Virus record (IMG/VR): IMGVR_UViG_3300031707_000061
Coordinates: 1 to 39,050 of that record
DNA length: 39,050 nt
From: a virus
Strand: one strand, 5' to 3'
The notes beneath the pieces are model-generated. The model was not told the DNA's origin. It saw nothing but the letters and a program-made list of their open reading frames with translations, and made no database searches. This document shows, piece after piece, positions 1 through 39,050 of this stretch (position 1 is the first letter of the stretch; each line of letters opens with the position of its first letter). The position numbers and the translations under genes are program-made.

Positions 1-127
1 TTTAGGGGGAAAGGGGGGAGAGGGAAGAATGGTTGCCAACCTTCGGCGCAACCACGAAGGAGAAAAAAAATGAAACAAGCAAATTCCTATGATCTCAGGA
101 AGTACCTGAACGTGATGGATCTGCCGC
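1..127. repeat. Terminal overlap of circular contig (left copy)
   Basis: These 127 bases are identical to positions 38924-39050. An exact 127-base end overlap is the size of a common assembler k-mer, so I read it as a circular assembly of a circular or circularly permuted genome, not as a biological terminal repeat. It contains the leader and first codons of the beta-helix gene. Confidence 0.9.
31..62 (+). promoter_or_regulatory. Possible H-type pseudoknot over the Shine-Dalgarno of the beta-helix gene
   Basis: Two interleaved perfect stems are visible: GGTTGC (31-36) with GCAACC (48-53), and CCTTCG (40-45) with CGAAGG (55-60). The 3' arm of the second stem overlaps the Shine-Dalgarno GAAGGAG (56-62) of the ATG at 70. 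Folding could therefore limit translation. The sequence complementarity is direct; the regulatory role is inference. Confidence 0.5.
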
Positions 128-1038
128 ATGGACCGAAGAGCAAGACGTATCTGGTCGATGCCATAACCGGCAGTGACAGCAATACGGGCACGAACCTGGA
201 TCAACCCTTACTGACGCTCGCGGCAGCCGAGGATAAATGCGTCGGCGATCAAAACGACGCGGTGCTGATCCTCGGTGGAGCAACCCAAAACAACCTGGCC
301 GCTGCCCTGGCGTGGGACAAGAGCTACACCCACCTGATCGGCCTGACAGGCGATCTGCCGGGAGTGGGCCAGCGCGCCCGCATCACCAGCGCCACGGATG
401 CCGCCATTGGCGTGACAATCACATTGTCCGGCAACGGCTGCATCTTCAAGAACCTGAACATCCAGAACGAAAACGTGGCAGCCGCCGATTCAGGCGCCCT
501 GCTCGTGGCGGGGATGCGCAACTATTTCAAGAACGTCTTCATCTCCGGGATGATCAGTGCGGTCCCGGCGGCGCGGGCGGCTGCGTATTCCTGCACGGTG
601 ACGGGTCCGGAGAATTACTTCGAGCGCTGCGCGATCGGCGTCTCGACCATCGAACGCACGGCGCACAATGCCGAGCTGATCCTTTCCGGGTCCAACTGCA
701 AGCGCAACCACTTCCGGAAGACCCAATTCCTGTCGCAGTCAGTGGACCCCGGCAAAGTGCTGGCGCGCATCGCGGCCGGCACCCAACTCTGGCAACTGGA
801 GTTCGAGGACTGCCTGTGGTGGAACCTGGCAATGAACTCGGGCGCCGGTGAAGGCGGGACGTGCATCACTTACGCGCTGGAAGACGGCGCAACGATGTAC
901 CACCAGATCCTGCTGAGCGGACTCAACACGGCCGTGGGCTGCACAAAATTCACCAACGTGGCGACATACGTCTTCACGCACGGAGCCGCGGTTGGCGGAG
1001 CTGTAGCGCCGATCGCCCTGAACAACCTTACCACCTAG
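70..1038 (+). CDS. Right-handed beta-helix (pectate-lyase-like) virion protein
   Basis: This 322-residue protein has the texture of a parallel beta-helix: repeated short strands with Asn- and Gly-rich turns, for example the stretch around residues 115-160 with 'GCIFKNLNIQNENV' and 'NYFKNVFISG', and 'NYFERCAIG' near 180. An early segment resembles 'DAITGSDSNTGTNLDQPLLTL', the start of many DUF1565-like beta-helix proteins. No signal peptide is visible. On the circular genome it follows the capsid protein and the small 38391-38837 protein, so it is probably a head decoration or tail-fibre-type structural protein. The start is ATG with SD GAAGGAG seven bases upstream. The exact virion location is unknown. 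Confidence 0.7.
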   Translation: MKQANSYDLRKYLNVMDLPHGPKSKTYLVDAITGSDSNTGTNLDQPLLTLAAAEDKCVGDQNDAVLILGGATQNNLAAALAWDKSYTHLIGLTGDLPGVGQRARITSATDAAIGVTITLSGNGCIFKNLNIQNENVAAADSGALLVAGMRNYFKNVFISGMISAVPAARAAAYSCTVTGPENYFERCAIGVSTIERTAHNAELILSGSNCKRNHFRKTQFLSQSVDPGKVLARIAAGTQLWQLEFEDCLWWNLAMNSGAGEGGTCITYALEDGATMYHQILLSGLNTAVGCTKFTNVATYVFTHGAAVGGAVAPIALNNLTT

Positions 1039-1041
1039 CCC

Positions 1042-1104
1042 CATCCTCCGACCCCCCTCCAACTCCCCCCATTTTACAGAACAAAAATGGGGGGAGAGGA
1101 TGGA
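1042..1104. repeat. G/C-rich palindrome, family A
   Basis: A C-rich arm ending CCCCCCATTTT (1065-1075) pairs with AAAAATGGGGGG (1083-1094). It belongs to a dispersed family with CCCC..CCATTTG / CAAATGG..GGGG arms. It lies between two CDS, and its G-rich arm leads into the next ribosome binding region. Confidence 0.8.
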
Positions 1105-1128
1105 GACGGGAGACGAAAGAGGTGAACT

Positions 1129-1506
1129 ATGGCATGTAAACGTTTCGAAGTTTCGATCACCACGAATTCCAGTGGCGACGGGACCGGCTACACCCCGGTC
1201 TTTTCCGGGCGCATCTCGCAGATCCGCTACGTCAAACCTGGCAGCGGCGGGTATTCGGATGGCGTGGATTTCACCATCACGCTGGAGGCCACTGGCGAGA
1301 CCGTCTGGGCCGAGGATAACGTCAATGCTTCGGCCACACGTGCGCCGCGCCAGGCCACGCACAGCACTGCCGGAGTGGCTGCCCTGTATGCCGGCAGCGG
1401 AACCGCGGTCAATGACAAGATCGTGGCGGCCGCCGACCGGGTCAAGATCGTGGTAGCCGCGGGCGGCAGCGTCCTGACCGGTACGTTCCACGTGATGGTC
1501 GAATAA
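1129..1506 (+). CDS. Small structural protein in the head/tail-fibre region
   Basis: A 125-residue protein with no recognised catalytic motif. It is rich in alternating beta-strand patterns ('FEVSITTNSSGDGTGYTPVFSGRI', 'VDFTITLEATGETVW') and ends in a strand-rich 'KIVVAAGGSVLTGTFHVMVE'. This resembles small beta-sandwich structural proteins encoded next to capsid genes. The 38391-38837 protein has a comparable overall design (N-terminal strands, small-residue-rich centre), and the two may be related decoration-type proteins. ATG is preceded by AGAGGTGAACT. A structural role is inferred from position and composition. Confidence 0.65.
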   Translation: MACKRFEVSITTNSSGDGTGYTPVFSGRISQIRYVKPGSGGYSDGVDFTITLEATGETVWAEDNVNASATRAPRQATHSTAGVAALYAGSGTAVNDKIVAAADRVKIVVAAGGSVLTGTFHVMVE

Positions 1507-1536
1507 GCCTCGCCCCCATCCCTGCCCCACCCCCTG

Positions 1537-1573
1537 CCCCTCCCCATTTGGAAGAACGACAAATGGAGAGGGG
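1537..1573. repeat. G/C-rich palindrome, family A
   Basis: CCCCTCCCCATTTG (1537-1550) faces CAAATGGAGAGGGG (1560-1573) with a 9-base loop and one mismatch. It lies just upstream of the GGAGAAGAAAATC leader of the next gene. Confidence 0.85.
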
Positions 1574-1592
1574 AGAGAAGGAGAAGAAAATC

Positions 1593-1850
1593 ATGAAAAT
1601 CACCATGCGCACGCTGTCTGCCGGGCCGGCAGGTATCCTGGAGGCCGGCAAGACCTACGAAGTCGAAGACAGGTTCGCCAGGGCGCTCGTCGGAGGCGGA
1701 TATGCCGTCCCGGCCGGGAAACCCATTCCGGCTGCTGCTCCGGCTATCGAAGTTCCGGCTGAGGTCGAAACCGCCGTGGCCGCCCCGGCACCGGAGAAAG
1801 CGGTCTCGCCGCGCGGCAAGGCTCTCAAGGGCCGCTCCAGAAAAGGATGA
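1593..1850 (+). CDS. Small hypothetical protein with Ala/Pro-rich tail
   Basis: An 85-residue protein. Its N-terminal half ('MKITMRTLSAGPAGILEAGKTYEVEDRFARALVGGGYA') matches a pattern common in short phage head-tail proteins, where a beta-hairpin reads 'G....G..Y.V....A..LV..G.A'. The C-terminal half is an Ala/Pro/Glu-rich, probably disordered tail ending in basic residues. The ATG at 1593 has the good SD GGAGAAGAAAATC. An upstream in-frame ATG at 1548 would translate the palindrome and was rejected. The 7631-7885 protein has a similar opening design. Function unknown. Confidence 0.7.
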   Translation: MKITMRTLSAGPAGILEAGKTYEVEDRFARALVGGGYAVPAGKPIPAAAPAIEVPAEVETAVAAPAPEKAVSPRGKALKGRSRKG

Positions 1851-1937
1851 CAATGCGGGTGGTCTGACACTGGTAAGGATGGCCTAAGGCTTATTGCTGA
1901 TCGCCATCGCCACCCGCCCAGGCCCCGCCTCACCCTA

Positions 1938-1973
1938 CCCTCTCCATTTGCTAAAACTGCAAATGGAGAGGGG
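1938..1973. repeat. G/C-rich palindrome, family A
   Basis: CCCTCTCCATTTG (1938-1950) pairs perfectly with CAAATGGAGAGGG (1960-1972), with a 9-base loop. The 139-base gap 1851-1989 holds this element and the leader of the next gene; I see nothing else in it. Confidence 0.85.
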
Positions 1974-1989
1974 AAAAAGCAAGGATTGA

Positions 1990-3315
1990 ATGGCAAATTG
2001 GGTTGTTGATTTTCTAACGCGTAATCCTGACATGGCTGCTTTGCCGATTGCGATGCGGGCGAAGCACTCTATCCATTTCAAGCTCAATGCCAGGGAAAAT
2101 ATAGGGCAATTTGTTGGCGCGCCCTGTCACTTTCAGGATACCGATGGTCTGTGGAAGCCGCTGGACACAAAACTAATTGCCATCGGTTCAGAGTACGGTG
2201 CACCCGGGCTGAGAACGCGCTTATCTAAAAACGGCCTGGTGCGCGTGGACGGGGGCACATACTCGCACAGAAGCACACGAATTGGAATTCTCGATCCGAC
2301 CACCAAGGCATTCTTGGCAATCAAAACCATTCCGAACGGATTGATTTCAGGCGACCAGATCATTGCCGAGAGCGGGGTGTGGAAGCGCGTGCTCACTCTG
2401 ACCGAAACCGGCCTGCGTGAAGAGATCGTTATCTCGGCGCTCCCAACTGGCACAGGCGCGGGGGCTGGCGACTGGCTGGTGTTGGAGACGGCCATCTCCG
2501 GAGTCTCGTTCCCCGATGGTTGGCTGGCTGATTTCAGTGCGGATGGCTTTATGTTCCCACCCCCGCGCACAACTGACGCGAATGGGGATGAGGCCAACTG
2601 CAAACGGTATGCACGAACAGTTGGGGGAGTTCAATATATCTACACCGGCGTTCCGGTCTCATGGCTGGCAGATGCAGTTTATCCGGTGACGATTGATCCT
2701 GATTTTGTAGTAGATGCGGCAGATGGAGTTATCTATGGCAATAATTCTATTTATGCTACTGCACGGAGTACATCTGATGGTTTTTACATTACAAATACTG
2801 CATATAATTTTGGTCAGCAAACCGGTTATACCATTAGACGTGTCTTTTTAAAATTTGATACCAGTGCGATTGGTTCCGAGGCCACTGTAACACAAGTTAA
2901 TTTAAAATTGACATGTGAGGCAGATTCATCTGTAGATGATTTTGATGTTCAGATCGTGAAACAGGATTGGAGCGCGCAAGATCCGATTGCGGCTGGAAAC
3001 CGAGAAGCCGCCTATGATAATTGCCGCGCCGGAACCGCAGATGACAATATCTGGCGCAATACCAACGGCATGTCCATCAACACTCAATATGCCAGCGGTA
3101 ATCTTGCAACCGCGTGGGTGAATAAAACTGGAAATACCTATTATAGTTTGCGCAGCTTCGAAGATTTCAATAATTCAGCGCCCATCAATAATGAATATAT
3201 ATCTATTTATGCACAAGAAATTGGTACTCCTGCCTACCGCCCCATCCTGACGGTGGTGTATACAACAACAGTAATTCCCATATTTATGGCTCAATATAGG
3301 CAACGTTGGAATTAG
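1990..3315 (+). CDS. Tail/adhesin-like protein with C-terminal DNRLRE-like beta domain
   Basis: A 441-residue protein. Residues 1-240 form a beta-rich region ending in 'YPVTIDPDFVV', a motif typical of the linker before DNRLRE/CBM-like domains in secreted proteins. Residues about 240-430 carry 'RVFLKFDTSAI..EATVTQVNLKLTC', the hallmark of the DNRLRE fold, and end near 'AYRPILTVVYTT'. The role is probably an exposed virion fibre or adhesin that contacts the host surface. Base composition changes sharply near 2697: the DNA for the C-terminal domain is AT-rich and its codons differ from the GC-rich N-terminal part. This points to domain acquisition. The last residues 'IPIFMAQYRQRWN' may be a short chaperone-type tail. 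Confidence 0.7.
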   Translation: MANWVVDFLTRNPDMAALPIAMRAKHSIHFKLNARENIGQFVGAPCHFQDTDGLWKPLDTKLIAIGSEYGAPGLRTRLSKNGLVRVDGGTYSHRSTRIGILDPTTKAFLAIKTIPNGLISGDQIIAESGVWKRVLTLTETGLREEIVISALPTGTGAGAGDWLVLETAISGVSFPDGWLADFSADGFMFPPPRTTDANGDEANCKRYARTVGGVQYIYTGVPVSWLADAVYPVTIDPDFVVDAADGVIYGNNSIYATARSTSDGFYITNTAYNFGQQTGYTIRRVFLKFDTSAIGSEATVTQVNLKLTCEADSSVDDFDVQIVKQDWSAQDPIAAGNREAAYDNCRAGTADDNIWRNTNGMSINTQYASGNLATAWVNKTGNTYYSLRSFEDFNNSAPINNEYISIYAQEIGTPAYRPILTVVYTTTVIPIFMAQYRQRWN

Positions 3316-3330
3316 TAAGTGAGGTAAATT

Positions 3331-5334
3331 GTGCGCTATTTAAGGACAAACACAGCGACCAGAATCACAGTCGGGCCCTTCCTCGACCAGGCGGATGGAA
3401 TTACCCCGGAGGTTGCCCTCACCGTCACGAGCGAGAAACTGACCTTCATGGTGGACACGGCGGGCGTTCCGACGTTGATACTCGACGCCGCTCCCACCGC
3501 TTCGGGCGGCGCCAACGACATGGTGCATGTAACCAACGACGATTCTGGTTTCTACGACCTGGAACTCGCCGCCGCAGATGTGAACTACCTCGGACGCGCC
3601 ATGCTCAGCCTGAACAACGTGGCTGCGCACTGCCCCGTGTTCCACGAATTTATGATTCTTCCGGCGGTTATCTATGATGCTATGGTATTGGGAACCGACT
3701 TATTCGACGTGAGCATGACGCAGTTATTGGGGACGGCGGTATCCACGCCCGCAACGGCCGGCATTATGGACGTCAATACGATCAAGGTGGGCAATACAGC
3801 ACAGACTGCCGGAGATGTACCCGCGTTGGTGACAACGGTAGACACGGTTGTAGATGCGGTCAAGGCCAAGACCGACAATTTGCCGACTGCCCCCGCGGAT
3901 GACACGAGTATTGACACTCAACTGGCCACAATTGCGGGTTACCTGGACACGGAAATTGCAGCCATTCTCGCGGCAGTGGATACTGAAGTTGCGGCGATCA
4001 AGGCAAAGACAGACAATCTGCCCGCGGCTCCGGCTGACGACACAAGCATCGATACTCAGTTGGCCACAATTGCGGGTTACCTGGACACGGAAATTGCAGC
4101 CATTCTCGCGGCAGTGGATACTGAAGTTGCAGCGATCAAGGCCAAGACAGACAATCTGCCTGCTGCCCCTGCGGACGACACGAGCATCGACACTCAATTA
4201 GGGACAATTGCGGGTTACCTGGACACGGAAGTTGCTGCGATCAAAGCCAAGACGGACAACCTACCGGCTGCTCCCGCTGCCACGGGAGATATTCCAACCG
4301 CTGCGGTTGTTGCGGATGCAGTTTGGGATGAGGTCAAATCAGGGCATGTAGGAGCTACCACCTTTGGCGACCTGGCTACTGACGTGGATGCGGTCAATGC
4401 AAAGACCACGAATCTACCCGCTGCCCCTGCGGATGACACCAGCATCGATACTCAGCTTGGAACGATTGCGGGTTACCTGGACACCGAGGTTGCTGCGATC
4501 AAGGCCAAGACCGATAACCTGCCTGCTGCCCCAGCGGATGACACGAGCATTGATAGCCAGCTTGCTGCGATCGCAGGGTATATTGATACCGAGGTGGCGG
4601 CAATCCTGGCAGCTGTAGATACGGAAGTGGCAGCGATCAAGGCCAAGACAGACAATCTGCCTGCAGCTCCAGCAGATGACACCAGCATCGATACTCAATT
4701 GGCAACGATTGCGGGTTACCTGGACACCGAAGTGGCTGCGATCAAGGCAGTAACAGATAAGGTGGATACTGGCCTTGTACTTGATGGTGCGGTTTATCAA
4801 TTTACCGCCAATGCCCTGGAATTGGCTCCTACTGGCGGAAGTGCGCCAACAGTTGGGCAAATAGCAGATGCGGTTTGGGATGAAGATGTGGATACAAGTC
4901 ACCAGACTGCCGGAACAGCAGGCAAGAAACTAGACGATGCCGGTGCGGCTGCCGATCCCTGGGCAACGGCACTACCGGGGTCTTATGGCGCAGGCACGGC
5001 TGGAAAGATAATCGGCGACAGTGCAGATATCCCGACAGCGGCGGAGATCGATACGCAACTCTCCGGCGTGCACGGCTCCGGGCGCTGGGGAGGCGGGAAT
5101 GGCGGCGACAAATCGCTGGTCTATACGCTCACCAACAGCGCTACGAACGAGGCCGTGGAAGGTGCGACGGTCGAGCTGTATGCCTCGGCGGCCAGGACCG
5201 GCGAACCGATCGACCAGCAGATCACCGACGTGCTGGGCCAGGCGACATTCAACAACCTGGTGGCGGGGACATATTATTTGAAGATCATCAAGGCGGGCTT
5301 CAGTACAGCGACGGACGTGGAGGTAGTGGCATGA
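3331..5334 (+). CDS. Repeat-containing tail fibre / baseplate protein
   Basis: A 667-residue protein. Residues 1-120 form a beta-sandwich-like head resembling N-terminal domains of phage fibre and baseplate upper proteins ('VTSEKLTFMVDTAGVPTLIL', 'DDSGFYDLELAAADV'). Residues about 175-480 hold tandem coiled-coil repeats of 35 or 46 residues built on 'KAKTDNLPAAPADDTSIDTQL' and 'GYLDTEVAAI'. Residues about 590-667 form a carboxypeptidase-regulatory/prealbumin-like beta domain ('VEGATVELYASAARTG', 'ADV..TFNNLVAGTYYLKI' type). The start is GTG with SD GTGAGG. The stop overlaps the next gene's ATG (ATGA), so the two are translationally coupled. Host contact is inferred from architecture. Confidence 0.75.
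   Translation: MRYLRTNTATRITVGPFLDQADGITPEVALTVTSEKLTFMVDTAGVPTLILDAAPTASGGANDMVHVTNDDSGFYDLELAAADVNYLGRAMLSLNNVAAHCPVFHEFMILPAVIYDAMVLGTDLFDVSMTQLLGTAVSTPATAGIMDVNTIKVGNTAQTAGDVPALVTTVDTVVDAVKAKTDNLPTAPADDTSIDTQLATIAGYLDTEIAAILAAVDTEVAAIKAKTDNLPAAPADDTSIDTQLATIAGYLDTEIAAILAAVDTEVAAIKAKTDNLPAAPADDTSIDTQLGTIAGYLDTEVAAIKAKTDNLPAAPAATGDIPTAAVVADAVWDEVKSGHVGATTFGDLATDVDAVNAKTTNLPAAPADDTSIDTQLGTIAGYLDTEVAAIKAKTDNLPAAPADDTSIDSQLAAIAGYIDTEVAAILAAVDTEVAAIKAKTDNLPAAPADDTSIDTQLATIAGYLDTEVAAIKAVTDKVDTGLVLDGAVYQFTANALELAPTGGSAPTVGQIADAVWDEDVDTSHQTAGTAGKKLDDAGAAADPWATALPGSYGAGTAGKIIGDSADIPTAAEIDTQLSGVHGSGRWGGGNGGDKSLVYTLTNSATNEAVEGATVELYASAARTGEPIDQQITDVLGQATFNNLVAGTYYLKIIKAGFSTATDVEVVA
3862..4758 (+). 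repeat. Tandem coding repeats (35/46-residue units)
   Basis: Seven units are visible. Three carry an extra 11-residue insert 'LAAVDTEVAAI', giving 46 residues; three are 35 residues; one is interrupted by a divergent block ('AVVADAVWDEVKSGHVG...'). DNA copies are close to identical in places, for example around 3950-4000 and 4080-4130, so unequal recombination could change the repeat number. Confidence 0.9.
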
Positions 5335-6413
5335 GTACAGGCAGCGGCACGATTTCCCCCATCACCCCGACGCCCACGCCTGCGGCGACGGCAGCCGGGT
5401 ATGCGCAGATTTTCTGCACCATCAACGATCTGCTCAACGACCCGCAGCCGCCTGCCGGGGACGTTGCGATCCTTTTCAAGGAAATTCGGGCCGCCAGCCA
5501 GGTCATCCAACAAGAGATCGGCGAGTTCATCCCGATGAGCATGACCCGCAAATTCACTGGGAAAGGGCGGAGACGACTATTTATCCCGCCCGTGTTGGGC
5601 GTAACCGGGCTGGTCAACGACGAGGATACCATCCTGTCCACAGATTACATCCTGCAGCCGAATAACCGCTTCTGGCCGCATGGTCCCTACACGTGTCTCG
5701 AAGTGGATCCGGATGCTGCCGTCCTGAGCGCCTTTGCCGATGAACAGGAGGGCGTGGAGATCACCGGGCGCTGGGGCCTGTACGAAGAGACCGAAGACAC
5801 CGGCGCCACACTGGCCGCACTGCAAACCGACAGCGCCGTCAGCCTGACGGTCAGCAACGGGGCGAAGCTCTCGCCCGGCGCGGTGCTGCTGATCGGCAGC
5901 GAGCAGGAGCTGATCAGCGGCTATGATACGCCGGTGACGGCCGTCACCACGCTCAACGGCACGCTCGATCTCACGCAGGAGACCATCATCCTGACCAACG
6001 GAGCGCTGGTCAATATCGGCGAGATCCTGCGCATCGGCGTCGAGCAGATGCGCGTCCTGGATATATCCACGCACACGCTCTACGTCCAGCGGCACTGGAA
6101 CAAGACCCTCGGCGCCGCCCACACCACCGGCGCCAGCGTGGACGTCTACCGGAAGTTCGTTGTGGCACGCGGCGCCAACGGCACCACCGCCGCCGCGCAC
6201 GCTGTGAGCGCAGCCATCAGCCGCTACCTGGTGCCGGCCGACGTGCTGTTCTTGTGCAAGGAGATCGCCACTCTGATGCTGAATAAGGCTGGAACCGGCT
6301 ACGCCGGCAAGACCGGCAACGAACAGACCGGGCAGGTTTACTATAACGACGCCTTCCCGCGCTACGACCTGGAGCGCGTGCGGGAACATTACGCGATCAG
6401 GACGGTGCGATAA
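5331..6413 (+). CDS. Head-tail connector-like protein with inserted beta domain
   Basis: A 360-residue protein. The N-terminal part ('CTINDLLND', 'LFKEIRAASQVIQQEIG') and the C-terminal part ('AISRYLVPADVLFLCKEIATLMLNKAGT...VYYNDAFPRYDLERVREHY') look like the helices of the HK97 gp6 / Phage_connect family, which forms the ring below the portal. Between them lies a roughly 200-residue beta-rich insertion with 'GAVLLIGSEQELIS' and 'GEILRIGVEQMRVL', two similar halves that suggest a duplicated small beta domain exposed on the neck. The length is well over twice the usual ~100-150 residues of the family. It overlaps the upstream fibre gene by ATGA. Confidence 0.65.
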   Translation: MSTGSGTISPITPTPTPAATAAGYAQIFCTINDLLNDPQPPAGDVAILFKEIRAASQVIQQEIGEFIPMSMTRKFTGKGRRRLFIPPVLGVTGLVNDEDTILSTDYILQPNNRFWPHGPYTCLEVDPDAAVLSAFADEQEGVEITGRWGLYEETEDTGATLAALQTDSAVSLTVSNGAKLSPGAVLLIGSEQELISGYDTPVTAVTTLNGTLDLTQETIILTNGALVNIGEILRIGVEQMRVLDISTHTLYVQRHWNKTLGAAHTTGASVDVYRKFVVARGANGTTAAAHAVSAAISRYLVPADVLFLCKEIATLMLNKAGTGYAGKTGNEQTGQVYYNDAFPRYDLERVREHYAIRTVR

Positions 6414-6417
6414 GCAG

Positions 6418-6475
6418 GGCGAAATGGTTGCCAAAAACGCAACCACTTTGAATTTCGCCATACATTTCGCCATAC
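6418..6475 (+). promoter_or_regulatory. Nested hairpin plus 12-base tandem repeat in leader
   Basis: GGCGAAAT (6418-6425) pairs with ATTTCGCC (6452-6459), and inside it GGTTGC (6426-6431) pairs with GCAACC (6439-6444). The 3' arm belongs to a perfect 12-base tandem repeat ATTTCGCCATAC (6452-6463, 6464-6475), so either copy could close the hairpin. The GGTTGC/GCAACC stem is shared with the leader at 31-53. It sits just before the SD of the gene at 6488. Confidence 0.7.
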
Positions 6476-6487
6476 AAGGAAATCGAG

Positions 6488-7018
6488 ATGGCCATCAAAT
6501 ACGAATTTATCGGCAGTGAAGCGCTGCAGCGGCAGATCGAACTCTTGAAATATTACCCGGAGATCGCTACCAAATATTTTCGCCCGGCGATGGAGCAGGT
6601 AGTCAGCGGAGTAAAAGAGCGCATCCGTGGAAACGTTCCCATACGGACCGGGTTCGCCTCAGATACTCTTATGTCGAAAGTCGTGGGCAAAGGGATGAAT
6701 TTAACGGGATACGTTGGGTGGGGTGGTGCGGGCATCGCAATACAAGATGCCCAAGGGCTAACGCGTAAAACGACCGCCTGGTATATGAACATTGTCGAGT
6801 ATGGATCACCCCCGCATGAAATAAAAGCACGCAAGGCAAGAACATTGGGCTTTGGATTCAGATCCGAATTTGCGACAATATTTGGATCGAAGGTCAACCA
6901 TCCCGGTTTTTCGGGCAGGTTTATTTTGCGATCTGCTTTTGAAGCCAGCGGCGCTGATATAGACAATATTTTCGGCTCCGCCGCCGGGCAGGTGGTCGAG
7001 GAGTTGGCTAGGCCATGA
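6488..7018 (+). CDS. HK97 gp10-like head-tail / tail component
   Basis: A 176-residue protein. The middle contains 'GNVPIRTGFASDTLMSKV', the 'P..TG.L..S' signature of the HK97_gp10 family, preceded by a helix 'FRPAMEQVVSGVKERIRG' and followed by 'YMNIVEYGSPPHEIKARKARTLGFG' and a C-terminal 'GFSGRFILRSAFEAS' segment. Family members act at the head-tail joint and help complete the tail. Its position between the connector and the tail terminator fits. It is translated from ATG with SD AAGGAAATCG. The following gene starts 13 bases after the stop. Confidence 0.8.
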   Translation: MAIKYEFIGSEALQRQIELLKYYPEIATKYFRPAMEQVVSGVKERIRGNVPIRTGFASDTLMSKVVGKGMNLTGYVGWGGAGIAIQDAQGLTRKTTAWYMNIVEYGSPPHEIKARKARTLGFGFRSEFATIFGSKVNHPGFSGRFILRSAFEASGADIDNIFGSAAGQVVEELARP

Positions 7019-7031
7019 TGGAGAAACTACC

Positions 7032-7505
7032 ATGACAGACACCAGGTCGATCGAACTGTGGCTCGATGTACTAAATTCCGTGTTTGCCTTCGAATACGGG
7101 CGCGGGCAAGTAGTGCGGACGCCCAACTGCGTTTCGAAGAACGAATTCCCCGAAGCGCTTAGCCTGGCTGACGGTCCGGTTGCGCTTTCATGGCCGTTGA
7201 CAGTCAAAGCCACATACGGGGCGGCCTCTTCGTCCATCCCTACGGTCCTGATCTGGAGCGGTGAGACCGAGCTGCACCTGACGCCGGATATAAAAAAGAC
7301 CAACCTATCCTTCATCCTGCCGTTCTTTGGTAGGATCCTGGCGGCTGCAAAAGCTAACCTGACCCTGGGAGGTTTGGTGCAACATTTTTTACTCGATGAA
7401 GAGAATGCGATGTCACTGGATATCCTGCAATACGGGAACGAAGCGCCCCATCATGGGATCGTCATTCATTGGGAAGTGAAGCAGAACTTGAGCGGGCAGA
7501 TATAA
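7032..7505 (+). CDS. Probable tail terminator / tail completion protein
   Basis: A 157-residue protein without a clear sequence signature. Its order (after a gp10-like protein, before the tail tube) is that of the tail terminator in HK97-like phages, which caps the tube and joins it to the head. Predicted features are an N-terminal helix ('IELWLDVLNSVFAFEYG'), a beta-rich centre and a C-terminal strand ('HHGIVIHWEVKQNL'). SD GGAGAAACTACC precedes ATG. The assignment rests on synteny. Confidence 0.55.
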   Translation: MTDTRSIELWLDVLNSVFAFEYGRGQVVRTPNCVSKNEFPEALSLADGPVALSWPLTVKATYGAASSSIPTVLIWSGETELHLTPDIKKTNLSFILPFFGRILAAAKANLTLGGLVQHFLLDEENAMSLDILQYGNEAPHHGIVIHWEVKQNLSGQI

Positions 7506-7506
7506 A

Positions 7507-7561
7507 CTTCGGCGCCTCGTGGCGCCGAAGCAGCCGATAGCGGCTTGAAGCCGCCTCGGCT
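7507..7561. repeat. Double hairpin, family B
   Basis: A perfect 10-base stem CTTCGGCGCC (7507-7516) / GGCGCCGAAG (7521-7530) is followed by AGCCG..CGGCT enclosing GCGGCTT/AAGCCGC (7540-7554). The same two-hairpin element occurs at 37042-37097, and a fragment (GCCGCCTCGGCTAG) lies near 7861. It may also act as an RNA stabiliser or attenuator; it has no T-tract. Confidence 0.85.
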
Positions 7562-7576
7562 AGCCTCATCCCCCGG

Positions 7577-7613
7577 CCCCTTCCCCCAAATGCTGCGCAT
7601 TCAGGGGAAGGGG
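7577..7613. repeat. G/C-rich palindrome, family A
   Basis: CCCCTTCCCC (7577-7586) pairs with GGGGAAGGGG (7604-7613). It stands directly behind the family B element, so the two repeat families are adjacent here. Confidence 0.8.
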
Positions 7614-7630
7614 AGAAGAAGGAAAAAACT

Positions 7631-7885
7631 ATGGTCAAAAAACAGATTGAGATCAGCGGAAATGCGGTCTACCGTTTCTGCGGGAACGGGCAGGGCATTC
7701 CCGGCCTGCCGCATGAAGTGAGCGCGGAGCAGGCCAAGGAGCTAGGCCTGCTGGAGGTTCTGCAGGCCGCCATAAAGAACGGAAACTACAGCCCCACCCC
7801 TGGCCCCTCCCCATTTGCGGGAGCGGCAAATGGGGAGGGGAAAACCACGTCCATAACCAAGCCGCCTCGGCTAGAAGGAGAGTAA
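7631..7885 (+). CDS. Small hypothetical protein with palindrome-encoded tail
   Basis: An 84-residue protein. The first ~55 residues ('QIEISGNAVYRFCGNGQGIPGLPHEVSAEQAKELGLLEVLQAAI') form a small alpha/beta unit resembling the 1593-1850 product in layout. The C-terminal ~30 residues are Pro/Gly-rich and are encoded by a family A palindrome (7804-7840) plus a family B fragment, so the original stop was probably lost to insertion of the palindrome. It lies immediately before the tail tube gene, with only 3 bases between stop and next ATG. Function unknown. Confidence 0.65.
   Translation: MVKKQIEISGNAVYRFCGNGQGIPGLPHEVSAEQAKELGLLEVLQAAIKNGNYSPTPGPSPFAGAANGEGKTTSITKPPRLEGE
7804..7840. repeat. G/C-rich palindrome, family A, inside a CDS
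   Basis: A perfect 15-base inverted repeat: CCCCTCCCCATTTGC (7804-7818) and GCAAATGGGGAGGGG (7826-7840) with a 7-base loop. It is translated as part of the 7631-7885 protein. Confidence 0.9.
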
Positions 7886-7888
7886 AAA

Positions 7889-8890
7889 ATGGGCGAACGA
7901 TCGTTCAAGAAAATACAGTACGGCAAGGAGTTAAAGACCGCCAAAGGCACCCCTGTGGCGGCCACCAGCATGTTCCTGGGCGATGCGGACGTTCCCAGCG
8001 ACCGGAAGTACATGTACCCGTCCTACAACCTGGCGGTGCGGGCGAGGGCGTCCGAGCCCCACCTGTACCAGCAGTTGGTGGACGGTTTCACCCTGACCAT
8101 CGGCAACGGCTATTTCCAGGTCCTGCCGATGGTGCTCAGCATGCTGCTGAAGGGCGATATCACCGCGGTCGTGCACACCTCCGGCCAGAGCGATTACGAC
8201 TGGCCGTTCACGCCATCCATGACGGCCACGAACGCACAGGACGCGATGACCTTCGAGGTCGGCGACGACGTGCAGGCGTACCAATTGGCCTACGTGATGG
8301 CCAAAAAGCTCACCATTGCGGGTGGGATGGGCGAGGATCAGGCCGTCAAGATCTCGGCGGATTGCTTCGCCAAGTCGGTCGTCCCCGCCACGTTCACCGC
8401 CTCGCTGACCATTCCGACCATCGAGCCGATGGTGGCCAACAAGACCGCGCTCTATATCGATGCGCTTTGGGCGAATAAAGGCACCACCCTGAAGGCCGGC
8501 CTGCTGCGGGACTTCAGTCTGGAGATCATCTCCGGCCTGCACCCCAAATTTCACGGCGGCGCATTGACGCTGGATGCACACGGCGAGACCTACATCGACG
8601 CCATGCTGAAGATGACGCTGGAAGGGAATTCGGTGGCGGACGGCTACTATGATGCCATGCAAGCCAAAACGCCGATGGCCATCCAATTGAATATCCTCGG
8701 GTCGCAGATCGGCAGCGGGCAGACCCACTGGCTGAAAGCCGCCCTGTGGGGCGTCTTCGACGATATTCAGCCGATGGGAAGCGAAGCCGACGGCGACAAC
8801 CTGCACGTGGCCCTGTTCCACGGGCTGTACGGCATCACCGGGGCGCAGATCCTGGCGGTGGACGTATGCACCAACAAAGCCACGCTTTAG
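7889..8890 (+). CDS. Major tail tube protein
   Basis: A 333-residue protein. The sequence has the pattern of siphovirus tail tube proteins: an N-terminal 'KKIQYGKELKTAKGTPVAATSMFLGDADVPSDRKYMYPSYN'-type opening (quoted in parts), Gly- and Thr-rich beta-strands through the centre ('FTLTIGNGYFQVLPMVLSMLL', 'LTIAGGMGEDQAVKIS') and a long C-terminal strand region. Its position before the frameshifted chaperone genes and the tape measure gene is diagnostic. It forms the tail channel. SD GAAGGAGAG precedes ATG. Confidence 0.8.
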   Translation: MGERSFKKIQYGKELKTAKGTPVAATSMFLGDADVPSDRKYMYPSYNLAVRARASEPHLYQQLVDGFTLTIGNGYFQVLPMVLSMLLKGDITAVVHTSGQSDYDWPFTPSMTATNAQDAMTFEVGDDVQAYQLAYVMAKKLTIAGGMGEDQAVKISADCFAKSVVPATFTASLTIPTIEPMVANKTALYIDALWANKGTTLKAGLLRDFSLEIISGLHPKFHGGALTLDAHGETYIDAMLKMTLEGNSVADGYYDAMQAKTPMAIQLNILGSQIGSGQTHWLKAALWGVFDDIQPMGSEADGDNLHVALFHGLYGITGAQILAVDVCTNKATL

Positions 8891-8906
8891 TAGCCGTCGG
8901 CTACTA
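8888..8906. repeat. Short hairpin, family D
   Basis: TAGTAGCC (8888-8895) pairs perfectly with GGCTACTA (8899-8906), with a 3-base loop. The stop codon of the tail tube gene is inside the stem. A related hairpin is at 9667-9687. Confidence 0.75.
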
Positions 8907-8929
8907 TGATATAGCCAAGGACGGTCAGC

Positions 8930-9457
8930 ATGAAATATAAGAACCCAAAGGTTTTGAGCTTCCTGCCGTTGCAGGAATATGCCCCGAATGAACCTGAGCT
9001 GGCCGGGGTGGGCCTGTACGTATGGGTAGACCCGCCCCGCTCGGCGCTGCTGGAGTTCGATCAGCTCAACCGGGATTACGGCAAAGAGCTCGATAAACTG
9101 GCGGCCAAGATGAGCGGCCAGGCGGTCAAGAAAGCCAGCCCGGCCGAGCGCATATTGATCTGGATGCGCGCCCGGGAAAAGCGTTCGCAGGATAGCCATT
9201 TCAAGAGCGCCACCGAGAGCTACCGCCGGTCGCTATATGCCTGGTACGCGCGCCTATGGTCGCAATCGCCGGACGCCGAAACGCACTGGAGCGTGGAAGA
9301 GCTGGAAAAGACCAGCGATACCAACCCGCACCTGTACGAGTGGCTGTGCACCAGCTCCTGGGCGTTGATCGAGCAGCACCGGGCAGACGTAAAAAAAGGC
9401 TATCGGGGTCCGTCGGAGAAATTGCCCGCACCGGCCGCACCGGCGACCCCGTCCTAG
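8930..9457 (+). CDS. Tail assembly chaperone (gpG-like)
   Basis: A 175-residue protein, the zero-frame product at the position of lambda gpG. The sequence is charged and largely helical ('RSALLEFDQLNRDYGKELDKL', 'SPAERILIWMRAREKRSQDSHF'), ending in an Ala/Pro tail read beyond the slippery site. Tail chaperones of this kind bind the tape measure protein and recruit tube subunits; they are absent from the mature virion. The identification rests on synteny and on the -1 frameshift site near the 3' end. Start ATG has weak SD AAGGACGGTC. Confidence 0.75.
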   Translation: MKYKNPKVLSFLPLQEYAPNEPELAGVGLYVWVDPPRSALLEFDQLNRDYGKELDKLAAKMSGQAVKKASPAERILIWMRAREKRSQDSHFKSATESYRRSLYAWYARLWSQSPDAETHWSVEELEKTSDTNPHLYEWLCTSSWALIEQHRADVKKGYRGPSEKLPAPAAPATPS

Positions 9458-9666
9458 CCGCCTTCTACCTGGCGCAGCACGTCAATGCCGCCGCGGGCGG
9501 GATGGTGGTCGCGCCCTGGGAAGTGTACGACCTGCCCGAGGAATGGTTGGAAGGGGCGCGGGCGCTCACCACGCGTGTGGACAAGGCCAAAAAAGCGCAC
9601 TCAGTCATTGACCAGCGCCTGGCCTCCTGGCAGGCCAACCACCCGGCCTATCAAAAGCACTTGTAG
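8930..9666 (+). CDS. Tail assembly chaperone -1 frameshift fusion (gpGT-like)
   Basis: This is the predicted extended form. Ribosomes read frame 2 to the heptamer A_AAA_AAA (9391-9397), slip back one base and continue as '...KKRLSGSVGEIARTG', then 'DPVLAAFYLAQHVNAAAGGMVVAPWEVYDLPEEWLEGARAL' (given in part) to the stop at 9664-9666, giving about 245 residues. The downstream frame has no convincing start or SD of its own, and the layout matches gpG/gpGT of lambda-like tails. The T part is thought to contact tail tube subunits. Confidence 0.8.
9391..9451 (+). promoter_or_regulatory. Programmed -1 ribosomal frameshift site
   Basis: The slippery heptamer A AAA AAA at 9391-9397 is in exactly the required register (zero-frame codons AAA 9392-9394 and AAA 9395-9397). 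Seven bases downstream, CGGGGTC (9404-9410) can pair with GACCCCG (9445-9451), closing a stem with further GC pairing inside. This could act as the stimulatory structure. Confidence 0.85.
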
Positions 9667-9687
9667 TGGTAGCCGACTGCGCTACCA
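9667..9687. repeat. Short hairpin, family D
   Basis: TGGTAGC (9667-9673) pairs with GCTACCA (9681-9687), just after the stop of the frameshift product and before the tape measure start. It resembles the hairpin at 8888-8906. Confidence 0.7.
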
Positions 9688-9706
9688 TCATAGATAGAGA
9701 TTGACG

Positions 9707-12181
9707 ATGGCTCAAAAAGTTTTCAACATCATCATCAAGTTGCTCAAAGAGGGCGGCGCGGACAAAGAAACCGTCAGCGGGCTGATCGATATCAAGAACG
9801 CCCTGGTCACGGGCGCGGCCATCGCGGGTACGTTTGCCGTCGCGTATAAAACGGTGGACAAGGTGCTGGATGAAACGGTGGGGAAATTCGCCACCTACGC
9901 CGCCGGTGTGGACGTCTTCCACTCGGCCTTGACCACCACGACCGAGGAAGCAAGCCGCCTGATCCAGGTGGCGGACGATTTCGGCATCTCCGCCGAGGAG
10001 ATGCAGAAATCCATGTTCCGGGCCGTTAAGGAAGGCATGGAGCCGACCATCGAGGGGCTGGCCGGCATGGCCGACGAATACAACGCACTAGCCACTCCGC
10101 AGGAGAAGGCCGATTTCCTGGTGAAGAACTTCGGCAAGAGCAGCCAGGAGCTGACCCGCCTGCTGGGCGAGGGCGGGCAGGCCATCCGCGACCGGGCGGC
10201 GGCGGTATCCGAGGGCCTGGTGATGGACGAGGCTGCCATCCAAAAGGCGCGCGATTACGCATTTGCGCAGGATGAGCTAAATGATTCCATTGATGGATAC
10301 AAGATAGCAATGGGGGAGCGCTTCATACCCGCAATAACCGCGGGGATCGTATCGATGACAGACGCGGCGACGGCGAACCAACTATATACACGAGCGATGG
10401 AGCTCGGGATAGACGTTGGGCGAAACATGGGGACTGGAATGGTGGCAGTGAATGGAGTGCTTGTTGACCAGACTGAGTTATTGAGGCTGGTGAAGATAGC
10501 TGAAGAGGAAGCTGCGGATGCCGCTTACTATCTAGCCGGCGGCGACGACGAGGCTGCGCGCTCACTGGCTAAAATGGCTACGGGGCTAAAGGATGCCGGG
10601 GATGCGGCCGGGATGACGGATGAAGAATTTAATACTCTATATCGGACCATTGGGACTTTGCAGAAAATCACCGACGATTACAACACGACACAGGGCGAAT
10701 TGGTCACAAAGCAGGGTGAGATTATAACGGCGATCGACCTGGCGATTTCGCAGGGTTATAGTCCGGCGGGGACAAAAATACAGGGATTAAAGACCGATTT
10801 AGAGAATGTCAATACCGAGCTGGAGAATAATGCGAAGGCCTTCGAAGACAATAGCAAAAGGGCTATTTTTGCCATGATCGCTTCCGCTGCCGCAGCGGAC
10901 AGTTGGCAGGCGGGCGAATTCGATGCGCTTATGGGCGTGGCTGAGGCGTGGGGGATTTATAGCCCAGAGGTAGTAACTCAGGCGAAAAATATCCAGGACG
11001 CATTAGATGATGTTGACTCCTCGAACCTGGGTGACATACAGGGATATGCCGAATGGATGATTGCACACCCGAACATTAGTCAATCATTTGATATCTGGGT
11101 AACCACCCATGAAAACATAGAATACACATACACGGGCGCGGGATGTTTTATTGCCGGAACTCTAGTGACCCTGGCCAGCGGGGACCTAAAACCCATCGAG
11201 GAAATCCGGGTCGGCGAGTGGGTTTTGTCGTGGAATATCAAAACGGACGAGCAAATCAAGGCCGAAGTTTGCAAGGTTTTCCATCACGCTGCGGACATAA
11301 TGTCCGGTTTTATCTTGGTCAACAATACGCTGGGCATAACGCCAGAACACAGCATATTCGTAAATGGCCATTGGGCAAAAGCTGGTCGGCTGCATTTAGG
11401 CGATAGCTTAATGGACATGAACGGCCAGACGATAATCATCAAAAAACTCGAATGGATCGAAAATCGGCAGCCGGTGTACAACCTGCACACCAGACACAAA
11501 ACGCATAACTACTTTGCGGGAGGCGTATTAGTACATAATACCCAGGCGAAAATGAAAATGGCTGCCGATTATGGCAGATTGAGCAATACTGGTAGATTGA
11601 CTGACTATGGTCGCAATATGCGCAGTGGCGGGAAGCCGCTTCAATTACCTAGCGGGTTTGAACTGATCAACGGCGAAATTCGGAGCGGAGGCAAACCAAT
11701 ACAAACTGGCATACCAATAAGTGAATTAATAACCAATTTGATCGGTGGGGGTAATGGACGCCCCATTGATGTTTCGATCTCGCAGCAAAACATACAGGAC
11801 TTAGCCAGTGCTATAGGTTTCGAGATTGAAGCATTGAGAGGCGCTGAGGTTAGAACCCCGCCGCTGGCGGGAGACTATGGTCACATAGGCGAAATTCGAA
11901 GCGGAGGCAAGCCGATACAAATCCCTGCTGGACCGGAAAGATATACTAGGGCACAGAATGGCGGCGATTTTTGGGTGCAGAAACCTACATTCTTCCTGGC
12001 CGGGGAGGCCGGGCCGGAGCGGGCCACGTTCACGCCGCAGGGCAGCGCACCGGCCAACGCGCCCGAGATGGGGCGGCTGATGAGCGCCGTCGCCTCTCAA
12101 ACCGTCCAACTACGTTCCCTTCAAAGCGCCCTCGAGGACATGCCCGGGCTTTTTGCGGCCGAGATCCAGAAGCGGATGTAA
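9707..12181 (+). CDS. Tape measure protein interrupted by a mini-intein
   Basis: An 824-residue precursor. The N-terminal 300 residues are Ala-rich helical ('[51 protein letters not shown]' type, quoted loosely), matching short siphovirus tape measures. The C-terminus carries '[29 protein letters not shown]', shown here only as the tape-measure hallmark 'GEAGPER'. Residues 480-611 form a Hint/intein domain; excision would leave about 692 residues. Three 'RSGGKP(L/I)Q' repeats follow the intein. DNA from about 10260 to 11960 is AT-richer than the flanks, which suggests a mosaic middle. ATG at 9707 is chosen; a TTG at 9701 is also in frame. Confidence 0.85.
11144..11539 (+). mobile_element. Mini-intein / bacterial intein-like (Hint) element in the tape measure gene
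   Basis: Exactly 132 codons. It starts with Cys in '[21 protein letters not shown]' (splicing block A, first part), has block B '[10 protein letters not shown]' with the conserved T..H, block F-like '[17 protein letters not shown]', and ends 'VLVHN' followed by Thr as first C-extein residue. Cys1, block B His, penultimate His and terminal Asn are all present, so splicing or at least cleavage is chemically possible. There is no endonuclease domain. The N-extein ends 'YTYTGAG'. It resembles BIL type A / Hint domains. Confidence 0.88.
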
Positions 12182-12203
12182 ACCGACCGAGTAGGAGCTG
12201 CGC

Positions 12204-13637
12204 ATGGAAACCTTCACCTGGAAACTCGAGCTAAAACTGGATGGCGTCAACTGGACCGACTGCACATCCGACGTAGCCCTGGCGGACGGTGCCATCGAAG
12301 TTACGGGCGGATTTCAGTCCACCTCGCTGGTGGACCTGCTGGCCAATCCCGGCTCGATCTCGTGGGTGTTCGACAACTCCGCGGCCAACTCGGCAAAAAA
12401 GGCCGGGTACTACACACCCGGGCATACCAACTGCCGAACTGGATTTGCCGAGAACCTCCCCGTGCGCTACAGCGAACTCTACGATAGTATCACAACCTAC
12501 CAGGGAGTATATTGGCTGCAGAAACCGATCCCAAGCCCCGGGGTGTTTGGTGAAGCGATCACTCGCTGCCGCGCCGTTGACTGGCTGGGATTGATGACAG
12601 GCGTGAACCTGCCGATTATACTCATTCAAACTAATCAAAGAGCCGATCAATTGCTCACCACCCTGTTGGCGGCCACCACCACCCAGCCGGCGGGCACCGA
12701 TTTCGATACCGGCGATAGCACCTTTTACAAATCCTTCGATACCGATTTTGTGGAAAAAGACACGGTCTATTCCATTTTGAGCAAGATCGCCCGCTCGGAA
12801 TATGGCCGTATCTTCCTCCAGCCAAGCACAGGCGGCGGCGGGGTGCTGACCTTCGAGCGGCGCGGCGCGGATGCAGCCAACACCACCCCCCTGGGTACGA
12901 TATCGAACGTGATGGAGGATGTGGAGATGCTCAACAACGCCGAGCAGGTTTACGACCGCGTCCATGTGGTGGTTTATCCCATAGAAATTAATACCAGTGA
13001 TTATATTATTGCCTTTATGCATTCCCATCTTCCTCTGGCAGCGTACCAGGAAAGAAAATTTGTAGTCTATTATTCGGAAGGCATCAACGGAGGCCGGTTC
13101 TCAGCGCAGATGGCCTACACTCCGCCGCAATATACCTACTATTTTGGCACGGTGAACGATGATTATTCCGACGATCTGCATGACGCCCTATTATTCACGG
13201 GGTCGGTCTTCGGGGCGAACGCCATGCTGATGGATATTACCAACAACGGCGCGACAGCCGGATTTTTTAACTTTTACGGGTTAAAAGGTCAACGCTACGA
13301 CCGTTTCACCCCCTACACCAAGGAGGCCGGGACAGGCGGCCTGCGCGTCCTGACGGTAGACATGGCCTACGAGAGCAACCAGGCAATGGCCGATTCTCTC
13401 GCTGCGATCCTGCAGCCCATCGCCAGCAGTAACACCAAGCGGCCCTGCCGGGTGAAATTCCATGCCAACAAATCGGCGGCCTTGATGGCGGCCGCCCAGA
13501 CCGGCCTGATCTCCACCCGTTGGACGATCGCCGAGACCCAGACCGCCCTAAACAGCGACTTTTTCATCGCCGGGACCAAGCGGAGCGTCGGCCCGGGCAA
13601 CAAGCTGGACGTAGAGTGGCTGATGAGGCCGGTGTAG
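12204..13637 (+). CDS. Tail hub / distal tail-type protein
   Basis: A 477-residue protein directly after the tape measure and before the endolysin, the position of distal tail and hub proteins. The N-terminus ('TWKLELKLDGVNWTDCTSDVAL') resembles the first beta domain of hub-like proteins found in Gram-positive and environmental phages. A helical segment near residues 145-200 ('RADQLLTTLLAA', 'TVYSILSKIARSEYGRIF') matches the phage late control gene D-type hub domain. The C-terminal region is beta-rich. Start ATG has SD GAGTAGGAGCTG. The assignment is structural and by synteny. Confidence 0.65.
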   Translation: METFTWKLELKLDGVNWTDCTSDVALADGAIEVTGGFQSTSLVDLLANPGSISWVFDNSAANSAKKAGYYTPGHTNCRTGFAENLPVRYSELYDSITTYQGVYWLQKPIPSPGVFGEAITRCRAVDWLGLMTGVNLPIILIQTNQRADQLLTTLLAATTTQPAGTDFDTGDSTFYKSFDTDFVEKDTVYSILSKIARSEYGRIFLQPSTGGGGVLTFERRGADAANTTPLGTISNVMEDVEMLNNAEQVYDRVHVVVYPIEINTSDYIIAFMHSHLPLAAYQERKFVVYYSEGINGGRFSAQMAYTPPQYTYYFGTVNDDYSDDLHDALLFTGSVFGANAMLMDITNNGATAGFFNFYGLKGQRYDRFTPYTKEAGTGGLRVLTVDMAYESNQAMADSLAAILQPIASSNTKRPCRVKFHANKSAALMAAAQTGLISTRWTIAETQTALNSDFFIAGTKRSVGPGNKLDVEWLMRPV

Positions 13638-13655
13638 AAGACAGGAGATAAAAAC

Positions 13656-14486
13656 ATGAACAGGGCACATGGTGTGGATTTATCCCATTGGGATGGCAGT
13701 TTCGACCCCGCCAAAGCAAGCGGGCGGATCGGTTTCGCCATCATGAAAGTCAGCGAGGGCCTGGTGAAGGATCCTGCGTTTGCGGCCATCTGGTCGGGGG
13801 TCGAAAAGGTGACCGTGCGCGGAGCGTATCACTATCTGCGCTCCGGCTGGGATTGGAAACAACAGGCGGATAAATTCTGGAATATCGTCCAGGATTACCC
13901 GTTCAACCTGTACGCGCTGGACTTCGAAGGCATTGGCAACGTGATGGATGCAAAGTTCGCGAACATGGCGCACCTGTGGATGGACTACATCCAGGAGAAG
14001 GCGGCCGGCAGGCCGGTCTTGCTGTACACCAATCCGACCCACTACGACGCGGATCTGTCTCCTTATGGCGACTGGATGAAGGATTACCCGCTTTGGATCG
14101 CCCAATACTGGACCACCAACGTGGGGCCGACCAGAGAGCCTGCCCTGCCCAAGAAACGCAAGGCCGGGGACTGGCACATATACCAGTACGCCAGCGAGAT
14201 CAATTATGCCGGCCACGGCCAGGAGTATGGGACCGGATCAAAGAGTGTTGACCTGAACGTGTTCAACGGCACGGTCGCCGACATGCGCACCTGGCTGAGG
14301 CTGCAAGAGCCTGCGGCCGAGCCGCCGGCCATAACGTTGTTCGAGTTGATTCAAAACCAAAATGAAGCGCCAATCCGGCTGGACGAATTGAGGCGGATGG
14401 CGGCTTATATCGAGAATCGGAAAGTGCAGTTGGCCGAAGGTGCCGAAGATGCCGGCACCCCACGGCCGGCACCTTCGGCAACCTAA
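13656..14486 (+). CDS. GH25-family muramidase endolysin
   Basis: A 276-residue protein with a glycoside hydrolase family 25 domain at about residues 4-210: 'GVDLSHWDG' (Asp8), 'YALDFEG' with the catalytic pair region Asp89/Glu91, 'PLWIAQYW', and the closing 'DWHIYQYAS...KSVDLNVFNG'. It cleaves the MurNAc-GlcNAc bond of peptidoglycan. No signal peptide is present, so export depends on the holin encoded downstream. The C-terminal 60 residues lack a recognised cell-wall-binding repeat; they contain 'LFELIQNQNEAPIRLDELRRM' and end in Pro/Ala-rich sequence. SD GGAGATAAAAAC is optimal. Confidence 0.93.
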   Translation: MNRAHGVDLSHWDGSFDPAKASGRIGFAIMKVSEGLVKDPAFAAIWSGVEKVTVRGAYHYLRSGWDWKQQADKFWNIVQDYPFNLYALDFEGIGNVMDAKFANMAHLWMDYIQEKAAGRPVLLYTNPTHYDADLSPYGDWMKDYPLWIAQYWTTNVGPTREPALPKKRKAGDWHIYQYASEINYAGHGQEYGTGSKSVDLNVFNGTVADMRTWLRLQEPAAEPPAITLFELIQNQNEAPIRLDELRRMAAYIENRKVQLAEGAEDAGTPRPAPSAT

Positions 14487-14498
14487 CGGGAGGCTAGT

Positions 14499-14795
14499 AT
14501 GGTAAATGGCAATGATGGCACGGATATTCTCATCCAACAGATCGACGAGTTTCTGTCTAAAGGAACCTCACAGATAAAACAGAAAGATGCTCTTTGCCTG
14601 GTCCTGGCGACCACGCGTGCCGTGCTGCAGCAGGTAACCACCGAACGCAAGCGGGTGGATAAGCTCAAGGAACGGGTAGAAATCATGTGGCCGGCCTATC
14701 GCGTGATGATCTGGCTAGGGGCCGTCCTGGGCATATCTGTCATCACTTTACTATTCAGTCTTGCCACCGGCCAGGCGATGATCATCATCAAGTAG
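14499..14795 (+). CDS. XhlA-like small membrane protein of the lysis cassette
   Basis: A 98-residue protein. Residues 1-66 form an amphipathic, probably coiled-coil region ('ALCLVLATTRAVLQQVTTERKRVDKLKERVEIMWP'), followed by one transmembrane helix at about 70-93 ('VMIWLGAVLGISVITLLFSLATG'). The layout resembles haemolysin XhlA proteins, which pair with holins. It lies between the endolysin and holin genes. SD GGGAGGCTAGT. The role in lysis is inferred. Confidence 0.65.
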   Translation: MVNGNDGTDILIQQIDEFLSKGTSQIKQKDALCLVLATTRAVLQQVTTERKRVDKLKERVEIMWPAYRVMIWLGAVLGISVITLLFSLATGQAMIIIK

Positions 14796-14834
14796 GTTCT
14801 GCGGTTCAGCGGGACCATAAGAAAGGAGAAAAAA

Positions 14835-15128
14835 ATGCCCACAACTGATCTGATGTCGTTTCTTCAATGGCTGATTTACTCAGGCGGCTCGATCCTGATC
14901 GGCTCATGGATTCTGGAGCATATTTCCGCCTATATAGACCTGCCAATCGACGCCAAGAAGCTGATTGCGATCGCAGTCAACGTGGCTCTCTCGCTCGGTT
15001 TCTATGCCATCCTGGTCTACGTCCCGGCGGACATAATGGCTTCTCTGGCCCCTTGGTTCACCATTGCGGCAGGGACGGTGGTCTTATATGCAGGAGGTCA
15101 GGTCGTTCACCGATTGACAAAGCCATAA
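14835..15128 (+). CDS. Holin (candidate)
   Basis: A 97-residue protein with three hydrophobic segments: about 8-27 ('LQWLIYSGGSILIGSWILEH'), 42-66 ('LIAIAVNVALSLGFYAILVYV') and 70-90 ('MASLAPWFTIAAGTVVLYAGG'). It has a short basic C-terminus 'HRLTKP'. Size, topology and position next to the GH25 endolysin make it the likely pore former that releases the endolysin. SD AAAGGAGAAAAAA before ATG is strong. Confidence 0.75.
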   Translation: MPTTDLMSFLQWLIYSGGSILIGSWILEHISAYIDLPIDAKKLIAIAVNVALSLGFYAILVYVPADIMASLAPWFTIAAGTVVLYAGGQVVHRLTKP

Positions 15129-15159
15129 AGAGAAACCTTCCTCTAGTTCACAACATGCA

Positions 15160-15181
15160 GGAGCGGGGCAAAACCCGCTCC
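15160..15181. repeat. GC-rich hairpin after the holin gene
   Basis: GGAGCGGG (15160-15167) pairs with CCCGCTCC (15174-15181). There is no T-tract, so termination is unlikely to be strong; it could be an mRNA 3'-end stabiliser. Confidence 0.6.
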
Positions 15182-15192
15182 CGGCGCGAATA

Positions 15193-15504
15193 TTGAAAAT
15201 ATACATTGCAGGCCCCTACTCTGGCGGAGATCCGATCGCCAATGTCCGGCGCGCAATTCATGCTGCGGATGCACTTGCGGCCCTGGGGCGTGTTCCCTAT
15301 GTTCCCCATCTCACCCACTTCTGGCAACAGATCAGCCCGCACCGGTACGAGTTCTGGTTGGATTACGACACGCACTGGCTGGAGCTATGCGATGCGGTTT
15401 ACCGGATCGAAGGGGCAAGCCCGGGGGCTGACCGGGAAGTAAGACGGGCCGTGGAAGTGGGGATGCCGGTCTACTATTCGCTCGAAGAGCTGGAGGCAAT
15501 TTGA
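15193..15504 (+). CDS. DUF4406 / nucleoside 2-deoxyribosyltransferase-like protein
   Basis: A 103-residue protein. The opening 'MKIYIAGPYSGGDPIANVRRAIHAADAL' (given in part) and later 'DAVYRIEGASPGADREVRRAVEVGMPVYYSLEEL' are the nucleotide-binding pattern of the DUF4406 and nucleoside deoxyribosyltransferase family. The 'GAS.GAD.E' segment contains the position of the family's catalytic Glu. A role in nucleotide salvage or modification of free nucleosides is inferred. The reading frame begins with TTG at 15193 without a clear SD, so the start is uncertain. It overlaps the next gene by 4 bases. Confidence 0.7.
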   Translation: MKIYIAGPYSGGDPIANVRRAIHAADALAALGRVPYVPHLTHFWQQISPHRYEFWLDYDTHWLELCDAVYRIEGASPGADREVRRAVEVGMPVYYSLEELEAI

Positions 15505-16364
15505 AACGAACCATCCTGGCAATATGCTCCGACCTGCACGGTGGTCATCGCCACGGCCTGCTCAACCCCGAAACGCTCCTGGATGAGATTGATGAGAGAG
15601 GGAATATCATCGAACAATATCATCCCCCGCTCAATAAAATCCAGGAGTACCTGTGGGAAAAGTATACAAACTGGCTCAGCGAAGCCTTCGACTACGCCAA
15701 AAGGGACGAGGTTGTTTTTGTACTGAACGGCGATCTGACTGCCGGGAACAAATACAAACAACTGCTCGTCTCTGACCGCTTGGCAGACCAGATCATCATT
15801 GGCGAGGCAAATGCCGCCCCGATCTATGCCAGAAAGCCAAAGGCAGTCAGGCTGATCAAAGGGACGGGAGCGCACGTATTCGACAACGGCAGCGCGGAGA
15901 TCCTGATCGCCACGCTGCTGAAGGCAGCCTATCCCAAGACCTCGACGCGGGTTTACGACCATGCGCTGATGGAAATCGGCGGAGTGGATGTGGACATCTC
16001 CCACCACGGCCCGCCGACGGGATCCAGGGAATGGTTGAAAGGCAATGAAGCCCGGTACTACTTGCGCAGCCTGATGCTGCAAGAGATCGTTGTGGGGAAC
16101 ATCCCGCCCAGGCTGGTCTTCCGGGGTCATTACCACGACTTTATCGAGGAAACGCTGAAAATAAAACATGATGGGGAATGGTACACCAGTACGTTGGTGA
16201 TCACCCCATCGCTGACCTTCATAACCGATTACGCGCGCATGGTAATGCGCAGCCCCAATCGTGTCACGCACGGGATCGTGCTGGCCGAGCTCATTGATGG
16301 TGAACTGCTGAGAGTGGTGCCAATGCTACAGACCGTTGACATACGGTCCAAGGAGTCCTTATGA
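15501..16364 (+). CDS. Calcineurin-like metallophosphoesterase
   Basis: A 287-residue protein. It has metallophosphoesterase motifs in order: 'SDLHGG' (residues 10-15), 'LNGDLT' (about 74-79), 'GTGAHVFDNGS' in place of the GNH motif (about 120-130), 'DISHHGPP' (about 170) and 'RGHYHDF' (about 210). These residues bind two metal ions and hydrolyse phosphoesters. The substrate is unknown; relatives act on nucleic acids or cyclic nucleotides. The N of the canonical GNH motif is changed to T-G-A-H, so the active site may be atypical. TTG start, overlapping the previous stop (TTGA). It is coupled to the next gene by ATGA. Confidence 0.8.
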   Translation: MKRTILAICSDLHGGHRHGLLNPETLLDEIDERGNIIEQYHPPLNKIQEYLWEKYTNWLSEAFDYAKRDEVVFVLNGDLTAGNKYKQLLVSDRLADQIIIGEANAAPIYARKPKAVRLIKGTGAHVFDNGSAEILIATLLKAAYPKTSTRVYDHALMEIGGVDVDISHHGPPTGSREWLKGNEARYYLRSLMLQEIVVGNIPPRLVFRGHYHDFIEETLKIKHDGEWYTSTLVITPSLTFITDYARMVMRSPNRVTHGIVLAELIDGELLRVVPMLQTVDIRSKESL

Positions 16365-16651
16365 CCAAAGATGTTGGTGATGCGACCAAAGATATTGGTC
16401 GTGATGTGGGAGAGGCGCTGTACGACGATGCCTTGCTCGAACAGGTCTTACGCGAATCTGCGAATGATATTCCTCCCATACGCCCGAAAGGATATGGGAT
16501 CACCATGCAAGAATTTGCTACTGCCAAAGGCTGCAGCCATCAGACAGCAGGCAAATGGTTAAAAGCACATGGCTATAAAGCCAAAGTGATGCGTATGCCA
16601 GTTGAAGGCTCGAGGAGTCGTGGGTTGGTTCAGGTGTTCACGAGGGGATGA
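16361..16651 (+). CDS. Small putative DNA-binding protein
   Basis: A 96-residue protein. An acidic N-terminus ('DIGRDVGEALYDDALLEQVL') is followed by a helix-turn-helix-like segment at about residues 49-75 ('TMQEFATAKGCSHQTAGKWLKAHGYK') and a short basic wing ('MRMPVEGSRSRGLVQVF'). It is the last gene of the late operon, and its stop is followed by the terminator at 16692-16731. Regulatory function is inferred from the HTH alone. Confidence 0.6.
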   Translation: MTKDVGDATKDIGRDVGEALYDDALLEQVLRESANDIPPIRPKGYGITMQEFATAKGCSHQTAGKWLKAHGYKAKVMRMPVEGSRSRGLVQVFTRG

Positions 16652-16691
16652 AAAGCGCGGGACTGTATAGTCATCGCCAAGAGAACTGACA

Positions 16692-16731
16692 GAAACGCCC
16701 GAAGGAGAGATCCAACGGGCGTTTCGTTTTT
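16692..16731 (+). terminator. Rho-independent terminator of the late operon
   Basis: GAAACGCCCG (16692-16701) and CGGGCGTTTC (16716-16725) form a perfect 10-base stem, followed by GTTTTTCT. It ends the + strand late operon and separates it from the convergent integrase gene. Confidence 0.9.
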
Positions 16732-18243
16732 CTAACGGAATTGCAGAGTAATCTCGCCGCCGGGGGATATGATGATCTTGGCCAGCAGAGCATGCAACAA
16801 ATGATTGACATAGACCGGCTCTTCAGTTTCGAAGAAGGCGGGCAGGCGGGCGAGGGCGCCGTGGATGCCGCCCAGGGCGCGCAGGGTTTCGAGGCGCGAT
16901 AGCCCGGCGCGTTCGGCTTCAGCCAGTTCGAGCTGAGCCTTGTCCATTTGCTTATCAATGGCCGCGGCGCGCTCGGAGAAGGAAGCCAGGCCGAGGGAGC
17001 CGGATTGGTAGGCGTCCTCGATGCGGGAGCGCTGGCGCTCGAGCTCGTCAAGCATACCTTGGGCCTGGATGAGGTGGGCGCCGTTGGCGTCCGGCAAAGG
17101 GATCTCTTCGTCTTGCAGCGCGCCTCCCAGGTCCGCAGCGACGCGCTGGATGGCGTCCGGGTGGGTGATGGCGACGTGGCAGCCGCGCGAGCAGCGCCAG
17201 ATCAGGCGATCGGGGATCGCCCGCGGCCCGTTGCCCTGCAGCCACAGTCGGGCGTCACACTCGGAGCAGTGCAGCAGGCCGGTGAAGACGCTGGAACGCT
17301 TGCCCTTGTACGAATGGCCGCGGCGTGCAAACTCGGCCAGGATGGCCTGGTGGGTGGCGTCATCCCAGAGCGGATCGTGCTTACCCTTTGCAATGATAAT
17401 ATTCTTACGGGGGATAGCGCGGTCACGGAAACGGCGACGGGTGCGAGGGTCGAGGATGGAGCGGGAGACGCCCCAGCGGTTGTAGCCGGCATAGAAAGGG
17501 TTGCGCAGAATATCGCGGACGGTCTGCGGCCACCAACGGCGGGAGTGCGGGGGGCGGATGGCGTCTTCCTCGAGCATGTCCACGATCTGGCGGATGGACT
17601 TGCCGTTCAGGAGCATTTCTTTCATTTTGGTCACATAGGAAGAAGTCACCGGATTGGCGACCGGCACGGCCTTGCGATCGGTTTCGTGGCCGGGAGGCTT
17701 GCGGTAGCCGAAAGGGATGGCGATGGCAGGCAGGCCGCGTTCGGAAACGCGGAGGGGCATGGCAAAAAAATACTTGCGACGCAAATCTGCGATTTTCGCC
17801 CGGCTAATAATATGCGACATTCCCTCCATGATGAAAGAACTATCGCTGGCGTATGGCGAATAAACTTCGGGGGAAAGCGGCTCGAGCGGCTGGTTGACAG
17901 AATAGATCTGGGCGCCATATTGGGAGAGGGTAAGTGAGACGAGAGCCAGCAGATCGCGGAGGCGGTCATAGTCATATAAGATCAGGATATCATATTCGTG
18001 GCGCTGGGCGGAATCAAGCAGAGCTTTGAGCTGGGGGATGGCCAGCTCGGCGTCCCGCAGGTTGACGTAGCGGGTGCGGCTCTCGCCCGGGCAGATGAAA
18101 GGGCCGGCAGATTCACGCCAGCCTTTGCCCGTGGCGGCCTGGCGGCAGCGGGTCTCCTGCTCGGAGAGGGAGGTCTTATCGGCGGCGGCCTGGGCTTCGG
18201 TGGAGACGGCGGCCCAGATGGAGAAGCGGATGGGTGAAGACAT
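16732..18243 (-). CDS. Large serine recombinase (phage integrase)
   Basis: A 503-residue protein. N-terminal resolvase domain: 'AAVSTEAQ' with the presumed nucleophile Ser14, 'SLSEQETRCRQAA', 'YDILILYDYDRLRD' and 'LTLSQYGAQIYSVNQPLEP'. Then the recombinase domain ('AIPFGYRKPPG', 'KSIRQIVDMLEEDAIRPP', 'VRDILRNPFYAGYNRWG') and a zinc ribbon 'LLHCSECDARLWLQ...WRCSRGC' with four Cys. A coiled-coil C-terminal region follows. This is the integrase of the temperate phage; attP should lie beside the gene, most likely in 18244-18600. It is convergent with the late operon. Confidence 0.93.
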   Translation of the reverse strand: MSSPIRFSIWAAVSTEAQAAADKTSLSEQETRCRQAATGKGWRESAGPFICPGESRTRYVNLRDAELAIPQLKALLDSAQRHEYDILILYDYDRLRDLLALVSLTLSQYGAQIYSVNQPLEPLSPEVYSPYASDSSFIMEGMSHIISRAKIADLRRKYFFAMPLRVSERGLPAIAIPFGYRKPPGHETDRKAVPVANPVTSSYVTKMKEMLLNGKSIRQIVDMLEEDAIRPPHSRRWWPQTVRDILRNPFYAGYNRWGVSRSILDPRTRRRFRDRAIPRKNIIIAKGKHDPLWDDATHQAILAEFARRGHSYKGKRSSVFTGLLHCSECDARLWLQGNGPRAIPDRLIWRCSRGCHVAITHPDAIQRVAADLGGALQDEEIPLPDANGAHLIQAQGMLDELERQRSRIEDAYQSGSLGLASFSERAAAIDKQMDKAQLELAEAERAGLSRLETLRALGGIHGALARLPAFFETEEPVYVNHLLHALLAKIIISPGGEITLQFR

Positions 18244-18248
18244 TCTAC

Positions 18249-18277
18249 TTGTTTATAACTGAGATATTTGCTACAAT
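18249..18277 (+). promoter_or_regulatory. Sigma70-type promoter of the tRNA-like gene
   Basis: TTGTTT (18249-18254), 17-base spacer, TACAAT (18272-18277). The predicted start near 18284 lies one or two bases before the tRNA-like body. Confidence 0.7.
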
Positions 18278-18285
18278 GTCTGTGT

Positions 18286-18358
18286 GTCCCAGTAGCTCAA
18301 TGGACAGAGCCCAGATCCGCTAAATCTGTGGGTGTGAGTTCGAATCTCATCTGGGACA
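18286..18358 (+). tRNA. tRNA-like gene, anticodon GCU, short variable loop, C33
   Basis: A 73-base cloverleaf: acceptor GTCCCAG/CTGGGAC (7 bp), T8 A9, D-stem GCTC/GAGC with GG in the loop, anticodon stem CAGAT/ATCTG, loop CCGCTAA, a 5-base variable loop, T-stem GTGAG/CTCAT with loop TTCGAAT, discriminator A, no encoded CCA. The anticodon is GCU (Ser, AGY codons), but serine tRNAs have a long variable arm and this one does not; the body looks like an arginine-type class I tRNA. The normally universal U33 is C. Charging and decoding are therefore doubtful. Confidence 0.85.
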
Positions 18359-18375
18359 CACTTGTATTTTGGCTA

Positions 18376-18403
18376 TTGAAAATCCGTGAATTTGTGCTAT
18401 AAT
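18376..18403 (+). promoter_or_regulatory. Promoter of the tRNA-antisense small RNA
   Basis: TTGAAA (18376-18381), 16-base spacer, consensus TATAAT (18398-18403). The expected start is 18409-18411, exactly at the start of the segment complementary to the tRNA. Confidence 0.75.
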
Positions 18404-18409
18404 TTTCTT

Positions 18410-18487
18410 AGCGGATCTGGCTCATTGAGCTAATCTACGGCTTGACGGACGCGCCGCCCTGTGAAAGCAGGGCGGCGTTCCCGTTTT
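18410..18487 (+). ncRNA. Small RNA antisense to the tRNA D-arm and anticodon loop
   Basis: Bases 18408-18432 are complementary to tRNA bases 18293-18323 over 25 pairs: 13 continuous pairs covering the anticodon loop and stem, then 3, then 9 pairs covering the D-arm. The tRNA has a 1-base and a 5-base bulge; the latter holds the D-loop GG. The RNA has its own promoter and ends at a strong terminator, giving about 70-78 nt. Its GCTCATTGAGC segment can form a small hairpin mirroring the D-arm. No ORF is present. Expression and binding are inferred. Confidence 0.65.
18452..18487 (+). terminator. Terminator of the small RNA
   Basis: CGCCGCCCTG (18452-18461) and CAGGGCGGCG (18468-18477) make a perfect 10-base stem with a 6-base loop, followed by TTCCCGTTTT. 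Confidence 0.85.
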
Positions 18488-18583
18488 AAGCACCGTCCCT
18501 GCCCCCTTGTCGCCTTCGGCGACATCCCCCCATTTGGATAAACACCAAATAGGGGGAGAAGTGCAGGGACGGTGTGCTTTAAA
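18484..18583. repeat. Nested palindrome between small RNA and lysogeny operon, family A core
   Basis: Outer arms ACCGTCCCTGC (18492-18502) and GCAGGGACGGT (18563-18573) extend outward with a 2-base bulge to TTTTAAGC and GCTTTAAAA. Inside are TCGCCTTCGGCGA and a family A stem CCCCCATTTGG / CCAAATAGGGGG. It could work as a bidirectional terminator between the + strand small RNA and the minus-strand operon whose last stop lies in the right arm. Confidence 0.75.
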
Positions 18584-18773
18584 ATAAAGCCGAGCAGGTG
18601 GCGACGATGACGGTAAGAAGGACGAGCGCGGCAATAATCTGAATAGCCGTATTGATTTGTTTCAGGATTTTCGTCTGATCATAGAGAATATCCTCAAGCC
18701 ATGCCTGATCTTCGGGAGCACTTAAAGTTTCATCATTCTTATCTTCTGATTTTGGAAATGGCTTTAGTAGCAT
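18579..18773 (-). CDS. Small single-pass membrane protein of the lysogeny operon
   Basis: A 64-residue protein: a polar N-terminal region ('KPFPKSEDKNDETLSAPEDQ'), an amphipathic helix ('WLEDILYDQTKILKQINTAI') and one C-terminal transmembrane helix ('IIAALVLLTVIVATCSALF'). The start is taken at 18773, where a GGGAAATT sequence precedes the ATG. An upstream extension to 19010 would overlap the lipoprotein gene and was rejected. It is last of four minus-strand genes behind the repressor, so it may be a lysogenic conversion or superinfection exclusion factor; no family is recognised. Confidence 0.6.
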   Translation of the reverse strand: MLLKPFPKSEDKNDETLSAPEDQAWLEDILYDQTKILKQINTAIQIIAALVLLTVIVATCSALF

Positions 18774-18789
18774 AATTTCCCTTTCAAAT

Positions 18790-19290
18790 TTACCTTGCTG
18801 AGCCGCTACATGTAGCAATAGAAGGGAAACCACTGGCATTCGCCTCGGCGATAAGAATATTCCCATCAAGGATTTGACATTTGATGCTGCCATCCCCAGA
18901 GATGATTTGAGCGGATATATAAAGGAAATCACCGGACTGGAAATTATTGAATATTTTACAGAATGGTACTTGGTAATCTCCTTGATCCGAACCGCCCGAA
19001 TCGTTCTCAAAAGTCAGCGATACAGCACTAACACCAGCTCCTGAAATTGCATATCTCACTCCACTAATTGATTGCACACATTTTTCAAAAGGAGAACGCG
19101 TATCCGGTCTCAATGTTGGCATGGAGGTTCGTGTCGGTTCGGCAGTTTGGGTAAGAAAATAGGATTGCTTTAAGGCATTGCTTGTAGCAATGTAAGCAGT
19201 AGCAGTCGTATTTTTCTCTGTTTTGGTTGGGCCGCAAGCAGCCAAAAGGCAAATGATCAGGGCGATTGAAAGGAAGTTGAGCTTAGCCAT
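18790..19290 (-). CDS. Putative lipoprotein expressed from the prophage
   Basis: A 166-residue protein. N-terminal signal 'LSIALIICLLAACG' carries a lipobox (LAAC) with Cys19 as the acylation site. A Thr/Ser/Pro-rich linker ('TAYIATSNALKQSYFLTQTAEPTRTSMPTLRP' in part) precedes a beta-rich domain of about 90 residues with several Cys ('KCVQS', 'VPFCKIF', 'KCQILDG', 'IATCSG'), which could form disulfides outside the membrane. Such prophage lipoproteins often change the cell surface or block superinfection; that role is inferred. SD AGGAGGAAATAAGAA is strong. The DNA is AT-richer than the phage structural genes. Confidence 0.75.
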   Translation of the reverse strand: MAKLNFLSIALIICLLAACGPTKTEKNTTATAYIATSNALKQSYFLTQTAEPTRTSMPTLRPDTRSPFEKCVQSISGVRYAISGAGVSAVSLTFENDSGGSDQGDYQVPFCKIFNNFQSGDFLYISAQIISGDGSIKCQILDGNILIAEANASGFPSIATCSGSAR

Positions 19291-19526
19291 TTCTTATTTC
19301 CTCCTGTTGCGATCAAAGCAAGTGAAATCCCGCCGCCGATGACGGCGGGGATGGCCAGCGGATGGGCCGGCATGATGAAGAGCAGAGCGAACATGCAGGC
19401 CGTGGCGCGCAGGGCGAAGGCGACGGGGAAAGGCAAGGTAAGAAATTGGTGGAGATACAGGAATTGCAGGCAGCGAAGGAAGCGGCGTTGATTACCCCGT
19501 CTCAACCGTTTTAGTTTTGGTAACAC
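19257..19526 (-). CDS. Small basic membrane protein between repressor and lipoprotein
   Basis: An 89-residue protein with GTG start at 19526. It has an Arg/Lys-rich N-terminus ('KLKRLRRGNQRRFLRCLQFLYLH') and hydrophobic segments at about 28-51 ('LTLPFPVAFALRATACMFALLFIM') and 55-73 ('PLAIPAVIGGGISLALIATGG'). It overlaps the repressor 3' end by 35 bases and the lipoprotein 5' end by 34 bases. Overlaps this long on both sides are unusual, so either translation is reinitiated here or the ORF is partly fortuitous. Function unknown. Confidence 0.45.
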   Translation of the reverse strand: MLPKLKRLRRGNQRRFLRCLQFLYLHQFLTLPFPVAFALRATACMFALLFIMPAHPLAIPAVIGGGISLALIATGGNKKWLSSTSFQSP

Positions 19527-19911
19527 GATAATCTCCTCTTTCCTCCTGGATCTTCAAAAACTCCAAATATTCCAACGCTTTACGTTGATTTTCGGGGGCC
19601 AGCAAATTATAGAGATGCTCAGCACGCTCAGCGAGTTCATCGGTTTTGGCTTTGGGTGGTAACAAACCGGCAGCCCTATAAACTTGCTCAATGGGCAATT
19701 TCAAAGCTACAGCAAGAGCCCGACAAGTTTCCGGTATAGGTTTCGAACTATCGCTCAATATTTTGCTGATCACTGCTCGATGCAAGCCGGATCTTCTTGC
19801 TAAATCAGATTGCGACCATCCACGAGTAACCATCTCGGCATTCAACCAAATAGAGAGCATGTTAGTCATGAGAAACATTTTGTCACGAAACTCGTTTCTT
19901 GTGGCTATCAT
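19492..19911 (-). CDS. XRE/CI-type lysogeny repressor
   Basis: A 139-residue protein. The helix-turn-helix is at about residues 31-60 ('WSQSDLARRSGLHRAVISKILSDSSKPIPE'; recognition helix 'HRAVISKIL'), followed by 'TCRALAVALKLPIEQVYRAAGLLP', the normal end of an XRE domain. The C-terminal ~50 residues are charged and helical ('AERAEHLYNLLAPENQRKALEYLEFL') and probably dimerise. No autocleavage peptidase domain is present. The true start may be Met12 or Met15, because dyad operators lie over the first codons. It is divergent from the early + operon and should repress it. Confidence 0.85.
   Translation of the reverse strand: MIATRNEFRDKMFLMTNMLSIWLNAEMVTRGWSQSDLARRSGLHRAVISKILSDSSKPIPETCRALAVALKLPIEQVYRAAGLLPPKAKTDELAERAEHLYNLLAPENQRKALEYLEFLKIQEERGDYRVTKTKTVETG
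19887..19898. promoter_or_regulatory. Operator-like dyad GAAAC-TC-GTTTC
   Basis: GAAAC (19887-19891) and GTTTC (19894-19898) form a perfect dyad with 2-base spacing inside the repressor's 5' end. Additional single half-sites are GAAAC 19872-19876 and GTTTC 19916-19920. Confidence 0.55.
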
Positions 19912-19926
19912 ATATGTTTCTGCCTA

Positions 19927-19955
19927 TTGACAAAATAATATAATCGCTGTAGAAT
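19927..19955 (+). promoter_or_regulatory. Early rightward promoter
   Basis: Consensus TTGACA (19927-19932), 17-base spacer and TAGAAT (19950-19955) drive the early + operon. The operator dyad at 19967-19981 is just downstream, so a bound repressor would block initiation or clearance. Confidence 0.85.
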
Positions 19956-19966
19956 GTTGCTAACTA

Positions 19967-19981
19967 GAAACATTATGTTTC
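19967..19981. promoter_or_regulatory. Operator dyad GAAAC-attat-GTTTC
   Basis: A perfect 5-base inverted repeat with 5-base spacer at the predicted transcription start of the early promoter. The half-site matches the one in the repressor gene start, which supports a shared repressor. Confidence 0.7.
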
Positions 19982-20023
19982 GGTGAGATAAATTTTTACT
20001 GACCTATTAGCAAGGAGCACCTA

Positions 20024-20368
20024 ATGTCTGAATTCGATGGAGAGAAGCTAAAGGCAGGCTTGCAGGCCTGGACGGAAGATCACGAGATTTCGATCAATGC
20101 TTTTCGCAAGGCGATGAATTACACCTACGCCCACGCCTGGGATCTGCTGCGGGGGAGGGTGATCTTTTCGGGGGATGGGTTCGGTCGCTTTGTGCTGGCT
20201 TATGGCATGGAGGCCGGCCAGGAGCTGATGCAACTGGCAGGGTATCCCAATGCGCTGCCCAGGCCGGCAGGGGCGCAGGCGGTGCCGTTGGTGTATGTCG
20301 GGGCGGAGGAGCCCCCCTCCAACTCCCCCCATTTTCAAACACAGAAAATAAGGGGAGAGGGAAAGTAG
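20024..20368 (+). CDS. Cro-like or early regulatory protein (candidate)
   Basis: A 114-residue protein, first gene of the early operon. Residues about 20-50 ('ISINAFRKAMNYTYAHAWDLLRGRV') fit a helix-turn-helix, and the following 'GRFVLAYGMEAGQELMQLAGYP' resembles the end of an XRE domain ('...AYGLEAGKELLRLAGYP' type). This suggests a Cro or alternative repressor opposing the protein encoded at 19911-19492. Residues from about 95 are encoded by a family A palindrome ('EEPPSNSPHFQTQKIRGEGK'), so the natural C-terminus was probably replaced. SD AAGGAGCACCTA. Confidence 0.65.
   Translation: MSEFDGEKLKAGLQAWTEDHEISINAFRKAMNYTYAHAWDLLRGRVIFSGDGFGRFVLAYGMEAGQELMQLAGYPNALPRPAGAQAVPLVYVGAEEPPSNSPHFQTQKIRGEGK
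20317..20361. repeat. G/C-rich palindrome, family A, inside a CDS
   Basis: CTCCCCCCATTTTC (20323-20336) pairs with GAAAATAAGGGGAG (20344-20357) with one mismatch. It encodes the C-terminal residues of the preceding gene and carries the SD (GGGAGAGGG) of the next. Confidence 0.8.
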
Positions 20369-20370
20369 GC

Positions 20371-20862
20371 ATGGAACTCAAGCGCGCGAGGGCGATAGCC
20401 GAAAAGCTGGTCGAGAAGCTGGCTCCATATTGCGAGCGGATCGAGATCGCGGGCAGCATCCGGCGGGAGAAGGCGGAGGTGGGCGACATCGAGATCGTGG
20501 CCATTCCGGCCCCGTTCGCGGATGCGCTGCTCCCAGAGCTGATCCCGGGTGCGAGGTTCATTAAAAATGGATCGCGATATAAGCAGATCGCCCTGCCCGA
20601 GGGGATCAACCTGGACCTGTTCCTGGTGCGCCCGCCGGTGCAATGGGGCGTGATCTTCCTTCTCCGCACGGGGCCGGCGGAATTCAGCCACAAGGCGGTC
20701 ACGCGCAAGCGCTTGGGCGGTCTGCTGCCGAGCGACTGCCAGGTGGCGTATGGGCAAGTATGGAGACATGAAAAGGTCATCCCGATGCCTGAAGAGGAAG
20801 ATTTCTTGAAATTGCTGGGCCTGCCTGGCCTGGCGCCACAGGAAAGGGGCCGGCATGTATGA
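20371..20862 (+). CDS. PolX-type nucleotidyltransferase domain protein
   Basis: A 163-residue protein. 'IEIAGSIRREKAEVGDIEIVAIP' (in part; residues about 24-46) is the GS-RR...GDIE catalytic motif of DNA polymerase beta/X, with Asp39 and Glu41 as metal ligands. A third acidic residue is in 'LDLFLV' (Asp82), followed by the family pattern 'QWGVIFLLRTGPAEFSHKAV'. The family normally has Asp at the second position where Glu41 sits. Only the palm-type domain is present, with no 8-kDa, HhH or PHP domains, so it is a minimal nucleotidyltransferase. Possible roles are gap filling or nucleotide transfer to RNA or protein. It overlaps the next gene by 8 bases. Confidence 0.82.
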   Translation: MELKRARAIAEKLVEKLAPYCERIEIAGSIRREKAEVGDIEIVAIPAPFADALLPELIPGARFIKNGSRYKQIALPEGINLDLFLVRPPVQWGVIFLLRTGPAEFSHKAVTRKRLGGLLPSDCQVAYGQVWRHEKVIPMPEEEDFLKLLGLPGLAPQERGRHV

Positions 20863-21169
20863 ATACTTTTTGATCCAGGTCGATAATGCCGAAGAGATGA
20901 ACCAGAAGGTGAACTATCTGCTGGCGCAAGGCTGGGAGCCTTACATGGGATTGGTGATCGCTCCACGTGAATCTGAATTGCGCTGTCTGTTCCAGTGGAT
21001 GATCCGTGGCGAGACCGATCGTCGGCCGCCAGCCCTACCCCCAGCCCCTCCCCAAATGGAAAAACACCATTTGGAGAGGGGAAAAGAGAGTCTGCCGGCC
21101 GAAGGTGCCGGCCGTGATGTGGCGGCGGCATGGCTGCATACATCTGTGGCAGCGGGAGAGAACCTATGA
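20855..21169 (+). CDS. DUF1737-like small protein with palindrome-encoded tail
   Basis: A 104-residue protein. Residues 1-50 ('EYFLIQVDNAEEMNQKVNYLLAQGWEPYMGLVI' in part) match DUF1737-like proteins, where a short beta-alpha-beta unit ends 'L..GWEP.GG'. From residue ~60 the sequence is Pro-rich and is encoded by a family A palindrome ('PPAPPQMEKHHLERGKES'), then continues into unrelated residues. Translation is coupled to both neighbours (8-base overlap upstream, ATGA downstream). Function unknown. Confidence 0.65.
   Translation: MYEYFLIQVDNAEEMNQKVNYLLAQGWEPYMGLVIAPRESELRCLFQWMIRGETDRRPPALPPAPPQMEKHHLERGKESLPAEGAGRDVAAAWLHTSVAAGENL
21045..21081. repeat. G/C-rich palindrome, family A, inside a CDS
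   Basis: CCCCTCCCCAAATGG (21045-21059) faces CCATTTGGAGAGGGG (21067-21081), 14 of 15 pairs, 7-base loop. Confidence 0.85.
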
Positions 21170-21252
21170 CCGAGACCATGCGCTTGATGCTCATCCTGGT
21201 GATCGCCCTGGCTGCGCTGGCCTGGGCGGAAGTAGAGAGGCGGAAGGGATGA
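21166..21252 (+). CDS. 28-residue single-pass membrane peptide
   Basis: Short ORF joined by ATGA overlaps to both the preceding (21166-21169) and following (21249-21252) genes. Product: 'MTETMRLMLILVIALAALAW' followed by a short charged tail 'AEVERRKG'. This is one transmembrane helix of about 18 residues. The two precise overlaps and the GGGAGAGAACCT SD make it a credible gene. Function unknown. Confidence 0.6.
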   Translation: MTETMRLMLILVIALAALAWAEVERRKG

Positions 21253-21470
21253 AGGAGCCGGCCAAGGTAATCAATAAGCAAGCCGCATCCGATCTTCTGT
21301 GCGGACTGCTGGACTTCATTGCCGGGATCCCGCCGATCGGATCGAGGCCCAACCTCGTTTCGGCAAGGGAGAGTTGGATCTTCGAAGACGATCTCCTGGA
21401 CAAGCAAGCCATCAATCGTGAAGCACAAGCAATCGATCATCATACTAATAGAGTAGCACGGAAGTGCTGA
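21249..21470 (+). CDS. Small hypothetical protein
   Basis: A 73-residue protein starting at the ATGA overlap with the membrane peptide. It has a helical N-terminus ('VINKQAASDLLCGLLDFIAG'), a Pro/Gly centre ('IPPIGSRPNLVSARESW') and a polar, His-containing C-terminus ('AQAIDHHTNRVARKC'). No family recognised. The gene chain of overlapping starts supports that it is translated. Confidence 0.5.
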   Translation: MKEPAKVINKQAASDLLCGLLDFIAGIPPIGSRPNLVSARESWIFEDDLLDKQAINREAQAIDHHTNRVARKC

Positions 21471-21495
21471 ACTGTCAGAACTTAATCGAGGCGAA

Positions 21496-21585
21496 ATGAA
21501 GAATAAAAGCACGCTTTACCTGATCATCATTGGGATCTGCATCCTGATCCTGCTGGGGGTGGCAATATGCCTGGCCTATTTATAA
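21496..21585 (+). CDS. 29-residue membrane peptide
   Basis: A short ORF 'MKNKSTLYLIIIGICILILL' plus 'GVAICLAYL': a lysine-rich start and a single hydrophobic helix through the end. SD GAGGCGAA precedes ATG. The last 19 bases overlap the start of the next gene. It is typical of tiny early membrane peptides in phages; function unknown. Confidence 0.55.
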   Translation: MKNKSTLYLIIIGICILILLGVAICLAYL

Positions 21586-21839
21586 CCATTGCAATCATCG
21601 CCGCCCTCATCGCCGGGTTTGCCATCGGCAGGCTCCACGCCGAGATGCAGCACCTGCGGGAACGGATCATTACACTGGAGCAGACACAGGCGAAGCATCT
21701 GCCTTACCGGACGGCGGATGCGATCGAAGACGCCACGGCGGCGCTGAATTCACTGCAGTTCGAACTGGATTTCAAACGAGACCTGCTGGACAACGCCATA
21801 TCGCATCTAAAGCAGGCACGGGAAGGAAGGAAACCATGA
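21567..21839 (+). CDS. Small membrane-anchored coiled-coil protein
   Basis: A 90-residue protein. The N-terminal transmembrane helix ('LFITIAIIAALIAGFAIG') is followed by a soluble helical region with heptad character ('AEMQHLRERIITLEQTQ', 'ALNSLQFELDFKRDLLDNAISHLKQAREG' in part). This arrangement could anchor a phage complex at the membrane or act as a spanin-like or defence-blocking protein; nothing more specific can be said. It is coupled to the next gene by ATGA. Confidence 0.65.
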   Translation: MPGLFITIAIIAALIAGFAIGRLHAEMQHLRERIITLEQTQAKHLPYRTADAIEDATAALNSLQFELDFKRDLLDNAISHLKQAREGRKP

Positions 21840-22312
21840 CAGAGCAAACGATCCACATCAAGACGCCAGTCAATAAGGACGATTTGGAAACGTTGATCGC
21901 AGGCCTGGAGGCGGTCTGCGGCGGGAACCGCATCGAGATCAAGGAGACCTTCGACCTGATTGTCACCGATGAACGCCAGGCGGCCGCGTTGAAAGCCTTG
22001 TTCTTTGAGAGGGGGCAGGGAGAAAATATCCTCAAGAACAAAGCCCAAAAGAAAGCCCGGAGCGCACCGTCCGATCAGAAGAAAGAACCGGGCGAGCATT
22101 CCTATATCATCGAAGGCACAGGGGAGGTGATCAGCGCGCAGATGTTGCATAAACGCCTGGCCGTAAAAGATATCCCAGAGTTTACGGTTATTACGAAAAA
22201 AGACAAGTGCTTTATTGTGACAGTCGACGAGCAGGGCATATTCTCGCTGGCCAGGGAGCCGCGAAGTACCCCCCGTGAGGTGCCGGCACCTTCGGCTGGA
22301 GTGCAGACATGA
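21836..22312 (+). CDS. Hypothetical protein with two alpha/beta segments
   Basis: A 158-residue protein. The first ~65 residues look like a small alpha/beta domain ('TIHIKTPVNKDDLETLIAGLEAVCGGNRIEIKE' in part). A lysine-rich linker ('NKAQKKARSAPSDQKKEPG') follows, and then a second unit reading 'YIIEGTGEVISAQMLHKRLAVKDIPEFTVITKKDKCFIV', partly quoted. The second part could be a winged-helix or ubiquitin-like fold. It ends in Pro-rich sequence and overlaps the next gene by ATGA. No family recognised. Confidence 0.6.
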   Translation: MTEQTIHIKTPVNKDDLETLIAGLEAVCGGNRIEIKETFDLIVTDERQAAALKALFFERGQGENILKNKAQKKARSAPSDQKKEPGEHSYIIEGTGEVISAQMLHKRLAVKDIPEFTVITKKDKCFIVTVDEQGIFSLAREPRSTPREVPAPSAGVQT

Positions 22313-22521
22313 GCGACAAAATCAGGAAGAAGATCGAGCTTATCCTGCTGTTTTTCATCCTGAAGGCCGCGGCCGAGGCGGTGCTGGGGCTGGTCAAACA
22401 TGGAGTGGAAGAGATCGGGATGCCGGCGGAGGCAGCGGACTTCTTACGCGATCTATTAAGCACACATCCCCAGCCAGAAGTCTCCAACTTCTACTGCCGC
22501 AAACTGGATGCGCTGGAATGA
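22309..22521 (+). CDS. Small hypothetical protein with hydrophobic helix
   Basis: A 70-residue protein. A basic start ('MSDKIRKKIE') precedes a hydrophobic helix ('LILLFFILKAAAEAVLGLV'), then a soluble part ('EEIGMPAEAADFLRDLLSTHPQPE') with a single Cys. It could be membrane-associated. It is joined to the gene before and the gene after by ATGA overlaps. Function unknown. Confidence 0.55.
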   Translation: MSDKIRKKIELILLFFILKAAAEAVLGLVKHGVEEIGMPAEAADFLRDLLSTHPQPEVSNFYCRKLDALE

Positions 22522-22946
22522 ACAAGAAATATCTACACGAGCTTGCACTTTTGCAGAAGCTCTTCGCGAAGCATTACCGCGAAGGTCCTCTCATCGCGGT
22601 CGCCAGCGACTATGTACAAATCACCGCCGAAGCGATGGCCGAGCTAATACGCGGCCCTAACGGCAGCTGTGGCAGAGTAACCAATCGCCACGAGGACGAA
22701 TACCAAGTCGAGTTCAAGGCTGAGACTGAAGGCGTGACGTTCCTCGCTATCATGTCCTACGACGATATTCACGAGTGTGCTCTCCGGGAGTTCCTACCTA
22801 CCGAGTTGCTTGAGGCTTACGTGCAACACTTGTACCATAAGGAGGCAAAGATAGCCTCACCCCCGACCCCTCTCCAAATCGAAATCCACGATTTGGAGAG
22901 GGGAGAAGAAAGAAGGGAAAATGAGCGAAAACACGAGGATCTATGA
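22518..22946 (+). CDS. Hypothetical protein with palindrome-encoded tail
   Basis: A 142-residue protein. The body ('YLHELALLQKLFAKHYREGPLIAVASDYVQITAEAMAEL', quoted in part, and 'YQVEFKAETEGVTFLAIMSYDDIHECALREFLP') looks like a compact alpha/beta protein. The last ~30 residues are encoded by a family A palindrome ('PPTPLQIEIHDLERGEERR'). They run 26 bases into the next gene in another frame. Start chosen at ATG 22518, overlapping the upstream stop. Function unknown. Confidence 0.6.
   Translation: MNKKYLHELALLQKLFAKHYREGPLIAVASDYVQITAEAMAELIRGPNGSCGRVTNRHEDEYQVEFKAETEGVTFLAIMSYDDIHECALREFLPTELLEAYVQHLYHKEAKIASPPTPLQIEIHDLERGEERRENERKHEDL
22867..22903. repeat. G/C-rich palindrome, family A, inside a CDS
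   Basis: Perfect 15-base arms: CCCCTCTCCAAATCG (22867-22881) and CGATTTGGAGAGGGG (22889-22903). It also supplies the purine-rich leader of the gene at 22921. Confidence 0.9.
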
Positions 22947-23313
22947 CCGGCTCATAAAGGATATGCCGGTTGGACTGGACCGGGCGGTGCTGCGGCTGCT
23001 GTCCTTCCATACGGGGCACACACGAGCGATCGGGCGCGTGGAGTTGGTGCTCAACATGAAACTGATGGGTTTCGACGTGCACGAGCGGCTGGTGCGGCAC
23101 TGCATCCGTGGGCTGCGGCGCGCGGGTCATCTGATCTGCTCGGCGCCGGGCGAGGATGGAGGCTACTACATGGCCGAGTCGCTGGCCGAGTTTGAGGAAT
23201 TCGCCAGCCATGAGTTCCTGGCCAAGATCGGCGACATGAGCGTGACGCTGGCGGCGATGCGCGCCTCGGCGAAGGAAGCCTTCGGGGATGCGCTGCAGTT
23301 GGGATTGATTTAA
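22921..23313 (+). CDS. Winged-helix DNA-binding protein
   Basis: A 130-residue protein. Residues about 20-85 follow a winged-helix pattern: 'LDRAVLRLLSFHTGHTRAIGRVEL', a recognition-type helix in 'FDVHERLVRHCIRGLRRAGHLI' and a wing 'CSAPGEDGGYYMAESL'. The remaining helical part ('EEFASHEFLAKIGDMSVTLAAM') may oligomerise. As the last phage gene before the cassette array it could be a replication initiator or transcription regulator. SD GAAAGAAGGGAAA. The role is inferred from fold-like features only. Confidence 0.65.
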   Translation: MSENTRIYDRLIKDMPVGLDRAVLRLLSFHTGHTRAIGRVELVLNMKLMGFDVHERLVRHCIRGLRRAGHLICSAPGEDGGYYMAESLAEFEEFASHEFLAKIGDMSVTLAAMRASAKEAFGDALQLGLI

Positions 23314-23425
23314 TAATTTGCCTGCATACCGGATTGCGGGTGCGAAGAGAGTTGACAGCCAGGAATTAGGCGGAATGTGTCTGTCTATACACTAGTTGGG
23401 CGGCTCTCGCCCGAAAGGAAAACGC

Positions 23426-23608
23426 ATGACTAAAAAGATAGTCAATATTGAAAAAATCCGTCCCTGTTCAGATTTTGGTTGTGAACGAAAGGCTATCGTC
23501 GCAATTGTCTATGATGATTATCGCGTGCTGTTTGCTTGCAAAAAACACAGCCGCCCAACACAGCGTGCAGCGGACGCTGGAAACCGCGCCGCTAACGCAA
23601 ACCGTTAG
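23426..23608 (+). CDS. Cassette 1: small Cys-containing protein ending in attC
   Basis: A 60-residue protein. The body ('KIVNIEKIRPCSDFGCERKAIVAIVYDDYRVLFACKKH' in part) has a C..C...C pattern compatible with metal binding. Its last 16 residues, 'TQRAADAGNRAANANR', are encoded by attC1, and the stop is the TAG of the core box GTTAG. The same tail occurs in cassette 5. ATG 23426 has SD AAAGGAAAA. Function unknown. Confidence 0.7.
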   Translation: MTKKIVNIEKIRPCSDFGCERKAIVAIVYDDYRVLFACKKHSRPTQRAADAGNRAANANR

Positions 23609-23610
23609 AT
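23553..23610 (+). other. attC site 1 (58 bp)
   Basis: R'' GCCCAAC (23553-23559), core R' GTTAGAT (23604-23610), with GCGTGCAGCGG and CCGCTAACGC forming the inner imperfect stem. R'' is the exact complement of the core box at 23395-23401 that opens this cassette. Confidence 0.9.
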
Positions 23611-23623
23611 GCTTCGGAGCAAA

Positions 23624-23818
23624 ATGAAAAACTTCATGTGCAGAATTTGTGAAGATACTGGAAAAGTTGGTTTGGTGTTCAAGAAAATTTGCCCGCAATG
23701 TGAAGGCAATCCAGAAGCGTATTTTTTGAAAACCTTCAAAGCGCCCTCCTCTCTGCCACCACCCCCGCCACCAGGAAGAGCCGCAGACATCGTGATTGAA
23801 ATACGAAAGCGGGTCTAA
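23624..23818 (+). CDS. Cassette 2: small zinc-ribbon-like protein
   Basis: A 64-residue protein. 'CRICEDTGKVG' and 'CPQCEG' give two CxxC pairs of the DnaJ/rubredoxin zinc-ribbon type, so one zinc ion is probably bound. A Pro-rich linker ('SSLPPPPPPGRAADI') follows. The stop TAA is inside the R'' box of attC2, which is typical for cassettes. ATG 23624 follows CGGAGC; an earlier in-frame ATG at 23609 is inside the core site. Function unknown. Confidence 0.7.
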   Translation: MKNFMCRICEDTGKVGLVFKKICPQCEGNPEAYFLKTFKAPSSLPPPPPPGRAADIVIEIRKRV

Positions 23819-23935
23819 CAAAGCGTGCAGGCGGACGGCTTACCCGTCTTGCAATGTGCGGAGTGTGGCGAGCAAACGAGCATGAACCACAAAGAGTCTT
23901 GCTCGAAACGCCGCCGCTAACGCAAACCGTTGGGT
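23813..23935 (+). other. attC site 2 (123 bp)
   Basis: R'' GTCTAAC (23813-23819), core GTTGGGT (23929-23935), stem GCGTGCAGGCGGACGGC / CGCCGCCGCTAACGC with a long loop. R'' matches the complement of the cassette's opening box GTTAGAT at 6 of 7 positions. Confidence 0.85.
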
Positions 23936-23949
23936 TGCTCGGAGGAACT

Positions 23950-24201
23950 ATGTTTGATTTGCAAAAGTTAAACGCTTTACTTGGAACGAATTTCGCCAGC
24001 ATTGACGAGATTACCGAACATCAACTCTTGGCCGCATTGGTGACTCTTACCGCCGCTTCGCTTGGTGTCGAGATATTTGTGTGCAACCCAACTATGGGTG
24101 CAGTGGACGGTGCTTGCTCATGCGACAAAGTAAGGTTTTATACAGATGAAAATGTCGTGGCGGAAGATTGCCCTGTGCATAATCCGCCCCCCCGCCGCTA
24201 A
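23950..24201 (+). CDS. Cassette 3: hypothetical protein
   Basis: An 83-residue protein. The N-terminal part ('LQKLNALLGTNFASIDEITEHQLLAALVTL') is helical. The middle ('GVEIFVCNPTMGAVDGACSCDKVRFYTDE') is already inside attC3, so about 40 C-terminal residues are encoded by the recombination site. The stop TAA is in the L' arm. SD CTCGGAGGAACT is near ideal. Function unknown. Confidence 0.7.
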   Translation: MFDLQKLNALLGTNFASIDEITEHQLLAALVTLTAASLGVEIFVCNPTMGAVDGACSCDKVRFYTDENVVAEDCPVHNPPPRR

Positions 24202-24216
24202 CGCAAGCCGTTAGAT
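24086..24216 (+). other. attC site 3 (131 bp, overlaps its ORF)
   Basis: R'' ACCCAAC (24086-24092), core GTTAGAT (24210-24216). The left stem arm GGTGCAGTGGACGG is diverged from other copies; the right arm CCGCCGCTAACGCA is typical. R'' is the exact complement of the opening box GTTGGGT of this cassette, which supports the boundary. Confidence 0.8.
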
Positions 24217-24238
24217 GCTTTTTTGCTAAAGGAGAGGC

Positions 24239-24430
24239 ATGAAATATATCAAGGTTACTCGCAGTGATGTTCAAGGCAGTTATATCCAGCCTGTAAAAGA
24301 TATTCCTGGAATTGTACAGGGCGAGTTGGACGACATCGAATATTTATCCCCCGGCGTGTCGGTCGCGTTGACCGTTGTTGAAATGCCGGAAGAAGAGTAT
24401 GCCAAACTACCCGAGTTCGCGGGATGGTGA
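24239..24430 (+). CDS. Cassette 4: small acidic protein
   Basis: A 63-residue protein: 'MKYIKVTRSDVQGSYIQPVK', 'DIPGIVQGELDDIEYLSPG', 'VSVALTVVEMPEEEYAKLPE' and 'FAGW'. It looks like a single small beta-rich domain; a similar 'E..M..EEY..LPEF.GW' ending is common in cassette and phage proteins, but no function is known. It ends before attC4. SD AAAGGAGAGGC. Confidence 0.7.
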   Translation: MKYIKVTRSDVQGSYIQPVKDIPGIVQGELDDIEYLSPGVSVALTVVEMPEEEYAKLPEFAGW

Positions 24431-24433
24431 CGC

Positions 24434-24493
24434 ATCTAACAAAGCGTGCAGCGGACGGCTGAAAACCGCCGCCGCTAACGCCAACCGTTAGAA
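24434..24493 (+). other. attC site 4 (60 bp)
   Basis: R'' ATCTAAC (24434-24440), core GTTAGAA (24487-24493), stem GCGTGCAGCGGACGGC / CGCCGCCGCTAACGC. R'' is the exact complement of the opening box GTTAGAT. Confidence 0.9.
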
Positions 24494-24499
24494 GGCACT

Positions 24500-24763
24500 A
24501 TGTCAAAAAATAAAAGTAAGTGTCAGAAAGATAGTCATTTCAAATCATGTTGTTGCGGTTGCGTAAATCGCGTTGAGCTACTCAATAATGACCAGCATCC
24601 AATTGTTCAGGTAGGTTGGGGATGTGCGGCAATTTTTGTAATGGAAGGCAATACGGTATTCATTGGCGATTTTGAACATGGGCTTTGTGAAATGTGGCAA
24701 CCGCGCCTTCTAACACAGCGTGCAGCGGACGCTGGAAACCGCGCCGCTAACGCAGACCGTTAG
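24500..24763 (+). CDS. Cassette 5: Cys-rich protein ending in attC
   Basis: An 87-residue protein. A Cys cluster 'CQKDSHFKSCCCGCVNRVEL' suggests metal binding. The centre ('PIVQVGWGCAAIFVMEGNTV', 'FIGDFEHGLCEMWQP') is beta-rich. The last 16 residues 'TQRAADAGNRAANADR' come from attC5, and the stop is the TAG of its core box. The tail differs from that of cassette 1 in one residue. The ATG is only 7 bases after the core; a usable SD overlaps it (GAAGGCACT). Function unknown. Confidence 0.7.
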   Translation: MSKNKSKCQKDSHFKSCCCGCVNRVELLNNDQHPIVQVGWGCAAIFVMEGNTVFIGDFEHGLCEMWQPRLLTQRAADAGNRAANADR

Positions 24764-24765
24764 GT
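24708..24765 (+). other. attC site 5 (58 bp)
   Basis: R'' TTCTAAC (24708-24714), core GTTAGGT (24759-24765), inner sequence almost identical to attC1. R'' is the exact complement of the opening box GTTAGAA. Confidence 0.9.
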
Positions 24766-25273
24766 GGCTTCCTTGCTCCAGCAGTCTCAATTTTTACAAA
24801 TAGCACTTGACCCGCAAGATGTGGTTTATACCCCTGATTGGGTCGCCGCTGATATGGTCGCTCATTTCAAACCTAGCGGGCGCATTGTTGAACCATGCAA
24901 AGGGGAAGGCGTTTTTATGCAATATCTTCCCGCTGCAGAATGGTGTGAAATTGCCGAAGGAAAAGACTTCTTTCAATTTGTCGAACCCGTTGATTATCTC
25001 TTTGGCAATCCACCATATAAAATCTTTTCAAAATGGATGGCTCACAGCATGAGCATAGCGCAAAACATTGTTTATCTAATCCCGCTGAATAAAACTTTCA
25101 ACTCGGGCAAATTCCTGCTTGAATTGAATGAGTGGGGTTTACCAAAACACATGCGCTATTATGGCACTGGTTCTGAGTTAGGTTTTCCCACAGGCTTCGC
25201 GGCTGGGGCTGTGCATTTTCAAAAGGGGTGGCGTGGCGCAATGGGCTTATCTTTTTGCGAACACGCCACCTAA
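24764..25273 (+). CDS. Cassette 6: adenine-specific DNA methyltransferase-like protein
   Basis: A 169-residue protein. 'IVEPCKGEGVF' (residues 41-51) is the SAM-binding motif I form EP..G.G, and 'LFGNPPYKIF' (79-88) carries motif IV NPPY, the N6-adenine/N4-cytosine methylation site. The order (motif I then IV) fits gamma or related classes. It is short; no target-recognition domain is evident. The start is uncertain: GTG 24764 sits in the core site and TTG 24773 is an alternative. The stop lies in attC6 R''. It could modify phage DNA against restriction. Confidence 0.82.
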   Translation: MASLLQQSQFLQIALDPQDVVYTPDWVAADMVAHFKPSGRIVEPCKGEGVFMQYLPAAEWCEIAEGKDFFQFVEPVDYLFGNPPYKIFSKWMAHSMSIAQNIVYLIPLNKTFNSGKFLLELNEWGLPKHMRYYGTGSELGFPTGFAAGAVHFQKGWRGAMGLSFCEHAT

Positions 25274-25358
25274 CACAGCGTGCAGCGGATTGGCGGGTAC
25301 GGCGCGGCTTGAAAGCGAAGTAGCGCAACCCGCCAACCGCTAACGCAAACCGTTAGAA
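25268..25358 (+). other. attC site 6 (91 bp)
   Basis: R'' ACCTAAC (25268-25274), core GTTAGAA (25352-25358), stem AGCGTGCAGCGGATTGGCGGGT / ACCCGCCAACCGCTAACGC with a mid-length loop. R'' is the exact complement of the opening box GTTAGGT. Confidence 0.9.
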
Positions 25359-25368
25359 GGCGGCTAAG

Positions 25369-25851
25369 ATGAGTTTTGCTAATGGCAACAAGGCTGATGG
25401 TAAACATTACTGGCTTACTCCGGAAGCGTTGATGGCAGAAATGAGAGCAGAATTCCGCTTTGATTTTGATCCTTGTCCATATCCTCAGTCTGATGATTTC
25501 AATGGTCTAACCGCCGAGTGGGGCCAGTCTAATTACGTCAATCCACCCTTCGGTAGTTATATTCAGGATGACAAGAAGAAGGGCCCAACCGCCTGGGCAC
25601 GTAAGGCAATCGAAGAATTCAGGAAAGGTAAGAGAGTTGTTCTTGTTTATCCAATTGATAAATGGATCCACATGCTTTTAGAGGCTGGGGCGCAGGTCCG
25701 CAACCTGAAAGACATCAAATGGTGTGCTATTGAAGATGGCACACCAGGGCCAGGCACGGGGCGCTGGGTTGCCATGTTTATTTTAGAACCAGAAGATTAT
25801 ACGCCGCCTTCTAACAATCGCTTGCAGCGGACGGGAGAACACCGCCGCTAA
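25369..25851 (+). CDS. Cassette 7: Dam-type phage N6-adenine methyltransferase
   Basis: A 160-residue protein. 'YWLTPEALM' at 14-22, 'FDFDPCPYP' at 31-39 and 'YVNPPFGSY' at 56-64 are the DNA N-6-adenine-methyltransferase (phage Dam, PF05869-type) pattern, with the SAM site around DPCP and catalytic NPPF. The later 'VVLVYPIDKWIHMLLEAGAQV' and 'TGRWVAMFILE' also fit the family. The C-terminus ('NNRLQRTGEHRR') is attC7-encoded. It is unrelated in detail to the cassette 6 enzyme. A likely role is methylation against host restriction. Confidence 0.88.
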   Translation: MSFANGNKADGKHYWLTPEALMAEMRAEFRFDFDPCPYPQSDDFNGLTAEWGQSNYVNPPFGSYIQDDKKKGPTAWARKAIEEFRKGKRVVLVYPIDKWIHMLLEAGAQVRNLKDIKWCAIEDGTPGPGTGRWVAMFILEPEDYTPPSNNRLQRTGEHRR

Positions 25852-25866
25852 CGCAAACCGTTGGGC
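25809..25866 (+). other. attC site 7 (58 bp)
   Basis: R'' TTCTAAC (25809-25815), core GTTGGGC (25860-25866), stem GCTTGCAGCGGACGG / CCGCCGCTAACGC. R'' is the exact complement of the opening box GTTAGAA. Confidence 0.9.
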
Positions 25867-25886
25867 CGCAGGAGCAAAGAGAAAAC

Positions 25887-26261
25887 ATGGACAAATTGCT
25901 GGATAGATTGACAAACAGAATAGCCGATAGGTTTGTTGAGAAGATGAACAGAAAGATATTTGAGGTTGCCAGCGTAAATATAAAACCCGGCGATGTGCTG
26001 GTTTTGAAATCCAAAAGCTTTCTTTCCGCTTACGCGACGGAGCACATTTTAGAAAGCCTGAAAGAAATCTTCCCCCGCCAACGTATTGTTGTGTTGGAAG
26101 ATGGGCTAGAGTTTGCGGTGGTCAGTGGCATAATGCTGCCCGAACACCGGCTCCATTGGCCGAACAGAAGCGACTCGGCTACGGGCTGCCCGTTCTGTGG
26201 TGTCTCCGCAGAAGATATTGCAAACTTCAATGAGGCCTCGCCAGAACCGCCGAGCGCCTGA
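25887..26261 (+). CDS. Cassette 8: hypothetical protein
   Basis: A 124-residue protein. An amphipathic N-terminal helix ('KLLDRLTNRIADRFVEKMNRKIF') is followed by 'VNIKPGDVLVLKSKSFLSAY' and 'HILESLKEIFPRQRIVVLEDGLEFAVVSG' (in part), resembling a small alpha/beta domain seen in other cassette and phage proteins with 'L.PGD.LV' and 'V.VLE.G'. 'CPFCGVSAEDI' near residue 105 gives a CxxC. The C-terminal ~35 residues overlap the predicted attC8. Function unknown. Confidence 0.7.
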   Translation: MDKLLDRLTNRIADRFVEKMNRKIFEVASVNIKPGDVLVLKSKSFLSAYATEHILESLKEIFPRQRIVVLEDGLEFAVVSGIMLPEHRLHWPNRSDSATGCPFCGVSAEDIANFNEASPEPPSA

Positions 26262-26276
26262 GCCAAGCCGTTAGCC
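26159..26276 (+). other. attC site 8 (118 bp, degenerate)
   Basis: Core GTTAGCC (26270-26276), R'' GCCGAAC (26159-26165), inner arms AGCGACTCGGC / GCCGAGCGC. R'' agrees with the complement of the opening box GTTGGGC at 6 of 7 positions. The inner sequence is unlike the other seven, so this assignment is weaker. Confidence 0.6.
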
Positions 26277-26403
26277 TGCTCCGAACGTTCCGGGCTTACA
26301 ACCGGACCGCGATAATCCACGGAGGCCGGTTTACAAAAGGCAGTCACGGCGGCGCGGGCTTGATATGGTTCGAAAGAAAACCAATATCTAAGGAGTCTAT
26401 CGC

Positions 26404-26631
26404 ATGGATTTCCCATCAGTAAAGGTCACATCGGTAAAGGCGAATTTCGCCACGGATCAGATCACGATCACTTTCACGCTGACCGCCAACGAGGGCAGCA
26501 TGGATGCCGCCGACAAATTGGCGGAATATGCAAAAAAGGACGCCGGCCCGGTGGATCTGGTCATCACCCCGCGGCAGTTGCCATTGTTTACACCTGGCAC
26601 AGGAACCTTCATTGGGAAGAACCCCGTATGA
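26404..26631 (+). CDS. Small hypothetical phage protein
   Basis: A 75-residue protein. It starts with a beta-strand pattern ('SVKVTSVKANFATDQITITFTLTA'), then a helix ('DAADKLAEYAKKDAG') and a strand ('PVDLVITPRQLPLF'). This strand-helix-strand layout is typical of small early phage proteins of unknown function. It is first after the cassette array and coupled to the next gene by ATGA. SD AAGGAGTCTATCGC. The 127 bases between attC8 and this gene hold no ORF or clear promoter. Confidence 0.6.
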   Translation: MDFPSVKVTSVKANFATDQITITFTLTANEGSMDAADKLAEYAKKDAGPVDLVITPRQLPLFTPGTGTFIGKNPV

Positions 26632-26819
26632 CCGAATTGATCATCCTGGTGCATTTGAAAGACCTGCCGCGGGAAGCTGGCTACCAGCAGGCCTCGCCCA
26701 TCGAGGAGGGCGAGGTATTGGCCTGGGGCGAGAAGTATAAAGCCGAGAAGGTGTATTACTGGCGCAGGACGAAGAGTGCATTCATTACGAGCATACGCAG
26801 GAGCATGACAAAACCATGA
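26628..26819 (+). CDS. Small hypothetical protein
   Basis: A 63-residue protein: 'ELIILVHLKDLPREAGYQQA', 'SPIEEGEVLAWGEKYKAEKV' and 'YYWRRTKSAFITSIRRSMTK'. The C-terminus is basic and aromatic. It is joined by ATGA to the genes on both sides. No family recognised. Confidence 0.5.
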   Translation: MTELIILVHLKDLPREAGYQQASPIEEGEVLAWGEKYKAEKVYYWRRTKSAFITSIRRSMTKP

Positions 26820-27259
26820 GCGTTTACACCCATAATCGATTCCGCAGGAACAGGAAACGGCCGCCCCTGGAGGCGCATGACCCAGGCGAGGTGGCGCTGC
26901 GCACAAGGAAGCCCACAGGGCCGCCGGTGGACGAGGTGGACCGCGGGCTCTACAACAACCGGCCGGCGAGGGTGCGAGCGGAAGGGATCGGTGCGGCGTT
27001 GAAGCGGTTCGCATCGCCGCTTATGCCGCGCAAAGTGCAGGACGTGATCCTGCCCAATCTGACCCACCGGATGGAATTCGAGCAAGCCGGGCGCCTCCCC
27101 GATATGGAGGAGTGCCTGGAGCAAACGCCATACGATGGGCGGTACGTGGCACGGGCAGCCTGGATGGACGCGGCAGGCGTGGGTCACGTCTACCTAGCGT
27201 GGAAGGAAAGGCCGATAACCGTGGGCGCGGCAGTGAGCACGGAGAAAGGTTGCGCATGA
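26816..27259 (+). CDS. Hypothetical basic protein
   Basis: A 147-residue protein. The N-terminal 50 residues are Arg/Pro-rich ('NRFRRNRKRPPLEAHDPGEV'), followed by 'RAEGIGAALKRFASPLMPRKVQDVILPNLTHRM' (in part) and a more ordered C-terminus ('YDGRYVARAAWMDAAGVGHVYLAWKERP'). Nucleic acid binding is possible from the charge alone. It is coupled by ATGA to the next gene. No family recognised. Confidence 0.5.
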   Translation: MSVYTHNRFRRNRKRPPLEAHDPGEVALRTRKPTGPPVDEVDRGLYNNRPARVRAEGIGAALKRFASPLMPRKVQDVILPNLTHRMEFEQAGRLPDMEECLEQTPYDGRYVARAAWMDAAGVGHVYLAWKERPITVGAAVSTEKGCA

Positions 27260-27516
27260 TCCCCCGCCAGTACCTGGGCCTGTGGTTGAAAGAGGCCATC
27301 ACCACTGATCTGGGGCATAGGGTCTTACGCTATGACCACGCTTATCTGGTCAGCTACTGTGGGCGGCGCTTTCCGGCGGATGGGGCCACCCGGCCGCTGC
27401 TGGGCGTGCGTCTGTGCACGGATTGCGCGATCTTATCCCGCCGGCAAGAGCAGGACATGCAAGCGCTGGCGGTCAGATTCAACACGAGGAAGAGCTATGC
27501 AACTAAACGGGAATGA
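27256..27516 (+). CDS. Small zinc-binding-like hypothetical protein
   Basis: An 86-residue protein. A Cys 'YCGRRF' and a later 'CTDCAILSRRQEQDMQ' hold three Cys and resemble half-ribbons; the sequence 'VSYCGRRFPAD...RLCTDC' is frequent in phage and actinobacterial small proteins. ATG 27256 overlaps the previous stop. A longer in-frame extension to 27112 would be embedded in the previous gene and was rejected. Its 3' end overlaps the next start by 20 bases. Confidence 0.55.
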   Translation: MIPRQYLGLWLKEAITTDLGHRVLRYDHAYLVSYCGRRFPADGATRPLLGVRLCTDCAILSRRQEQDMQALAVRFNTRKSYATKRE

Positions 27517-27850
27517 TCCCAATCTACTCGCCTACGATCGCTGGCAGAAGCATTTCATCAAGGGCAATAAGGTTTATGCAGCGAGAGTGCGCCTTCTCAA
27601 GGATCACCGCTACCTGCGCAAACGCTTCCGGACAGCTTCGGAAGCAGAGAAATATGGGCAATCGGCGATCGAGAGATATAAGAATCTCTTGAAAGCAAAA
27701 GGAACATTAGAGGCGTTCTTGAAAAGCTATGTTGTGATCAGGCTTGGGCCATTCGCCGTTATCTGGGTGCGCGGCAAGTGGATAAGAAGTCTATGGCCGC
27801 GCAAACAGCAAAGGAAAGTCGGTTATCAAACCCCTTCTAAAAGGCTCTAG
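27497..27850 (+). CDS. Small basic hypothetical protein
   Basis: A 117-residue protein. It is strongly basic ('RWQKHFIKGNKVYAARVRLLKDHRYLRKRFRTASEAEKYGQSA' in part) with an AP2/integrase-like beta-sheet feel in 'FAVIWVRGKWIRSLWPRK'. The opening could be an arm-type DNA-binding domain ('...W..R....G..F.TA.EAE.Y'). Start ATG 27497 has SD GAGGAAGAGCT. DNA or RNA binding is a guess. Confidence 0.5.
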   Translation: MQLNGNDPNLLAYDRWQKHFIKGNKVYAARVRLLKDHRYLRKRFRTASEAEKYGQSAIERYKNLLKAKGTLEAFLKSYVVIRLGPFAVIWVRGKWIRSLWPRKQQRKVGYQTPSKRL

Positions 27851-27883
27851 ATCTACCCTTGTAGGCTTTACAAGGCAGCGAAA

Positions 27884-28312
27884 ATGCAAAGTCGAACATT
27901 GATACGTCTAGCCGAAAAATTGCGCCAAAAGCACGCTGAATTGAATTCTTGGCCGCAAGCGTCAATTGCCTGCGGTGTGCTTACCAAGGCGGGGAAATCT
28001 AATCCGCGCCTGGCGCAAATGATCGCGGCCGGATACGATCCGCGCAAATCAGAGACCCGAGGCCGATTGGGGCTACCACCGCGCTGCACTGCATGCTCCC
28101 GGCGACTGCCTGGGTTGCAGCGTCCGCTGCCAGCCTGGCTGTTGGAGGCAGTACAAAACCTAGTCGAGCTGGAGAAAAAGACCAACCATCCAGCTCAGGC
28201 GCGGGTCTACGCGAGAGGCGGAAAGCGGGTCAGGATACTGGTCCGTGAAACATTTATTGTGGATGGCGGAATGCAAAATATGATAACAAAGATCCCGCCA
28301 TCCCGCGCGTGA
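27884..28312 (+). CDS. Hypothetical protein with Cys pair
   Basis: A 142-residue protein. The N-terminal helices ('RLAEKLRQKHAELNSWPQAS', 'LAQMIAAGYDPRKSETRGRL') suggest a helix-turn-helix-like or transposase-related binding unit. 'GLPPRCTACSRRLPG' follows, with a CxxC. The C-terminal part ('VYARGGKRVRILVRETFIV') is beta-rich and basic. It may be an early regulator. No family recognised. Confidence 0.5.
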   Translation: MQSRTLIRLAEKLRQKHAELNSWPQASIACGVLTKAGKSNPRLAQMIAAGYDPRKSETRGRLGLPPRCTACSRRLPGLQRPLPAWLLEAVQNLVELEKKTNHPAQARVYARGGKRVRILVRETFIVDGGMQNMITKIPPSRA

Positions 28313-28344
28313 TTTGAGAGTAATTTCAAGTACCATCAATTAAG

Positions 28345-28384
28345 TATGTGTATGTGTGTGTGCATGTGTGTGTGTGCGTGTGTG
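28345..28384. repeat. TG-dinucleotide microsatellite
   Basis: About 40 bases of nearly pure (TG)n with a few substitutions (TATGTGTATGTGTGTGTGCA...). It lies between two CDS, 50 bases upstream of the next start. Confidence 0.9.
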
Positions 28385-28431
28385 AGCGAATGTAAATCCG
28401 TGAAACATCGCGACAAACAGGATATGATCTG

Positions 28432-28821
28432 ATGACCGAAAAAGAAGTGCTGTCAACCCATCGTAGGGCGCATCGAGAATACCTGGCAGGCAAGGCGCCG
28501 GAAGTGCATCCTGTTGGGAAGAAGACGATCAAGCGGGCGGCGAAGGGGCGCAAGGAAATCGAGAAGCCGAGTCAGGGCTTGAAGCAAACCGATCTGGTGG
28601 CATTCAATCAGGGCGCCGAGAAGGCAGCCGTGGCGTATCTCACGGAGTACATCCGGCGGAAAGGAAGCCCGATGTTCAACACGGCCTGCAACTTGATCGC
28701 CCTCGAGATAGGCGTCTCGACCGAGACATCCAAGCGCTACCTGCGGAAGTACAGCGTTGACCATCCCAGGGCATACTTCGAGATCGAGGATGGCTACGTG
28801 AGGATCAGGCAGAAGGAGTAA
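28432..28821 (+). CDS. Small putative DNA-binding protein
   Basis: A 129-residue protein. A basic N-terminus ('EVHPVGKKTIKRAAKGRKEIEKPS' in part) is followed by a possible winged helix-turn-helix at about residues 78-118 ('GSPMFNTACNLIALEIGVST', 'ETSKRYLRKYSVDHPRAYFE'), with 'VSTETSKRYLRK' as recognition helix and 'FEIEDGYVRI' as wing. The position upstream of the HNH and terminase genes would suit a late regulator. The assignment rests on pattern only. Confidence 0.6.
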   Translation: MTEKEVLSTHRRAHREYLAGKAPEVHPVGKKTIKRAAKGRKEIEKPSQGLKQTDLVAFNQGAEKAAVAYLTEYIRRKGSPMFNTACNLIALEIGVSTETSKRYLRKYSVDHPRAYFEIEDGYVRIRQKE

Positions 28822-28826
28822 TAAGA

Positions 28827-29126
28827 ATGAATCCAAAAAACAAATTACCGACACCATCCGGCGTGTACTGCCAGAGTGTGAAGGTAGATGCGGCCAACGG
28901 TGATCCGGGCTTGTGCAGTAATCTGAATTGCCGCCAAGAGATCGGGCGGCTTTACAGGATTGATGACGCGCTGTTTGGCGACGATCTGTTTCTCTTGCAG
29001 GCTGGCAGCCTGATCATACGCGAGGGGCACAGTATGTTCTGTGTCCATTGCGGGCAGGCGATGCACTTCTCGCTGAGCGATCAGAAGTTGGAGAAGGTGA
29101 TCCAGCAGAAACTTGGAGGCAAATAA
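28827..29126 (+). CDS. Zinc-ribbon-like small protein
   Basis: A 99-residue protein. Cys residues occur in 'GLCSNLNCRQEIG' and 'MFCVHCGQAMHF', giving a four-Cys set compatible with one zinc site. The rest is beta-rich ('FLLQAGSLIIREG'). It lies between the wHTH-like gene and the HNH gene with 5- and 3-base gaps, so it is co-transcribed. Start ATG 28827 has SD AAGGAGTAATAAGA. Function unknown. Confidence 0.6.
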   Translation: MNPKNKLPTPSGVYCQSVKVDAANGDPGLCSNLNCRQEIGRLYRIDDALFGDDLFLLQAGSLIIREGHSMFCVHCGQAMHFSLSDQKLEKVIQQKLGGK

Positions 29127-29129
29127 ACA

Positions 29130-29516
29130 ATGCCCAATCGTCCGCCTCACTGCTGCCGTACTCCTGGCTGCGCGCGGCTGGCCTATCATGGCAGCCTGTG
29201 CGAGGAGCACGCCAAGAAGCAGCAGCGTCAGCAAGAGACCGCCCGGCCCACGTCAACGCAACGTGGGTATGGTTCGAAGTGGCAGAAGAAGCGCGCAACT
29301 TTCCTTCTTGCCAATCCCCACTGCGAGGATTGTGGACGCATAGCTACTGACGTTGATCATGAGCCCAGCCGAAGGGAACTGGTCCAAATGGGCGTTACTG
29401 ATCCGGATGCTGATGAATATTTGCATTCTCGCTGCCACTCCGACCACACGCGCAAGACCAATAAGCAGGATGGTGGTGGTTGGCATGGTAGGAGGATTAA
29501 ATCTCTACGCCCCTAG
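29130..29516 (+). CDS. HNH endonuclease adjacent to terminase genes
   Basis: A 128-residue protein. N-terminal Cys/His cluster ('CCRTPGCARLAYHGSLCEEH') is followed by 'GSKWQKKRATFLLANPHCEDCGRIATDVDHEPS' (in part), holding the CxxC and the catalytic His77 of the HNH motif, then 'HSRCHSDHTRKTNK' with the closing zinc and metal ligands. Phage HNH proteins of this kind work with TerL in cos-type packaging of HK97-like phages and lie beside terS. This is consistent with the terminase genes 900 bases downstream. SD GGAGGCAAATAAACA. Confidence 0.88.
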   Translation: MPNRPPHCCRTPGCARLAYHGSLCEEHAKKQQRQQETARPTSTQRGYGSKWQKKRATFLLANPHCEDCGRIATDVDHEPSRRELVQMGVTDPDADEYLHSRCHSDHTRKTNKQDGGGWHGRRIKSLRP

Positions 29517-29587
29517 CGTGCTAGACCGGCTGGGTAGTCATTCGCGCGCGAGCGCGAAATTGGCTGGTAGGGATTTAGAACGCAACT

Positions 29588-29824
29588 ATGACTGATGACA
29601 ATATTATTCACATTGAATACATCCCGCTGGGACAGGCGCGGCTGTGGGACGAGAATCCGAAGAAGCACGATCTCGCCGCTCTCACGGACTCGATCTATCG
29701 TTATGGTTTCCAAGACCCGCCGAAATTTGATGAAAGCCTGGGCGGATTGTCTTCTGCAATGCAGAGACAACTTCGAACAGAATATAACCGTTTTTTTCCG
29801 AAAACATATCAATCTCCTTTTTGA
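29588..29824 (+). pseudogene. Truncated ParB/Srx-like domain gene
   Basis: The first ~50 residues ('IIHIEYIPLGQARLWDENPK', 'KHDLAALTDSIYRYGFQDPP', 'KFDESLGG') are the start of the ParB/sulfiredoxin-like fold found in phage ParB-methylase proteins. The family continues with a nucleotide-binding G.GR motif and several more helices. Here the sequence changes after about 29750 to an unrelated, AT-rich tail and stops at 78 residues. The downstream DNA is a minus-strand two-gene insert, so the gene was probably cut by that insertion. The first half might still be translated. Confidence 0.7.
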
Positions 29825-30009
29825 ATGTGGAACGATTTTATGAACTCAACCGCGAGCGCGATTCCAGCCGATAAATTGCCATTTCCGAAATTGCGTAGAA
29901 ACTCAGCAATCAGGTCCGTCAACATGACGTTATGTCGGCGCTTGGGGTTCTGGACGGGAGGGCGTCCAGCGCCCTCCCGTTTACCGCCGCGGGTCATTTT
30001 ACCAACCAT
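29809..30009 (-). CDS. Moron gene 2: small ribbon-helix-helix-like protein
   Basis: A 66-residue protein. An N-terminal 'RGGKREGAGRPPVQNPKRRH', typical of short DNA-binding or toxin-antitoxin-associated proteins, is followed by 'NVMLTDLIAEFLRNFGNGNLSAGIALAVEFI', which resembles 'V.LTD...FLR.LG.GNLS.GI..A' ribbon-helix-helix DNA-binding motifs. It overlaps the end of the 98-residue gene by 16 bases. It may be an autoregulator of the moron. The DNA has lower GC than the surroundings. Confidence 0.65.
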   Translation of the reverse strand: MVGKMTRGGKREGAGRPPVQNPKRRHNVMLTDLIAEFLRNFGNGNLSAGIALAVEFIKSFHIQKGD

Positions 30010-30290
30010 TGGAAATCCTCATAAATGGCGGTCGCAATCTGTTCGATGGTCTCAGCAATTTCGGGATACTCATTTTCGCCATCGGACAGAATTTCCACAC
30101 CATCTCTCATGGTGGGTTCGTATTGATGCTCAATTGTCGCGTTTGGATATTCGGCTAGGATTGCAGCGGTCACCAGTCGTTGATATTCCGCAACACTTGC
30201 ATCGGCGTCGTAGCCAGTCGAGCCCGGTTGGCCCCAGAGACCGTCCGGGTCGGTTCGGTAAATCATTTCAAACTTCGTTAGGTCGGGCAT
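29994..30290 (-). CDS. Moron gene 1: acidic hypothetical protein
   Basis: A 98-residue acidic protein. 'MPDLTKFEMIYRTDPDGLWG', 'ASVAEYQRLVTAAILAEYPN' and 'YPEIAETIEQIATAIYEDFQ' suggest a small alpha/beta domain. ATG 30290 has a strong SD (AAAGGAGAATAAA) and a promoter upstream, so the pair forms its own operon opposite to the late genes. Acidic small proteins of this type can be anti-defence or DNA-mimic proteins, but there is no direct evidence here. Confidence 0.65.
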   Translation of the reverse strand: MPDLTKFEMIYRTDPDGLWGQPGSTGYDADASVAEYQRLVTAAILAEYPNATIEHQYEPTMRDGVEILSDGENEYPEIAETIEQIATAIYEDFQWLVK

Positions 30291-30310
30291 TTTATTCTCC
30301 TTTTTTAGGC

Positions 30311-30328
30311 GGTTGGATAACCCCAACC
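30311..30328. repeat. Hairpin in moron 5' leader
   Basis: GGTTGG (30311-30316) pairs with CCAACC (30323-30328), extending with one bulge to TTAGG/CCTAA. On the minus strand it lies between promoter and SD of the moron operon. Confidence 0.6.
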
Positions 30329-30335
30329 TAAGAAT

Positions 30336-30364
30336 ATTATACACACATTTATCTAAAATATCAA
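30336..30364 (-). promoter_or_regulatory. Promoter of the minus-strand moron operon
   Basis: On the minus strand TTGATA (30364-30359), 17-base spacer and TATAAT (30341-30336). It points to independent expression, possibly from the prophage. Confidence 0.8.
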
Positions 30365-30388
30365 TAGCAAAATGTTTATAGGGACTCC

Positions 30389-30883
30389 ATGACCAAAGGC
30401 CGTAAACCAAAGCCGACCGAATTCAAACGTCTGGCAGGTAACCCAGGCCGCCGGCCTCTCAATGACGCCGAGCCGCACCCGCCCATTATTCTGCCGGACG
30501 CGCCTTCCGAACTGAATGCCGTGGGCCGCGCCAAATGGGATGAGTTGGCGCGCAAACTGTTCAACCAAGGCATCCTGACCGAGTTGGACATTGATCTGCT
30601 TTATTTGTACTGCATCAATTTTCAAAACTTCATGGACGCCCAGGAAAAAATAAAAATCTTCGGTGGGCCGGTAGTCAAAACCGAGAAAGGCAACCCGATT
30701 CAAAACCCCTATCTAAACATCGCCAACCAGTGCCAGGAACGCATGATCAAACTGGCATCCCTGTTCGGCATGTCGCCAGTAGACAGGAGCAGAATCAAGG
30801 CCGCGCCCAAGGCCAAGCCTAAGAGTCTGGCCGAGAAATTCTTCGATGCGTCAGTGGCAATACCGGAGAAAAAACAGAAATGA
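30389..30883 (+). CDS. Terminase small subunit (P27-like)
   Basis: A 164-residue protein. 'MTKGRKPKPTEFKRLAGNPGRRPLNDAEP' (in part) is the classic opening of the P27 family small terminase, followed by helices 'AKWDELARKLFNQGILTELDIDLLYLYC', the segment 'KTEKGNPIQNPYLNIANQ' and 'LASLFGMSPVDRSRI'. It binds the packaging site and regulates TerL. It is directly coupled to TerL by ATGA. Weak SD GGGACTCC. Confidence 0.9.
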   Translation: MTKGRKPKPTEFKRLAGNPGRRPLNDAEPHPPIILPDAPSELNAVGRAKWDELARKLFNQGILTELDIDLLYLYCINFQNFMDAQEKIKIFGGPVVKTEKGNPIQNPYLNIANQCQERMIKLASLFGMSPVDRSRIKAAPKAKPKSLAEKFFDASVAIPEKKQK

Positions 30884-32565
30884 CCGCCGCCCGTCTGTAT
30901 CGTGCCGAGCGTTATATTGCGAACGTGCTGGAAGGAAAAATAAATACCTGCAAGTGGGTGAAACTCGCCTGCCAGCGTCACGTGGACGACCTGGAAAATA
31001 GCGCCGCGCGCGGCCTGTACTTCGACCGCAGCGCGGCGATTTACGCCGAGCAATTTTTCGCCCAGGTGCTCAGGCACCCGAAAAATTCCATCCGTGCCAA
31101 GGTAGGCGCCCCGTTCAAGTTGGAACCGTGGCAACTGGCAACCATCATCTGGCCTCTCTTCGGCTGGAAACGCGCGGATGGCTCGCGTCGCTTCCGGCGC
31201 GGCTTCGTCGGCATCCCCAAGAAGAACGGCAAGAGCAGTATCTCGGCCGGCATAGCCGATCTCTTGGTGTTTGCGGATAGGGAATATTCCGCCGAAGTGT
31301 TCAGCGTGGCTGGCAGTCGGGACCAGGCCAAAATTATCTTCGACATCTCCAGCACGATGGCCGAGAGCGCGCCGGATATTCAGGTGCGCTGCGAAATCTA
31401 CAAACGTTCGATTATCTACAAGGACACTCATTCGGTGTACCGTGTCCTGTCGGCAGACGTGCCCACCGCGCACGGCATCAATGCGCACGGTATTTTGTTC
31501 GACGAGTTGCATGTCCAGCCCAACCGCCTGCTCTTCGATGCGCTGTGGGGCGCGGGCAAGGCGCGCCGCCAGCCGCTATTCCTGATGCTGACCACCGCCG
31601 GCTACGATCGCCAATCGGTGTGCTTTGAGATATGGGAGTATGCGCAGAATTTACTGGAGAAGACCATCCCGGCGGATGATTCATTCTGGGGGGTGATCTA
31701 TACGATGGATGAAGGCGACGACTGGCTTTCGCCGAAGATCTGGCGCAAAGCCAACCCAAACCTGGGCGTGACCGTGGGCCTGAACTCCATTACCGAAGAG
31801 GCGCGCCTTGCTGCGGCCATTCCCGGATACCAGAACACGTTCAAGCGCCTAACATTGAATACCTGGACCGAGCAAGAAAGCCGCCTGATCACCGCTGAGA
31901 TGTGGAACTCTGGCCAGGTGGCGCCGGTCGAGCGTGACGGGCAGGGTTGTTATGGCGGTCTCGATTTGGCAGCTACCTCAGACATTGCCGCCTTCGTGCT
32001 GGATTTCCTCCTCGGCGAAGAAGGTGGGCATTTCTGGCTACCATTTTTTTGGCTACCTAAAGAGAATCTTGAAGAGCGTGGCAGGGCGACCGGTGTGAAT
32101 TATGAAACCTGGGCGCGGGATGGTTTCCTGCGTCTAACAGAAGGCAATGTTATTGACTTGGGCGTCATCAAACGTGACATCGAGGAGCTGGGGCAGATTT
32201 ACAACATCAAACAGATCGCTTTTGACCGCTGGGGCGCGCGTGAGATTTCACAGGAGTTGCAAGATATGGGCTTCCAAATGGTGGAATTCGGTCAGGGTTT
32301 CAAGAGCATGGCTGCGCCGACGAAGGAATTCCTGCGCCTGACAGTCGCCGGCAAACTGCATCATGACGGCCATCCGGTGCTACGCTGGATGGCAAACAAT
32401 CTTACCGCCCGTCAGGACTCTGCCGGAAATATGAAGCCAGATAAAGAAAAATCCCGCCAGAAAATAGATGGCATCGTGGCCGGCATCATGGCGCTGGATC
32501 TCGCCTTGCGCCACGAGGATGATGACCATTCGGTCTATGAAACTCGTGGACTGATCAAGTTTTAG
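30880..32565 (+). CDS. Terminase large subunit (HK97/phage_terminase_1-like)
   Basis: A 561-residue protein. The ATPase part has Walker A 'GIPKKNGKS' (residues 111-119), Walker B 'ILFDEL' (205-210, Asp208/Glu209) and 'LMLTTAGYDR' as motif III region. The nuclease part starts around 'GLDLAATSDI' (about 360-369) with later acidic sites in 'IAFDRWGAREI' and 'KIDGIVAGIMALDLAL'. It drives DNA translocation into the prohead and cuts the concatemer. The length is normal for the family. Confidence 0.95.
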   Translation: MTAARLYRAERYIANVLEGKINTCKWVKLACQRHVDDLENSAARGLYFDRSAAIYAEQFFAQVLRHPKNSIRAKVGAPFKLEPWQLATIIWPLFGWKRADGSRRFRRGFVGIPKKNGKSSISAGIADLLVFADREYSAEVFSVAGSRDQAKIIFDISSTMAESAPDIQVRCEIYKRSIIYKDTHSVYRVLSADVPTAHGINAHGILFDELHVQPNRLLFDALWGAGKARRQPLFLMLTTAGYDRQSVCFEIWEYAQNLLEKTIPADDSFWGVIYTMDEGDDWLSPKIWRKANPNLGVTVGLNSITEEARLAAAIPGYQNTFKRLTLNTWTEQESRLITAEMWNSGQVAPVERDGQGCYGGLDLAATSDIAAFVLDFLLGEEGGHFWLPFFWLPKENLEERGRATGVNYETWARDGFLRLTEGNVIDLGVIKRDIEELGQIYNIKQIAFDRWGAREISQELQDMGFQMVEFGQGFKSMAAPTKEFLRLTVAGKLHHDGHPVLRWMANNLTARQDSAGNMKPDKEKSRQKIDGIVAGIMALDLALRHEDDDHSVYETRGLIKF

Positions 32566-32572
32566 GAGAAAT

Positions 32573-32866
32573 ATGAAAACAATTTGGAAATTTACACTCG
32601 AAGTAACGGATTATCAAGAGATTGATCTACCGGAAGGAGCTAGAGTTTTGTGCGTCCAGACGCAACACGACAGGCCTTGCCTGTGGGCAGTGGTTGATCC
32701 TGATGCAGAACTTATTCCTCGTGGAATTCATATCTTTGGAACAGGACAACCAAATATCGACACATCAGCGCTTGGCTTTGTCGGCACGTTTATTATTCAC
32801 GACGGCAAATTCGTCGGGCATGTTTTTCAGAGTGCGCCGCTATACGACAAAAAGAAGGAGAAATGA
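32573..32866 (+). CDS. DUF7352-like small protein
   Basis: A 97-residue protein. 'IWKFTLEVTDYQEIDLPEGA', 'RVLCVQTQHDRPCLWAVVDPD' (in part) and 'LGFVGTFIIHDGKFVGHVF' match the small beta-sandwich proteins frequent near phage structural genes. The family's function is unknown. It is coupled by ATGA to the next gene. SD TTAGGAGAAAT. Confidence 0.75.
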   Translation: MKTIWKFTLEVTDYQEIDLPEGARVLCVQTQHDRPCLWAVVDPDAELIPRGIHIFGTGQPNIDTSALGFVGTFIIHDGKFVGHVFQSAPLYDKKKEK

Positions 32867-33054
32867 AAATGTGGGTCTATATTCAATCTGAGCCAGGGCT
32901 TTACACGGTGGGCTTCTACTCGCCGGATGGAAAATGGCATAGAGATAGCGATTGGAGTTCCCCTGTGAAAGCGGCTGCTCAAGTGCATTATCTCAATGGG
33001 GGGGATGAGAACGTTATTGAGAAGATCCAAGCAGAACTCGAGCGCAAGCAATGA
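32863..33054 (+). CDS. Small hypothetical protein
   Basis: A 63-residue protein: 'MWVYIQSEPGLYTVGFYSPD', 'GKWHRDSDWSSPVKAAAQVH', 'YLNGGDENVIEKIQAELERK'. This is a three-stranded sheet with one helix, a widespread pattern of small phage proteins ('W.....YTVGFY.PDG.W..ESD'). It is coupled by ATGA on both sides. Function unknown. Confidence 0.65.
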   Translation: MKMWVYIQSEPGLYTVGFYSPDGKWHRDSDWSSPVKAAAQVHYLNGGDENVIEKIQAELERKQ

Positions 33055-33587
33055 TCACAATCGCATCTCTGCGCGACAAACACGCCGGCCGGCCGGGGGC
33101 GGTACTGGGAGGAGGCCCAAGCCTGCAGGCGGACCTGGCACAGGTCCCGCCGGGGGCGGTGTTGATCAGTGTCAACCAACATGCCGTGCAGCACGTTTGG
33201 ACAAATTATCTAGTCTTCCTGGATGAACCTGGCCGCTATCCCGCCATGCTAGACTTGATTAATACATACCAGGGAGCGAAAGTCAGCCCGCTCAGGGAAT
33301 GGAGCGACGTAGATTTGGACGGTGCAGATTACTGGCGTGGGAATTTCTCCAGCCACCTGGCCTGCTGGCTGGCATGCTGGCTGGGTTGTGACCCGGTTCT
33401 GCTGTGCGGGATGGACTGCTATCAGGGACCGCGCCCGCCGGATGCCGACCCGCGCGACAATGCTTACAACACACCGCTCGCCGAGCATCTGGAAGGCTGG
33501 CGGCTGGCGTTGGAGAGATGCCCGAATGCCGGCGTGATCCGGGCGGTCAGCGGGCCGCTGGTGGAGATTTTTGGAGCGTTCCCGTAG
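33051..33587 (+). CDS. DUF115 / MptE-like Rossmann-fold protein
   Basis: A 178-residue protein. 'PGAVLGGGPSLQADLAQVPP' is the glycine-rich nucleotide-type loop of DUF115/MptE-like proteins ('GGGPSL'). Then come 'GAVLISVNQHAV', 'YLVFLDEP' and 'DPVLLCGMDCYQGP' as further core strands ending in motif-like D. Cellular relatives include 6-hydroxymethylpterin diphosphokinase and glycan-transfer proteins; phage homologues lie near terminase and portal genes and have no proven role. Start ATG in an ATGA overlap. Confidence 0.7.
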   Translation: MITIASLRDKHAGRPGAVLGGGPSLQADLAQVPPGAVLISVNQHAVQHVWTNYLVFLDEPGRYPAMLDLINTYQGAKVSPLREWSDVDLDGADYWRGNFSSHLACWLACWLGCDPVLLCGMDCYQGPRPPDADPRDNAYNTPLAEHLEGWRLALERCPNAGVIRAVSGPLVEIFGAFP

Positions 33588-33596
33588 AAACGCCGC

Positions 33597-33625
33597 TTGA
33601 CAAAAGTGTGGAAAGAGCGTAAGAT
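33597..33625 (+). promoter_or_regulatory. Strong promoter upstream of the portal operon
   Basis: Consensus TTGACA (33597-33602), 17-base spacer, TAAGAT (33620-33625), starting 10 bases after the preceding stop. It is one of the clearest promoters in the window and faces the head-gene operon. Confidence 0.85.
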
Positions 33626-33631
33626 ATATTT

Positions 33632-33761
33632 GATTGACCCCCATCTGTGGGGATAACTGGACTCTTGCACCTATAGCTAGGGTTCATTCAGCAACACAGG
33701 ATTGACGGAGTACTGCCCGCCCATTCGGACCGCAAGGTTCGCCCTGGCGGGCGCTTTAATT
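33632..33761 (+). ncRNA. Structured leader RNA or small RNA between terminase and portal genes
   Basis: About 130 bases lie between a promoter and a terminator, without an ORF. Near the 5' end CCCCA/TGGGG (33639-33643/33648-33652) forms a hairpin; the middle includes AACTGGACTCTTGCACC and CAGGATTGACGGAG; the 3' end is the terminator hairpin with a GCAA tetraloop. It could be a stand-alone small RNA or a leader controlling read-through into the portal operon. No known RNA class was recognised. Confidence 0.5.
33715..33761 (+). terminator. Rho-independent terminator with GNRA-loop stem
   Basis: GCCCGCC (33715-33721) pairs with GGCGGGC (33746-33752), enclosing CGGACC-GCAA-GGTTCG. It is followed by GCTTTAATTT. 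Placed upstream of the portal operon, it would require read-through or antitermination for expression from 33597. Confidence 0.75.
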
Positions 33762-33770
33762 TAAGCCAGA

Positions 33771-33811
33771 GATTGCCACGCCGCCGGAAGAACACCGTCG
33801 GCTCGCAATGA
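33771..33811. repeat. REP-like inverted repeat
   Basis: ATTGC (33772-33776) and GCAAT (33805-33809) flank a GC-rich centre with CCGCCGG / CCGTCGG. The 'GATTGC...GCAATGACA' outline is like short interspersed palindromes of many bacterial genomes. Confidence 0.5.
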
Positions 33812-33830
33812 CACCATTAACCGGAGCGCT

Positions 33831-34022
33831 ATGGCTGAGTCAAAACCCAAAAGCAAAATAGAAATTCCCGACATCTTTTTATTCTTGGGCCTGCTCATGC
33901 TATTCGTGGGCCTGGGATTCGCCGTTTCGTGGCCGTGGGCGCTGGCCCTCACCGGCGCGGTCCTGATCAGTCTCTCGATCTGGCTGGTGGAACCCAAGAA
34001 GCCTGCGAAGGATCAGCCCTGA
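33831..34022 (+). CDS. Small two-helix membrane protein
   Basis: A 63-residue protein. Basic N-terminus ('MAESKPKSKIEIPD'), two transmembrane helices at about 15-33 ('IFLFLGLLMLFVGLGFAVS') and 35-53 ('PWALALTGAVLISLSIWLV'), basic tail 'EPKKPAKDQP'. It stands directly before the portal gene with a TGATG overlap. Similar small membrane proteins often precede portal genes in this phage type. Function unknown. Confidence 0.65.
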   Translation: MAESKPKSKIEIPDIFLFLGLLMLFVGLGFAVSWPWALALTGAVLISLSIWLVEPKKPAKDQP

Positions 34023-35626
34023 TGCTGCGCCAGATGCTCGAGCAGCGTGCGTCCATCGGCCAGAGCTGGCATGTATCGCAGGCGCCGCCCGGGTCCATCG
34101 TGCGGGGCTACGGCGACACCTACGCTGGCGAGGACGTGGACCCGGAGATTGCCTTATCGGTGACAGCCTGGATCGCCGGGACGCGTATCCTGGGCGAAGG
34201 AGTGAGCAGCCTGCCGCTGATCCTGTACCGGCGGCTGAAGGGCGGCGGGAAAGAGCGGGCGGTGGATCATCCATATTACAACCTGCTGCACGACGCCCCA
34301 AATCCTGAACATCCTTCGATGGTTTTTCGGGAGCTCCTGCAGAACTCGCTGGTTTTGTGTGGCAACGCCTACGCCCAGAAGGTCTATAACGGCGCCGGGC
34401 GGATCATAGAACTCTGGCCGCTGCGCGGCGATCGCATGAGAGTCGAGCGAATCGGCGGGCGGCGAGTCTATCATTACCTTACGGCGCGCGGCGCGCAGCG
34501 TGATTTCAATGCCGAAGAGATCCTACACATTCCGGGTTTTGGCTTTGATGGTTTGGTCGGCTACTCGCTGGTGTACCTGGCCCGGCACGCCATTGCGCTC
34601 AGCATTGCCCTGGAGAAATATGGGAGCAAATTCTTTGCCAACGGGGCCTGGCCAGGCATTGTTCTCGAACACCCCAAGCGGCTAACGCAAGAGGCGCAAG
34701 ACAACCTAAAGGATTCATTTATGGAATCGCACGGCGGCACCGACCAATCGCACGGTGTCTTTATCGCAGAGGAGGGGATGAAGGCTACCCAGATGGACCT
34801 CTCACCGGAGACCTCACAGATGGTCGAGACCAGGCGTTTCCAGGTTGCGGAAGTTGCGCGCATCCTGCGCATCCCGCTGGCCATGCTCGAAGAACACACC
34901 GCCTCAGCGACATACGCCTCCGTAGAACAATTTATGCTCAGCTACGTCAACCACACCTTGCGTCCCTGGCTGGTGCGCTGGGAACAGATGCTCAGCCTGT
35001 CCCTGCTCACCCCCGCCGAACGGAAAGAAATATTTTTCGAGCACCTGATCGACGGGCTGCTGCGTGGGGACGCCCAGGGGCGCGCCACTGCCTTGAACAC
35101 ACAACGTAATGCAGGTGTGCTCAATGCCGACGAATGGCGTGAGATCGAGAATCGCAACCCGCTCCCGAATGGGGAAGGGCAGATCTTCTGGCGGCCGCTC
35201 AATATGGCTAACGTTGATGACCAGAAGCGGGCTTTCGAACCGCTCTTCCAGGAGATCGCCAATCGCATCACCCGGCGCGAAATCCACGATCTGAGAGAAG
35301 CGGGGCGCAAGTTCCAGAAAAAGCCGCTCGAAGAATGGAACGCCTGGCTGAGCGCTTTCTATGCCGAGCACCGGGAATTCATCGAGCGCGCCTTCCAGCC
35401 GGCAGTGGAAGCCCTGGCCGGTGCGCTCGGACAGCCGGTCCCGGACGTGCGGCTGCTGGCCGCCGATTATGCCGGGCGCAACCTGCGCTCCCTGCAGGCG
35501 GTACGTGAGCTGGACGATATTGATCTCTCACTTACCCCCTTCGAAAAGGAATTCCCCTACCATTTGACCACCCGGGCCTTTGCTCTGTTCGAAAAAGATG
35601 TTCAAGTAGTAACGGAGAAACCATGA
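34022..35626 (+). CDS. Portal protein (HK97 family)
   Basis: A 534-residue protein. The N-terminus contains 'AWIAGTRILGEGVSSLPLIL', then 'HPYYNLLHDAPNPEHPSMVF', 'LVLCGNAYAQKVYNGAGRI', 'ILHIPGFGFDGLVGYSLVYL' and 'KFFANGAWPGIVLEHPK', all typical of HK97-type portals. Twelve copies would form the DNA channel at the capsid vertex. The C-terminal ~100 residues ('LEEWNAWLSAFYAEHREFIERAFQPAVEAL' in part) are an extra helical extension. ATG 34022 is chosen from the TGATG overlap; a longer start would overlap the membrane gene. Confidence 0.93.
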   Translation: MLRQMLEQRASIGQSWHVSQAPPGSIVRGYGDTYAGEDVDPEIALSVTAWIAGTRILGEGVSSLPLILYRRLKGGGKERAVDHPYYNLLHDAPNPEHPSMVFRELLQNSLVLCGNAYAQKVYNGAGRIIELWPLRGDRMRVERIGGRRVYHYLTARGAQRDFNAEEILHIPGFGFDGLVGYSLVYLARHAIALSIALEKYGSKFFANGAWPGIVLEHPKRLTQEAQDNLKDSFMESHGGTDQSHGVFIAEEGMKATQMDLSPETSQMVETRRFQVAEVARILRIPLAMLEEHTASATYASVEQFMLSYVNHTLRPWLVRWEQMLSLSLLTPAERKEIFFEHLIDGLLRGDAQGRATALNTQRNAGVLNADEWREIENRNPLPNGEGQIFWRPLNMANVDDQKRAFEPLFQEIANRITRREIHDLREAGRKFQKKPLEEWNAWLSAFYAEHREFIERAFQPAVEALAGALGQPVPDVRLLAADYAGRNLRSLQAVRELDDIDLSLTPFEKEFPYHLTTRAFALFEKDVQVVTEKP

Positions 35627-36114
35627 AAGAGATTCCATTGACCCAAAGCAAGATTGCAATCGTAGACGACGACATGTTCGAGGAACTATCGAAACACAAA
35701 TGGTATTTCGAGGGTAGATATGCTGCACGAATATCCTCTCTTCATCTTGGAAAGCAGAAGTTGATCCGGATGCATCGCACGATCTGTAGCACGCCCGATG
35801 GGATGGAAACCGATCACATCAATGGGGACAAACTGGACAACCGGCGCGAGAATCTTCGGATTTGCACGCGTGCCGAGAATAGCAGAAATAAGAGAAAGCG
35901 CGCCCATAACACCAGTGGATATAAAGGCGTTTATTGGTATAAGCGAGACAAAAAGTGGGAAGCGCAAATTGAAATAGAAGGGAAGAATATCCATTTGGGA
36001 TATTTCGAAGATCTTCTCAATGCGGCCCGCGCCTACGATGCCGCAGCAATTAAATTGCACGGATCCTTTGCAAGAACAAATTTCCAGGAGGTGAACTGTG
36101 CCATACGCGAATGA
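35623..36114 (+). CDS. Freestanding homing endonuclease (HNH-AP2)
   Basis: A 163-residue protein. N-terminal beta region ('KEIPLTQSKIAIVDDDMFEE'), then the HNH motif 'MHRTIC', 'ETDHINGDKLDNRRENLRIC' (His65 as the first metal-site residue) and 'NSRN', followed by an AP2-like DNA-binding domain at about residues 95-155 ('SGYKGVYWYKRDKKWEAQI', 'HLGYFEDLLNAARAYDAAAI'). Freestanding HNH-AP2 proteins cut phage genes and spread by homing. It sits between portal and protease with 4- and 17-base overlaps, and its DNA is AT-richer, which points to a recent arrival. Confidence 0.92.
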   Translation: MKEIPLTQSKIAIVDDDMFEELSKHKWYFEGRYAARISSLHLGKQKLIRMHRTICSTPDGMETDHINGDKLDNRRENLRICTRAENSRNKRKRAHNTSGYKGVYWYKRDKKWEAQIEIEGKNIHLGYFEDLLNAARAYDAAAIKLHGSFARTNFQEVNCAIRE

Positions 36115-37033
36115 GCATGCAGCCAGGCTCAAAAATCCGGATGATTTCGATCCTGATTCCTTCCGCCGGACGAAAGGGGGGACGCTCTATGGGAGTATCA
36201 AGGTTCCCGAAACGATAGGGATCATCTGGGGCAAACTGAAAGGCGCCGCTGCTCCGAGCGATCCTCCGCTGCCTCAGGCGCTGCGCTTCCCGACCAAGGA
36301 CTGGAGCGTGGATGAAGCCAAGACATGGCTGAGGGACAACAAGATTAAATACATCTCCTTCGAGCCGGCTGAGGAACCCCGTCAGGACATCGGGACGCTG
36401 AAATCCAGCGGGGCAGAAATCGAGCGGCGCGTGGTGCGCTTTGCCGAACTACGGCTGGCAGGGGAGGCCAATGCGCCGGCCATTGATGGCTACGCGGCAG
36501 TTTTCAACTCGCCATCGGAGGATATGGGCTTCACCGAAATCATCGAGCAAGGTTTCTTCGAGAACGTGCTGGAGGACGACACACGCGCCCTGTTCAACCA
36601 CGACAGCAATTTCGTGTTGGGCCGCACCAAGAGCAGAACCTTGACCGTGGCCGAGGACGAAAAAGGTTTGAGCATCCATATCACGCCGCCAGCGACGGCG
36701 CTGATCAACGACATGGTACTGGAACCCATCCGGCGCGGCGACGTGGATCAGATGTCGTTCTCGTTTATGACAGCAAAAGGCGGCGATGAATGGCTGATCA
36801 AGGATGAGCATGTCTTCCGTACGCTCAAGAAAGGCGGATGCCAGCGATTATTCGATGTATCGCCGGTGACCTTCCCGGCATACCCCGAAACGAGCGTCTC
36901 TGTGCGCTCGAAATTCCAAGAACTTCAAGGCCAGATCCAGCCCTTGCCAGGTGGCGAGGAACCCGTCGAGAAGCAGGCGCAGGCGCGCTTGGATATGCTC
37001 AGGCGGCGGCTGGAATTGGCGGAAAAGTCATAA
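36098..37033 (+). CDS. HK97-type prohead protease with N-terminal extension
   Basis: A 311-residue protein. The protease domain covers about residues 110-275: 'RVVRFAELRLAG', 'GYAAVFNSPSEDMGFTEIIE', catalytic His168 in 'LFNHDSNFVLGRTKS' and Ser220 in 'VDQMSFSF', then 'LFDVSPVTFPAYPETSV'. The first ~100 residues are an extra unit ('ANEHAARLKNPDDFDPDSFR', 'WSVDEAKTWLRDNKIKYISF'), seen in other environmental phages but of unknown role. The C-terminus is charged and may be trimmed on maturation. It cleaves the capsid delta domain. Start ATG is in an overlap with the homing endonuclease; its SD (AGGAGGTGAACT) lies inside that gene. Confidence 0.9.
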   Translation: MPYANEHAARLKNPDDFDPDSFRRTKGGTLYGSIKVPETIGIIWGKLKGAAAPSDPPLPQALRFPTKDWSVDEAKTWLRDNKIKYISFEPAEEPRQDIGTLKSSGAEIERRVVRFAELRLAGEANAPAIDGYAAVFNSPSEDMGFTEIIEQGFFENVLEDDTRALFNHDSNFVLGRTKSRTLTVAEDEKGLSIHITPPATALINDMVLEPIRRGDVDQMSFSFMTAKGGDEWLIKDEHVFRTLKKGGCQRLFDVSPVTFPAYPETSVSVRSKFQELQGQIQPLPGGEEPVEKQAQARLDMLRRRLELAEKS

Positions 37034-37041
37034 CCTAGCTA

Positions 37042-37097
37042 TTCGGCGACTCATGTCGCCGAAACAGCCGATGGCGGCTTGTAGCCGCCTCGGCTAG
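37042..37097. repeat. Double hairpin, family B
   Basis: TTCGGCGAC (37042-37050) pairs with GTCGCCGAA (37055-37063). AGCCG..CGGCT then encloses GCGGCTT/TAGCCGC. It is a near copy of 7507-7561 and again precedes an abundant structural protein gene or its leader. Confidence 0.85.
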
Positions 37098-37110
37098 AGG
37101 AGAAAACATC

Positions 37111-38310
37111 ATGAAATCAATTGAACTTCGCCAAAAGAAAGCCACCCTGGTGGCGAACGCGCGTGAGCTGATCGACCGCGCCGACAAGGAAAAGCGGGAT
37201 CTGACGCAGGAAGAGCAGAACACCTGGGCCGCCTACATGGCGGATGTCGAAAAGCTCGACAAGCAGGTCAGCGACATGGAGACGCTCGAAAAGCTCGAGC
37301 GTGACCTGGCCCTTCCGATCAGCGCACCCGAGCGCCCCGGCGGCGAGGACCGCATCGACCCGCAGGCTGAGAAGACCACGAAGGCCTTTGATGCCTTCCT
37401 GCGCTCCGGCGCCATCCAGCCCGAAGTGCGCGCCCTGCAGGCGGACGCGGATGCGTCTGGCGGGTACTACACCGTCCCGCAGCAATTCGTCAACAAGCTG
37501 ATCAAGGCCATTGACGACCTGTGCTACATACGCGCATGGGGCACCCCCAACCCGGTCGCCAATGCCCAGAGCCTGGGCATCCCATCCCTGGATGCGGATC
37601 CGGCGGATGCCGACTGGACCAGCGAACTGCTGATCGGAGGCACCGACAGCACGATGGCATTCGGCAAGCGTGAGTTGACCCCCAAGCCGCTGGCCAAGCT
37701 GCTGAAGGTCTCGAACAAGCTCCTGCGCCTGACCCCGGACGTGGAGAGCCTGGTCATCCAGCGCCTGGCGTACAAGTTCCAGGTGACGTTCGAGAAGGCC
37801 GGCATGACCGGCAGCGGCGCCAACCAGCCCCTGGGCGTCTTCACCGCCTCGGCGGACGGCATCACCACCAGCCGCGACGTAAGCACCGGCAACACCACCA
37901 CATCCATCCAGACGGATGGCCTGAAGGAAGCCAAGTATTCCATCAAGGCCGGTTACTGGCCGAAACTGAAGTGGATCTTCCACCGGGACGCCATCAAGCA
38001 GATCGCCAAACTGCAGGACGATGACGGCCACTATCTGTGGCAGAACAGTATCCAGATGGGCCAGCCCGACATGCTGGATGGGCACCCGGTCTTCGCCTCC
38101 GAGTACGCGCCCAACACTTTCACCACCGGGCAGTACGTGGGAATCATCGGAGACTTCTCGTTCTGGTGGTACGCTGACTCGCTCGATTTCGCCGTTCAGC
38201 GCCTGAACGAGCTGTACGCCGCCACCAACCAGGTCGGCTTCATCGGCCGGATGGAATCGGATGGGATGCCTGTGCTGGCCGAAGCGTTCGCACGCGTCAA
38301 GCTGGCGTAA
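37111..38310 (+). CDS. Major capsid protein (HK97 fold)
   Basis: A 399-residue protein. An N-terminal coiled-coil delta-type domain at about residues 1-85 ('EEQNTWAAYMADVEKLDKQV', 'METLEKLERDLAL') is followed by 'TKAFDAFLRSGAI', 'GGYYTVPQQFVNKLIKAI', the central 'LTPKPLAKLLKVSNKLLR' and 'FTGSGANQPLGVF' (as 'GMTGSGANQPLGVF'), and the C-terminal 'YVGIIGDFSFWWYADSLDF' and 'NQVGFIGRMESDG'. All are standard for HK97-like capsid proteins. The protease encoded upstream should remove the N-terminal domain. SD GAGGAGAAAACATC. Codon use is strongly GC-biased, as expected for high expression. Confidence 0.95.
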   Translation: MKSIELRQKKATLVANARELIDRADKEKRDLTQEEQNTWAAYMADVEKLDKQVSDMETLEKLERDLALPISAPERPGGEDRIDPQAEKTTKAFDAFLRSGAIQPEVRALQADADASGGYYTVPQQFVNKLIKAIDDLCYIRAWGTPNPVANAQSLGIPSLDADPADADWTSELLIGGTDSTMAFGKRELTPKPLAKLLKVSNKLLRLTPDVESLVIQRLAYKFQVTFEKAGMTGSGANQPLGVFTASADGITTSRDVSTGNTTTSIQTDGLKEAKYSIKAGYWPKLKWIFHRDAIKQIAKLQDDDGHYLWQNSIQMGQPDMLDGHPVFASEYAPNTFTTGQYVGIIGDFSFWWYADSLDFAVQRLNELYAATNQVGFIGRMESDGMPVLAEAFARVKLA

Positions 38311-38333
38311 TCAGACTACTGCCTCACCCCCAA

Positions 38334-38370
38334 CCCCTCTCCAAATGGGAAACCACCATTTGGAGAGGGG
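38334..38370. repeat. G/C-rich palindrome, family A
   Basis: A perfect 15-base inverted repeat CCCCTCTCCAAATGG (38334-38348) / CCATTTGGAGAGGGG (38356-38370). Its G-rich arm runs into the SD of the next gene (GAAGGAGAAAAAC). Confidence 0.92.
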
Positions 38371-38390
38371 GGAAGAAGAAGGAGAAAAAC

Positions 38391-38837
38391 ATGAACGAGC
38401 TAAGCAAAAACGTAAAAATCACCCAGGCCATCACCGTGACGAACGGTGCGGCTGGGACAGCCGACATCACTGGCGCCATCCTGGACATGTCCGGGTTCGA
38501 GGGCGTGCTGATGATCGTCACCTTTGGCGCAATCACAAGCAGCGCGGTGACCAGTATCAAGGCCCAACAAGGCGCTGCGGCTGCGATGGGCGATGCCGCC
38601 GACCTGGAAGGCACAGGGCAAACCGTGGCAGACGACGACGACGAACAGACCTTCTACATCGACCTGTACAAGCCGCAAGAGCGCTACGTGCGGCTGTACG
38701 TGGACCGCGGCACGGCGAACGCCGCGGTGGCTTCCGCCGAGTATATCCAATACGGAGCGAAGAAGGTACCGACGACCCACCAGGCCACAGTGATCAGCGG
38801 CGAGACGCACGTCTCGCCGGCCGAAGGGACTGCATAA
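38391..38837 (+). CDS. Putative capsid decoration / head protein
   Basis: A 148-residue protein immediately after the capsid protein. It has a beta-strand pattern ('NVKITQAITVTNGAAGTADI', 'GVLMIVTFGAITSSAVTSIK', 'TFYIDLYKPQERYVRLYVDR', 'AEYIQYGAKKVPTTH') common to small beta-barrel head proteins placed after capsid genes in environmental phages. No enzymatic motif. A decoration role is an inference from position and predicted fold. Confidence 0.65.
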   Translation: MNELSKNVKITQAITVTNGAAGTADITGAILDMSGFEGVLMIVTFGAITSSAVTSIKAQQGAAAAMGDAADLEGTGQTVADDDDEQTFYIDLYKPQERYVRLYVDRGTANAAVASAEYIQYGAKKVPTTHQATVISGETHVSPAEGTA

Positions 38838-38865
38838 GACCAGTTCTAGCCTCACCCTTGACCCC

Positions 38866-38945
38866 CCTGCCCTAACGGGCATCCCCCCAAATCAAGAACC
38901 CTCAAAAAACGGGGGCAGGCAGATTTAGGGGGAAAGGGGGGAGAG
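38866..38945. repeat. Large G/C-rich palindrome across the contig join, family A-like
   Basis: A C-rich segment with CCCCCAAAT (38884-38892) faces ATTTAGGGGG (38923-38932), with further C-runs (38868-38872) facing GGGGGG. It contains the small hairpin TGCCC/GGGCA (38873-38882) and the start of the 127-base terminal overlap. Confidence 0.6.
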
Positions 38946-39050
38946 GGAAGAATGGTTGCCAACCTTCGGCGCAACCACGAAGGAGAAAAAAAATGAAACA
39001 AGCAAATTCCTATGATCTCAGGAAGTACCTGAACGTGATGGATCTGCCGC
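38924..39050. repeat. Terminal overlap of circular contig (right copy)
   Basis: Identical to positions 1-127. It includes a second copy of the first 58 bases of the beta-helix gene (ATG at 38993), which is not a separate gene. Confidence 0.9.

Follow-up and report, generated by a model that had tools for sequence, protein, structure and literature searches.

An attI-like site heads an integrase-less cassette array in a closed temperate phage genome

Introduction

Integrons are bacterial gene-collecting platforms, and recent work ties their cassettes to anti-phage defence. The sequence-only reading of the DNA analysed here treated cassettes as known from chromosomes and plasmids. This needs correcting, as phage clusters had already been reported: a survey of 10,705 phage genomes found 17 integrase-less attC clusters, several of them with DNA methyltransferases, and demonstrated IntI1-mediated recombination between phage attCs and attI1 (Qi et al. 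2023, PMC9892861). That study is a clear precedent on both counts: phages can carry cassette clusters, and IntI1 can recombine them.

Among the described systems, the phage CALINs of Tetrasphaera TJE1, Polaribacter P12002L and Pseudoalteromonas PH101 (PMC9892861) lack an integrase, as does the array presented here, which is itself a CALIN by the usual definition (at least two attC sites and no intI nearby). Some of them carry methyltransferases and in two, TJE1 and PH101, the cassettes run in one direction, again as in our case; it was for attCs of these phages that recombination with attI1 was shown. TJE1 is described with 3 attCs, whereas the present array has 7-8 and an attI-like head. Compared with these phage CALINs, the array lies in a closed temperate genome, its attC sites are of the Anaerolineae type, and relatives both bearing and lacking the array are known. 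Shewanella prophage M16-3 (PMC9892861) resembles it in having an integrase-less array that starts at attI; however, M16-3 is a cryptic prophage that also contains a complete integron, whereas our genome is circularly closed and has no intI. The temperate Vibrio anguillarum phages p16 and p42 (PMC9892861) have part of a chromosomal integron aboard and can be likened to the present phage, but they carry intIA, and the cassettes of p16 are a subset of the host array. Finally, the chromosomal integrons of Anaerolineae (Chloroflexota) have the same attC and attI types as the phage; unlike it, they possess intI, and their cassettes, roughly double the length, hold toxin-antitoxin and defence-like cargo. 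What is new is a form with an attI-like site at its head and no integrase, in closed temperate phage genomes, with attC sites of the Anaerolineae type and recurrent in unrelated phages. Also new are the array-less and array-bearing relatives and the contrast between viral and chromosomal cassettes in size and cargo.

Results

A cassette array in a circularly closed temperate phage

The window analysed is the whole of an IMG/VR record of 39,050 bp (G000). Comparison of its ends showed the first and last 127 bases to be identical. Since identical contig ends are the trace of circle closure by the assembler, the genome is probably complete. It encodes TerL, a portal protein, a head protease, an HK97-type major head protein, an endolysin, a large serine integrase and a C1-type repressor, and this gene set identifies it as a temperate phage of the HK97 type. 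Among the predicted ORFs of the window, none was seen to encode an integron integrase; the sole recombinase found there is the serine integrase (phrog_95, 16732-18243). The claim of the sequence-only reading that the array resides in a temperate phage without an integron integrase gene is supported.

Repeat finding disclosed an attC 3′ half (GCTAACGCAAACCGTTRG type) that recurs eight times in direct orientation on the + strand between 23581 and 26274. Seven copies lie at 23581, 23906, 24187, 24464, 24736, 25329 and 25837, and a diverged copy at 26247, with spacings of 272-593 bp. The intervening units contain one or few ORFs each, all in the same orientation (Table 1).

Table 1. Features of the cassette array and its flanks (positions in the window; a slash marks the cut point; own-start, length of pairing between cassette start and R″ of the cassette's own attC)
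Feature	Position	Strand	Remarks
attI-like site, GGCGGAATGTGTCTGTCTATACACTAG/TTGGGC	23369..23401	+	cut point after G23395
Whole array	23395-26270	+	seven supported cassettes and an eighth with degenerate attC
Cassette 1	23396..23604	+	ORF 23426-23608, no assigned function; own-start 11 nt
attC1	23553..23610	+	R1 64.6 bits, E 2e-18
Cassette 2	23605..23929	+	ORF 23624-23818; own-start 6 nt
attC2	23813..23935	+	long, 123 nt; R1 52.6 bits, E 1.5e-14
Cassette 3	23930..24210	+	ORF 23950-24201, extends into attC3; own-start 10 nt
attC3	24086..24216	+	long, about 131 nt; R″/L″ side diverged
Cassette 4	24211..24487	+	ORF 24239-24430, no assigned function; own-start 9 nt
attC4	24434..24493	+	R1 64.0 bits; bottom-strand fold z -3.5
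Cassette 5	24488..24759	+	ORF 24500-24763, end within attC5; own-start 10 nt
attC5	24708..24765	+	R1 60.8 bits; fold z -2.9
Cassette 6	24760..25352	+	ORF 24764-25273, small DNA methyltransferase, NPPY motif; own-start 10 nt
attC6	25268..25358	+	R1 57.2 bits; fold z -3.9
Cassette 7	25353..25860	+	ORF 25369-25851, Dam-type N6-adenine methyltransferase, NPPF motif; own-start 13 nt
attC7	25809..25866	+	R1 48.1 bits
Cassette 8, last	25861..26270	+	ORF 25887-26261, no assigned function; bounded by G/TT points
attC8, degenerate	26139..26276	+	3′ half recognisable, repeat family 71%; R″ decayed; fold z -0.7
Right flank	26271..26359		93% identical in array-less L116, homology from exact cut point
Segment absent from near relative L052	23310..26388		52-bp spacer instead

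Evidence for cassette units

The strongest test is independent of letter conservation. The opening bases of a genuine cassette (TTRRRY plus a few more) pair with the R″ of its own attC because the two adjoin once the cassette is excised as a circle; within the array, a whole cassette separates them. Such pairing extends over 6-13 nt for cassettes 1-7. Summed over the eight cassettes, own-start pairing amounts to 72, against a next-cassette sum of 32, and a sum of 72 is reached by just 2 of the 40,320 permutations of start/attC pairing. This is as would be expected for units that were formerly circular. Cassette 8 lacks such pairing, and the R″ of its attC looks decayed.

A covariance model, R1, was built from 34 chromosomal attC arm pairs, drawn from 76 genome stretches with the 18-mer and including no phage sequence. 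The proposed structure of the attC arms pairs 90% of cells, compared to 77% in shuffles, and there are 79 double-change cells versus 30; the covariation score is 0.364, against 0.127 in shuffles, and none of 500 shuffles reaches 0.364. In the window, R1 matches attC1, 2, 4, 5, 6 and 7 at 48-65 bits (E 2e-18 to 4e-13), scores that are not fully independent, the training sites having been chosen by a motif common to them and the phage sites. The next match in the window is at E 1.3, and attC3 and attC8 yield no match there. The model is thus independent of the phage sequences and not of the motif, a weakness of which the pairing test and the covariation are free. With filters off, the R1 search gives long attCs low scores, probably through length bands; the default search copes with them.

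The six sites accepted by the model display R″ (RYYYAAC) and R′ (GTTRRRY) boxes, paired L″/L′ arms and an extrahelical base. The assignment of attC3 rests on the pairing of its R″ with its own cassette start, its 3′ half matching at 17 of 18 bases with one mismatch, and attC8 is degenerate. Bottom-strand folds clearly beat shuffles for attC4, attC5 and attC6 and do so weakly for attC1, 3 and 7; those of attC2 and attC8 are no better than shuffles. Both checks had been proposed by the sequence-only reading: the covariance model upholds six of its eight sites and the folds give a mixed answer. As to its count of eight cassettes, seven are well supported by R1 and own-start pairing and can be taken as certain or nearly so, while the eighth has a degenerate attC; the edges that it gave, 23396 and 26270, prove to be exact G/TT cut points. 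No Rfam family reported the attC sites of the window. One attC, compared by blastn with 50,697 phage records and 72,556 plasmid records, had no match in either set; therefore, at that sensitivity, neither collection contains this attC type.

An attI-like site at the head of the array

Of 20 intI loci examined, 13 have a site with the ending TAG/TT that lies 113-235 bp upstream of intI and points away from it, which is the canonical position of attI. A matrix made from 12 distinct chromosomal sites beside intI, and nothing else, ranks position 23395 of the window first of 78,060 positions, at 21.2 bits with the next at 12.9. In G087 and in G051, too, the array head is the position of the genome that scores highest with this matrix. 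The window site shares 25 of 27 bases with the array head of the circular phage G087. The first cassettes of viral arrays were placed by own-start pairing, a procedure that makes no use of attI; each of the 10 viral array heads that have no preceding attC, window included, ends in TAG/TT, and these ten heads score at the extreme tail among 15,099 GTT positions. Nine other viral arrays, one of them in a second circular phage, begin at an attI-like site. Thus, by similarity to the sites beside intI, the array has at its head the putative attI that a complete integron would have. With an attI-like acceptor heading cassettes and no integrase, it appears to be more than a CALIN in the usual sense, namely acceptor site and cassettes minus the enzyme. 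The attI-like site is a part of the locus that the sequence-only reading did not contain. A promoter scan detected no sigma-70-like promoter above chance on the + strand near the head or across the array.

Relatives with and without the array

A search of related phages, which the sequence-only reading had called for, found both states of the locus. Over the left flanking gene and the stretch next to it, the DNA of L052 is 89% identical to that of the window; beyond, L052 has a 52-bp spacer and the entire module is missing. The array is absent from L116 as well, in which the counterpart of the right flank begins exactly at the cut point. This flanking segment may itself be part of the mobile module, as it adjoins a different gene in L116. 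No attI-like site was found in L052 or L116 within the stretches compared. The distant relative G089, whose major head protein, portal and TerL are 59%, 44% and 33% identical to those of the window, has an array of different cassettes in the same region (10.25-13.4 kb); like that of the window, it lies directly upstream of HNH and TerL. The G089 homologue of cassette 8 is located outside that array.

Two more array-bearing circular phages have identical 127-nt ends: G042, with TerL, portal, endolysin and DnaB-like helicase, and G087, with tape measure and DnaB-like helicase. Both arrays include methyltransferase cassettes. Overall, the attC 18-mer was found in 51 viral stretches, where R1 has 156 matches. 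IntI exceeds the cut-off in just 3 of 49 viral records with the motif; some of the viral records other than these clear phages may be fragments or include host DNA. Integrase-less arrays are recurrent in several unrelated viruses.

Source of the attC type

According to the record titles, the 76 stretches of genome that contain the 18-mer include 50 from Chloroflexota, for the most part Anaerolineae. Of 40 such motif-bearing genomes, 23 have an integron integrase that passes the TIGR02249 cut-off; in the class, IntI is found in 74 of 298 genomes, about a quarter. Close to the chromosomal intI genes, no more than a few kb away, R1 detects this attC type as well. The phage attC type, as judged by these matches, is that of Anaerolineae (Chloroflexota) chromosomes, and the attC and attI types together point to an Anaerolineae host. 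Relatives of TerL occur in 8 of the 298 class genomes at 29-47% identity; the serine integrase of the window and a homologue of cassette 7 were not found in these 298.

Cassette size and cargo

Median cassette length is 447 bp in viral arrays versus 932 bp in chromosomal ones (p 3.5e-9), a comparison in which missed attCs would lengthen both values. DNA methyltransferases predominate among the Pfam matches of viral cassette ORFs, while those of chromosomal cassette ORFs are to HTH antitoxin-like, TIR, GmrSD and other families. The N6-methyltransferase motif [DNS]PP[YFWH] occurs in 9 of the 78 ORFs from viral cassettes and in 2 of the 98 from chromosomal ones (p 0.012), an enrichment noted first in overlapping Pfam lists and counted by motif afterwards. 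Both methyltransferase cassettes of the window have profile matches: cassette 6 to phrog_799 (E 4e-24) and PADLOC MTase_II (E 1.5e-4), cassette 7 to phrog_111 (E 4e-14), to PF05869 (E 1e-5, just under the cut-off) and to the PADLOC orphan MTase. A homologue of cassette 7, 59% identical, lies in a cassette array of another virus, L046. Solved structures included no useful relative of either methyltransferase. The ORF of cassette 2 could encode a small zinc-ribbon-like protein, with a weak match to PF12760 (E 0.005, below cut-off).

Discussion

The GC content of the array, 46-51% as against 54-60% in its surroundings, is what might be seen if phage DNA had been joined to a chromosomal integron during assembly, a worry raised by the sequence-only reading. 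However, the array edges coincide exactly with recombination points, the right flank is phage sequence common to L116 from the cut point onward, and the identical ends are those expected for a closed circle. Moreover, the same arrangement is present in three other phage genomes, among them the distant relative G089, whose array occupies the corresponding region. These findings counter the worry and make a chimera very improbable. It is scarcely credible that the repeats are not integron sites at all, being instead attC-resembling hairpins (terminators or regulatory elements) dispersed between small early genes. An attC 3′ half followed by a T-run at 24198-24214 does resemble a terminator, but own-start pairing, covariation, the attI-like head and the same repeats beside intI genes all speak against this explanation. 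Both candidates were set aside on these grounds.

A passive history deserves more attention. A piece of a host integron, consisting of attI and the first cassettes without intI, could have entered the phage in a single event of illegitimate or homologous recombination and now be inert cargo. The joint absence of attI and array from L052, with no attI-like site in L052 or L116, means that the module may have arrived as one block, and attC3 and attC8 are eroding. Against this, the phage cassettes are half the chromosomal length and different in content, and several phages have arrays with other cassettes, G089 in the same region. In addition, the close homologue of cassette 7 is in another viral array and in none of the 298 host-class genomes. 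On balance we regard inert cargo as rather unlikely.

We think it probable that the array is the substrate half of an integron on a temperate phage, with host IntI acting in trans and the cargo serving the phage. Since the landing site is kept and the moving enzyme is absent, the phage probably borrows the enzyme of its host. An attI-like acceptor, followed by seven apparently intact cassettes and one decayed, would be carried without an integrase gene into a host that has a chromosomal integron. There, host IntI would work in trans on the folded bottom strand of attC, inserting cassettes at the phage attI, or shuffling or excising them. The cassettes would be expressed within the rightward early transcript, most of their ORFs appearing to begin a little downstream of the cassette start and to be preceded by a plausible ribosome-binding site. 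Presumably, the cargo is selected for phage needs, mainly DNA methylation against host restriction.

A broader proposal, which we offer tentatively, is that Anaerolineae phages keep an integrase-less "satellite integron", with its own attI and small, phage-adapted counter-defence cassettes that are moved by host IntI and circulate among phages and host integrons. If so, bacterial integrons would store defence cassettes and phages would swap answers via the same machinery. The phage attI, the seven attCs and the relatives with and without the array are concrete sequences on which trans-recombination by host IntI could be tested directly. A phage that carries acceptor and cassettes and leaves the enzyme to its host would be a mobile user of the integron platform, and would offer a route for cassette movement between hosts.

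Segment to the right of the array and cassette ORFs

Immediately right of the array lies a 90-bp segment that is 93% identical to one in L116, an array-less relative of the window phage. Its left end in the window coincides exactly with the integron cut point, and its placement relative to genes differs between the two phages. Within the array, the ORFs of cassettes 1 and 5 both continue in frame through attC; as a result, the C-terminal tails of their products are nearly identical (QRAADAGNRAANANR and QRAADAGNRAANADR, respectively).

Positions of features in the window and of their counterparts
Feature	Window	Counterpart
Protein shared with G087	1990-3315	G087, 8092-9348 and 33278-34555
Tape-measure-position ORF with intein-like (Hint) stretch	9701-12181	
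tRNA-Ser (GCT)	18286-18358	
Palindrome	22860-22907; 38321-38386; near 21026	
In-frame run of the cassette 1 ORF through attC	23563-23608	
In-frame run of the cassette 5 ORF through attC	24718-24763	
Cassette 8 protein	25887-26261	G089, L051 4704-4943
90-bp segment	26271-26359	L116, 3207-3296
HNH/AP2-type ORF	35623-36114	

Other elements of the phage genome

A palindrome of about 50 bp, CTCTCCAAATCGAAATCCACGATTTGGAGAG, is repeated in the window phage and present in its relatives too. The tRNA-Ser gene adjoins the serine integrase gene and may mark the attachment region. By eye, the translation of the ORF at the tape-measure position contains an intein-like stretch, and an ORF between the portal and head protease genes resembles an HNH/AP2-type homing endonuclease.

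Relationships with other viral records

G087, another circular phage with an attI-headed array, carries two homologues of one window protein (77% and 68% identical) and is otherwise a different phage. Among the viral records that share the attC motif of the window, three encode an integron integrase scoring over the cut-off: G070 (L209), G047 (L210) and G088 (L211). In these, either the phage itself carries intI or the ends of the contigs are host DNA. Finally, the distantly related phage G089 encodes a protein 32% identical to that of cassette 8, outside its own array and close to HNH and TerL. Cassette 8 is possibly a former phage gene turned cassette.
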